Shown: positions 1-64,000 of the stretch, piece by piece
How the letters are laid out: each line of letters opens with the position of its first letter
How positions within the stretch are numbered: the first letter of the stretch is position 1
Source of the DNA: Larus michahellis
Lineage: Eukaryota; Chordata; Aves; Charadriiformes; Laridae
Assembly (NCBI RefSeq): GCF_964199755.1
Contig: NC_133917.1
Location: 5,399,967 to 5,463,966 of the forward strand
DNA length: 64,000 nt
Direction: 5' to 3'
Notes under the pieces: generated by a model
Told to the model about the DNA's origin: nothing
The model's database searches: none
The model's input: the letters and a program-made list of their open reading frames with translations, nothing else
Translations under genes and position numbers: made by a program

Positions 1-1406
1 TCTTGGTGACCTTTGCCCAAAGCAAAGTCCTGCAAAAGGCTTTCAGTGAAGCTGCGTTGCAATGCCTACAAATGTATAATAATGTAACAATTTGATATAA
101 TAACGCTAATGGCTCTGAATAACCCGCTGCAGCATTTAATTAAAAAAAAAAGTCTGTGATTCTTTAGCCGTGGTTGTGCAAGAGCAGATCATTACACCTC
201 AGACTATGTTTCTGTGGAACTTTTTATGGCTCTGAGCAACATCTGCTCATCAGATAACACGGGCAGGGCTTAGCTAGAAAGAAGACAAAACATGTAGGCT
301 CTTGAGGTAAAGACCTGGATTTTGAAGGCAGGTTCGTGCCAGTTCGATATTGGCAGAGACGTCCCCGCAGAGCGGACACGGGAAGAAGTGGAAATTAGCC
401 AGTGGACTGGGAACCAACACTGAACCAGCTCTGAACTTGGAAAACAAAAGGTGTTTTCTTTCCCAGGCAGTAGGTCCAAAATCCAGACAATATCATTTGT
501 CATTTTTGGCCTGATCAGTATTTCTAAAAGCCTATAATACATATCGAGACCTGAAACGCACCCAAGTGCAACGTACCAGAAGCTTTGTCAGTCCATCCTG
601 TCAGCTCTAAGGGCCGTCTGCCCATGTCCCCCCCCAGAAAGGACCCAAACTCTCTCTTCACATGCTTAACTATCTAATATAAACATATTTCAGGCCTCCA
701 GGGTGTTTTTCTCAAATTTGCGTTGGTCCAGACCTGGCTGAATAAGGGAGAGATGGTTCTCGCCAGACCGCAGCCAACTACAAATGAACGGCCTCGCCTG
801 AAAAAACCACCGAAATGTCCTTTATAGTCAGCAGACGCCGACTGGCGGGTCCTTAAAATGTTTCCTCCCACCTCCGCTGGACACCTTATCTCAGGCTGGG
901 GCTAATTCCCTCCCCAGGGAAGGCGTTTTCTTTGACGACGGTCAGAGAGAAGAGCTGAGCATCTTTCACGTGCCCAGCGCCGGGCAGGTCCCCTGGGGCA
1001 CTCCGGGAAGGCTGGGATCCCCTTTGCCAAAAGGGAGATGGGGGACCTGGGGAGCTGGCAGTTTATGGCTGTGTTGCGTTCCCTTTTTGCACGTCCGTCG
1101 TACTCATCAGTTACGCATTTTTCTGTCTCCAGGTGTATTATTTTGGGAGACTCAAGGGATCAGACCGTCACCTCCGTTACACCGGAGCAGCTTCCCACGG
1201 GCACGTGAATTCTGTGCTGACCCTGCACGTAAGAACTCTGACATAACTAGAGGTAACTCTGAGACTAAATTTTGCTTCTATACACTCGTTTTGCAAACTG
1301 GAAGAGGAACCCAGTGCAAACGCCAGCTGCGTAGCAGCCAGCATGACCCCCCTGCCCTGATTTTCCCGTCTGTTAATCACCTACGCTACAGCGCGCGGTT
1401 TCTTAC

Positions 1407-2820
1407 TTGTTCTTAAAGTCTTCCACCATGTCCTGCATGTTCCTCAGTTCAGAGTCCAGCCGTCCCCTCTCTCCCATCAGACTGTCCAGCTGTCTCCTGA
1501 GGTTGTTGATGTAGGCTTCGAAGAGGGGCTCGAGGGACTTTCTGGTGACCGTGTGCCCTTGCTCTTGCAGGAGGCTCCACTTGGTCTCCAGCACTTTGTT
1601 CTGCTGCTCCAAAAAGCGCACCTGGGGAAGGAACACAAACCGGCGCGTGCTGAAGCCCATGTGAACGATGCACACAGAAAACCGAGCTGCCAGGAAAAGG
1701 AGGGATCGCTTGACACAGAAAGAAAAGGTCAAGAGATGCTGGGAAGGTGGGGGGGAAATTATTAGCATCTTCCTAATTTAGGGAACCGGATTCTCGAAAG
1801 TATCAAAAGCAGCTGAGATGTTTAGTGAGATTTTTCAAGCACCATTAAGCAGGCCGAACACCTTTATTTGCGACTTTAGGTGTTTCTCCCCCCGCACTAG
1901 GTGCTCAGCCCACCTTACTGGTTTAAACTGGTGTTATCCCATTGAGTTGTGTAGAGCTTTGCCATTTCACAACCAGTAGAAGATCCATCTGGCCCCCAGG
2001 ATGTTTTTTACAGGGAGGAGGGGGATTTGCGTTTTCAATAAAATAAGGCACTGAGAAACTCGTCCTTGCAAAGAGGCAACACAAGACAGTTCTTAGTTTT
2101 CAGCCAAACCCGCGCTGTTTGTCAGCTGGGATTAGTTCAGGCAAGCCCCTAGATCCAAAGGAAGTTTCTTCCTGGTGTTCTTTCCCGAGGCAACAGCGAA
2201 TATGCATGGCTTGATATCTAAGACCGAATTCTCACCTTGTCGATGAAGGAGGCAAATTTGTTGTTGAGGGTCTTGATCTGCTCCCGCTCCTGTGTTCGCA
2301 CCTTCTGGATTTCCGGGTCGATGTCCAGCTTGAGGGGTGCCAGGAGGCTCTGGTTGACAGTCACTTCGTGGATGCCACCAGGTGGGCAAACAGGGAACCC
2401 AGGGCCACCTCGACCACCAAATCCGGGACCTCCCAGCCCAAATCCGCTGCCCAGCCCATAGCCGCCACCACCACCAGCTCCTCCTAAACCAAAACCAGCG
2501 CCTGCTCCACCACCATAGCCAAGACCAAAGCCAGCTCCTCCACCAAAGCCGTATCCACCACCGGCTCCACTCTGTAGACCTCCACCGACTGAGCTGTAGG
2601 AAATCCTTTTGCTTCCACCTAGGTTATAGAGACTTCTGCTGCCGAAGCCACCACCGGCTCTGAAGCCTCCTCCACCTCCGGCTCTTCCTCCTCCAACTCT
2701 GGAGACAGAGACGGAGCTAAAACTGCTTCTGGTACCACCGCCACCTCCTACGATAGCAGAGCCTGAGCTAAAGCCCCTCATGCCCCCTCCAGTAGATGAT
2801 CTGAAAGAGATCCGGCTCAT
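1407..2820 (-). CDS. Type II keratin A, 5' part (soft, KRT75/KRT6/KRT5-like); runs off the left edge
   Basis: Two exons are visible: exon 1 at 2236-2820 (195 codons) and exon 2 at 1407-1621 (215 bp). Exon 1 starts MSRISFRSS and encodes a glycine-rich head with the type II signature [16 protein letters not shown]. It then has the H1 block ([18 protein letters not shown]) and the helix-initiation motif [11 protein letters not shown]. Exon 2 opens with [15 protein letters not shown] and ends in coil 1B at VEDFKNK. Splice sites are AAG/gtgag, cag/GTGCGC and AA/gtaaga. The head has almost no cysteine. The product would be a basic keratin that pairs with a type I keratin in epithelial filaments. 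The FPVCPPGG block and [14 protein letters not shown] favour the KRT5/6/75 group, but exact orthology is unclear. Exons 3-9 are not recognisable in bases 1-1406, so intron 2 exceeds 1.4 kb and the rest lies outside the window. Confidence 0.93.
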
Positions 2821-2960
2821 GGTGGCCTGTTCAATTGGAAACGCAAAGAGCAGGACAGGGGGGAAAAAAAGTAGGCTGGTGAGTAAAAGCTGCGCAGCAG
2901 GAAAAGAGCAGAGGGCAACGGAGACAGAAACCCCTGTGATGGGAGAGCTTGGGAGCCTCC

Positions 2961-3018
2961 TCTTTTATCTGCTTGGAAAACTTGGCACGGGAGTTCAGAA
3001 CTTGACGTGCCTTGCAGC
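2961..3018 (-). promoter_or_regulatory. Promoter of keratin A: TATA-like box and GCTGC..GGCA element
   Basis: On the minus strand GATAAAAGAG (2961-2969) lies about 145 bp upstream of the ATG of gene A. A GCTGCAAGGCACGTCA element (3003-3018) lies about 185-200 bp upstream. Gene B has nearly the same 16-mer (13091-13106), and C, D and E share its core. Assignment as a promoter is inferred from position and from conservation between paralogs. Confidence 0.6.
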
Positions 3019-5388
3019 AACTTGCCTTGTCAAACACACCTAGGCTACGGCGAGGCGCTGAAAAATGCATTGTTTGCAGGCAAGAAAGTAACGGAGTGCG
3101 GGAGCTCCCCCCTCTTACCAAAGCCTGCCGCTCTGAGTCATGAAATTAGAATTGGATGGGACGATTGGCTGAGGGCTGTGCTCGGGAGCAGGACACGACA
3201 CGACTCTCCCGGGACCCTGGGAGCTGCTTTTCCTTGGGCGAGCCAAGGACTCGCTCCCTTGAGTGAGGTTCCTTGCGCCGAAGCTTTTCCAAGGCGAGGT
3301 TCAAGGTTTAACACGCTGCACCGCAAACGGGGCGGCACAAACAGGGGCTTTTTTCCACGGCTGCCAGCTCTGGCGCCGGACACGCGTGTCGTGTTGTCGG
3401 CTTGGGGAAGCTGGGGCTGAAGGTGGTTTTATTTACCAGTTTTTATTTATCGTTTGATTTCTTTCAGAAAAGAGATCTAAAGGATCGTGGGCTTGCAGAG
3501 ATGAGTTGCATGGAAGCTGTCTTGCGGTAGGATTTTCTGGGATCTTACCAAAAAAATTGTCTCCCTCCTTGTAGGGGAAACTGAGAAACTAGTTAGCACG
3601 GCTTTCAAAGACAGCAACCAAATCCCTTTTCCCAAATAACTTCAAATTACATTAAATAGTACTACGGGACTTATAAAATAGTTATTAAAAAGATGCTTGA
3701 AATGATTGCTCTTCTTTTGAATCTCCTTGTCAGGCCTGGGGTTCAAAAGGTCCCTGTGAAGGGGGATTTTTATCCCTTTTTTTTCCGCCCCCCTATGTTT
3801 AACCAGCAGTTTCCACGTCACTCCCGGCTCTCTGAGACGTTGTGTGAAGGGGAATTCACCCGCTTTTCTTCTAGCTCCCTCCCACCCGCTCCTTCATTCT
3901 GAGATGAGATCATTCCATTGGGAATTTTTTTCTGAAATAACCTTTTCCCCTTGATCTTGGGCCCTTGGGTGAACCCCAGCCCCGGAGCTTCCATCCCCGT
4001 GCTGAGGTTGGGTCGTGCTGTAGGACGATGTGAAGGCAGAAGAGCCGGGAACCTCTTCTCTTGTGTCCACGAGGAGCTGGACACGGGTTACAAGAGGCGA
4101 TGTCCCCTCTCCCCCACCCAAACTGGGTCTGCAGACTGGATTCTGCATCCTTGTGCCGCAGGGGCTGCCCACCGTGGTCGTGCTCTATGTCAGGTAAAAT
4201 AGCAGCGCAAGGCAGAGAGAGGAAACCCCGAGCAGCTCCGAAAGGTTCTCGAAATTGTCTACGTGAGCACTAAATACAGGAACTTAATCCAAATTGAGCG
4301 GCTTAAGGGTATCTGCTGCATCTCAGAGCTTGTTCCTGTTGACGCGTTTCCAACCGCTGTTTTCTCTGTCTGGGAACTTGAAAGAACCTGAGCTGAAGGG
4401 GTTTTTTGGTTTGTTCTGTATTGGTTTTGTTGGTTTGTTTTTTTTTTTTTTTCTCATTGCAATCAGAAGGAGCCAGCGCTCCCAACTGTCATCTCCTGTC
4501 ACCGCTCATTGCCAATAGCGTGAGTCACCGGCGCCTTCGGGAAGCCGATCCTTGGATCTCCCGCCCGCTGGAAGGGAGAGGGCTGGGCGGTAGCAAGGGG
4601 GTGCTCTCGCCTCGGGAGTGGAGACGTGGGAACCTCCTGGGTGCTGGAAACGCCGAGTTTCGCAGGAAAAACTGCACCCACGCTCCAGCGTCCGGGAGCA
4701 AGATATGCCCATTTCACAGATGATGCGTAGTGGCAAGCAGCCTCGATCACAACACCGCTGGGGTCATGTTGATACTGAAAATAAATAAATTCTGTTTTGA
4801 GCCCAGCAGATGTATGGAGATCTGCTTTCCGAAGCCTGCAGGTGTGAATTGGCACACGAGGGCCGGGTCCTGGGGAGGGGGGGCCGGGCAGGGAGACTGG
4901 CTTGGGCTTCCAAAGAGCTCCGAAGAGCTATGCAAAGTCACACCTGGGAACCAGCGCACAGGCTGAGGACGGTTTAATTAAAGCAAAGCGAAGGGATTCA
5001 CGTCGAAGGCGGTCATTACCTCCCCAGCTCTTCTAGGGAAGCCTGTTGCTGCAGACAAGGGTAATTAAGTGGAATATTACAAAGGATTTGGAAGAGTGAA
5101 ACGAATGATGGTTTAGGTGCCAAAACAAGGAAGATTCGTGCAGAATCTCCCCGTCCCACACTTGGCTCCTGTCGCAGCTCAGGGCCGCGTTTGCCCCCTC
5201 GGAGGATGGGGGGATCCCCGCCGAGGGGCGGCAGTTTGGGATCTGGGTTTGCTGCGGGGGGGCCGGGGGCGCAGAGCGAAGGGCTGTGTGCGGGAGCTCG
5301 GCTCTTCGTGGCAGCCCCGCGGCCGGACTTTTATTCACTTTTTTTTTTTTTCTTTCAGCTCGGGCTGGAAGAAAGACACTCAAACTTT

Positions 5389-5418
5389 TAAGGTTAGTTA
5401 AGGTTAGTTAAGGTTAGG
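5389..5418. repeat. Short 10-bp tandem repeat (TAAGGTTAGT)x3
   Basis: Three copies of a 10-bp unit (AAGGTTAGTT in phase) run head to tail. They are not in coding sequence. Confidence 0.8.
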
Positions 5419-6250
5419 CTGTCGTTAGCTGCATTAATTCCTCACACCCGCGCTGCGTAACTCGGGGTTTGCACGGGCGAGTGCAGAAATGGAGGTGACT
5501 CAGAGTTTATTTTTCACCTTCACTCGTTTCTGGCCTCTCTGTCCGCAGCATCCTCTGCGACAGCAGGGGACGAGGGGTCTGCCCCCGGACTTCAGGCTTT
5601 CCGCCTGTGGCTCCTTCGACTTCCCGGCCGCGGGGAGGTGGGATGCTCCCGTCTCTCGGTGCCGTTGGGTTTCTGCACGGTTTTGCGGAGGCGTCTCCCG
5701 CCAGGCTGCGGGGCTGGCGTGTATTTACTTGCTCTCTCCCATTTTCTGCCCTGAGTTTTGTAAAGCCGGGATGTCGAGAGGTCAGGGAAGAGCGAACCGT
5801 CTGCCTCTTTGAAATGCAATAAGGTCTGAGTGTTTGTCTGGGGCTTTTTTCTGTCCGTCCCCCCCCCTTTTTTTTTTTTTTTAAGTTCTCCTTTTGCAAT
5901 GACGGCTGACCAAAATCCCTGCCTCGGTGGGTGAGTTGCTCGGCTCCAGCTCACCGAAACCCGTCGTCCGTCTAGATCAGCCTGATAAAATCCTCCCCCA
6001 CGTCTCCGCGTACGCTTGGGTTTGCAATAGCTTTTTAAGAAAGCAAAAATTAAATATTGGTGTTTTTGCCTGAACTAGCAGAGCTGTGCAACGCCCTCCC
6101 GTCCATGGAAGAAAGGCTTTTGGATTAAGCCCAATCGTATGTTCAGAAATGAGCGGTGGTTAATTTTTTTTTGGTCACTTTATGAATAAACCCCCACCCT
6201 CCTCCTCCTCCTCCTCTTTCCCCTGACTCTTGTTTGTTCTGGGACAACTG

Positions 6251-6318
6251 ATTTCATTATAATTTTATATTCATATATAACATTTATATAAAATTATAAT
6301 ATTTCATTATAATTTTAT
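6251..6318. repeat. AT-rich hairpin with flanking 18-bp direct repeat
   Basis: The arms ATTATAATTTTATAT (6256-6270) and ATATAAAATTATAAT (6286-6300) are perfect 15-bp reverse complements around a 15-nt AT-rich spacer. The 18-mer ATTTCATTATAATTTTAT occurs at 6251-6268 and again at 6301-6318. Confidence 0.8.
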
Positions 6319-6454
6319 CAGAATTTTGAAACGTTCCCCTCAAAGTGAAGCAAAAGCCCCGTCCCGCTCACTCTGCTGAAGGTTGGGGAGATTTGGTGCG
6401 ACTGGTTCTGGTTTGGAACAAAAAGGTGTAGGAGCAAATAAATTACAATCCGGT

Positions 6455-6460
6455 TTTATT
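6455..6460 (-). promoter_or_regulatory. Candidate polyadenylation signal AATAAA for keratin B
   Basis: AATAAA on the minus strand (TTTATT on plus) in the context CGGTTTTATTGGGCAGG. It would give gene B a 3' UTR of about 1.5 kb. It resembles the 3' ends of C-E only loosely, so it is a candidate, not proven. Confidence 0.4.
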
Positions 6461-7998
6461 GGGCAGGTTCCAAAAAAGAGAGAGGAAGGAAAACAGTGTC
6501 ATATCACTATCATTGGAGTATAAAAAGCTGCAATTTCCTTTTTTAGTGGTGCTTGCACAAAAATAAAAAGACGTGGTGGGAGGCGAGAGGGGTAAATCCC
6601 GTCAGAAGGGGGAAAGTAGATTTCGGGCACTTTGTGCCTTTGGGCTCCTGCTCCCTGTTGCCTCGTTCCCCACCAGCTGGACCGAAACACTTTTCAGTTG
6701 ACCAAATGTCTGTCTTTTGGCAGAGAAACCCCCCACCTGGTGGAGAGGCTGGGCCCCCCCGGGAGCGGTGTGGACGTGGCCCTTTCAGGCAATTTTTTCA
6801 GTGTAATTTTGACTTTCGCCTCAACTGCTGCCGCCGCCAAGACGGCGGGCAAAGGCTTGGACTTTGGCCTGGGCTGTTGGATGATTTGGGCATTTTTTTA
6901 AGCCATTCCAACAAAACCTAGCATGAGACAGGAGAGCACCCCCATTTAACTGCCAACACCGGTCTTGCTTTTGAAGAACTCTCGGCCTTAGTTATTACTT
7001 AGAGTTAGAAAATCCTAGAATTTAGAAAACAAGCCCTTTTCCTTGTGCCGTGGATCAGTCACTGACGGCTCCTCTGACAAAATACACCCGCGAGATTGCG
7101 CGTGAGGTGCTGCTATGGGCAAACTTTCATTTAAGAAGAGAGAGGACAGGGATGGGAGAGCAGGTTGGGTTTCCTTTCAGATAAGCTCGTTGCAAGTTGC
7201 CTCCGCGTCCCCGTGGGTGGTACTTTTCAGATGGAGGGATCTCAGATTGCTTTCCTAACATTACTCTCAACCACTGGCCGGGCTCGTGTCCTGACTTCAC
7301 CCAGCTGCGATGCTCAGCACGTCTGGAAGAAACATGTTTTTTGAGGGTCTGAATGGGGAAAAGAGGGATTTTCCATCGCACTCGAGTGACTCCTAACGGG
7401 CTCCATCCTCCCATAATAAGGGATATTTTACGAGGGGCCCCGTGCCTGCAAACCACCGCCTGGCATCTTTTCAGCAACCTCCCGGGGTATTTCTACACGG
7501 CAGAAAAATAACCCACATCTCTGCTAAAGGTGAGTTTCTTAACTTGAAGGGGTGAGTTTGGTTCGTCCCCGCAGTGACGACAAAGTGGGCTGAACGGCCG
7601 CCAAGTTCCCAGCCCATCCCTGGGCTCTTGCGGGCCAGAGCTGAGCTAAAACCCCAAGTTATTGCATCCTCCCCGCTAATTGGTCTGTGTCAGCTGACGG
7701 CTGTCAGCCGGCCACGGTTACAAACGAGCTGCTCGGCCTCATTGAAAGCAAACAAACAAACGAAAATATTCCCCATTCAGAAAATCAGTTAGGCCTGTGT
7801 TTTCTTTTTAATCCTGTTTCAGGTACTTTGAGAGATCTGGTTAACGCGTGCTCTGCTGCTTTTTCTTGAACGGTGATCCAACGGTTTAGGAGCTACAGTG
7901 CGAGGAGCCAGACAGAGGTGGGTGGAGGGGATGGCGGTGTGGGAGCGATACAGGAGCAAGGCAGGAGCAATGGTTTTGGGGAGGGTCTAGTGGTGGTT

Positions 7999-10900
7999 TT
8001 ACTCGGGCTGCGTAGCGTTCTTCAGGCTTTGGCTTTTTATGCTCTTTTTGCTGGAGGAGGTTTTGGAGACGATTTTCACACCTGGGTTGGTACCTTTTGC
8101 ACTTCCGGAGCTGAAATTCCCTCCGCTGGTGCTCAGACCACTGCCGCCACCTGCTCCGTAGCCAAGACTGCTTGCGATGCTGAGACCACTGCTGCCTCCA
8201 AATCCACCTCCGAGACCACCACCACCCCCGAGTCCAAGTCCTCCGCTTCCAAAGCTGTAGCCTCCACCACCACCGCCTCCTCCAAGAATGAAACTACCTC
8301 CGCCGCCTCCTCCAAGACCGAAACCGCTTCCGCCGCCTCCTCCAAGACCGAAACCGCTTCCACCGCCTCCTCCAAGACTGAAACCGCTTCCACCGCCGCC
8401 TCCACTTAGGCTCAGTCCACCAAATCCTCCTCCTAACCCAGCTCCACCAGCCACGCCAGAGCTGGAGCTGATGACAGCTGAAAGAAAAAGCAACCAGAGG
8501 GTTGGCCATCTGCTTCACAGCCACCCAGTTCCAGAAAGCACCATCATCAGGACCTTCACCCACAGGACTTGCACTCAACTTCTGTATCCTATGCAAGCCA
8601 CTAGTGCTGGTGGAGGGCTCTGAACATCTTATATTGGGCAAAACCTCCCTTTTCCCAAGGTTGCTCACGGCCTCTGCTCCCAGTAGGCCCAAAGCAAGAC
8701 AAGCACTGTTGTACTTACAGTAGCTGATGGGGTTGAGTCCCTCTCCGCTCAGCCTGTTGGAGGGCAGATAAAGGGGAGGTTAGAGCAAAAGGAAGAAGAC
8801 AGGCAGGGGGGCCAACTACTGGCAGGGGCAAAGCGATAGTCACTATTATTCCTGCAGGGATTTTGCCCCCACCTGCTCTCTTCGCCCTCCAGCAGCTTCC
8901 TGTAGGTCGCGATCTCGATGTCCAGGGCCAGCTTGACGTTCATCAGCTCCTGGTACTCGCGCAGCTGCCGGGCCATGTCACCTTTGGCTTTCTGCAGAGC
9001 ATCTTCCAGGTCAATCATCTTTGCCTTGGCATCTTTGAGGGCTAGCTCTCCACGCTCCTCGGCGTCTCCAATGGCCGTCTGCAGGGTGGCACACTGCGGG
9101 AGGAGGGATTGGGACTCCTAAACGCCGCTTTTCTTTTTGGGTAAGAGCCACCCAAGGAAGAAAACCATTCTGGTTGGGGTGTTCATGAAAAAAGTTACAA
9201 CTGAGGTCATGACAACATAGCTAACATTGCTGGAGTTGAAATGCCAGCCTGGCAAGAATGATTTAATACGTGTTACAGTGTTTTCAGGAGGGAATTCAGT
9301 ACATTTAATGAGGTACATCATACTCTGTGGCTGCTGAAGTCCCAGATCAGCAAAGCAGTGGCAGACAGCAAAGTTGCAGTGCTAAGGGACCACAGAACAG
9401 GGCTCCACAGGCTCCTCTTGCCATTCCTACCTGATTCCTCGTGTTCTCTATCTCTGACCGGATCCTCTGGATCAGCCGGTTGAGCTCAGAGATTTCCCCC
9501 TTCGTGTTGCGCAGGTCGTCCCCGTGCTTCCCAGCTGTGGCCTGCAGCTCCTCGAACTGGGGTTCAGAAGGAAGAGTAAACCATCCGAGATGTCCAGGTG
9601 GACGAGACGTGGCTCAAACAGCCTTACATAGGGACGGCAGTAATTTTCCCCAGAAATGCATCTCTGGGTCTGTTCACCTTGGTTTGGTACCAAGCCTCCG
9701 CCTCGGCCCGGCTCCTGTTCGCAATGTCTTCGTATTGAGCTTTCACCTCAGCTATGATGCTGCTGAGGTCCAGGTCCCGGTTGTTGTCCATGGACAGAAT
9801 GACAGCGGTGTCAGACACCTGTGCGCTGAGCTGAGCCAGCTCCTGCGAGGAAGCACAGAGGATCCCGACCAGCTGCACTTACCTTTTCAAATGCCATGAA
9901 CGGTGGCGGTCACCATCCAGGGGGTGACAACAAGATGGAAATCAGGGAAGAAATCAGGGGAGGAGGGTGTCTGTACCGCATCGTAGAGGGCTCGGAGGAA
10001 ACTGAGTTCATCAGTCAGGGCATCCACCTTGGCCTCCAGCTCCACCTTGTTCATGTAAGCGGCATCCACATCCTGGAAAAGAGCAACCATGGGGACATCT
10101 GCAGCCCCCGGTACCTCTTCTTTAGCTCGGCCAAGAGCTGGCCAAGCCTGGAGATGTGGCTGCTGCAGTGGTGCTGCCTGACAGGAGGAGCTGCTTAGCA
10201 CGTTCCCCTGGAAGAGCACCAAGAGGACACCTCTTGGCCAAAAGAGGTGCTGTGTGTAACGTCGTTAGTAGATAAGGAGGTGGGTACAGGCCACGTGGCC
10301 TTGGTACCTGGGCTCCCTGGCACTAATGACCATCTTTGTTTCTACACGGTCTGTTTTGCGCAGCACGTGTGTATGTTGTGGGACAAGAATTTACTTCCAT
10401 CCTCCAAACCCCTCTGTTCCTTTCCCCCAAAACCACAACCTAAATGGCAGCTTTTAGAGGATGGGATGAGGATGCAGGTCCATGACATCTCCCATCCGTT
10501 AGGACGTTCCCAGCCTGCGCAACGGTTAGGGTTAGCTCCGCATCTGTAGTACCTCCTGTCTCACCCACCTTCTTCAGCACCACAAATTCATTCTCCGCTG
10601 CTGTGCGTCGGTTGATTTCCTCCTCGTACCTGTGAGGATAAAGGGGAAGACGTGCTGGATCATACCTCGGTAAGTACAGGTAGGAGTGCGAGGTTATCTG
10701 GGCTGGGTATGGCGTTTCCAAATCAACCTCCTGGAGACTGCCCAGCTCAAATTTGTGCAAATCCAGTTTCTCAAGAGGTTGAAATGACATTTTGACATAA
10801 TGCAGATGGAACAAGGAAGGTAAAGCTGGTTTAGATGATTTTCTTTTGCAAGCGTCGTCACAAGTTGTTGCGTCCTGGCTGAATCTGCATTTTCCGATTG

Positions 10901-12937
10901 GAAAAATGTTGATGGATCGCCTTTCTGCTGCTGTTGAGGAAGACGGGTTCTGCAGGGAGAGGTGCCTCCCAGGAGTGGGATATTAGAGGGGGATTAGTTA
11001 GGTACTGTGTTACGGGCTAGAGCACAAACTGGAGATACTTTTTTTCCCTTTCCTGTAGAAAGTTTGGTGGCTGTGTCAGGCTAGATGTTTGACTTGCAGA
11101 AAGCTAAGTTTAGGTGAGATTCATCCTACTGCCTAATGCTAAGCTGAACCACTTGCATCCCGTTTCACCCCAGGGTGCCTGGATGTGCCGCTAACAGGCA
11201 CTCACTTGTTCTTGAAATCCTCAACGAGGTCTTGCATGTTCTTCAGCTCCCCGTCCATGCGTCCTCTCTCGTTGAGCAGGTTGGCCAGCTGCCGTTTCAG
11301 GTTGTTGATGTAAGCCTCAAAGAGTGGGTCCAGGTTGCTTTTGCCCGAGTTGTTTTTTTGACCCTGGTCCTGTAGGAGGGTCCATTTGGTCTCAAGCACC
11401 TTGTTCTGCTGCTCCAGGAAGCGAACCTGCGCATTGGGGAGCAGAAGAGGCTTAGCAGAAGATACCTGTGAGCATGCTGGTGGCCAGGCGTCAGTAACTG
11501 GGACTGATGTGTAGCACAAACCAAGGAAATCCCAAACCAAGAGCATTAAATCTAGCTGTGAATATCCTCCAGATTATCTAGGGCCACGTTAGCCCATCCA
11601 GTAGCTAGGCAGTTCTGCCCTCAGTGGACGGTTCTCGTCAGAGACAATTTAATTTAGCAAGCCAATGAGCAATCATTAGAAAATGTGAGTTCAGCTCTTT
11701 CATTACTTGCTTTCTTTAACATCCTTTGGTTTTTCTTTCTTTGTAAGAGATATTTATCTTCCTTCATTAAAGCTAAGATCTGAGTACTACAGGTTAAAAG
11801 ACGAGTACTTAATTGCCTTTCCTTTTGCTCATATATACTACGTATTTACCCAAGTAGAAGCCAGGGAAGGACTTAAGTTGAGTCAATATACAAAGGACTT
11901 TAGCTTGCAGGCGAGAAAGCAATAAGGACTAATGCGTCTGCTGTGATTCCCCACAGAGAGCTGGGTTAAGCAGTGAGGTCTGGACCTGAAACTAGCCTAC
12001 TCCATTTGAGCTACTATTTCGTATTTTTCAGGCACAAAACCTGGCTCTAATCCTCTTACTACTAGTTTCCAGTCTAGTTTTCTGCCTTGTAACTGTTTAG
12101 AAGAATTTTCTTTTTTTGATTATTTTAATGAAGACACGCAGATAGGAAATATGCAATAGACTATAGATCTATGAAGTCATATTTTTGTAGCTGCAAGACG
12201 ATCTTGCCTCCCTCTCTGTCACGATTCCACAGCACGTGGCGAGGTCTCACCTTGTCAATGAAAGAAGCGAACTTGTTGTTGAGGGTCTTGATCTGCTCCT
12301 TCTCATCTTTTCGCACCTGATGGATGTTTGGATCTATCTCCAGGTTCAGTGGTGCCAGGAGGCTCTGGTTGACAGTCACTTCTTGGATAGTACCAACTCC
12401 GGGTGGGCCACCAACAAATCCTCCTGGGCTCCTGACACTACCCAGCCCTCCACTGAATCCTCCCAGCCCCCCTGTTCCGCCAAAGCCAAAGCCTCCACCA
12501 CCTCCCTGTCCACCACCAAAGCCAAGCCCACCAGCACCTCCACCAAAGCCATACCCACCACCTCCACCACCGAGACCAAGTCCAAGACCACCACCAGCTC
12601 CGCCACCACCAAGTCCACAGCCACCACCACCACCGCCACCTCCCAGGCCAGAGCCACCCCCAGCTCCACTCCCAAAAGCAGCTCGGAAGCTGCTTCCAAC
12701 ACCGATGGATATCCTCTTGCTACCACCAAGGTTGTAGAGGCTCCTGCTGCCAAAACCGCCGCCAAAACCACCACCACCTCCTCCTGTGAGCCTTCCAAAG
12801 CCACCTCCACCTCCTCCAGATCGTGCCACAGACATCGAGCTAAAGCCAGCCCTGTTGCTGCTTGGAAGAACAGCCGAGGCAGTGCTGTAAGACCTGCCTC
12901 CGCCTCCCGCTCTCATGCTGTAAGTTTGACGGTTCAT
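7999..12937 (-). CDS. Type II keratin B, complete (soft epidermal type, KRT5/KRT6-like)
   Basis: Nine coding exons: 12251-12937, 11206-11426, 10569-10629, 9977-10072, 9678-9842, 9431-9556, 8873-9093, 8719-8753 and 7999-8477 (TAA). They join in frame to 2091 bp, 696 aa. The start [12 protein letters not shown] was chosen because it lies after the TATA box and begins the keratin-like head; an in-frame ATG 39 codons upstream lacks keratin character. Head, residues 1-211, is rich in glycine loops with [16 protein letters not shown]. Rod, 212-526, has [19 protein letters not shown] at its start and [15 protein letters not shown] at its end. The tail has three perfect or near-perfect 30-bp repeats encoding a GGGGSGFxLG-type loop and a KRT5-like end ([16 protein letters not shown]) extended by about ten residues. 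Exon 2 is 221 bp, two codons longer than usual. The product should pair with a type I keratin in basal or suprabasal epithelium. KRT5 versus KRT6/75 orthology is not settled. Confidence 0.95.
8301..8390 (-). repeat. 30-bp coding tandem repeat in the tail of keratin B
   Basis: Three consecutive 30-bp units (8301-8330, 8331-8360, 8361-8390) are identical except for a few changes, and a more diverged unit precedes them. Each encodes ten residues of the glycine-loop type with one or two aromatic or aliphatic residues (GF.LG). Confidence 0.85.
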
Positions 12938-13017
12938 TGCAGCAGGAGAAAACGGCCAGGCACTGGCGAGAAGCGGCAAACGGGGAGTGCAGCTCTCTGG
13001 AAGGGGGTGCAGGATGC

Positions 13018-13106
13018 CCTTTTTATCCCTCTGGGGATCTGGGCTTGGTTGCATGGAAGTCCAGCGATCAATTTAGTGCCTTCATGGTTTTGACGTGCCA
13101 GGCAGC
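13018..13106 (-). promoter_or_regulatory. Promoter of keratin B: TATA box and GCTGCCTGGCACGTCA element
   Basis: ATAAAAAGG on the minus strand (13018-13026) lies about 85 bp upstream of the ATG. GCTGCCTGGCACGTCA (13091-13106) lies about 155-170 bp upstream and differs from the gene A element at only two positions. Confidence 0.65.
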
Positions 13107-15590
13107 CAGCTGTCTTATTGAAACGTGTTAAACACTGATTGCTCTCAAACACACCCGCTGGTGCGAATCTGCTCAGTTGGAAGAGTTATCTAACTCCCTG
13201 ATTTTTGGCAGGGAGAGCTGCAAAGCCTCCGTACGCCTGCAGAGATATATTATTTTATTTCCTAGCTGCGAAGCAAAAGAAAAGAAGTTTAAAAGGGCGA
13301 AAAAGGAGAAATAGCTACCTGATACCCCTGTGCTACTTATAAGGTGCAGTAGGTCAGCGTAGAACTTCGTGGAGAGCCCTCTGAATTAACTTGAGCGAAA
13401 GGCAGTGAGAATAAAATGGCTAAATCTGAACAAAAACACTTCATGGGGCATCTTCATCTGGAGGCGGAGTGTGGGTGGGATGCTCATGAGGCCTGACATC
13501 CCTTTCAGGGGTCTAATTTATCCAGTCTGCCCGTTCACAGCAGAGACCGTCTTTTTGAGCTGACTAGCTCAAAGAGGCCCTGATCCATGATTTTCCTGTG
13601 AGACGCTATATTTGAATGTCACCTCAAACTTTGGCCATTTAGTATTGGGTATTTAGTCTGGGGCAGGTTTCCTCGGCTTCCTTTCTATTGGCATCTCCAG
13701 AAGACAACCCCATCCCACCCAGAGGCGGGATGTCGTTGCGATGTCTCCAGCCAACTGGCAATGGGATCGCTGCATTTTCATCTCGATCTAAAAAACATTT
13801 CAATGAAAGAGGCAGATTTTTCTGAAAAACACTTTGCCCGGCTTTGTGGAACGGTAGTATTTGCGTGTTAACATTAAGACTTAATCAGTCTCGAGTTACT
13901 CGCTCTGATTTCTTGTAAAGACCTTTGAGTCTTTCTGTTCAAAATGTTGCCGAAAGCAAAGATTTAACCAGCATGAGAAATGCTCCCACAATTTCTCCTT
14001 ATTTTAATTCCTGGAGTCCTTGGGGAAAAGAGCAGAGTCGATAGGGTGTGGTGACATTTTCTGGCATCTCGGGCTTTGTGGAACGGCAATGTTTCGGGTA
14101 TTTTATCCTTTGTGTTGAGGAGCTCAGTTCGTTTTCAGTATGTTGCTGTCCCGGTGGCACTGCCCGTGCTGTGCGCGTGACTGGAGCTTAAACGTGTTTG
14201 CAGGACAGGACTCTACATGCCCTGCAAAATACATTGATGTGCCTCAGTGCTGAAAAACCATTAGGGACGAGCTAAAATTCCACTGGCATCGCTGGAAGAA
14301 AAATTAAGCAGGTGTTTTGTGTTCTACGGAACACAGACGACCAAATATCTGATTACCCTTGGGGAAATGCTGCCAGGCAGGCTCAGGCCGGGAGAGTTGG
14401 GTCACTCAAACAGAATTTCCCATTGCAGTGCGAAATTCCTGGTTGGTGCGGGTCGGCTCGCTTCTCTTTGGAAAAATGTTGGTCTGAATCTGCCTGGGAC
14501 ATCACTTGAAATTCATGAACGTCTATTGCCTTGATTATTTGCATGAAATTCAAAGCCTGGGTGCGATGGGAAAATGAGATTGTCTTCATGCTTTCTTGAC
14601 CCCAGAAAAGGCAGATTGTCCTGAAGCTGACAAACGGGTTCGGATCAGATATTAGAGCTGAATGAATGTAATGGGCTTAAAGGTGGGGCTGCCAACAAGA
14701 AAGAGGGAATTGTCATTTTGGCTCCCACACTCTTCTTCCTTCAGCCCACTGTCCACAAGGTATGTGAGCGATGCAAAGGCTGGGTGAAAGATGCACCGTT
14801 TCTTCACCGGGCTGGTCTGATGTGTGGAGGAGCTGAGGTCTGTGGGCTCCGCACCCAGCGGCAGATGTGGTATTTTGCATCTGTCAGTTTGGATCAACCC
14901 TACTAGACTCTGTCCGTCTACCAAGGGGCATGTCCAAAGTGACACCAAGCAGGGTTTGGCCTGCAGACTGCCCCCAAAAACGTACTCCTGGCCTTTTTTC
15001 TCTCCGAAATAGTCTGATCTGCACGAACGTCTTCAAGCAGGCAGCAGAAAACATGGGTTTTGCAATACTCGGGGGTTGAGAAGGGCAGGGATGATTAAAG
15101 GTATTCTTCCAGAAATGCAAGAGCTGCTGGGCTGCTTTGGTACCCTGGGGAGCCGGCTGGGTTTTGGTGCGCAGGTATTGTTTTGCAGGGAGGTGATCAA
15201 CATAAATTATGAGCTGTTGGGGCACTGGAAGCTTCTTGTTTGGGTGTTTCTGCTGGATATTTACATACAAATGAGATGAAGTCCGAGTCCTATGCATTGA
15301 GACAGAAAAGATGAAGATAACCATTTCAAAAAACATCCTCTTGGGGTGGGTGGGTTTTGCCTTCTCAGCAAGGGCTGATCCATTTGGCTTTCACCACCAC
15401 CCCCAAGCCCAGGTAGTGCGTCTAAGGCACATCATTTATTAACAAATATTTAGTGATCTGCACTAAACCATCTTGCTTTCCATCAGGAAAGCGCTGCAGA
15501 TGTGGGGAACCTGAGCCCACCATGCTCTCTGCTGGGAGAGGAGCAGAGGCAGATGCTCGACCAGTGGGAACCAGTGGTGGGTTCGTCACC
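13107..15590. other. Intergenic DNA upstream of keratin B
   Basis: No gene is recognisable. A short block around GGCTTTGTGGAACGG occurs near 13841-13855 and again near 14069-14083, a local duplication about 230 bp apart. Confidence 0.5.
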
Positions 15591-15938
15591 ATAGGATCAT
15601 AGAATGGTTTGGGTTGGAAGGGACCTTAAAGACCATCTCGTTCCACCCCCCTGCCCTGGGTAGGGACACCTCCCACCAGCCCAGGTTGCTCCAAGCCCCG
15701 TCCAACCTGGCCTTGAACCCCTCCAGGGACGGGGCAGCCACAGCTGCTCTGGGCAACCTGGGCCAGGGGCTTACACCCCTCAGTGAAGAATTTCTTCCTG
15801 AGATCTCACCTAAATCTCTCCTCTTCCTGTTTGAAGCCGTTACCCCTCATCCTGTCACTGCATGCCCTTGTAAAAAGCCCCTCTCTGGCTTTCTAGGTGG
15901 CCTCTTCAGATACTGGAAGGGGCTCTGTGGTCTCCCCA
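15591..15938 (-). mobile_element. CR1 LINE 3' fragment
   Basis: Minus-strand CR1. It begins at its 3' end with the reverse complement of the terminal CTATGATCCTAT motif, then the CR1 3' UTR (AGAATGGTTTGGGTTGG, GGGACACCTCCCACCAGCC). It fades at about 15938 after GGTCTCCCC. It is 5'-truncated, non-coding and lies about 1 kb downstream of the gene C polyadenylation signal. Confidence 0.9.
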
Positions 15939-16969
15939 TCATGCCGGCGTGGCCCGACCGAGCCCAGCAGGGTGGTTGAGCTCATCCTGCAGCCGTGGAG
16001 AGGTTGGGGCAGACAAGCTGTGAGTCAGCAGCGAAGTCTAGGAAGCCGAGTGGGACGTCGGGGAATAAATTACAACACGCGGTCCTCGGTGTGGCTTTCA
16101 CGGGGTGGATAGACCTGCCCACACCCCGGGCTGCTTCCAGCCTGGGTGAGGAGAGACGGGTTTCTCCGAAGGGCAGTTCAAAGCCAAGTTGTCTTGGGGG
16201 CTTTCGGCTGCACCCAGGGGAGCCGTGGGAGAAGACGGGGATGGGCGGCTGGTTTTCCCAGCATCCAGCTGCCCCATCGCAGCCAGCCCTTCCCAGCCGT
16301 GCCAGAGAGACCTTGCGGTGCGTCACCGTCCCTTGGAAAGTGGGGACCCTCATGGAGGAAAGGGAGGGGGCGACCCGGTCTCACCTGAATCCCAGTCCCC
16401 TAAACTGGTGGGAGAGGGTTTTGTTGGGGGACGGATCCCCGGGCACATCTGCTGCTCTTCATGGTCTCCCCGTGTTTTGAGGCAAGTGGGACTTTCGAGG
16501 CAGAAAAGCCCTGATTTTGGGAAACTACACTTTTCTCTTGCCGCCTTTTAAAATTACCCGACTCTTGCGGAAGGGTTTCAGGGGTGGGGTGTGGGATTTT
16601 TTTTTTTTTTCTTTACCTGAGCTGGTTCTCACTGATTTCTTTAAACAAATCTTTTTTTGTTCTGCCTCCAGAGATCCCAGACAGTGTGAGAGATCCCGAG
16701 TGAGTTACGCGTCCCACGAGGGGCTAAATATCCTGCTTTGCACCGCGTTTCCAGACTTCCTTGTGGCCACGCTAATCTCTGGATGGAATAAAGGTATGCA
16801 AAAGCACAGCAGGGAGACAAAGTCTCAAAAAAACTTTGATAAAACTCTACTTCTTGCAAACTCCCCACCCCACCCATTCGGAGCTTCATGTTTGAGAAAA
16901 TATCTCTGCTTTTGTAATGTCAGGGAGGGAAATGAAACCCGTGAAGCAAAGCATGAATTATGCATGTAG
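15939..16969. other. Intergenic DNA downstream of keratin C
   Basis: No gene or repeat is recognised. The open frames on the plus strand (for example 15995-16480) have no family signature and overlap others on the opposite strand. Confidence 0.5.
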
Positions 16970-16975
16970 TTTATT
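16970..16975 (-). promoter_or_regulatory. Probable polyadenylation signal of keratin C
   Basis: AATAAA on the minus strand inside a context (CCTTCAATAAACTACATGCA) closely matching the presumed 3' ends of gene D (37955) and, less closely, gene E (49197). It predicts a 3' UTR of about 690 bp. A second AATAAA at 17604-17609 lies only about 50 bp after the stop and could give a shorter transcript. Confidence 0.65.
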
Positions 16976-17659
16976 GAAGGTACAGCTGAAAGTTTGGAGT
17001 AAGCGAAGGATAATCAACTCTGTTCACTTACACATTAAAAGCATTAAATCCGTCTATCTAGTACACACACAGGAAAAACAACGCATGCATTTAACTACAG
17101 AAATATAAGGTGCTCGTTGGTGTGTAATTAGAATCTGCTCTACCAAACCTGGTGTAGCAACTTGGACCAATTTACATAAGCATTACCAACCCTCTCGTAA
17201 ACAGGAAAAATTGGATTTTCTGGTGTCATTAAAGAAGTTAAATAATAGCTGCAGCCACAATTAAAACGTGGCTTCTCTCTCTGAAGTTGGGATGACCAAA
17301 TTTTTCATCCTTTTGCAAGAGCTGCGTTAGGGAAAGAAAATCCCTGCTGAAAAGGGGTCAAGGAGAGAAGATTGATTTAAGAGCTGAGATGACGTGTGAA
17401 GGCAGGTACGGACTCTATGAAATGAAACTGTCGCTTGGCTGAGACCGTGGGGTCCAAGAAGGGACCCCAAAAAGGACGTGCAAGAGAAGGTGGGTTTTGA
17501 TCATGCAAAGGGTTTTGGGCAGAGCGACTTGCCTAATCGTGTGGGCACGGGCAGTGCATGGTTGTGTGATCCCTATAGCTGTTGGAAGGAAGGGGAATAC
17601 TGTTTTATTGCAGAAATGCTGATTATTTTAAAATACGATGTGTCGTTGCCCTCCGGTCT

Positions 17660-20600
17660 CTACCGGGTTGTTCTGACCACCCGCACAGCTGTGCTGTACC
17701 GGCTCCCCGCGCTGCAGACCCCAGCCCCGGGGATGATGACGGCTCCTGGGCTGCACTGCTCCATGCCGGCGCACACCACGTTGCCCAGGTTGGCCACCCC
17801 AGGGGCGCACTGGACCCCCTCAGCCCCGGGGATGACTTCTCGCCCCATGCAGCTGACGGCGCTCCTGGCCCCAAATCCGCCCCCCACCCTGGGGAGACAA
17901 TCCATGCTCCGGGTGCTAAAGCCAGTGCCGCTGACGCCGAAGGAAGAGACCACCCCTAACCCCCCACCGGCCCCTCCGGTCTTGACGGTGCATTTGCCTC
18001 CCATTCCAGACAGGGATCGGCACTCCCCGACGGTGCCACCACCGCTGACCACGGCTGTGGGAGAAAAACAGGCTCAGTCACTCCCGGAGCAGCTAAAGCC
18101 CATCTTATAAGGAAACTTATAAGCTTAAAAGACCTTTAAGGAAATTAAGGGGATGCTTCATTAGCTTACCTACGCTCACAGGGTTGCCGGTGCATATCCT
18201 GTTAAGAAAAGAAATGTCTCAGGAATGTATTTAGGGAAATATTCCTTCAAATACACAAGCGAATAGAGGTGCTGCCAGCCATCGCCTCCCGAGAAACACT
18301 GCAGGCATTTCAGCTTTTCTGTGCACCCAGGCGTCGGGTGCTGGTCCCAGTTGCCCACTGAAGCGCTGCAGGGTTGGACCCCCAAATCCCACAGGCATCT
18401 TAATATCCCGTCCTCTCCTTGTACCCCAGGCAGGAGAGCTGACTGTAGCACGCGCAGTGCGGTGTGATCCCGCTGCCCTGCGAGGATGAGGAGGAAACGG
18501 GGGCAATGCTCCCCTCTGCACCCACGGGGAGAAAAGGGGCGATGCTCCCCTCTGCACCCACGGGGAGCTGCCTCCACCCAGCATCTCCCCCTGCCTCTCT
18601 CTCCCCCTGTTGGGTTTTGCCAGCTATCGTGACAAGGGATGCTCCTACCTGCTCTCTTCTCCTTCCAGCAGTGTCCTGTAAGTGGCAATCTCAATGTCCA
18701 GGGCCAGCTTGACGTTCAGCAGCTCCTGGTAGTCCCTCAGCAAGCATGCCATCTTGTCCTTGGCTTGCTGCAGTGCAGTCTGCAGGTCGATCAGCTTCTG
18801 GCGGGCATCTTTGAGGGCACAGTCGCCCCGCTGCTCAGCGTCGCAGATGGCCGTCTGCAGGGCTGCGATCTGTGGACAGGAACGGGCGAACAGGTGGCCA
18901 GTGGTGATGTTAAGAGGTATCTCCACAGGGTTGCTCACGTACCCCCTTGGTTTTCAGCTAGGAACTGCCAGAGAGCCTGGGTTTAGGCCGGACACGTGCG
19001 ATGGCCAAGCTCTCTGGGGTGAAGGGGAGGGGACCTGTTGGCTGCACCCCAGTAGAATGATACAGCAAACGCTTTCTGTTGTAGCCAAACCAACTGGCTC
19101 CTGCTTATTTGCCAAGTGAGACATAAATCTGATTCTTTGTGTATTGACAGCAGAGGAGAAGCCACAAACACAGGCTTAAGCTGGGGTTGGGGCATTCTTT
19201 GCATCTCAACAGGGTGAGAGCTGGTGAGGACGAAGCCCTTCGCGTGCCCCGCTGCCCATGCAGCCTTCAGCCCTTCATCCTACCTGTTTCTTTACGTTAT
19301 CCGACTCGCACTGCAGCTTCTGGATCATCCGGTTGAGCTCGGCTATCTCGCTCTGGTTGTTTCGCAGGTCATCGCAGAACTTGCCCCTGCTGCTGTGGAG
19401 CTCCTCCAACTATTGCATGAGAAGAGGGTGACGTTAATGTGCCCGAATCGCCCCTTCCAGGGAAGGTGGCGACTCTCCAGAGCCGCACCAATGTCGGTGC
19501 TCCCGGGGAAGCACCCAGACGTGACCTCAGCCCAGACAGGGTGACAGTCCCAGGTAGGTCCCGAGCATTTGTCCTTTGGGCAGGGGATGGTGTTCCTGAT
19601 GGCTGTGCACAGAGGAGACCTCTCTGAAGGAACTCTGTGCACTGGTTTTACAGAAAAGTCTTAAAACACAGTTTTAAGGGTTGTTGGCGGTTTTTTTGGC
19701 ATGACTTTCTTTAGCAAACTACAGTGTATGTGCGCTGTGGGGTGGGTTTAAGTTGCGTCATGGAGGACAGAAATGGTCCTCAGAGTTTTGTTGGCCAAGG
19801 GGTTTCATTGCCATCTGTGCTGGTGGTGTGAATACTCACCCTGGTTTGGTAAAAGGCCTCCACTTCCGCCTTGCTCTTCTGGGCAATCTCCTCGTAGCAG
19901 CACTCAACGCTTTTGATGATGCCCTCCATGTCCAGGTCCCGGCTGTTGTCCATTTGCACGATGACAGAGGTGTCACACAGCTGGCAGTCCAGCTGAGCTC
20001 TCTCCTGCAAGGCCCACCACGTGTCAGTCCCTTTCCCTCAACCAGCCCAAGCCAGGCACGGAGGAACCCCTGGCAAAGGGGGGGTCTGGTGAGAAGGTGC
20101 AGGGTTGGGGGAGGTTCTCCCAGTAACGCCCAACTAGAGCGTGGGGTTCTCCAGCTAGAGTTCCCAGCAAGAGCTGGCTGCTGGGACCTGTTTTGGTGGC
20201 ACAGTATGGGATTGCTGCATAAAATTCCCTAAGGAAGGGTGGGGAATCCCAGCGGAGCAACTCGCTTTGATGCAACTCGGTGTTCCTGGCTGCGTCAGCG
20301 CTTTTGGGGGCTGTGGTGCCCCCGGGGGCAAGTGCTTTGGGCCCCATTGCCCACAGGCTGCTGGGAGGCGTTTGGGCAGGAAGGGTGTGTGTTTGGTGGA
20401 GAACTTGCTACATTTTAGCTGAAAGTATTACTTTCGCCAAAATATTTTGACTAATGTAGTTTAAAAAGTGAAGTACTAAAAATATTTGGGTTCTGAAGAC
20501 TGAGATGTTTCAGCAGTTCCCAGAGGTGGTTTGGCTGAGAATTTGAGGGGCTTTTTCATGCAAAAGGTCCCTCGTTTTTGCAGCCAGCAGTATGGGAGAC

Positions 20601-23600
20601 AGCCAAGAACGCCCTTTGCCTTCCCAAAGTGTGCGTAACTGTGTTGTTATGGAAGAGATGCAGATTTTTGGGATGCAATTTCAGGATTTTCAGAAAAGAC
20701 ACCCTTCCCTGCGTTTAGTTTTGGTGTAAGAGCTCAGGGGGCAGCAGATGATGCGTCGTCCCCGGGGCAGCAGACGGGGGGCCGGGGGCTCTTACCTCCG
20801 CGTAGATGCACTTCAGGAACTCCAGCTGCTGCCGCAGGAGGCCCACCCTCACCTCCAGCTCCTCCTTGGTCAGGTAGAGACAGTCCACGTCCTGGAGAGA
20901 CACCGGGTGAAAAGAGGTGGAGAAAGGAGGACTGTGGCAAAGCCCATGTTTTCTGTTAGATTTGGAGGAAGCCACACCATTTCCAGCCCTCAAGATTATC
21001 TGGGCTTGTGTTGCGTGTGCTTACAACCTAATGGGCGTTCCCCAAATTCATTGCATTACGTCTATTTTTGGGCTACCCAATGAGGGCTCAGGCAGCGTCG
21101 TGGTGCCAGGACCCCCCCATTTCTCTCCCTGGCCCCATACCTGGGTTTTGCCTGGGCAAAACCCCCCACTCTCAGCTGGTCTTGTCGGTGTTGTCCCTAG
21201 TGCGACTCACCTTCTTGAGGACCACAAACTCGTTCTCTGCAGCCGTGCGCTTGTTGATCTCATCTTCATATCTGCAGGAGGAAAGGAGAGGGGTGGGATG
21301 CGGAGCCCCGGGGGGTCCCGTCCCCACCACCCGAGCAGCCGGTGCAGAACATGGGGAGGGTGAGTAAAACCAGAGCCTCCCCCTGTTCACTGTGTCCCTC
21401 CTTTGTGATTTTTGCTTTGGTGCTTTTTCTCTCCTCCCCACCGGGTTTTGTTCAGCAGTTTTAAATAGTCCACACCAGCAGTATCGGTGGCTGGAGTGAG
21501 ACGGCAGTAAATCAGGCCAAACCACTAGAAATGCAAAACTGTGTAGCTCAGCCGAGGGCTTGGATTGCTGCTTCTAGCCCTGCTGCTCTGTGTGATGTTT
21601 TTCTGAAGCATCCAGGACTTTGCTCTGAGTGTTTGTGGGGAGACTGTGGCCAAAATGCCCCAAGGGAGGTCAGGAGTTGAGCAACCTTTGAAACTCCCAG
21701 GTGCGAAGGGAATGAAAGCCGGTGTGTAATGGCCAAGTAATTGGGGCTCGGGAGAACTTTCCCAAGATGAGTCTGACCTCCCGGTGGTGGCTCCGCAAGA
21801 AAGAGCGGCTGAGACGCTTGACCTTAACATCTCTGGAGAAAGGACTGCTCTTTGCCCCTGTGCTTTATACCACCAGCCACCAAGCGTCCTGGTTTGTGGC
21901 TTAGCAGAGCTCACGGGGAGCCATTAAGGAATATCTGCAGCTTAGATTAAAAACCCAATTCCCTCTGGGAAGAGAGAATGAACCCCAAGGGAGACGCTGT
22001 GGATAAAGCGTGGGGTGAAGAAAAATAGGCTGAGGGTTTTGTGGGAACGGATGACACTGGGGACAGGAGATTTGAGGGGAGCCACAGGCACAGATGATGT
22101 GGGAGATTTGATAGGGCGAACCGGGGCGGTGTGCGGGAGCGTTAGGGAGAGGGAAAGTGGTTCCCTGTCCCTCTCCCTAAGGAAACACTGTGGTTGAAGA
22201 GCTCTCCCAGTCCGTCGCCAGCATCTGAGGTGCAGCCGTGGGACCCCAGTACGGGAAACCAGCCCAGGACCGGTGTGCCCTGCCCTGCTCCACTCCCTGT
22301 GCCCCAGGTCTTGGGCCCATCCAGTGCGATTGCGTTGGCTTTGTGCTCAGAAAAGCCACGCCGGGCCAGCAAACACCCCGGTCTGCACCTTCTCCCCGCG
22401 TACGACTTACTTGCACTTGTATTCTTGAACCAGGTCCCTGAGGCACCGCTCCTCGTTCTCCAGCCTCTCCCGCTCCCCCAGCACACACTCCAGCTGCTTC
22501 CTCAGGTTGCAGATGAAGTTCTCGAAAACGGGCTCCAGGTTTCTCCGGGAAGCTGGCAGGACATACTGCTGCAGCAGCTCCCACTTGGTGGTCAGCACCT
22601 TGTTCTGCTGCTCCAGCAGCCGGACCTGGGGAAGGAAGAGATGCAAGAGTCATGCGACCCCCCCCGTCTTGTCCCACGCTTTGGGTTCCTCCACTTCCAA
22701 AAGGGAAAAATAAAAACAAAATCAGAAATGTGAGCGGTTAAGTGCTGATTTCTCAGTGAGAACAGCATCTTGTGTGAGCTAAAGCCGGTCCCAGCCAGGA
22801 CTCGTCTCACAGGCTGAACATGGCTGCGTTTGCTCTGTGTCGAGGCCAATCATGGGTTTGACCAAAGCACAGCTCAACCCAGCACCACCTCTTCCCCCGC
22901 GACAGCTGCCTGGTGGAGGATCCACTGCCTCCCCGATGGGCTGATTACGATAATGAGTCTTTCGCGGCACTCAAAGCTCCATCCAGGATCTCATTTGAAT
23001 GCATCTAATTAAGTTATCATGCCTTTCGCTTCTAGATTAAAGAGCTCTCTAGTACTTGAGAACCTTTATGGATCATGAATAAGTCATTTTTCAAATGGGA
23101 GGAAGCCGAGCAGCTTCTTTTGCGTGGGTTTGGTTTTTCCAGCTGCAGAACAACTCACAAGGAAAATCAAGATCAGAGAGAGCAAAAGTTTCTCTGCCGT
23201 TTGAAAAATCATTTCCTATAACACATCTCTAAACAGTAATGAAAACCCTTAGGCTTAGCTAAGAAAACAAGGATAAATTACAGCTGTTTAGGAAATCACC
23301 AAACCATTTGATACATGAAGTGGAGGAACAGAGACGTTCATAGGATCATAGAATGGTTTGGGTTGGAAGGGACCCTAAATGTTATCTTGTTCCAACCCCC
23401 CTGCCCTGGGCAGGGACATCTCCCACCAGGTTAAAATTGTACATCTCATTTTAGCTAGAATGTCCTTCTACATCTCCTTGACGAAGTGCTCAAACTGTTC
23501 TAAAGATGCAGACGTCCCTTGGGGTTTATAGAGGTGTGATAGCAACGTCAGACTATACATTTGTAATAAAGCTTCCTATTTTGCCTTTTTACATTTCTGT

Positions 23601-24434
23601 GTCTCCATCCCTTCTCTCCCAGGTTTTGGTGTCCTGTATCCCTGGAGCCGCTCCTGATTCGGCTATTTAGCAGATTGGTGACCATCGAAAGGTAAAATGC
23701 GATTGCCTTGGTGCAAGGCTTAAATCCAAAGAGTCTCCAGGTCAGGACCACTGTGGTCAATCAGAAACATTTACAATGTCGGGGCACCAGGAGAAGCAGC
23801 TACCGGCGTTGTCTCTCTAGAGACACTCCATCCACCAGAGCCATGGGGCGGGCGGCCCGTGTGGAGGGAAACGGGGTCTCACCTTGTCGATGAAGCAGGC
23901 AAACTGGTTGTTGAGGTTCTTGATCTGCTCCTTCTCGTGGGTCCGCACTTGGCACTCCTCGGGGTCGACCCCCACACAGAGGGGCTTGAGGAGCTCCGGG
24001 TGGATGCTGACGCCCCGAATCCCTTCAGATCTCCCTCCACCGAGGCCGATGCCGATGCTGCCGCCGTAGCCTCCGATGGCCACGCCGTCCCCAAGACCTC
24101 TGTAGCTGCCCAGGCCCCCGTAGCTTCCGCAGTTACCAAACCCCACGACTGTGCCCATGCCAAAGCGGCCTCCGCCGTAAGCCACCCCGCAGCGTCCGAC
24201 GCTGGCGCCACCGTAGACCCCGCCGCGGCAGCTCCCGCCGAAGGAAATCCTTTGCCCTCTCCCCAGGTCGCAGACGCTCCGGCTGCTGAAGCCACCGATG
24301 CCACATCTCCGTCCCACCGGCTGGCAGACGGAGGCTGAGCTGCTGTTGCCCCTGCCCAGCCCGCAGACGGCGGACGCCGAGGAAAAGCCCCGTCTTCCCA
24401 GGATGGAGCTGGAGGTGTAGCACTGTCGACTCAT
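17660..24434 (-). CDS. Type II keratin C, complete, cysteine-rich head and tail
   Basis: Nine exons: 23883-24434, 22411-22625, 21211-21271, 20796-20891, 19840-20004, 19284-19409, 18649-18869, 18170-18198 and 17660-18054 (TAG). They join in frame to 1860 bp, 619 aa. The start [16 protein letters not shown] sits about 105 bp below the TATA box. Head (1-166) carries many Cys (SRQC, AVCG, RRCG, SVCDLG) plus Gly/Tyr. The H1 block ([15 protein letters not shown]) replaces the soft-keratin LLAPL. Rod (167-479) runs from [20 protein letters not shown] to [15 protein letters not shown]. Exon 8 is 29 bp, against 35 bp in gene B, and encodes [10 protein letters not shown]. The tail has eight Cys and is not strongly Gly-repetitive. 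Such Cys content suggests disulfide-linked filaments in a hard or cornified tissue. It resembles bird 'cochleal-like' or hair-keratin-like type II genes, but exact orthology is unclear. Intron 1 holds a CR1 fragment and intron 2 a 13-bp perfect hairpin. Confidence 0.95.
22142..22180. repeat. Perfect 13-bp inverted repeat in intron 2 of keratin C
   Basis: TTAGGGAGAGGGA (22142-22154) and TCCCTCTCCCTAA (22168-22180) are exact reverse complements around a 13-nt loop. Confidence 0.85.
23341..23430 (-). mobile_element. CR1 LINE 3' fragment in intron 1 of keratin C
   Basis: Minus-strand CR1 3' end: the reverse complement begins at ATAGGATCATAGAATGG and runs through the 3' UTR to CTCCCACCAGG. Only about 90 bp remain. 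Confidence 0.85.
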
Positions 24435-24537
24435 GGTGGCTGGGGGAGAAGCGGGACCGGCAAAGCAGACGAGCAAGAGAGGAGCAGGGAGTGGAAGAAG
24501 GAGATCTCCTTTAGCTTCTCTGAGGCAGAGCCCTTCT

Positions 24538-24613
24538 CCTTATATACATTCCAGGAGGTGCCTGAGATGCAAAAATTTAATTTATCCACTGGGTTTGGTC
24601 TGCCTGGCAGCAA
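24538..24613 (-). promoter_or_regulatory. Promoter of keratin C: TATATAAGG and GCTGCCAGGCA element
   Basis: TATATAAGG on the minus strand (24538-24546) lies about 105-112 bp upstream of the ATG. The element TTGCTGCCAGGCA (24601-24613), followed by GACCAAACCC, lies at -167 to -179. The same block occupies the same place in genes D and E. The AACCAAACC side resembles the AARCCAAA motif long noted in epithelial keratin promoters. Confidence 0.7.
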
Positions 24614-24755
24614 GGAATGGCTTCCAACATTTTAAACCCACAGCAAACACTTCTATCTCATACGAAATAATGTGGAAATTAAAATAAACTGCTTTGCTTG
24701 CAAGCTTCAGTTTCAGGACTTATATTTTACTTAATTAATCTGCTTCCTTATTGTG

Positions 24756-24773
24756 TAATTATAGTTCAGCAAA
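24756..24773 (-). promoter_or_regulatory. Conserved upstream element (TAATTATAGTTCAGCAAA) of keratin C
   Basis: An 18-bp block about 320-340 bp upstream of the ATG. It recurs with one or two changes upstream of D (44517-44534) and E (54892-54909), and degenerately upstream of the pseudogene. The function is unknown; conservation and position suggest an enhancer or distal promoter site. Confidence 0.6.
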
Positions 24774-27700
24774 ATAATTCAAGGGGTTTTTATTCATGGC
24801 TTGTTTACGGTTGGGTTTCACCACAGCGTTTAATTATGTTTCAGGACCTCCTGCAGAATGTCGTGGCGATGCCGCCTCTTCCAGGGTCTCTCGCCAGCCC
24901 CGGGGCTGGCTCTTGAGCAATGACCGGTGCCGATAGGGGAGGAGGAAGGAAGGTGTAGCCATGGAAGTGCGGCGCTGGCGTTGTTGGGAGCGTTCTCGTT
25001 TCTTCCTCTCATGGGTATGGCTCCGGCTCTCGGGGGCAATTCAGTTGCCGCCGTGTTTGCCGGTTCGCGTGCGGAGAAGGGGCAGGATGGGGATGGTGGG
25101 TTCCTTGTGGATGGAGCATCAACGGGGTGCGATGGCGCTGAGGACAGATTCGGTCCTGGGGTTCGCACATGTGGAGTCGAGGCGCTGGTCCAGCGGTGCC
25201 CCTTAGAACGTACGGGATCGAAGAGAAGGCATTTGTGGGAAACTTCACCGCAGATGGCGATTTATTGGCGAATTCTGTGCCTGGGGAAGGTGATAATCGT
25301 GTTTAGTATCTGGGTGTGATGTGACTGGCGCACACGGAGGGTTCACGCAAACGATAGCTGGAGATGCAACAAAGACGGGAAGCGCAGTGTTACAAACAGG
25401 TTGAGAAATGTTAGCCGGAGTGAACTTTTTTCCTCCTATTCCTGTGACACACCTGTTTGACACTAAATTATTCTAGTAATATCTGTTAATGAGAAGGTAC
25501 CACACCATCTTAATTAAAATTCTTTAAAAGATTTTTGAATTTGCTTGGAAACAAATAAAGTTCCTTTTTTGCCTTAACAAAGGGGTCTAATCACAGAATC
25601 ACAAGTGATTGCGTAGCTTGCCCTAAGAAGTCTCTGCATCTTTGCTGGGGCAAAATTAACTGGTTCTGGGAGGATTCCCAGTCAATGCTGTTGTAAACTT
25701 GAAATAGGTTGTCTTGAATTAAAAATAATGCAAAGGAATTAGGATGATTTAGAATATTTGTGGAGTCTCTCCAGGTAAAAATCTTCCTTTTTCTCTACAG
25801 GTCTCCTAATGGGTTGAAATGGACCATGAAATGCTGCGTGCGATTGGAGTGGTGAAGTAGTTCCGTTGTGGCTGCGTTGGTCAGAGCACATTAGGATGCA
25901 CGTCTTGCAATGAGATGTAATTTCATTTGTGAGATGGAGATAGTTGGAGAAAGCAGATGAGCTTTTGGGCGCTGCGCCCTTCACGTCACTCTGCCTGCGG
26001 TAATCCAAGCACTGGGACCTCCTGCCAGTAAGTGAAAGGGGGAAATATTTTGGAAATGTATTTTATTTTGTGCTGTAGTGTTGGTGCAAGCATTGAGGAG
26101 GACAGTTGGGTGTGCGTTCTGCAGCCAAGCCTGGAGCACTGCCTGGGAACAGGACATTGGTGGATGGGCTAAACCATCGCTTAGCCTTTAGGTAGGTCCG
26201 TACAACGTCTTTCATGAGCTCTTTTAGGTGGGCATAACCATGGGCAAGGAGCAGCCACTTTCCGCCTGAGATCCAACAGGAGCAGAGAGAGAGACTCCAG
26301 CTCCTTTCCATGGCAAGAAAGACGCGACCCTTCATCCTCGAGGGTAGCGACTTGCTGGTTTTTCCAGCCGTGAGAAATCTGGATCTGGTTGGGATCAGGT
26401 CTCTGCTATCTTCCGTATCTCTGCTTGTCCGCCCACTGTAGAGTGTCTTGTGCCGCGTGGGTGATGATGCACACACCATTGGAGAGTTGTAGACCCTCCA
26501 GGCCCCTGGTCTTGTTGGAACGCAGGGAAAATGCCACCGGTGGGACAACCATCCATGCTCCTCCACTGGCTGCGAGCCCTGAGATCCCTTCCTACATCCA
26601 ACGTGCTGCCAGGCTGTTTCCCTGTGGAGCGAAAGCAACAAACCTGCGTTTCAACCTCTGGCTCCTCCTCGCAGCCCTAAGAAGTGGCTTCTTCCAGGTG
26701 CCCAGCCTTGCACATCAGAGGGAGACGGTTCAGGGCAGTGCTTGTGGTTTCCATCTGCTGAGCTTTCACAAAGCCGGTTCACAGTCACATGGTGGAAGCC
26801 CTGAGCACTGGCTACAGCAACTTCAAAGGAGGAAGCACTCTGATGTGATTCGCTCTTCTGAAGAGAAGGATTGCGATTGCTTTTATTGAGCACGGGCTCA
26901 AGTCAGACGCGAATGCCACCTTTGTAGAGACCTTCTTCATGTCTCCATGCTGTATCCTGGCTGATTGCAGCTCAGATAGTGTTTGAAGGGCTGTAGAAAA
27001 GGACCTTCCTCTTTACAAGGAAGAGATGAAACCGCTGTTTTCAGGCTGATGGGATTCAGCAAAGCTTTAAAGCAGCAGTTTACACCCGGATTTACCGGGG
27101 AAACCCCTGAAGTCCTTGGCTTTAAATATACCTTGAACTGTGGTGGCTTCCATGAGACTTATGCCTTTGAGATTTACATGTACCCAGATGCATTAGGATA
27201 AATTAATTCTGCTTAAACACCTTACTAAATTGGGACCTGTTGAGCCATCCGTGCAGATAGAAAACCTGGGGGGTTTTCAGCCTCCTGTTACAGTTCTGGC
27301 TGTAGCAACCCAGCCATCCAAGTCTGCTTTCTCCCAGTGAGAAAACCGCTTTTGAAGACCCTCTCCTGAGAAAACGGGGTCAGCAGGGCTTGGCCGCGCT
27401 GGTGCTCTCCTTCCCTCCCCACAGGCTGGGCAGTTTTTGTGGCTTCTTGCGAAAGGGACCGTGAAGTCTCCATTAAAATGGCTAATGAGGCCCCTGGGAC
27501 ATCTCCCTCTGGTTTCGCGGGTCCAGCCCTCCAAAGGTGGCTGTTCCCTGTCTCGTAACTGCAGCTTGATTCTGCTGCCACATCAAAGCAGATGGTGGAT
27601 TTGTGGGGACCAGCGTAGAGGTGATGGTCTGGGCTCCTTCCACCACCACTGGGCACCTTGCTCCACAGTAGCTGTTCACCCTCAGCCTGGCTTGTCCCTG

Positions 27701-30700
27701 GCCATTTGTGCTGCTCTGGGGCAAAAAGATGGACAAGATATTTCCCGAGATTCCTTCCAGGCCATTCCTGGAGAACTGGTGGTCACTGCCCGTATGCACC
27801 ATCTGCAGTGCTGCCAGATAAGACCTTGCCAAAACCTTTACCCTCCTTCTGCAGTCTTTCTGCTGGACAACAGTAAAATGTGGTGGCCAGTGTTGGTCAT
27901 GACACCAGTACTGGTGAGAAGATGTTGGGGTATCATGGCAGTAAGCTCCGCAGAAGAGAGAATCGCCCACAAAGGCAATGTCTCATGCGAGGAGCATGGA
28001 GAGCTACCTACTCGCCAGAGCTGGATGTCCGCCCTGCTTGTGTCCACTGGGATGCACTGCTCACGCTTGGTGCCCTGACAGCGGATCCAGGTGCTTCATT
28101 CAGGGCAACTTTGTCATGTTCTGGGCGGTTCTTTATTCGTGTGGTGGAAAATCTGGGCGTTGGATGCAGAGCGGCACGCGTCTTTCAGAGGGAGCCTCTG
28201 TGACTTGTGGATGTTCAGCTGCAGCAGGCAGGGTGCCAGCAGCAGCACAAGCCTCTTTGGGTTTTTAAAATCTCTGTTCCGATGACGTTACCAGGTGACC
28301 TAAGCCAAGAAACTCTCCTTCATGGTTCTTATTTACCGTCTGCTTTTGCAAGAGACAAATAGGTTTTGTACCAAACACCGCGGGTGTCCACCTCCTTCCT
28401 TCGTAAGGTTCCCTTTTTGCGTAGGGATTTGCAAAGCACTTTTGCATCATCTGACCAACTTTGTGCAAACATTTGGGGCCTGATGGATTATTAAGGCTCT
28501 GAGTAATGGGGTGGAATCGGTATGGCAGTGTCATGATGAAAGCACAACAGCGTTGGGGATTGCCACTGCTGAGGGAGGGCAACCACCAGCCACAGGCACG
28601 AACGTGTTTTTCTGGGGAAAGGTGGGCAATCCTTGTAAAAACCAGCCATGAGAACCCACATCAGGTTTTGGGGTTGGAAATTCTGCTGGACTGTGTCACG
28701 GGACAGTTGTCGCTTCTCTTTTTTCACCAGGAAGCGTGTTCCTTCATGCACGGAGCCAACCAGGGACTCCAGAGATGCCCTCCAGCAGCCGAGCGAAGGG
28801 GGAGTGTGTGGGAGGAGGGAAATCCAGCCACTGAATTTCAACTAGTTCCCATCGATAGGTCTGTACATCCACGTCTGTGTGTGCACATGAGTATATATAA
28901 CAATGGCCGTGGAAAATAGCTGTTCAGTGTGTGGTTAACGTAATAGAGTTAATTTTGCAAACTTATAAAAAGGGTTCTTTAAAATAAAAAGGTGAATTAG
29001 AGACGATGCGCAAACATTGCGTGCAGTTTGTTGGCAGCAGAGCAGAGAACACGGAGCTTTTATCAGCAGTGCGATCTCTGTGTGCCGTGTTGAATAAAAA
29101 TCATCGGAGGGTGAGGGGCAAGGAGAGGTGTTCAGCAGAGGGCAAACCCTACCACTGGCCTTGTAAAAATGACTTAGCAGGTGAGAAGGTAACACTTTTA
29201 GCGTGGGAGTCCTCTTAGCTGAATTCAGCTACCTAAAAACTAGTCACCAAGTTGAAGCCAGAGGCCTGGGCTCCATGAATAGTCAATGAGAAAGCTCGGT
29301 GTCATCCAGCAAAAGATTGTTTTCTAAAGCCACCAGCGCAGGAGAACCTGGAGGCAAGGAGTCACGCTTCACGGGGCTATGGGGGCATGATCCAAGAGCA
29401 GAGGTGGTATTTCCACGCAGCTAAATAAAATATCGCTACCCAGCAAAATAAAAGGACAAATCTGAACCAGGAGAAATAACAATGCTGTGTTTACCAGCAC
29501 CTATTCATTAAGCTTTCCAGATGGACACTCAGATTAAGGAGATTACAGAAGGTATAGCTTCTAGAGGACGTAGCTATTATCATAATGAATGGTTGGAGTC
29601 ACTTTTGTGACTCACTTTGCCACCAACACGAAGAAACCAGTGATGTGTCACTTCAGAGGTGGCAGCTTGGTGCGTAAGCTCTGTATTATGGTTGTCTCCA
29701 TGGGGTTAACCAGAGATAAAGAGCGGTATTTGTCCTAGAGGACTTCTATTCATCGCAGCCCTAATACTCAGGAATGCCTCCTCGGAAGCTCCCTGAAACC
29801 CCGGTGCTCTGTGCCCTGGAGAGCAGCCAGCTGAAACGTTGGGCACCGCAGTCGGTATTTCCCCAGCTCAGCAAGCCTACGGGGGTTGTAACCTCCATTT
29901 CCAGAGATCAGCTCTCGGAATTGCGAAGGAACCACATGTTCAGGGAGCTAAAGGCAAGCAACGGTAGCGATTCTGCCTCCGGACTGGTAATCCCTCCTCC
30001 TGCAGCCAAACGCTGCTCTGCCGCAGCTGTGTCCTCCAGCCTACGAGATCGCCGTGCTTTCAGAGATGCAAAGTCACGCTTTGATTTCACCAATTTCACT
30101 TCTTGACCTAAATCTCCTGTTTTAGGAGACTCTTTCTTCCATGGCCGGAGATGCGTCCATCCTGAGTTTGAAGCCCCAACTGGGCCACTGTCACCGTCCA
30201 TTGCAGCGGGCGTGGGAACCTGCGCTGCGAGAAAACCCAACGCTCAGTGACCGGGAAAGAAAGCCAGAACCAGCAGAGAGAAATGGAAAAGAGAACATTT
30301 TCCTGTGAATCATACACTTTTCACAGCTGTGCCAGCCAGACTCCCTGGCCACTCTCTGTTGGAGGATAAAAGGAAATACGTTAGTAGGCAAATCTGCAGC
30401 TTTCAGAAGAAACTGCATTGAGTGGGATCTTGGAAATCCACGATTTCATTTAACAGCTGCTCTTAACTCTGCGCGCTGGGGATCCCCAGTGAATCAGGCA
30501 CCCATCTCCTCCTCCGCTCAGGGGGGATGCGCACGCCGAGGAGATTCATTTGGGGAACTCCGGTGTCATTTCTCGAAGCAACATCCACACATCCGTGTTT
30601 TGCCTTGTTATTCTCTTTGTTCTTGTTATTATGTGGTTGCTTTTTCTCCTTGAATATCCTATGGGGTAATCCGCCTGCCGGGCGCTGCGTGTGATAGCAG

Positions 30701-30714
30701 GGAGTGTTCAGCGC
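24774..30714. other. Intergenic region between keratin C and the pseudogene
   Basis: No functional gene is recognised. This span should once have held exons 8-9 and the 3' UTR of the pseudogene, but I cannot identify them with confidence. An AATAAA on the minus strand at 26882-26887 (context TGCTTTTATTGAGCA) resembles keratin 3' ends C and D and may be its remnant. Overlapping open frames of 213 aa (27437-28078, plus) and 162 aa (27482-27970, minus) have no recognisable domain. Confidence 0.5.
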
Positions 30715-33700
30715 CTGCCTCTCGTTCTCCATCCAGAAATGGCTTGCATGTGGAAATCTCAAGGACCAAAAGCCAGCTTGGTCTTCAAGACACCCTAATA
30801 ATTGCACACCTGGCCTTCCAGCTCTCCTTGGCTTAACGTGGAGAGCATTTCGTGTTTTTTCTCCCGGGCGTTTTTGCGAATGCCGTCATCACGCTGCTCA
30901 GCATCGCAAATACCCGTCTGCAGACAGGTTACCTGTCAAAGGACAGATGGGTGGCTTTACTTTCCCTTTAATTACTCAGCATGACAACTGTGGCCTCGTT
31001 GTCCTCATTTCAAATAAGACTGACAAACACCCGAGGCGCACTGTCCCCAAAATGTCATTCCCCTTTTGAGTGGCTTCTTTCAAGTTACTCCAAGAGCATA
31101 TGATAAAGAGAACCAGTTGCTTTTGAGATTGCTGCTGGGTTTGGCATAATTGCCTGTTGCTCTGCAGAGGTTTAGCACCTCCTTCCCACCCAAAACCTTC
31201 ATCGGTCACAAGCGGAGCGCTGCAGAGCAAGCTCCTGGTGTCACCTCCAATGCCAGAGGTCTCGGGGTGCGGAGTGTTCAGACCCTATTTCTCAGTGACA
31301 CTGAATCCTCTCTCCTTCACCCCAGAACTGAAAGAACACCTTAAAGTGTTAAAGGTTTTTATGCTTTACCCATCCTGTCTGCCTTCTTCGCATAACGACA
31401 TTAATTTAATTTCTGTTGTACAAAAACAGCCCATTTCAAGAAAGCTGGCAGAGGTCCTGTTTCAGACACTGTCCTAGGTCTACATCTGGGCTCCTCCAGA
31501 ACTGGCAATTGCTCTTGTCAATGGAATACAGGAGCTGATGGGTCCTTCATTTACGGTACAAAGCCTTGGTGTCTGCTCTGCTCTGAGCTCTGCTCAGCGC
31601 TGGAGTTTTCTGATGGTGCCCATCAGGCTGAGAGAGCTGGGGGGGTTCAGCCTGGAGAAGAGAAGGCTCCGCGGAGACCTTGGAGCCCCTTCCAGTCCCT
31701 AAAGGGGCTCCAGGAAAGCTGGGGAGGGACTCTGGAGCAGGGAGGGGAGCCATGGGATGAGGGGGAAGGGTTTTACACTGGAAGAGGGAGATTTCGGTGA
31801 GATCTGAGGAAGAAATTAATTGCTGTGAGGGGGGTGAGCCCCTGGCCCAGGTTGCCCAGAGAAGCTGTGGCTGCCCCATCCCTGGAGGGTTCAAGGCCAG
31901 GTTGGACGGGGCTTGGAGCAACCTCGTCTGGTGGGAGGTGTCCCTGCCCAGGGCAGGGGGTGGAACGGGATGGTCTTTAAGGTCCCTTCTAACTCGAACC
32001 GTTCTATGATTCCGTGATCTCCAATCGCTTGTCCATTTTCACCATGACAGAGGCGTTGCAAAGCTTGTGCCTAAAGGTTGCAAAAAAGCTGCAGTCTGGA
32101 GCGATTCCCCCTCATTTGCATCACTTTTGGGGAAATGCAGAACTAATTGTATAATGTGAGTCTTCATCCTGCAGCTGCAATCTGAGCTGGAGTGATTCAT
32201 CGCTGAGGAATACACCAAACCTCCTTTAATCCTGAAAAAGGACAGATCCACCTGCTGAACTGGACCGTGGCCAATGACTGTTGGGTGTAGACAGAGGATT
32301 CACCGTGTAGGTAACACCTGAACCCTGAAGAATATCAGCGGGATTTTTGTTCCCATATGCAACTAGTACATAAGCCCTGTTAGTGAATACGGTGGATAAG
32401 GAGGTGGCCCAGCTCTGAAACCCAACTCTGTCTATGCTAAACTGGGCTATGGTAGGGATGAGGGTGTTTCCAGGAAAAAAAAACCAAACCAAACATAACC
32501 TGCATTTCCCTGCGAACAGAAAGGGAGGAATTGCTACCTCTTCAAACACACATCTCAGCAATTCCAGCTCCTGCCTCAACAAACCCGCCCTGCCCCGCGG
32601 CTCTGTGGTGGCACAGCGTGCACCGTCCAGCTCCACGGGAGCCAACGCAGGACCAGCCACCGGGCAGCCGAGACCCAGCCGTCCAGTTGGTTTGCACGGC
32701 TGCTTTGGGGTTGGGCTCCCTTCGTTTCTTCTGAGCAGACTTGCGGGTCGTGTTGTCTGTGGTTAGGAGTTCCCTCAAGCCTCCTCAATGACACAAGCCT
32801 ATAAAAAGCGGAGGAGGAAAGTGAAGTTTTGGGGAGAGCAGGCGTCCTGAAAAGGTTTCGTTGATATAGAAGAGAGACCTTGAACCCCCCCAAAAGGCTT
32901 TGGGACAGCTGGGTCAGAATTCACTCAGATGTTCGATTTGGCCACCAAACAGAAAGGTCCACCATTCACTTTGAATGAGTTGAAGCAACCAAAGAAAACT
33001 GGAGTTTACATTAAAATCAGCTTAAAAGGAAAGAAGTTGTATTGAGCAGAGGCGAAAAAGATCCAGCGTGATCCTGTATTGCTTGTACCCAGGGAGGTGG
33101 AGAATCCTCCACCCACACGCTGAGCCTGGACCACAAGCCCGGAATATCTTGCTCCTACCCTGCTCCGTCCCTTTTCAAATGAGATCTCTGACTAACACCT
33201 TCCCCCTCCCTCCCGTTAGTAATATCGACCACATCACAAGAAACAACTTGCTTTTGAATATAATGTGGATTGTGGAGCCGTCTGGCTGCAAGGAATGAGT
33301 GTTCACAGGAGGAACTAATTACTGGCTAATTTCTTGCCCGAATTTATCCACAATCTGCGTTGTGGCAGGCTCCTTGGCTATCGTCGGTTCCCACCTGCTG
33401 TGCAAAGTGTCAATCCGCCTCCTCAGGCTGCAGATGCAGGGCTGAAAAGACAAAAAGACAATCTCGGATTTCCCATCTGCGCAGCCACTGGACACCCCGC
33501 TTGGCTGCCACCTCCGCGCGCTAGGCGTAATAATAACAGAGGAATAATTATAGTAAATGGAGCGGTCATTAAAGAATAGAAGGCAACGTATCAGGAGGAG
33601 AACTAGACCGTCTCAGTTGGTCCAGGGGTCAGAAAGGGGAAATAAAACCACTGTCCTTTGTGGGAGCTGGATGTATAGCTTTAAAATTTGGGAGAAAAAA

Positions 33701-34497
33701 AAAAAAGGGCAAATGATCCCTGATAACGATTCCCTGAGTAATGGTAAAAAAATGCAACAAATCTACATCCACTTTGTCAGGCCACAAAAATGCAACTTCT
33801 GTCCTCCAGGAAATTCTGGGTTATTTAATCTTTTTTTTTTTTTAACATCTAGGATAAAAAGCTGAAATGACACAAGTTGGTTTTATTTTATTTTAAGTGG
33901 GATGTTCCAAACCGTATCTTTTTGATGTGGCTGGGGACTTCATAGTTTGGCTCTGTAGGGGATTCACCACAGAATAAAGCGAAGTTCCTGCTCCCACCTT
34001 GTCAGCAAAGCAGGCAGCTTTGCTCCTGCGATTTCTTTATCTGTGTGTTTCATAGTCCCAGGTGGGTCAGCCCCAGAGCCGCGCCGTTGCTGGGAGCTTT
34101 CGTCTCTGCTGATGCTTTGACTGTTTTCGCTGCTTTTGCAGGATGAGTGGCACCGGGGTCACCACCACCACGATTCATCCCGCAAGCTCCTCTGCCGCTA
34201 TAAACTCCAAACCTCCTGCACTCACCTGGGTCCCTGCAATCTCACAGATCTTTAATGCCAAAACTACGGTATGTAGCTCCACATCTTCTGCCACCCTCGT
34301 TACAGCCTGTGCGTGGTCCACCACCGAGGTCTCCATTGGACACAGAGACAGTTCTTGTTCCAGCAAAGCTGTTCAGATTTCTCACTCCTGCCACTGATTC
34401 AAAGCTGGATGAGTTTGCTTGCACCTTTTCTGTTGCTTCTGGGCTAAAAAGGCTTCAAAGACCCATCGTCCAACACTAGACCGCAGAAGTCTAGCAT
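30715..34497 (-). pseudogene. Decayed unprocessed type II keratin pseudogene of the C/D/E type
   Basis: Remnants lie in exon order on the minus strand. Exon 1 head is at about 34200-34497 (RNLNSFAGTRTVSVSNGDLG matches the [15 protein letters not shown] block). Exon 1 end is at about 33998-34085, with a degenerate helix-start region before ACAAGGTGGG. Part of exon 2 is at about 33385-33445 (ICSLRRRIDTLHS). Exon 4 is at about 32538-32627 (LLRQELELLRCVFEE, GT donor kept). Exon 5 is in two parts (about 32020-32075 with ASVMVKMDK, and 31553-31620) split by a CR1 element. Exon 7 is at 30715-30932 (TCLQTGICDAEQRDD), 218 bp instead of 221 and with frame damage, and its donor has become GC. Exon 6 may begin near 31506, with weak support. 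Exons 3, 8 and 9 were not found. Introns and the promoter are kept, so it is a tandem duplicate and not a retrocopy. It is closest to D. Confidence 0.85.
31621..32019 (+). mobile_element. CR1 LINE 3' fragment inserted in exon 5 of the keratin pseudogene
   Basis: Plus-strand CR1. It starts in the AGGCTGAGAGAGCTGGGGGG / TTCAGCCTGGAGAAGAGAAG region and ends with the typical GGTCCCTTCTAACTC..TTCTATGATTCCGTGAT. Keratin exon 5 sequence continues on both sides, so the insertion point is inside the exon, with perhaps ten bases of exon lost. Confidence 0.88.
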
Positions 34498-34582
34498 CTT
34501 CAGCTCATTCCAGGCAGGGAGAGAAGAAAGGGGCAGGGGAGGAAGGGCAAGAGCCCGTCTAGGGGCAGACTTTAAAAATATC

Positions 34583-34652
34583 CCTTATGTCGGGCATGGC
34601 TGGATGAGATAAATGTCTTTTGAACCTGTGTGGGTTTGTTTGGCTGGTGGTA
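34583..34652 (-). promoter_or_regulatory. Promoter remnant of the keratin pseudogene
   Basis: A degraded TATA region (plus CCTTATGT, 34583-34590) lies about 90 bp above the presumed ATG. A degraded element (GGGTTTGTTTGGCTGGTGG, 34632-34650) lies about 135-155 bp above it. They align in order and spacing with the TATA box and GCTGCCAGGCA block of genes C-E. Confidence 0.6.
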
Positions 34653-34786
34653 ATTGGTATCTGCTTTTGACATGAAAAAACATTATAGTAACTGTCACGT
34701 GCGCAGAGAACACTGAGCAAGTGAAAAAGCTTCAATGACAATCCTGGCTCAGAGAATGTTTCCTTGTTTAATGTATTCCACTCGGG

Positions 34787-34808
34787 TTAATTACCAGTTC
34801 AAATATTT
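34787..34808 (-). promoter_or_regulatory. Remnant of the distal upstream element of the pseudogene
   Basis: TTAATTACCAGTTCAAAT aligns with TTAATTACAGTTTAGCAAAT of gene E at the expected distance (about 290-310 bp) above the degraded start. Confidence 0.5.
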
Positions 34809-37800
34809 ACTGCGAAGTGTGTTCTTTCTGCTGATTGCTGTGGTCGTGCCATCTCTTCTGCCTCGTACTTCAGGGACGCGCTGTGGCGATGACTGTCTTG
34901 GAGATGACTTTCTTGGGGATGACTTTCTGTTCCTGCAAGAGTCCCTCCTCTTCCTCCTCTTCCCATGTTCTTGTCTGGGTGTATTTAGTGCAGAGAGATG
35001 CTTTAGGGAAAGGTGAGTCACGCTTTCTAGTCTATAAATTAAGTTCAGGGCAGGTGGGTCCAGTGCGATACGACTGTCTTTGAAGATTGATCCCTGGCAG
35101 AAGCATTGCACCCTGCACAGGATGAAATGGAGAACACTGGTTATAAAGGGCGGTGACATATTTGCAGGAGGTCGCCCGACACAGGGGTAGAGTCACCTCT
35201 GTCTTCGTACTGCTCTTTTTGGAACACGCCCAAGACATGCTTGGTTTTTGGAGGGGGCGCCCCCCAAATTGCCCATCTGTCCCCACAGATGACGGAGGAG
35301 GCCTGGACCATGCACTTAGTCTAGATGGCTTTGCTTCTTCACCTCCTTGACCATGGTAGGGTTCGGCTTGGTCACCAAAACATCAAAGCCGAAACATTTC
35401 CTACAATAGAATTACTGGAATGGTATTTTTAAATTATTCATATTCTTTACAAAAATTACTGAATGGAAACATTTCTCAATTATCAGAAAGTTTTCTCTGG
35501 TTATTTTTAACTGACAGAAAATCCAGTTCCCCAATTTAAAACAGCTGGTTCTTTAAGATAGTTGCTATTAGACGGAAGAGTGAAAAAATAGTCAAAACAA
35601 TCCTCAAGATTAAAAAAAAAAAAAAAAAGTGGGAAGGAAAAATAGCAATTGCGTACCAGGAAATGTTCCTGAGCTTGTAATACAAGCGTTAATGAATAGT
35701 TTGAAAACCATTTGAGATGAACCTTTTCCTTTTGCTACTGTGACAAAATCTGAAGAGTTAGTCCATTCAGCTGTAGCCATAGAGAAACAATAAATGCAGC
35801 CTTCATTTTCCTCTTTGGTTTGCTAAAATTATAGCTAAGAATATTCGGGTGTTGGCTCAAACATGAGGAGGAAAGGAGCTGCCCTTTTTTTGGAAGAGGT
35901 AGTATCATCTTCCTTTCTTCTCTCTGTTATTCAGTCCACTAGAAGATAATTATTCTCCCACGGAAATTAGGCAGTCGCCTACTGCTTCCTCGGTTGGGGT
36001 GGGAGAAGTCACCCTTGCTAATGGTAAGAAGGTGTTTTTGCCTCCTGTCTGCAGTTCACCCCTGAAGCAAGAGAAGGAGGCACTGCAGCTGACAGCCCAG
36101 GCTTGTGTCTTCTCTTGTCTGGGGGCACCTTGGTGTCCCGTCTTTAATGGTCGGGAGGGGAAAGCTCTGGAAAACCTGGGGCTTACTGGGCTTTCAGCCC
36201 TTCGAGGCTGGGAATGTCATGCAAAGCCAGTTCCTGTTTGGCCGGGCCATGGAGGGAGAGCAAGCAAGGGCAAGACCAACTGGTCGAGTCAACCAGCAGC
36301 AGCTGGTGAGGTCCAAACCCCAGGTCCCAAAGCTGTGGCTTTCTCCACCTCCTCTCTCTCAAGCAACCGTCTTTTTGAGGAACAGCAAAACCCACCGAAA
36401 AGCGGCCTCTGAAACAAAGCCAAACCGAGTTGTTCTGGCTATGGATTGCGAAGAGACGGCCGTGCCTCCTCGTAGCCACAGGGAAGACCCAGACTTGGAG
36501 CCATGGTGGTTCCTGGACAGCCGTCCTGTGCACGCCGCCCAGCTCTGGCCCAGAGTGACGTCTTGAAACCATGCAGGGAACTGGTGACGCTCAGGCAATT
36601 AACTGGAGCTGCCTAATGTGCCAGCAGGGACTCTATGCATTGGGCTTGCCTTCTGCCCAAATTCCATTTGCAAGTGGTGAATGCACTAAGCTCAGATGCA
36701 AAATCACCTGCCGAGGTGGGCTTCATCTCCCCTGATTAGAGCCACTTAAAAGGTAGATAAACTGCTGAACTGGGTTTCCTCGTTTGAGAGAGGGGCTTGG
36801 GTGGAGGACTGTCTGCCTCACCCAACCGGAGTCTGACACACAGATGGTCAAAGTTAGATGAGACAGTTTCTACTCTTAGCATAGAAATAACATCTCATGC
36901 CCTTCCCCAAAGGTGCTTATCTTCTTCCTTGCGTCAGCCTTTAATATTCACTTTTTTTAGGTTGCAATTAGAATTTTGCCCCATGAGAGCGGGGAGATTA
37001 GCGATGCCGTGTGACCTGTAATTCTTCATGCGCTGGAGACAGGGAGAACTTCACTGTGACAATAGCGTCTGCAAATCCAGGGGATGACAGGCAGGGTGTA
37101 TTCGTCTGAGTACATGCCGGCGTCTCGCATGGTGATGTCTCCATTTGCGCTAATACCCCTGCCCCAGGCTGCCTGCAGAGCCAGGAGAGGTCTAGTTGGT
37201 GGAGTCAGTAGAGTCTAGAGCTTGATGTATTTCACGCTAAACTGGGTGCCTGTGTTTGGTCAGACAAATCGCCCCATGGAAACGTTGGTTTCTTTCCATG
37301 CAATGAGCCCCAAGCCCCCAGCTCACATGTTGAGCTCTACATGGGAGACATCAAAACTGAGACAAAGATGATTCCACTCCGTTATGGCCAAGAGCTCTCA
37401 TAACTTAGCCTGTTGCCTTTTAAGTCGTAGAGGGTAAACGTCACACTTTGTCATCCCTACTGCCACTGAAGCAAAGGTATTAATGTCTGAAATACAATCT
37501 ATGTCCACAGCGCGACTCTGGCAGAGCACAGCCCTGGTCACAAGCCCGTTGAGCCCAGGAGGTCATCGTTGGCATCTGTCTTCATTCAACTTCTGTGAGA
37601 TGGAAGGATCAAACAAACAGGTTGTTCTGAGGTCACAGTGGTGAGCGAAGCTACAGGTGGGCAATCTTGTCGTAGAGGACATCTTACAGTGCTCAGAACT
37701 ATTTTGGGGGTTTCTGGCAATCTTTGACATCGGTTGTTACTTGGGATATAAAATATCTTGTCAGTGGTAGATAAAACAGAATAAACACCATTGGAGTCTC

Positions 37801-37954
37801 CCGGCATCTGAGTCCCACCATGTTCCAAACTGCCAGATCCAGAAGATCTGTTTGGTCCTTTCTTCCCCCCCTAGACTCTGAGAGGGCACCTCTTCACCCA
37901 TTTTTTTAATTTCTATGGAAGAATTCAGAGACGAACCATGTACTTTCAATGCAG
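34809..37954. other. Intergenic region between the pseudogene and the 3' end of keratin D
   Basis: No gene recognised. It holds a poly-A tract near 35610-35628 and AT-rich stretches. An open frame at 36105-36566 on plus shows no family signature. Confidence 0.5.
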
Positions 37955-37960
37955 TTTATT
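37955..37960 (-). promoter_or_regulatory. Probable polyadenylation signal of keratin D
   Basis: AATAAA on the minus strand with flanks GCACCTTCAATAAACTGCAT, matching the presumed 3' end of gene C. It predicts a 3' UTR of about 815 bp after the TAG at 38774. The UTR contains an A-rich tract on the plus strand (about 38291-38330). Confidence 0.7.
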
Positions 37961-38773
37961 GAAGGTGCAGTGAAAAGCTGGGAAGTCTGAGCAGTCGATG
38001 AAAGAAACTCTGTTTGTGTGAGTACAAGATGTAAACTCAGATTTACACACCAGTAACTTCCCTCAGCATTTTGGGGGTGGGGATGGGGGGGTGAGCTCTT
38101 CTAAAGACCAGCACGCTTTGAACTAGCCACCCCTAACATGCAGAAGCAAATGAAAGTACTACGTATTCATCTGTAAGCAAATTCCACAAAAAGCCTATGG
38201 CTGCAGCGTAACTAGCAGGTGCTTTGAAAGCTGAAATTGCCTTGTTTAAAATTTAAGCTCAAATTTGCAGCTCAGGGTTTCTTCTTACACCAAAAAAAAA
38301 AAAAAAAAAAAGAAACTAAAAAAAAAAAGCGGGGAGCATGCTCTTTGCAGTGCCTCTTGGGGAAGTTAAATCATCTCTCTCTTGTGAAATGCTTTTGGAG
38401 GAGCTGGGAGAAAAAGAGGTGTCTTGTAGGGAAGAACATTGTTAACGAATCTGCTCGTTAAGGGAAAAGCCAGAGAGAGAAGGCAGCGCAACAGGCAAAC
38501 CCTTAAAGCTGCGATAATCTAGACGGTATAAACTCAGAGGAATCGCACTGTGGTGAGCACCTGCCGGAGAAGCTTGCTGATGGCCTTTGGGGTTGGGGAC
38601 TCTGAAAACATAAACGTGGTGGGGTATGTATCGGACGCTAATAAATGTGGGAATAGGCTCCATGGCAAATGTTGCTGCTAGTGGGCAGAGAAACTATCCT
38701 GCATCATCTCGGTGGTAGGACCTGCACGTCTGAGCGTTGCTCTCCGATGTTGCCACCTCCCCAGCCGATGGCC

Positions 38774-41700
38774 CTATGGGACAACGCAGGGGTCTCTGAC
38801 AACCCCGAAGTTCCCCACCACGCCGTTGTTGCACCCCACCACTTCAGGGCTGTTGGCAACGACCACGGGGGAGCCCCCCAGCTGCCTGATGACGCAGCCT
38901 TGGTTTCCAAAGCTGACCACCCCACCAGCTTGGCAAGCCCCCATCCTAGCATTCAAGCCCCCGTTTCCCGTGCTGATGACGGTGCGGGCTGGGTACCCCC
39001 CGCTCCGGGAGCTGAATCCCCCATTTTTGCAGTTGACCCCTCCGGCTTGGCAGTACACCTCTGGGACACACTGCTTGGCCACTGAGCTAATGACTCTCTT
39101 GGGGTGGATCCCAGCGCTCCGGGAGCTGAATCCTCCGTTCTGGGAGCTGTGTCGTCCGGACCGTCTCCCCAGGGAGCCGTAGCCACACGCAGCCCCGTTT
39201 GCTGCCAGCATCCCGCAGTCGTCGGGGATATTGTAGCCGCTGCTGACCACAGCTGCAAGACAGCCCACAGGATCAATTACTGAGAGAGGAAAACTGGAAG
39301 ACTCACAAGGCAAGCTGTTTCATGAGCGACAGAACCGACCAAACCTGATTTCCTCTAGATTAGTCCAATGTATCTGAGCCCCTGCTCCTTCCAACTCCTC
39401 CCCCGTGTCCCAGCACATCCCCTCACAGATCCTCCCGGTTCCCACGTTGCTCATCTGGCTGGTGGCAAATTCTTTCCCGGGTTTAGCGCACAGGGGTGCG
39501 TTGCCTGGTGGGTTCACCAGGACACCTCACTGTTGCCTCCGAGAGTGAAGGGTCGCAAATTTGACCTTCCCCCCTCCATCCAAAAGCTGGGGGGAGTTTT
39601 TTGAAATTTGGAGGTATTTGGGATTTCTGTGACTAAAGCGTCAACATCAGCCTCGGTTGAAATGGAAAGGGAGGCAGAGGGAGCTGGGGTAGGCAGATAC
39701 TCCGTAAACTGCCTTTCCTAAAACGAGAAACCCTCATGGCTGTAAATCTTCAGGCTACTTACACACGCTCACCGGGTTCCCCACACATATCCTGTAAGGG
39801 GAGAGAAGAGAAATGCACGTTATCCTGTTAACCAGTTGCAGGCACATCTAGAAACCTGACGTTACTCATAACTTCCAGCCATACATCCAGCCCACTTAAT
39901 CCCCTGTTGTAACACGTCTGACTGTCCCTAGGCCAGGAACTGTTTTTGCTGGCACAAGGGTGGCCTGTGTGGCCTCCAGCCATCTCTCCAGCCCCAGTTT
40001 CTGTGAGCCTGGGAGGATCTTGGAGCAGAAGAATCCAGTTGGGAGCTAGAATCATTCTGGCCGCTGATATACAGGAGAAAAGGGAGAAGGTCTCTGTCAC
40101 CCACCTGCTCTCTTCACCCTCCAGTAGAGTCTTATACGTCGCAATCTCAATATCCAGGGCCAGCTTGACATTCAGCAGCTCCTGGTAATCCCGCAACATG
40201 CAAGCCAGCTCGTCCTTGGCCTTCTGGAGGGCATTCTGCAGCTCAACATGCTTCTCCCGAGCATCTTTCAGGGCACAATCCCCACGCTGCTCAACATCAC
40301 AAATGGAGGTTTGCAGGCAGGAGACCTGTCCGAGGGGAGGAGAACAGTGGAGGTGTCTTTAAGGCTTTGTTTCCTAATTCCTGGACATTCTGGTTTGGGA
40401 TTAATCCACTCTTCCAATCGTAACCAGAGGAAAAAAACACTGGCTTCCCTTCTCTCTATCCGCTTTTCAGCTATACACTTTCCAACTACAGCCTAGAGCA
40501 GGTTTGAGTCTACTAAAGGCCAATGCGTCATTTTCCCCCATATCTGAGCTGTCCTTCAATACATTCCCCTTTCCAGAAACATCACCTCTGGGCTTCTCTT
40601 ACCTGCTTCTTCACGTTTTCCAGTTCACACTGCAGCTTCTGTATCATCCGGGTTAGCTCTGAGATCTCACACTTGTTGCTCTGCAGATCATCGCAATACT
40701 TGCCTCTCTTATCCTGAAGCTCCTGAAACTGGAACCAAGAAAGAAGACGGTCATCGTTTTTGACCTGCAACCTGCTAAGTTGCCAGGCAGACACCCAGGT
40801 TGCTTCATACTCACCCTGGTTTGGTAGAAAGCATCAACTTCTTCTTTGCTCTTCTGAGCTATTTCTTGGTACCAGCATTCAACGTTCTTGATGATGCTTT
40901 CCATGTCCAGGTCTCGGTTGTTGTCCATTTTCACGATGACTGACGTGTCGCATAGCTGGCGATCTACCTGAGCTCGTTCCTACAGGTTGGGGAATGGCTT
41001 AGTCAGCTGTTAGCAATTCTCAGACTTTGTAGGGCTGGAACTAAGAGCCACACTGCTCAGCTGATGGGTATAACAAGTCAAGAAATGTCCCTCGGGTTGG
41101 CTCAGCAGAAAACCCTCCCTGCTGGATGAGTTGCCACATGTCAGCTGCTGACCTACATGCTGACCTGCAGCAATTCTGGCCACATCAAGGGCAAGGAATT
41201 TGAGTGACTTAACCCTTGGTATCCTGTCATCTTCAGCTGCTTTACTGATGTTAATGACAGGGTTAAGCTGGTAGTTTCTTTAGCTCTAATCAGACAACTG
41301 CAATCCGGAGTAACGAGACAGACGCATCTCTTTTCTCAGGGCTAGAGTTAAGACCCAGCCAATTCATACCTGGAGCTGCATTAAGAAAGGGGGAACCACC
41401 CTATATCCAGCGTAATCATGCTAATATTCTATCAACTTTGTGGTTCCATGCTTTCAAGTATTCAGGGCTTGGGATGAGGGATGTCCAAGAGGCATCTCAA
41501 GCAGCTGAAAGATGAGACAGCACTACCAAACTCCTGGGGCGGACCAGAGAAACTCACCTCCTCAAATACACATTTCAACAGCTCCAACTGCCTTCTTAAC
41601 AGATCCACCTTCACCTCCAGCTCTTCCTTGTTCAAAAAGATACAGTCTGCATCCTGAAAGAGAGGAGACACGTTCCAGCCCCATCTCACCGAAAATGTTG

Positions 41701-44205
41701 GAGAAACTCACAGAAGACAGAGGCAGCCCCAATAAAACAGAAACGTGTTTCAACAAGATTTCAAGAGTAGAAAGGTGTGAGAGGGTGAGTCAAGATGCCC
41801 TGGTGTCTCCTAAAGGAAAATAAAACCATGCCAACGTGACTTACAGGGATTAGTTTATTTATTACTTAGGACCTAGCTACAAACTCAGAATTGACTAATG
41901 AGTATTTAAACATAATTTTTTAATATTGTTCAAATGATTTCTGCTTTTCTGATGTCCAAGAATAAAGGATGTGGAGAGACGGTCAGAAAATAACCAGCGT
42001 CTTAGACACCAGGTATTCCAGCATGACCTCTCCCACTCCGTCTCCCTTCCACAAATACACCCTCCCATTACACTTGAAGAATGTGCTTGGGGTAAGAAAA
42101 CTATTGCTGTAGTGCTGATGATGTAAGCTTTGAGGATACATTATTTTTACTTACTACTTGCATTTGCCTCTTTTTCTGACCCTGTGCCTCTTCACAGGCC
42201 TCCCTCTTTCTGCTCATTGGAACACTTTTGCCAGGCATTTGCTAATAATGCATGATTTCTGCCAAGCTTTACCCCAGATAAACCTATTATGGGTGTAATG
42301 ATTCATCTATTTTGAGCTGCTCACCTTTTTGAGTGCCACAAACTCATTCTCCACAGTTGTACGCCTGTTGATTTCCTCTTCGTATCTGTTGGAAAAGGAG
42401 AAGAAAAAAGGCTGAGGCAAGCAATGCCATCAGAGACAGAGACATTAACCGTCAGGTATAAATAACAACCTTCGCTTGCCCAGAGACTGCCATCAGGCAC
42501 CGCCAGATCAGTGTCTGGAGACCAGGCATTATACCGTCCCAAGATCAGAAGCTTCTTCATGAGCAACAGCATTAACAATGCAAAGAGTTTGCAAGTGAGA
42601 CAGAAGAATGTGACATCCCCAAAGGGGATGTGCCACATGTCTGGGAGGCATTGCCTGAGCTGAACCAGAGGAGGAGTGATATGCCAACGGCTAAAGGAGA
42701 CCTGAAGGTCCTTACTTGCACTTGAACTCCTCCACCAGCTGGCTGGTGGCACATTCTTCGCTGCCCAGTTTTTGCTTTTCGCATAGCAAGCAGTCCAGGC
42801 GCTTCCGCAGGTCGCAGATGTAATTCTCGAAGTACAGTTCAAGGTTTTTCCCTTTCTTTGGCAGGACGTATTGCTGCAGGAGGCCCCACTTGGTCTCCAG
42901 CACTTTGTTCTGCTGCTCCAGGAATCGGACCTGCAGGCCAAAAAATAGCAATTCTTCAAATAAAGAGAAGAACGCGGTGAGTTGACGCCTGGTTTAACTG
43001 TCTGCTCTCACCTAAGAATAGTATTTTCGGGAAGTGAGAGGCGATATGCCACAGTGATTGTAAATCTATCTGCCCTTATTTAAAAGTCACGTCTCAATTA
43101 TTTAGAAATCTGAAAGTCACATGTCTAAATCTGCCTTTCTCGCCAACGAATAGAAATAAAGCTCCTCTGGAGGTGCCGCTGATGTATTTTTGGATGAGAC
43201 TGAGTCCCCAGAGGGTGGAACCTGTTTGTCTTTGTGTTTTCTACAAAGGGATCCTAAGGTGACAGCTCAGACTTACCCATCTAACGTTTAGGTGCCTGAA
43301 TCAAGATTAACCTCATTTGCCTTCAGGAATGTCATTGGAACCATCGCTATATTTAAAGACAAAGTGGGGGGAAAGGGTCTAATACAGTACAGAAGATGAG
43401 CCCATCGGGGCTGTAACTTCCAGCTGAGCTAGAGCAAGGCTGCAATGAGAAATCCAGCCTTGAACTGAAGCCGTCCAGAGAGGAGACACTTGCAAGAAAG
43501 TCCAGTGCTACCGTGGCCATGATACAAACACCAGCAAATACTAGGACCAGCGTGCAGCTGAAACGAGCCCTTCCGCAGTAACGAAGATCCCAGTCTGCAC
43601 CAACATGGCTCTGTGGGGACCTGGACCCTTGTGTGGACCCAGTTTGGGGATTCATGGCACCAGCTGGGCTGGGGGGTCAGAGGGGGGGTTTGGTTGTGTT
43701 TCATTTTTCTGGGAGAAGTGCGAGTACGGAGCAGGTTTGCACTCACCTTGTCGATGAAGCAGGCAAATTGGGTGTTGAGGGTCTTGATCTGTTCCTTCTC
43801 CTGGCAGCGTATTTCATGTTCCAGCGGGTCGACCCCAACGCAGAGGGGCTTCAGAAGCCGCTCATCGATGCAGATACCTTGGATGCCATCCGCCTTGCGA
43901 TCGGGGTAGCCCCTCACAATACTATATCCCCTGGGGCCGCAAAGGCCAACCCTTCCTCCAACGCTACCGTAGCCTACGCCTCCAAAGCCGAACTCCCCAA
44001 AACATCCAGTACCGCAGACCCCATTGACGTAGGAAATCCTCCTGTTTCCACCCAGGTTGCAGACGCTCCTGCTGCTGTAGGCACCAGCTCCGCATCGGCC
44101 GGGTTGGCAGGCGGAGGCGGCGTAGCTTCGACCACAAATCTCCGAAGCTGAACTGAAGCCTCTTCGTCCCAGGACGGATCTCACTGTAGGCGCCTGTCTG
44201 CTCAT
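38774..44205 (-). CDS. Type II keratin D, complete, cysteine-rich
   Basis: Nine exons: 43747-44205, 42716-42930, 42325-42385, 41558-41653, 40815-40979, 40603-40728, 40105-40325, 39763-39791 and 38774-39252 (TAG). They join in frame to 1851 bp, 616 aa. The start [20 protein letters not shown] follows a TATATAAGG by about 95 bp. Head (1-135) is Cys/Gly/Tyr-rich with [18 protein letters not shown]1 is [15 protein letters not shown]. Rod (136-448) runs from [26 protein letters not shown] to [15 protein letters not shown]. Exon 8 is 29 bp. The tail (168 residues) has nine Cys and two diverged copies of a block containing NGGFSSRS.G...R.VIS, plus a repeated CQAGGV. It should form obligate heteropolymers with a type I keratin, and the Cys suggest disulfide cross-linking in hard tissue. 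Exon 7 is unusually similar to that of gene E. It is closest overall to C. Bird gene nomenclature is uncertain. Confidence 0.95.
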
Positions 44206-44300
44206 CGTGGCTTATTTGAAGGTGGAATATGAAAGTTTAGGGGAAGCTCTTCTGCAGGAGAGGAACAGAGATCCCGCTGAAGTGCCACAGTGATGCTACC

Positions 44301-44384
44301 CCTTATATACATTTGGGAAGCTGGCCTTGATAGGATCAGGACATTAATTTAAAGCGCTTAAGGGTTTGGTTTGCCTGGCAGCAA
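44301..44384 (-). promoter_or_regulatory. Promoter of keratin D: TATATAAGG and GCTGCCAGGCA element
   Basis: TATATAAGG on minus (44301-44309) lies about 96-104 bp upstream of the ATG. TTGCTGCCAGGCAAACCAAA (44365-44384) lies at -160 to -179 and includes a perfect AAACCAAA match to the keratin AARCCAAA motif. Confidence 0.7.
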
Positions 44385-44516
44385 TAAATGCTCCTCAAAA
44401 TGCAAAACAGCATGGCAAATACTAACTACTGAGGAAATAAAAAGGAATCTAAAACTGCTCTGTGTGCAAGTTGGCTTAGAATATATTACGGTTTGAAGTG
44501 CTCCCCTAACTTACGC

Positions 44517-44534
44517 TAATTATAGTTTAGCAAA
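44517..44534 (-). promoter_or_regulatory. Conserved upstream element (TAATTATAGTTTAGCAAA) of keratin D
   Basis: An 18-bp block 312-329 bp upstream of the ATG. It differs from the copies of C and E by one base each. Confidence 0.6.
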
Positions 44535-45104
44535 CATTTTTGAAGAAACTCTTTGTGATTTGTTTGCTGTGTGTCGTTTGGGGTTTTGTGTCTCATGGGT
44601 TTTTGTGTATGATGGCATGTTTTGCAGACTTGCACTTTGTGGGGGTAATTTCACAATCTCTCCTTTTTTCTCTCACCAGGTTTGTTTTGGGTGCGGAAAA
44701 GTAACAAAAAAAAAAAACACACAAAGGAAAGTCAACAATGGAAAAACACCGTGGAAGTTGTGTCGTGATAGTTGGATCATTTCTGTGCCCGAAACACCAG
44801 CAAATTCACTGAGTTATGGGTCTGGATTCATGTGCAAGGACTCAAAATGCCCCTGAAAAACATCCCCATGCAGCATTTCACACTGACCTTCTCTTACCAC
44901 ATGAAACACCACCGAAACAGAGCAGGTTGCATCCAGGAACTGAGGCATATTTCGGTTTTCTTACTCAGTTTATGTGCAGTCAGTGACATTTTCCCTTGAG
45001 TAACGCTGCAGATTCTTAGCCTGAAGTCCATTCGACACAGTTAAATCTTTGGCCCTTACTATATTGGAGCTTCTACCAAGCTGGATGTCAGAGACCTTTT
45101 TGAT

Positions 45105-45372
45105 TCACCTTCTGGTAGTCTCTACAGGGAACAAAAAAGGAACAGTAGCACATTTCAGCCTGGTGAGATCCACCTCATTCAAGAAGCGACAGCTAAAAGT
45201 TGGGTGACTCTGCCAGACACGTCCTTGACACTCGATGGAGAGCCACCTCCAAGACAAACAGCCCCTGGGTCCGTGCTCAGGGGAGCTGGGGTGATTCACC
45301 ATCCGCAGGCGCTGGTCTTTCTCCATCAACAGAGGAAGTCTTAATGAGTAGATTAGAGTGGACACCAGGGAT
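45105..45372 (-). repeat. Unclassified dispersed (foldback-like) repeat, copy 1
   Basis: On the minus strand it carries a core around ACTTCCTCTGTTGATGGAGA and GGTGAATCACC. This matches the core of copy 2 on the plus strand at 47311-47370. Boundaries are approximate. Confidence 0.5.
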
Positions 45373-47284
45373 GGCTTTGACTCACATTGGCAAGGTGAAT
45401 CTCTCCCTCTCTCCTAATCACCAGCCCCAGGAGGTGAGACAGTCAACCTATCTGCCAACCATCTCGGGGCCTTCTCCACACCGACATTTGGAAAGTCAAA
45501 ACAATAGGGCTCTTTCAGCTCTTTGAGAGCAAATTGTTTGGGAGAAAAATAGACATTATAGTGCCAACAACTAAATGCCCTCAGCCTTTCCTAACTGAAG
45601 GGGAGCAACGCGTGGAGAAGTCTGCGTGTTCTACACACACCATGACAGTATCTGGAGTCACCCACTAACTCTGTTCCCTCATCCTCATTAACCCCCTCCC
45701 AAAACATTTTCCAAGGGTTACGATCAGGCAGTGCAAATCATGAAAACATGCTAAACCTCCTTAAAACATTAAACTTTCTAATGTTACGTTCTTAAAAAGA
45801 AGACATGCGCACCGAAACCATAGGACGTGACTGCAGCACCGAGACTCACGAGGCTATTAATTGAACGTGTAATTGTGAGTTTGAGGGGCTGGTGGTATAA
45901 ATTAGTTGTGTAAACTGATAGTTTTGCCCTATACAAATGGGATAATTCAACGTATTTACAGCATGACTTTCAGATTATACCTTTGTTTATAGTATTTTAG
46001 GCTCACAGTTCATACTGGGTTGCCAGCACAGTTGGCAGTATCAGCTGAAACAAATATTAAAGACTTCAAGCTAAAGCTTGTAACTTCCCAGATCCTTTAA
46101 GTTCTAAACAAAGATTTATCAGAAGCAAAATGCATATTTGAACCCAAAGATGAGTACAAAAGGCAGTTGTTATGAACTCTATATAGGGAAATTGCATCGC
46201 GGACCAGAAGCCAGACTGAAGGCTGGTGTGCCAGCGCTGCCTTTCTGCACCCCATAATACGCGTCGGCGGCGTGGGAGACACCTGGAACGTCCCAGAGAC
46301 GGCAATTAAACATCTATGAACCAACCCTACTGCAGCAGCCCCAGGTCCAAAACGCCTCACCAGAGCCACTGGCTTCCTGAGAGGTAAGGGGTTGGGGGCG
46401 TAAATTATCCAGTGTTGGGTAAAATTTCTGTGTTAGCCAAATCCCTCTTGTTGCTCCCGAATCCCAGGGAGAAGGCACCTATGCAGAAGGGTCACTTAAT
46501 GTCTTTCAGGCCTTTCTGAGGAATGACGAGTGTTTTGCCTGTTGGTACATAAGACCTCAAGAATTGGCAATTATTTATTGTGAGTATGGACGTGGGAAAT
46601 GGGAGAGTATTCTCAAACAAAATTGGCACCTTTTTGACTCAAAAAAGAAAAAAAAGGAGGGGAAGGACTGAAGAAGCAAAAAAGGAAAATATTTTGATGA
46701 GGGGTTTGTTGAGTCATTTTGACAACTTGCAATCTGTCCCTTTGTCAGCATTCTTCTCCCTGAATGTGCTGCTGAAAATGGAATTCATTATAAGAACATG
46801 TGAAGTTCGCTAATTCGTTTGTTGCCTCTGGAGATGAATCCGAACTAGTTCTTAAAATATGTTTTATGCGATAGTCTCAAAGAGCTGTGCTCCGTCTCTG
46901 TAATTATCCGCAGCCATAGAAAACTCATTGCATTTAGATAGGACAATAGCAATAACCTCCCTGTGCTAACACCACTCGATAGATGTAAGATTGGGTCATA
47001 ACACATATTTTTATACACACAGTTTCTTGGGCTGTGTAGACTCCTGTCCACGTCATTCATGAGACATTAAAGAATTTATTTGCTTAGTGCAGCCTGGTTC
47101 CCTTGTATCCTAAAGCCAGCGTTGTCCGAGGGAATTCAATGTAGTAATGTATTTTTACCTCTCATTAGCCTACATCTGCTCTATGTTAGAAGTTGAGGCT
47201 GGGATTTTCAAAGGATGTTCCTCATAAAATTCATCAAACACCGGGCCTGGGTGCACCTTCCTCCCTACTTCAGCCATCAAACTG

Positions 47285-47458
47285 GCCATGTATTCTAATT
47301 TCCTCTTTGAGACTCCCTCTGTGGCTAATGGAAAGAGATAGGCATCTCCAGACGGTGACTCATCGCATCCGAAAATAGGCAGCTAAGGCAGGTGGGAGGA
47401 ATCCACCTCTGGAGGGACTCACCTCGCTTCTTATTGACTACCAGAGGCAGTCTAGACA
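47285..47458 (+). repeat. Unclassified dispersed (foldback-like) repeat, copy 2
   Basis: The left arm (ACTCCCTCTGTGGCTAATGG, AGGCATCTCCAGA) is imperfectly reverse-complementary to the right arm (CACCTCTGGAGG, ATTGACTACCAGAGGCAG). The unit could therefore fold on itself. Copies 1 and 3 share the GGTGA(C/T)TCATC core. Confidence 0.5.
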
Positions 47459-49196
47459 ACCAGACAACTAGACCAGGCGCCCCACTTCTGGCTGGTTAAA
47501 GTCAGGTGAAATTAGTCCCACCCTTTGGGCGCCAAATTTCTTTAGCGCCTTTGAAGTCTTAATGAGAGTACACAACATCACACGCCCTCCAGATTCGCTC
47601 GGTTCCTGCTGCCTGCGTACCTCATATCTCCATGCCGTGATTTGCGCCTGTAAAGCTGAGGCTGGCAACAAAGCAAAGGATTGGGTTTGATCTTTTTCAT
47701 GTCGATGCCTTCCTCCCACAGAATTGCACAGTGGAAATGAAGGCGGGATGTATGGGAATCGGGGCTCCTGAATGGGATGGCATCGCACTGCCTGTGAAAG
47801 CAAAAAGATTAGAAAAGGAAAAAAGAATATTGCAGCTGTTATGAGGGCAGAGCAATTTCCCTATAAATCTACTGGAGCCCTTATCCCTTCCAGTTGAAGC
47901 CGTTTTCTTGGGCAGAAGAGGTTCTCTGAGCCATAGAAGGAAGGAATTGCCCATGGAAGGTGATCGGGTCCTCCTAGTTCAGCTGGCAGGAGATAAACTT
48001 GTCCTTTTGTTATGTTAAAGCCCTGGTGCCCAAGCCCATGTTTGGTTTGATTTATGCAGCTTTGGGACGTACTGCGGAATTTCTGACAGGACACCCAGCT
48101 GGTTCCTGCCGTGCTGATGTGCAGGGAGGCTGGCCACAGGTTTACCATAAAGCACTTGCTAAATTAACTTATCCGATCTTGAAATGGTGACGGAGGGGTT
48201 GGAGGTGAGAAACCAACCCTGACTCTGTGTCATTTCCCTGACTTATTCTTCTCTTGCATAAAAAGTGACAGGATCGTCTGTTTCAGTGGAACACCAGAAC
48301 CTTTATGAGATACTTAAACCCCTCGTAATGAATATTTATGGCTGCTCAATCGTTCTTTTCTTGTCGAATCTTTCTTGTGGTTTTCTTCGTTAGAGATTGT
48401 GCCTGTTTTCTTTTGTGCTCCTCACGTTTGATTGAGAAATAGCTTCCTATCACATGAGAATTACGGGGGGGGGAGGGAGAGTTCTTCCAGTTCTGAATCG
48501 CAATAATTGCTTCCCACAGGAAAGACCTTCCCTTTGGATTCTGCTTTTCTAAAACTCGTATCTGTCCAACTTGCCTCTGTATGGCTCCATTCTTTGCTCT
48601 ACTCGTAGGCTTTCATCAGCTTAATCGCAAAACACTGCAGTCCTTTGTGGTTGATTTGTGTTACTTATTTGTTGGCTTCTTTTTTTTAATCTGCTCAAAT
48701 GTACAATAAAATATCTCCCTTTGATCTGTTTTGAAATCCTAAACTGGTAGTTGTAAGATTTCTAAAATTATGCTGAAAAAAGCAACCAAGCACATTCCTG
48801 AGTTGTTTTTTTTTTTCCCTATAATGACCCTATTGCAGCAGATTTCGAAGCGGTGTAAAACGTGTTTTGTTGTCACACCTCTGTGGTAGACGTGCTATAA
48901 AAATGCAAAGAGACTGAGCTGACGTCTCTCTGAATCTTCAGACACCCATTGAATAGCGTTGGGTGGGAGCCCAGTTTGGTGCAAATCTGCATAAATAATC
49001 TGAATTTAAAAGGCTCCCAGAATTTACACCAATGAAAGACTGGATCTGCGTGAGACTTTCTGGGCAGCTCTGCCACCTCTGCTTAATGGGTAAGACTTCT
49101 ATTCGGCAGATATGTCTTGTCCAATTTGGGAACAGGGCACTTCTTGGCAAACACTGAAAACCAAGTGGCAACACTCTTGGTTTGTTCTCCATGCAA

Positions 49197-49202
49197 TTTA
49201 TT
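49197..49202 (-). promoter_or_regulatory. Probable polyadenylation signal of keratin E
   Basis: AATAAA on minus in the context TTTCCAATAAATTGCATGG, similar to the 3' ends of C and D. It gives a 3' UTR of about 765 bp after the TAA at 49967. The UTR contains a poly-A tract on plus (about 49650-49664). Confidence 0.65.
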
Positions 49203-49966
49203 GGAAAAAGCGCAAAAAGTTTAAAGTTCTTGAGTCATCAAGATAGAAGTGAGGGTGCTGTAATTTATGCGTATGTCAGGACACTAAGCAAGGAAGTTAA
49301 TAGGAATACAAGCGACGTAATTATCCTTTGCTGACTACAGAAGGTGAAATGTGGGGTTTTTTAATTGAGATTTCCTTTATGACTTGCCTTCCTGCACAGG
49401 GGTGACCAAACTGCTCCGAGACGGCGAACAAAGGACATCGCTGGAGTCCTGCCCCTCCTCTGCATGGCCCCGTGCGTCTCACCACTGCGACTCCACTGAC
49501 TTGCCTAAAATTACATCAGGTGGACTTTGATGAAACGGTGAGTCCTGGAGAGCTCATTTCCAGAAACACTTCCCAGAGCACTCCAGGGAAAGGCTTCTCA
49601 ATTAAATATCACAACTTGTTCCATAGATAGCAAAGGCTTAATCAGGAGAAAAAAAAAAAAAAAGGCGGCTGGTGGGAAGCAGGAACTGAGTGATAACAAG
49701 ATAAGTTCCCCAACACAAGCACCAGCCCTTTAAAGAAACAGCAGAAATCAAAAGGAATATGATTTAAGTGTCCCTTTTTTGATGTGAGCCTGGTGGAGTT
49801 TCTCTGATGTGGTTTCACGATGCTACATCGTGCTTGTACTCAATATGGCTCTTCCTTGTGTGCAAGGTGGAGTTGAGGATATTTTTACCACTGAAAGCGG
49901 AGCAGGGCTTTCATTTTTCTACTTTAGGTCTTACGTCCTGGTTATCCCAACTCTCACAGCTGTAGT

Positions 49967-52900
49967 TTAGATCTGGGTGTTCCCGGGGCACGGAGGTCCA
50001 GTGGAAATCCTCACCCCTGGCCAACACGTGCCTTGTGGGTGAGCTGAGGACCCCATGCTCTTGGTGGCTCTGCAGCTCCCTGCACTCCTGCTGCAGAGTC
50101 CACCACTGCCCAGAGGGGCTGAGCTCTGGCACGAAGGGCCCCCATCTCCAGCCATAAGTCTGGGGATGCAGCTGGGAGCACCAGGGATGTACTGCCTGCC
50201 TTCAGAGCTGGCAGCGCTTCTGGAGGCGAATCCTCTGTGGCCGGCACCAGCGTCTTCGGGTAGGGATGCTCCACCAGCGCTACAGGAGGACCTGCGTCTT
50301 CTGGACCGTCTACCAGCTCCACACCCCGGGTCGGCTGCACAGGTAGTGATGGCGTTGCAAGCGGTGGTGATCGCTGTCATGGGGAAAGGCAAGCTGAAGC
50401 ACTCATGGGGAGGACACAGCCTTCCTCCTCCCCTGCAAACCAGAACAGGATTGTCTAAGGTCATAAGGAAAACAGAAAAGCTTGAGCTTACTTACACACT
50501 CTCACAGGGCTCCCAAGGCATATCCTGAAGGAGAAGAAGGTCACAGGGTTAGCCACCATGTAACTAGTGTTTCTAGCATTTTCCAGCCTCCCTGTCTCTG
50601 CCAAAGAGTCCCAAGGACTGAACAGTGCCCACACATGGTCATGGTGGTACCCACCTGCTCTCCTCACCCTCCAGTAGAGTCTTATACGTCGCAATCTCGA
50701 TATCCAGGGCCAGCTTGACATTCAGCAGCTCCTGGTAACCCTGCAGCATGCGAGCCAGCTCGTCCTTGGCCTTCTGGAGGGCATTCTGCAGCTCAGCGTG
50801 CTTCTCCCGGGCATCTTTCAGGGCACAGTCCCCGCACTGCTCAGTATCACACACCGATGTTTGCAGAGAGGACACCTGCCAGGGGGGACACAAGAAGTCC
50901 TTACTTTCCCTGCCCTCTTTCTTGCCACACTCACCTTTGAAGGAGAAATCCTCACTTCTTTTGAAAGTGCCAAGTTGGGAAGTATTGAGGTTGTTTTTAG
51001 GAAAGCCAAACGTTTCCAAAATCAGATGTCAACTCTGAAGTAGTACAGAAAGGCTGGACTTGTCCCTGCACTGCCAGACTGTGTTTAAGTCTTGTTTCGA
51101 GGATACCAATGCTTTGTTCTAATTGTAACTAATAATTAAGGTTTTCCTTTACTTCCCGTTATAAACTATATAATGAATTAGATGGTCTGAAAATTATACC
51201 AGTTTCTATGGGTGCTGAATTACTGGTGAGTCATAATTCTACCCTACTTATTGGATGCTTTGAACCTGTGTCAGAAGCATTGTCTTCTGCCAGAATTCTC
51301 GCTGGAGCAATTTTAGCAATTTTCCGAGTGGCTGTAGCTGATCCAACTATCTAATTTGGTGCAATTAGTTCTTTGCAATAATCAAAATGATCCAACAGAA
51401 AATAGGCCAGCAGATAATCCTTCTTCCCTGCTCAGCACTGGTAGGATCTTCTCTAGACCAATGGAGCCAGTGTGAGGCAATGCTCTTTGCTAAAGACGAA
51501 AGAAATGTAGAAAACGTGACCTGGGATCTCACATCTGGGATCTAGTGAGTAAATATGGGCCATCATACCTGCTTCTTCACATTTTCAAGGTCACACTGTC
51601 TTCTCTGGATCGCAAAACCCAGCTCTTCAGTCTCTTGCTGGTGGGACTTCAGTTCATTGCAACATCTCCCCTTTGCCTCCTCAAGCTCTTGGAACTGGTG
51701 GTAAGGAAGGAGAGAGGTGGCAATTAATACTGGTAGCGTAGGCAGTATAGGAGCCTTGAGTCTGTTTCCAGAGTGAATTAAACTAGGTTTAGAAAAGTCC
51801 TCATGACTTTGCAGCTCCTGAGGCTTCCAGCAGCAAATGGAGCTTCCCTCCTGTAGCTTCCGTTGTTCAACTCGCCTACAACCTCCCCGTTCTCCACGGG
51901 ACTGAGTCCTGTCCCATTGTGCTGTATCTGTTCTGGGGATGTTCTCCTGACTTTGACACTCAAGGAGTTTTGCAGAATGGAAAATTAGGTCCACAAATTA
52001 CATAGTGAAGCCAAAAGGAAAAAATCACCACCTTTGCACTACTACTTTTGACAGTGAGAGAATTAAGGCTACATCGCTGGATGCTACAACTTACCCTGGT
52101 TCTGTACAAGGCATCCAGCTCTGCTTTGCTTTTCTGAGCTACATCCTCGTACCAGCACGCAACGCTCCTGAGGACACCCTCCATTTCCAGGCCTCGGCTG
52201 TTGTCCATCTTCACGATGACAGAGGTGTCACAGGGACCTCTCTCCAGCTCAGCGATTTCCTAAAAGCCATGTGAAGTGGCAATAAGCTGTCAGGATGTCT
52301 CAGTCCCGTCCCTGGCGTTCTTATCTCACACTCCAGTGGCAGTAACACCACCACGGAGTGTCTGACCTGAGCCACAACTCAGGAGTTGAGACTAGATTTG
52401 GTCACACATGCAGCTTGAGGATTTGGGGTTTTTTGAGATCTCAAAGTCTTCCCTATCTGGGATCCCCGGGGGGCGGGGGGATGCCTACCAAAGGGAGCCT
52501 AATGGATTGGTTTAATCAGGCCTAAATCACCGTAGACAAGGAGCGGATGGTAAGAATACCTGCCATCAAACAAGGTTGGGACAGGGGCATCCATACCTGA
52601 GCAGAAACACATTTCAGGAACTCTGTCTCCTGCTTTAGGGTTTCCACCTTTGCTTCCAGCTCTGCCTTGGCCAAATAGACACAGTCTGCATCCTAAAAGA
52701 GTTTCCAGGCATTTAGAAGTCAAAATGGTGCCTAGGCGGAGACCTAAGGCAATTTCATCATATTTTTAGAGTAAGAAATTTTGTTTAGGAAATGTAATTG
52801 GGAAGCTCAGATGTCCCCTGAACAGAAACAGCTGAAGGGTCCCAAAGGCATATAAAATAGTGCTGAGTTCTTGCTTGAAAAACATCATGACTTGGGCATT

Positions 52901-54545
52901 AGGACAAGCAAGCTGTCAGGTTAGAACGGACAGAGGTTTCATGCGCTCTGGCAATACTGTGTGACGTGTTTTTCCATACTTGGCCAATGACTTTTAACAT
53001 TCTCAAGACCTAGCCCTTGCCTTGCAAGGAGCAGATCAGAGGGAAGTCCTTGGATCTCCGCATCCAACCCTTCCGTTAATACAAATTCCTTACCTTCTTC
53101 AGTAGCACGAACTCGTTCTTGGCAGCTGTGTGTCTGTTCCCTTCCTGCTGGTATCTGTTGGGGAAGAGAAGAGCTGAGTTGTTGGGTCGTTCTGAGACTG
53201 GAGACCTTGTTTGTTGGTATTTAGGGGTCAGGGCGCTTTTGGATCTCAGCCTTTTTTTAGACAGAAGTCTATTTATATGGACAAAAATAAAAGTCCATTA
53301 GAGAAGCTGTTTGAGCTCACCGCCCCGTGGGTGGTTTCTGCTCACTCACTTGCATCTGAACTCTTCAACAAGCTTCTCCGTGTCGATCAACTCAGGCTCC
53401 ATCTGCCCCTTCTCGTGCAGCAATGAGTCCAGCCGCCTCTGCAGGCTGCAGATGAAGTTGTCGAAGATGTGCTTGATGTTTTTACGGGATGGCAGGACCT
53501 GCTTTTGGAGTAGGTCCCATTTGGTGGCCAACACCCTGTTCTGCTGCTCCAGATGCTGGACCTGCATTCAGAAAGCAAAGCCACCTTCTTCAGACACGTG
53601 CATTGTACGGGGACCAGACGAATGCGGGGTCAACAAGGCATCTGCTCTTCTGAGTCAGTGCTCCAGGGGCTTGTTGTGGTTTGAAGGCAATGAGAGGACA
53701 AAAGGGGGGCATTGCCATCTTCATAATCCTATAATCCTACATCTGGACATGCTGTTCTCCAATTCTCCAAGGAAGCCCTAGACAGCACGGCCTTTGTGTC
53801 AGCTACAGAAATGGAACTGGGGGGTGGAACTGGATGATCTTCAAGGTCCTTTCCAACCCAAATCATTCTGTGATGATTCTATGATCAAATCACATAAGCA
53901 CATAAACCAGATTAAAATAACATTATCAGCTTGACCTGCACTTGCAGCCCATGGTACTGGAGCCACACATGCTAAAACGAGCACAAGGCTCATGTAATAG
54001 GATGAGAGAAGGAGAGGAATCAAAGACCTGAGCGCAAAAAGGTTTCCTTCACACTTAAATCTCATCATTCCTTTAAGCCTTGTCTCAGCTCTCACCTTGT
54101 CAATCAAAGAGGCAAACTGGTTATTGAGGCTCTTCATCTGCTCTCTCTCCTGCTTTCGGATGTGCTGGATTTCAGGGTCGATCTTCACCTCGAGAGGCTG
54201 CAGCAGGCTCTCATTCATGAGCACGGCACGAATACCTTCACTTCTGCAGCTCCTGCCGTGGAAGCCTAACCCAGGACTCCCACCTTCACCGTTGGCATGG
54301 ACGCCCCTGCACCCCCAGCCTCCCCACACCCCTTGTGCGAGGCTTCGGCCAGAAGAAATGCATTGACACCCATCTGTGTTTTGGGGGCTTTGGCTGCTGT
54401 GGCTCCAGGCTCCGTAACCTCTTCCAAATAGTGCCGCAGAGGGGAAGGCGCTGGTCCGGCAGCGGCTCATGCTGCTCACAGCAGAAGATGACGAGAAGAA
54501 CTTTCTTCCATGAAACGACCTCCCAGCTGACAGCTGCTGGCTCAT
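49967..54545 (-). CDS. Type II keratin E, complete, cysteine-rich and divergent
   Basis: Nine exons: 54096-54545, 53350-53561, 53094-53154, 52597-52692, 52095-52259, 51569-51694, 50655-50875, 50496-50524 and 49967-50373 (TAA). They join in frame to 1767 bp, 588 aa. The start [17 protein letters not shown] follows a TATA box by about 92 bp. Head (1-132) is Ser-rich with fewer glycines. Rod (133-444) shows unusual changes at normally invariant ends: [11 protein letters not shown] and [15 protein letters not shown], where consensus has F and RF. Exon 3 reads [15 protein letters not shown]. Exon 2 is 212 bp, one codon shorter than usual. Exons 4 and 5 use TAG acceptors. The rod end, [10 protein letters not shown], is normal. 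The tail has ten Cys and an Arg run ([11 protein letters not shown]). No stop or splice defect is seen, so it is probably functional though fast-evolving. Intron 1 carries a short CR1 3' end. It is the most diverged of the Cys-rich set, except for exon 7, which closely matches D. Confidence 0.92.
53820..53886 (+). mobile_element. CR1 LINE 3' end in intron 1 of keratin E
   Basis: Plus-strand CR1 terminus: GGTGGAACTGGATGATCTTC, then AAGGTCCTTTCCAACCCAAA and TGATGATTCTATGATC. About 65 bp are recognisable. Confidence 0.85.
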
Positions 54546-54636
54546 GCTGGCAGAGGTGATGGAGGGAGGATGCTGGAGGACAGCAGAGGATGCAGCTCAA
54601 AACGGGTCCTCTCTGCTCCGACACCCCTGAGCACCT

Positions 54637-54722
54637 CCTTTATACACACCTCAGAAGTGGGGCTTGGTTGACGCAGATGAATAATTTGGGGTTTTCTTGG
54701 GGTTTGCCTTGCCTGGCAGCAA
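54637..54722 (-). promoter_or_regulatory. Promoter of keratin E: TATAAAGG and GCTGCCAGGCA element
   Basis: TATAAAGG on minus (54637-54644) lies about 92-99 bp upstream of the ATG. TTGCTGCCAGGCAAGGCAAA (54703-54722) lies at -158 to -177, the same position as in C and D. Confidence 0.7.
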
Positions 54723-54891
54723 TTTGTAGGTTTAAATATGCAAAATAATGCATAACACTGAACATTTGTGAAATCCTATGGAATTTCAGTGTTTTTAAAT
54801 TGCTTTGTTTGCATGCTCAGCTTGGAGGATCCCATGGGCTGGGTTTTGTGAGGAGTCTTCTTTGGTTTGAGTTTGTCCTCCTTCCTTATAT

Positions 54892-54909
54892 TAATTACAG
54901 TTTAGCAAA
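54892..54909 (-). promoter_or_regulatory. Conserved upstream element (TAATTACAGTTTAGCAAA) of keratin E
   Basis: An 18-bp block 347-364 bp upstream of the ATG, one base different from the gene D copy. Confidence 0.6.
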
Positions 54910-55317
54910 TGGCCTTAAGAGTATCTCCCTCTGTCAAGGACACGCTGTAAAGGAATGTTCTGTTGAACAGCAAATTGTAAGTGATTTTTGCAGTATCTGT
55001 TCTTTTCACACTCGCTCCCTTCACAAAGGATGGTGTGAGTCCATGAGGTACAGCCAAAGGCAGCCCAGAGCTTGGAAGCTGGGAACCACAGTGTGGACCA
55101 GCCATGCAAATTTTGTCGCCGTGGTACAAGAATGCAAAATGTTTCTTTTTTATAAATAGCCCTCCACACACTATCCCCAGTTAAAGACCACAGCTGATGG
55201 GAGGGACTCATCTCTTCTAACTTTTGATGCTAGGTCTGCTGAGAGCCAAGCATGTCTGAGCTAGTGCTCCCCAGAGAGCCTTGTTCTTCTCCACTGAGTC
55301 CAAGAAAGTCTAAAGTC

Positions 55318-55745
55318 ATCGAATCACAGAATGGTTTGGGTGGGAAGGAACCTTAAAGCCCACCCAGGGCCACCCCCTGCCCTGGGCAGGGACACCTCCC
55401 ACCAGCCCAGGTTGCTCCAAGCCCCGTCCAACCTGGCCTTGAACCCCTCCAGGGATGGGGCAGCCACAGCTTCTCTGGGCAGCCTGGGCCAGGGACTCAC
55501 CCCCCTCACAGCCAAGAATTTCTTCCTCAGATCTCACCTAAATCTCCCTCTGTCAGTGTAAAACCCTTCCCCCTCGTCCCATGGCTCCCCTCCCTGCTCC
55601 AGAGTCCCTCCCCAGCTTTCCTGGAGCCCCTTGAGGGACTGGAAGGGGCTGGAAGGTCTCCCCGGCGCCTTCTCTTCTCCAGGCTGAACCCCCCCAGCTC
55701 TCTCAGCCTGTCCCCACAGCAGAGGGGCTCCAGCCCTCTGACCAG
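55318..55745 (-). mobile_element. CR1 LINE 3' fragment
   Basis: Minus-strand CR1. The reverse complement begins at ATCGAATCACAGAATGG and runs through GACACCTCCCACCAGCCC and CTCTTCTCCAGGCTGAAC to CTCCAGCCCTCTGACC. It is 5'-truncated. Confidence 0.9.
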
Positions 55746-58700
55746 CTCAGACCTGGATGCCCAGCTTTTAGAGGAATAAATTAGTGTAGCTGTATCTTCT
55801 TGTCAAGATTTTGGCTTTGATTGTGTAGAACACATCAAACAATGAGACTTGTGTGGAGAAGACAATAAATAGCTTAGAAAATAGGAAGCTCAGCCACAAG
55901 GCTGTTAACTGGATGCTTGTTAATCGTTTAATTGGAAACAGTGGTAGGCTCGGCCTTGGTGGGCAGACTATGAACGCACCAGCAACCTGCAAAAATACCT
56001 TATTAATACAGCTGCTGTGTGGCTACTCTCGGTTACTATCCTTTATATTGGAGCTTGTAATTAAAACCCTTGGGATACCCCAAGGCAAATAGAAAAGATT
56101 TATGAGAGTTGTTTGACAGACAGGGAAGAAAAGGCTGATAAGTTGAATGTATTTGCTGAGAGCCTCACAATACCTCAGGGGTGGAGCCACGATCACATCT
56201 CTGTCCTTGTGGCTTCCTGCCAAAGTCTCTTTCAAAACGGAAAGGCGAAGGGTTTCATTTCAGTCGATTTGAAAGAAATGGGTTTCCCCTGCTATTATGC
56301 CACACTAATCCTTAACTTTTTCAGTAGGCTCCAACCTTGGTCAGTGTTTTTTTTGGCATTTAAACATTTCAGATCCCCAAGAAGTGGGATAGTATTTCAC
56401 ATGCTCGTTTCTTTCCTTGGTTTTGCAGGGATTTTTTAATTAATTTTTTTTTCCGCTCCCTGGGCTCATTGGACGGCTCTTTCACCACCTTTCGCAAGAA
56501 GGCTGATGACAAAACTGGTTACCAGAAACCTTGCTGGCTTTCTGTCTCCAGGAGCGGCTGATGCCAAAGGTTTCTTGTACCTCATTATTTGCAAATGTTC
56601 TGCGCTGGAACAGCTTGCCCTTAGCCCAGCAAGAGAGATAATTGATGGTATGAAGTAGCTGGAAAGACAACTAGCTTAATTGCAGGTTCTTGACAGCACT
56701 ATCAATTACACCTACACACAGAAGAGCAGGAATGCTTGAAGTCCTGGGTGTCTCACTTGGCTGCTTAAATACGAGCAGAGTCCGCAGCAATCCCAGCTGG
56801 AAGAGCAGGGTTGGAGCCCAGGAGGAGGGCACTTGGCCTGGAGCTGCTCTGACTCCATCTTCATTTTGTGCTTCCAGTTTGTCTCTCCTTGGTCTTCCAC
56901 TGAATCCCCTTGCTGCATCTGCATGGCCTTGGTGATGAGGTGCCACGATGATTGAAGGTCCTCCTGCACCTTCTGAGCAGCGGTGCGTGATCTCAGGGCA
57001 CTCTGCCTGGCCCCGCTGCTACCAAGGAGAGTTTGGCTCCTTTCAAGCAAGGATGAGCTAACTCAGAGCTTGTGTTTCCTCTCTGTGGTTAGAGCCTACA
57101 GGGTCATGGATGGTTTCAAAAGTTTCCTCCCATAGATACACTTTGATAAGCAAAACCCCTGAACTTGGGTTTTCACACCCCCAGACATAGCAAAAGGTTC
57201 ATGCATCTGGCTCAGCCTCACCTCTGAGTCTGGCTGTCCCCTGGTGACCCCGAGTCCCCGGAAGGCAGATGATGCTAACCTTGGTCTGTTCTCAACTGCC
57301 CAGCTCAGGCTGTTCTTCTCCCAACTTCATCTCATCCCACCCAACTTGCTGCAGGAGACAAAGGTTTTGTGTGTCATTTGACAGCAGAGAGTCTCCAGGT
57401 TTAAAATACACCAGATCTTCTCCACTTGCTTCCATCGATTTGATGGAACTTCATGTATTCATGTCAGAGCAATGGTGTTTGCTGCAGCTCCCTTTCAGGA
57501 GAGGGAGGGTTGTACACGTATGTGGGCACCCGGGGAGTAGCTCCCAGGCTAATCACAGCCCATTAATTCACTTGCAATCACCAGGAATTTTGGAAAGAGG
57601 CCCAGCAATGGAGAGAGGAGGCCCACAATCTTCATGGTGCTACAGTGTAGCCTTGACTAATTTCACAGGATTTTGCCCAAGTAAATCAGGAGGGCCACAT
57701 CCATACAGCGAAGAGGGCTGAGGCCCAAAACTCCATCAGTCAGAGAGAAAACGGGAGAGGCAGCGCAAGGACCTGTTCTACACCACTGTGGTACAACTAT
57801 TTTCTCCCACTAGGTGGTGGTATCTAATGCATCTTCAGCCTCCCTCTCCACATGGGTTCTTGGTTGGGATCTTGGTGGTGACATGAGCCCGTTCAGGCCT
57901 AGTCCAACACTCAGAAACCTCTCAGGATACCACTAGCAAGAGCTGGCTCACAATATTTAGAAGCCAGGACAGCACAGGACCAATAAGGTCCTCAGTCCTT
58001 GTGAGGCGGTGAGGTTTCGTATGGATTTGTACTCTGAGGTTGACTATGAGCTCGGATGTTTTGTAAAATACACGTGCATCCGGTAACGCACCCCTGGCAG
58101 AAAAACACCACAGAGTTGCCGCCACCTTTAATGACAGCTGACCTACTGTCATCTTCTTCACCACCGTGGTGTCCTCCCCTCATACCTGAAACCCTGTTCA
58201 TGGTGTCAGTGCTCTTGGAGGCTCAAGCTGTGCTTTGGCACAGGGTGTCAGTAGACACCTTCTTTCAGTGTCACAGTCTGAGCATGTTTACAGTATTGTG
58301 ATGACTGATAATACGTGGCCCAAGACATTAATTGACATTAATCTGAATGAATTATGATCTTCTTCTCATGACTTCAGCTCAGACCTTGAACCTCAAAAAT
58401 CAAAATGTCTCTGGGCACAGCCTTTGGCAGTCTGTCTTGTGGCATTTTCCGTCAAAAATGCATGGGCAATATCTAATTGACATATCAACTTAGTGTTGAG
58501 TCAACGAGAAATCAGCAGTTGACATGTGCCCATGCTGCCCACATTGACAATACACCTCTTTTAGACACTTTCCCCAGTTCTCATGTGCTGGGGTGGTGGA
58601 AAGAAATAAAATCATCTGCTTGATCATCCCAGCTCAAGTCTGTATGGTCCAAAGATCTGAAACTCAGCCTGCGTCTTAACAGAGCTGAATACACGAGCTC

Positions 58701-59084
58701 CTTACAGGTACTACTAGCAGGAGTTGGACCGCACAACTGCTGAAGGAAAGGAACGGAACAGCAATAATTTAGCATTTTAAAATATTATATTTTTAGACAA
58801 CTGAAATCTTGGACTGGACTTTTCACTCCTACTTAAAAAGGGATAGTTTTATGTGGAAGGAGGTGCCAGAACACTCATCTCCAGAAACTGGAGATATGAT
58901 TATAGCTTAGCTGACAAGCAGAACAGGTTCTGATATACCCTTCCAAACCATTCCTTCACTAAATTAGTCCAGCACTTAAGGCTACGTACTACCAGTGTGT
59001 AAACAGTACTTAAAAGAACTTGGTGGAAATGCTGATCGAGCCCCTCGTAGGAGCTGGGGGTAAGCAATCTCTTTTCTCGGCTGG

Positions 59085-59230
59085 TCTCCCAGGCTCCTGT
59101 TACAGTCAACTGAAACAGAGAGTTTGTCTGATCTCCAGTGGGTGATTCATCCCACACTAAGGTAGAGGCACAAATTAGGTCTTTTGAATTGCCTCCAGAA
59201 GTGCCTCTTTCTCTCCATTGACTCTCCCTT
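59085..59230 (+). repeat. Unclassified dispersed (foldback-like) repeat, copy 3
   Basis: It has ATCTCCAGTGGGTGATTCAT in the left half, matching copy 2. The right half (GCCTCCAGAAGTGCCTC, TCTCTCCATTGACTC) is roughly the reverse complement of the left arm of copy 2. Confidence 0.45.
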
Positions 59231-59579
59231 CTTCCTTTTCCACCTTTCATTCTACAAAGCAGATCAGTAAAAAAAACCCACAGATCTAACCACAGTGTTC
59301 ATATTATTTCTTTATTTCTTCTAATTAGAGATGAGAAGCTCTAGGCACGCTGTCTACATAATTAATTTCACAGTGAAACTAAAGCCCAACAATAGTTGGT
59401 AGTGTGCAGAATTACCTCTCACAGCTTCCACTTCTTATTGTGAGGAGGGAGGCTTTGTCTTGATTGAAGACTCTTACTCAAGCTCTTGGGTATAAAATGG
59501 GGTTGTTACGACGCAGCTTATCTATCACTTGGAGCATGAACGGAACTGTTTCAGCGAGTTATGTAGAAGCAGCCATTAA

Positions 59580-60290
59580 TCATAGAATGGTTTGGGTTGG
59601 AAGGGACCTTAAAGATCATCTAGTCCCAACCCCCTGCTCTGGGCAGGGACACCTCCCCCAGCCCAGGTTGCTCCAAGCCCCATCCAACCTGGCCTTGAAC
59701 CCCTCCAGGGATGGGGCAGCCACAGCATCTCTGGGCAACCTGGGCCAGGGACTCACCCCCCTCACAGCCAAGAATTTCTTCCTCAGATCTCACCGAAATC
59801 TCCCTCTTCCAATGTAAAACCCTTCCCCCTCGTCCCATGGCTCCCCTCCCTGCTCCAGAGTCCCTCCCCAGCTTTCCTGGAGCCCCTTGAGGGACTGGAA
59901 GGTCTCCCCGGAGCCTTCTCTTCTCCAGGCTGAACCCCCCCAGCTCTCTCAGCCTGTCCCCACAGCAGAGGGGCTCCAGCCCTCCCAGCATCTCCGGGGC
60001 CTCCTCCGTCCCCACTCCAACAGCTCCGTGTCCTCCTGCTGTTGGTGCCTCAGGGCTGGAGGCAGCACTGCAGGGGGGTCTCACAGAGCGGAGCAGAGGG
60101 GCAGAATCCCCCCCCTCGCCCCCCTGCCCACGCTGCCAGGGATGCAGCCCAGGCTGCGGTTGGTTTCTGGGCTGCCAGCGCAATATTGCCAGCTCACGTT
60201 GAGCTTCTCCTCCACCAGCAGCCCCAAGTCCTTCTCCTCAGCACTGCTCTCCAGCCATTCTTTGCCCACCCTGGATTTGTGCTTGGGTGA
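59580..60290 (-). mobile_element. CR1 LINE 3' fragment, longest copy in the window
   Basis: Minus-strand CR1 of about 700 bp. It starts at ATCATAGAATGGTTTGGG, includes the full 3' UTR-like block, and continues into the upstream CR1 region (CAGCCCAGGCTGCGGTTGG, CCAGCAGCCCCAAGTCCTTC). It is 5'-truncated, with no reverse transcriptase domain left. Confidence 0.9.
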
Positions 60291-61792
60291 ATAAACCGTC
60301 TCAGCTGTTGGAGGGCACCTTTGCACGGCATTTTGCAAGCCAGGGCAGACTCACACCACCCACACGCTGAACCCGTGGGCTGCGAGCCAGGGCAGATGAA
60401 AACACAGGCTTATCTCAGCAGGGTTTGCTAACACAATCTCCGTTTTCGCTGCCGCAGCTGACTGCTTCACAGCCTGCGTAGGGCTTTCTGCATTTGATGA
60501 GGGCCGTGATAACCTAGTTTTGACTGAAATAGCGTCTAGGCCTCCCCCCATGCAGAGCTCTCATGACTGCTTCCAGACTGTGCCATAAAGGTTTGATTCA
60601 GCCCTTTGTGGCTCCCCATCAAAACCTTAACTGTTTTCGTGGCTCTGTGGCCATTTGCAAATGGGTCTCCATGGTGGATTTCCCACCAAGCTGAGTATGT
60701 CACTGCCCACAGGCAGCCACCCCCAGCACGCTTCACAGTGGGATTTCTTTGAAAAAATAGTTAAGAAGATCCTACCTTCCCTCTGACTGGGGAAAAGACA
60801 AAATATTCCTGATGGGACTGTGACACTCCAGTTATCTAAGTGGAGTGTTGCTAAATTAAGTTGACACAGTTACATCGAACGTCTTGAACGAACTGTCCCG
60901 GTAATCTCAGCGGCTCCGCTCTTCATTAGGGCTTTTGATTGGACTTAAAGGAGGTTCTGTGAGAAATTTCGAAAACCTCTTCCTACCTCTGCATAGAGGT
61001 GACCATTGAATCAGATGTTGGCCAAAAGAAAGTCTTACTTGGGTACATACCATCCAGCTTTGATTTAGGACCCCAAGGGAAAAATGGGACTAGAAGCAAG
61101 ATAAGGAGCCGTTATTGTTCCTAAACTTTCTGCTCCTTTCTTTATCTGCAGCTGCAATGCTCACAAAACCTACATGGACAATTCGATCCGTCCCCTGGTT
61201 AGTTAAAGAGTGACTCCGTGTGGGAATGGTGGAACTGAGACGTAGCCATGTCCTACTTGACTGGATAGATCAGGCCAACAGGACTTGTCCCCTTGGAACA
61301 CATTTTCACAGCAGGTGTTCAGCATATGCTCCCCGCCCCCAACAGACATTTCTTTTGTAAACATCTTCTTCCACTTTTTCACTATTTTTTTTCATGAGGT
61401 TGGATCAGATCTCCATAAACTGGTTGATATGTTTAAAGAGCTCTTTCAAAAATCTCATCATACACGTGAGAGTCAAGACCTCCCACAGACCAGTGCACAC
61501 ACAACAGAGAGGGTTTCAAGCTTTTAGTTGCCAAAGACAAAGGTTCCAAACAGCCTGAGGTGTAGAGAAAGCCTAAGGGAACGGTAGCAACGATCACAAT
61601 ATTGTCATAAAACCTAGGGGGTGTGCCTGGAGAATTCAGGACATGGCTGTGCAGGGACAAGAGAACTCGGGATTATGTGCGACCAGTTCAGAAGAGCGGT
61701 GACACAGTGGTGGGCAGGAAAGCCACCCTCGCGTCCAATAGTGAGGGGAATGCCATCTTCCCATTCCACTGGCACATTTTTGCATGCAAGTT

Positions 61793-64000
61793 TTACTTGT
61801 GGGAAGCACCTCCAGAAGAACCAGAGCCACTTCCATAAACGGACGTGTAATCCCACCTTCCAGGAGGGCACCCTCCTTCAGAGGTACATTCTCCAGACCC
61901 ATCTCGCGGGCTGTATCTCCCAGATCCATAGCCCCCGTCCCCCCCAGAGCCATACCCTCCACTGCCAGGACTGCAGAAACCCCCGGACCCAGATCCCCAA
62001 CCTCCAGAACCATACCCAGCACTGCCAGAACTGCAGATATGACCACAGCTCGATCCCCAAGCTCCAGAGAGAGAACTTCCTCCTCCGCCAGAGATGGAGC
62101 CTCTCCTGCCAGAGCTGCTGCCACCGCTAGAGCTCAGCCCACCACTTTGGGGGCTGCATCTGCCACTGCCTGAGCTGGATCCTCCTCCATAGCTATGGCC
62201 ACCTCCAGAGATGGAGCCTCCACTGCCTGAGCTTCCTCCTCCTCCATACCCTGAGCCTCCAGAACAGATAGACCCACTATTGCCAGAGCCACCTCCTCCT
62301 CCTCCTCCACCACCAGAGATGGAGCCTCTCCTGCCAGAGCCAGATCCTCCCCCATAGCTGTGGACACCTCCAGACATGGAGCCTCCACTGCCAGAGCTTC
62401 CTCCTCCTCCATAGCCTGAGCCTCCTCCACCACAGATGGACCCACCACTGCCAGAGCTGGATCCTCCCCCATAGCTGTGGCCACCTCCAGACATGGAGCC
62501 TCCACTGCCTGAGCTTTCGCCTCCTCCATAGCCTGAGCCTCCTCCACCACAGATGGACCCACCACTGCCAGAGCTACCTCCTCCTCCACCAGAGATGGAA
62601 CCTCTCCTGCCTGAGCTGGATCCTCCTCCATAGCTGTGGCCACCTCCAGACATGGAGCCTCCACTGCCAGAGCTTCCTCCTCCTCCATAGCCTGACCCTC
62701 CTCCACCACAAACAGACCCACCACTGCCAGAGCTACCTCCTCCTCCACCAGAGATGGAACCTCTCCTGCCTGAGCTGGACCCTCCTCCATAGCTGTGGCC
62801 ACCTCCAGACATGGAGCCTCCACTGCCTGAGCTTCCTCCTCCTCCATAGCCTGAGCCTCCTCCACCACAGATGGACACACCACTGCCAGAGCCACCTCCT
62901 CCTCCACCACCAGAAATGGAGCCGCTCCTGCCAGAGCTGCTGCCACCACCAGAGCTCAGCCCACCACTGTGGGGGCTGCATCTGCCACTGCCCGAGCTGG
63001 ATCCTCCTCCATAGCTGTGGCCACCTCCAGAGATGGAGCCTCCACTGCCTGAGCTTCCTCCTCCTCCATAGCCTGAGCCTTCTCCACCACAAATGGACCC
63101 ACCACTGACAGAGCCACCTCCTCCTCCTCCACCGCCAGAGATGGAGCCCCTCCTACCAGAGCTGGATCCTCCTCCATAGCTGTGGCCACCTCCAGACATG
63201 GAGCCTCCACTGCCTGAGCTTCCTCCTCCACCATAGCCTGAGCCTCCTCCACCACAGATGGACCCACTACTGCCAGAGCCACGTCCTCCTCCTCCACCAC
63301 CAGAGATGGAGCCTCTCCTGCCTGAGCTGGATCCTCCTCCATAGCAGTGGCCACCACCAGACATGGAGCCTCCACTGCCTGAGCTTCCTCCTCCTCCATA
63401 GCCTGAGCCTCCTCCACCACAGATGGACCCACCACTGCCAGAGCTGGATCCTCCCCCATAGCTGTGGCCACCTCCAGACATGGAGCCTCCACTGCCTGAG
63501 CTTCCTCCTCCTCCATAGCCTGAGCCTCCTCCACCACAGATGGACCCACCACTGCCAGAGCCACCTCCTCCTCCACCACCAGAGATGGAGCCTCTCCTGC
63601 CAGAGCTGCTGCCACCACCAGAGCTCAGCCCACCGCTGTGGGGGCTGCATCTGCCACTGCCTGAGCTGGATCCTCCTCCATAGCAGTGGCCACCTCCAGA
63701 CATGGAGCCTCCACTGCCTGAGCTTCCGCCTCCTCCATAGCCTGAGCCTCCTCCACCACAGATGGACCCACCGCTGCCAGAGCCACCTCCTCCTCCTCCA
63801 CCACCAGAGATGGAGCCTCTCCTGCCTGAGCTGGATCCTCCTCCATAGCTGTGGCCACCTCCAGACATGGAGCCTCCACTGCCACAGCTTCCTCCTCCGC
63901 CATAGCTTGAGCCTCCACCACAGATGGACCCACCACTGCCAGAGGTACCTTCTCCTCCACCAGAGATGGAACCTCTCCTGCCCGAGCTGGATCCTCCTCC
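61793..64000 (-). CDS. Gene F: giant Gly/Ser/Tyr/Cys tandem-repeat protein, 3' part; probable tail exon of a type II keratin
   Basis: One uninterrupted frame runs from the right edge to a TAA at 61793-61795, at least 735 codons, with no stop and no visible splice acceptor. A unit of about 55 residues repeats about twelve times: (M/I)SGGGH(S/C)YGGG, SSSGRRGSISGG, a Gly run, SGSGGSICGG, GGSGYGGGG, SSGSGGS. One full unit holds 31 Gly and 15 Ser. After the repeats come Gly/Ser/Cys/Tyr sequence, an acidic patch (GECTSEGG) and the end SSGGASHK. The Tyr/His/Cys-spaced glycine loops are like the tails of KRT1/KRT2-type keratins and loricrin. The keratin neighbourhood and strand favour a keratin exon 9. 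Only one Lys and one Gln occur, unlike transglutaminase-crosslinked loricrin. No start codon can be assigned; internal ATGs are repeat-unit methionines. The rod, if present, lies right of the window. Confidence 0.75.
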   Translation of the reverse strand, partial: GGGSSSGRRGSISGGGEGTSGSGGSICGGGSSYGGGGSCGSGGSMSGGGHSYGGGSSSGRRGSISGGGGGGGGSGSGGSICGGGGSGYGGGGSSGSGGSMSGGGHCYGGGSSSGSGRCSPHSGGLSSGGGSSSGRRGSISGGGGGGGSGSGGSICGGGGSGYGGGGSSGSGGSMSGGGHSYGGGSSSGSGGSICGGGGSGYGGGGSSGSGGSMSGGGHCYGGGSSSGRRGSISGGGGGGRGSGSSGSICGGGGSGYGGGGSSGSGGSMSGGGHSYGGGSSSGRRGSISGGGGGGGGSVSGGSICGGEGSGYGGGGSSGSGGSISGGGHSYGGGSSSGSGRCSPHSGGLSSGGGSSSGRSGSISGGGGGGGSGSGVSICGGGGSGYGGGGSSGSGGSMSGGGHSYGGGSSSGRRGSISGGGGGSSGSGGSVCGGGGSGYGGGGSSGSGGSMSGGGHSYGGGSSSGRRGSISGGGGGSSGSGGSICGGGGSGYGGGESSGSGGSMSGGGHSYGGGSSSGSGGSICGGGGSGYGGGGSSGSGGSMSGGVHSYGGGSGSGRRGSISGGGGGGGGGSGNSGSICSGGSGYGGGGSSGSGGSISGGGHSYGGGSSSGSGRCSPQSGGLSSSGGSSSGRRGSISGGGGSSLSGAWGSSCGHICSSGSAGYGSGGWGSGSGGFCSPGSGGYGSGGDGGYGSGRYSPRDGSGECTSEGGCPPGRWDYTSVYGSGSGSSGGASHK
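62075..64000 (-). repeat. Coding minisatellite of gene F with three unit types
   Basis: Units begin at (M/I)SGGG, for example at 63868, 63703 and, last, 62212. Full units are 165 bp. Long units carry an extra GRCSPHSGGLSSGGG block and short units lack the RRGSISGG block. Reading 5' to 3' from 63868 the order is full, long, short, full, full, long, full, full, short, full, long. This suggests unequal exchange of multi-unit blocks. Confidence 0.88.

Follow-up and report, generated by a model that had tools for sequence, protein, structure and literature searches.

A very long glycine-rich tail encoded by a repeat array in an apparently intact type II keratin gene of Larus michahellis, most likely the orthologue of KRT78LT

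At the right-hand edge of a 64-kb window of the Larus michahellis genome (the whole stretch of DNA analysed here, C26:5399967-5463966), a glycine- and serine-rich reading frame runs off the end of the sequence, raising the question of what kind of protein it belongs to and how far it continues. On the minus strand, the frame is open for 735 codons from position 64000 to a TAA stop at 61795-61793, confirming the initial annotation of at least 735 Gly/Ser/Tyr/Cys codons in a single frame, and it encodes 360 Gly, 215 Ser, 28 Tyr, 26 Arg, 22 Cys, 1 Lys and 1 Gln among its residues. No other stop-free frame in the window is as long (the runner-up has 303 codons), and when the segment was shuffled 300 times with its dinucleotides preserved, none of the six frames exceeded 331 codons. 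The frame can be divided into 12 units of 52, 55, 74, 39, 55, 55, 74, 53, 53, 39, 55 and 131 residues, in agreement with the three recurring lengths (about 55, 74 and 39 residues) first proposed for it. By this division, 11 repeat units of 39, 52-55 or 74 residues occupy 62189..64000 (minus strand), and at 61793..62188 (minus strand) a last 74-like unit is followed by a unique C-terminus, ...DYTSVYGSGSGSSGGASHK, before the TAA; the 131 residues of the twelfth unit include that C-terminus.

Differences among the window units already favour this frame. Relative to the consensus of each column, 11 units showed 38 synonymous and 21 non-synonymous single-base changes, against 23.2 and 34.3 expected, leaving out the last unit, codons with multi-base differences and columns covered by fewer than four units. 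The two other minus-strand frames of these units had no synonymous excess. The plus-strand frame that shares third positions had a nearly equal excess, which is dictated by that geometry; we rejected antisense coding, the plus-strand frame being broken by stops into pieces of 278 and 297 codons. Pfam assigned no family at E 0.01 to the repeat itself or to four last-exon readings.

The reading was extended past base 64000 into the assembly (1,405,500,149 bases in 616 contigs). A 608-base repeat query had at least 36 matches in the assembly, and all of the matches listed fall in this single array, the one candidate place scored. Followed past the window edge, the repeat frame is open for 2,672 codons. 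The 735 codons and stop seen in the window (61793..64000, minus strand) form the 3' part of the last exon of a long-tailed type II keratin gene, an exon of 8,003 nt in total that continues to C26:5469761. The predicted gene model has nine exons on the minus strand (C26:5475710-5461759) with AG/GT splice boundaries, lengths of 588, 218, 61, 96, 165, 126, 221, 29 and 8,003 nt, in-frame joins and a single terminal stop. Exons 4-6 (96, 165 and 126 nt, with AG/GT boundaries) are equal in length to those of four neighbouring keratin genes, B-E below.

In type II keratin genes, exon 7 ends at the rod terminus and is followed by a short exon 8, usually of 35 nt, and by an exon 9 that carries the tail. 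The predicted gene has this layout, with keratin exons 1-7 upstream of the repeat and an exon 8 of 29 nt that was picked by splice score from several candidates. To the right of base 64000, the initial annotation had anticipated a cag acceptor, a short exon 8 and an exon 7 ending in KLLEGEESR; the acceptor (ttgcag, at exon 9) and the short exon are there, and exon 7 ends instead in IAMYRSLLEEEENR (SLLEEEENR). The upstream sequence thus gives keratin rod exons, not a single-exon gene without a keratin rod.

The predicted protein has 3,168 residues (about 271 kDa), 96 Cys and no premature stop. It matches Pfam Filament over positions 1-313 of 313 (E 3.1e-92) and Keratin_2_head over positions 1-161 of 161 (E 7e-20). 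In a search of solved structures, the first match was full-length vimentin, and the best keratin chains were of type II (K5 and K1). Given the eight upstream keratin exons and the full-length matches to a type II keratin head and a filament domain, the proposal that the repeat is a type II keratin tail holds: as read from the sequence, it is the last-exon tail of an apparently intact predicted type II keratin with complete head and rod.

Neither AATAAA nor ATTAAA occurs within 2.4 kb downstream of the stop (window 59316-61793), where weaker hexamers lie at 267 nt (ACTAAA), 416 nt (AAAAAG) and 649 nt (GATAAA). In genes B-E, the first AATAAA or ATTAAA is found 53-816 nt past the stop.

The complete array comprises an irregular 223-residue start, 40 internal units of 39, 52-55, 74 or 91 residues and the 131-residue end. 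The order of its units had been described as non-random from the window alone. No such order was detected in the window's 12 units (distinct-trigram test, P = 0.92), but the description holds for the complete array, in which the longest repeated run of unit classes is nine (P = 0.010, 3,000 shuffles); since a nine-unit run was reached in about 1% of shuffles, a higher-order structure is supported there. Units 25-33 repeat the nine units 16-24 at 99.44% DNA identity over 1,596 nt, the differences being 9 codons and one gapped codon, and units 6-9 are 98.47% identical to units 10-13. Exactly repeated words extend up to 500 nt, and none of 600 nt was found. The repeat number rests on the assembly, and near-identical blocks of 1.6 kb leave copy number open to assembly error.

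The comparison with the column consensus, extended to all 40 internal units, gave 289 single-base differences. Of these, 189 were synonymous (120.4 expected) and not one created a stop (7.75 expected; 0 of 2,000 simulations were stop-free). This analysis left out unit 1 (223 residues), unit 42, codons with multi-base differences and columns covered by fewer than eight units. When each change was counted once per column and codon, 52 of 85 were synonymous against 31.9 expected, a value that 0 of 5,000 simulations reached, and there was again no stop (2.77 expected). The two other minus-strand frames, across the full array, lack a synonymous excess and do gain stops. Between recent block pairs, synonymous and non-synonymous counts are about even and too small to judge (5 and 4; 4 and 6; 4 and 3), non-synonymous changes being not rarer than synonymous ones. 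The pattern in the array is the mark of a frame that is translated and kept by purifying selection, its units being related by duplication and so not independent.

The tail that follows the rod is 2,676 residues long, all but nine of them (2,667) from the last exon, and has a mass of about 215 kDa with 102 basic and 12 acidic residues. Its last-exon part is 50.0% Gly and 29.4% Ser and contains 90 Cys, 24 Lys and 6 Gln; the protein ends in ...GSSGGASHK. A total of 246 aromatic or aliphatic residues serve as anchors, separated by loops with a median length of 11 residues, and the cysteines have a median spacing of 29 residues, most commonly within the motif GSICGG (39 of 90 Cys). This layout fits glycine loops, as described in PMC8072682 and PMC6447390, in which disulfide sites recur at regular intervals. 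That Lys and Gln are nearly absent had been taken to argue for disulfide and not transglutaminase linkage. That is true of the last 735 residues, with one of each, and does not extend to the whole tail, with 24 Lys and 7 Gln; the first 1,941 residues hold 23 Lys and 6 Gln, and therefore both disulfide and transglutaminase linkage are possible.

To which keratin does this tail belong? The window contains five type II keratin genes, A-E, all on the strand of the repeat. Genes A (cut by the left window edge) and B are cysteine-poor and glycine-rich; C, D and E are cysteine-rich, with about 35, 38 and 30 Cys, counts that are approximate because exon 8 was omitted and exon 9 was read from the previous stop. 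We compared these genes with the chicken HBS1-3 reagents (primers and an HBS1 peptide) printed in PMC7086170. Gene C (17663..24434, minus strand) is assigned as the orthologue of chicken HBS1 because it matches 13 of the 19 residues of the HBS1 peptide, the next best gene matching 8; gene D (38777..44205, minus strand) as that of HBS2 because primer HBS2-s matches it only, with 1 mismatch; and gene E (49970..54545, minus strand) as that of HBS3 because primer HBS3-s matches it only, with 0 mismatches. The remaining primers were less specific. HBS1-a had no match at up to 4 mismatches, HBS1-s lies in a motif common to four genes (0-2 mismatches), and HBS2-a had 3 mismatches in D and a chance-like 4-mismatch match at 19970. 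One primer goes against the assignment: HBS3-a matched best in C (HBS1), with 1 mismatch, and worst of the four genes in E (HBS3), with 4. Gene B (8002..12937, minus strand), labelled KRT5-like because it lies across the HBS genes from the giant-tail gene, carries in its glycine-rich tail a small tandem repeat of 30 bp in 4.5 copies (window 8270-8404).

The giant-tail gene is the next keratin upstream of HBS3 on the same strand, its stop lying 7.2 kb from the HBS3 start codon. Searches with keratin queries placed type II keratin genes on both sides of it; the next full set of type II rod exons upstream is at C26:5490903-5493659, and its rod is 66-71% identical to those of two KRT5-like genes. 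The locus also contains degenerate keratin sequence. Between HBS1 and HBS2 (window 30771-32633, minus strand) there are relics resembling exons 4, 5 and 7, perhaps a dead HBS copy; the exon 7-like relic has an in-frame stop, and the other two are weak matches (E 0.38 for exon 4 and 0.23 for exon 5). Farther upstream than the giant-tail gene, an exon 7-like relic with a stop and a frame break lies at C26:5486817-5487031 and a partial exon 1 at C26:5483948-5484022. Repeats of the ATTCTATG type, presumably CR1 retroposon 3' ends by the look of the motif, occur at window positions 15589, 23338 and 55316.

A K78-like type II keratin beside the HBS genes, KRT78LT, was described in 2019; its tail exceeds 1,700 residues in the American alligator, and it has more than 50 Cys, the figure 2 legend giving 66 for the alligator (PMC7086170). 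The suggestion that a tail of this size would be exceptional is thus weakened by the published record: the long-tailed kind of keratin is known. New here are the intact avian copy, the greater length of its tail and the resolution of its higher-order repeat. The gene described here lies in the type II cluster flanking the HBS genes, has a tail of 2,676 residues and contains 96 Cys. On the basis of position, tail length and Cys count, it is most likely the orthologue of archosaur KRT78LT, since it adjoins the orthologues of chicken HBS1-3, the place described for KRT78LT. Likened by description, it shares with KRT78LT of the American alligator and chicken its status as a type II keratin beside the HBS genes, a tail well over 1,000 residues and dozens of Cys; it differs in the length of the tail (2,676 residues versus the reported >1,700) and in having no premature stop, unlike the 2019 chicken assembly. 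Our survey of the open-access literature found no intact avian KRT78LT tail this long and no repeat map, which may exist in subscription papers and supplements outside its scope.

With the HBS keratins (KRT78LC1-3), the giant-tail gene shares type II identity, cysteine richness, adjacency and orientation, whereas their last-exon readings span 137-181 residues (upper bounds, read from the previous stop) and lack long glycine repeats. In a midpoint-rooted tree of seven rods from the locus, HBS genes C-E form a clade (99/97) with the giant-tail gene outside, so we rejected membership of the HBS group. The giant-tail rod has diverged from the other six rods of the locus (48-55%) and stands alone on a long branch, its placement unsupported.

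Several other explanations of the locus deserve weighing. The tail's 50% Gly and 29% Ser, its Tyr and Cys and its glycine-loop layout resemble loricrin (PMC6447390, PMC11431283), and Pfam gives the repeat itself no family, as might be expected if a single-exon loricrin-like cornified-envelope gene merely happened to sit in a keratin cluster. Avian LOR1-3 (PMC6447390) share the Gly/Ser/Cys loops anchored on Ile, Tyr and Met, but loricrin as described there is a gene of the epidermal differentiation complex with Gln/Lys crosslinking sites, a one-exon CDS (stated for mammals) and no keratin rod. Here, a cag acceptor opens the repeat exon, which joins eight upstream keratin exons in phase, and the C-terminus lacks the Gln/Lys-rich end of loricrins. 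In searches with keratin queries, the gene lay among type II keratin genes on both sides and not in the epidermal differentiation complex. The predicted model of nine coding exons contradicts a loricrin or other single-exon gene, and we regard this account as extremely improbable. Decay into a pseudogene is suggested by the chicken and Chinese alligator copies, which had premature stops in their assemblies and looked degenerate in 2019 (PMC7086170), by the absence of a canonical poly(A) signal close downstream and by the long branch of the rod. It is hard to reconcile with 3,168 codons without a stop, AG/GT splice sites and the strong synonymous excess in the array, or with the detection of KRT78LT as a protein that is strongly enriched in the beak over the egg tooth of chicken embryos (PMC12821399); given that protein, the chicken stops may be assembly errors. 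A pseudogene is therefore very unlikely.

The gene could also be a distinct long-tailed type II keratin paralogue, a reading that we consider unlikely. The rod has no supported placement in the seven-gene tree, and long repeat-containing tails occur in other sauropsid keratins (PMC11816140), but a position beside the HBS genes, a tail above 1,700 residues and more than 50 Cys are all as reported for KRT78LT (PMC7086170). Somewhat less improbable, though we still do not favour it, is a real gene whose tail length is an artefact of collapsed or expanded blocks in the assembly. The 99.44% identity of blocks 16-24 and 25-33 over 1,596 nt and the exact repeated words of up to 500 nt are what such an artefact might produce; against it, there is no exact repeated word of 600 nt, 9 codons and one gapped codon distinguish the two nine-unit blocks, and the contig is 7.0 Mb long with no N within the 104 kb read. 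Weighing these together, we have high confidence in the reading of an intact type II keratin that has a long tail, is most likely the KRT78LT orthologue and would have the tail role proposed below.

From general keratin biology, the rod would pair with a type I keratin and join ordinary 10-nm filaments, from whose surface the tail would project as disordered glycine loops. During cornification, disulfides would link the tail cysteines to adjacent filaments, to HBS keratins and to further cysteine-rich proteins of the horn. With a filament-bearing rod and a disulfide-forming tail, one chain would provide the filament and, in part, also the matrix; in the beak and other hard epidermis it would serve as a crosslinker or spacer. 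We infer this disulfide-matrix or crosslinker function in line with the crosslinking role proposed for long repetitive sauropsid keratin tails in PMC11816140 (citing Parry and Winter, 2021). The wall lizard keratin of Parry and Winter likewise has a long repetitive tail and a proposed role as filament crosslinker, though it is a lizard gene and is likened here by description only. The array itself would grow or shrink through in-frame duplication of entire multi-unit blocks. More speculatively, and with considerable doubt, this may be a single chain that carries its own cornification matrix, with a tail more than five times the length of head and rod and perhaps the longest keratin tail known, encoded by a higher-order minisatellite; the number of blocks would differ between members of the species and thereby set how densely disulfides crosslink the horn.

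The intact 3,168-codon frame in Larus michahellis, for whose tail there is now a unit map, shows that KRT78LT can look intact in species other than the American alligator, and assemblies in which such genes have stops should be read with caution. As a natural experiment, the array could reveal whether horn mechanics depend on how many repeats a filament tail contains.
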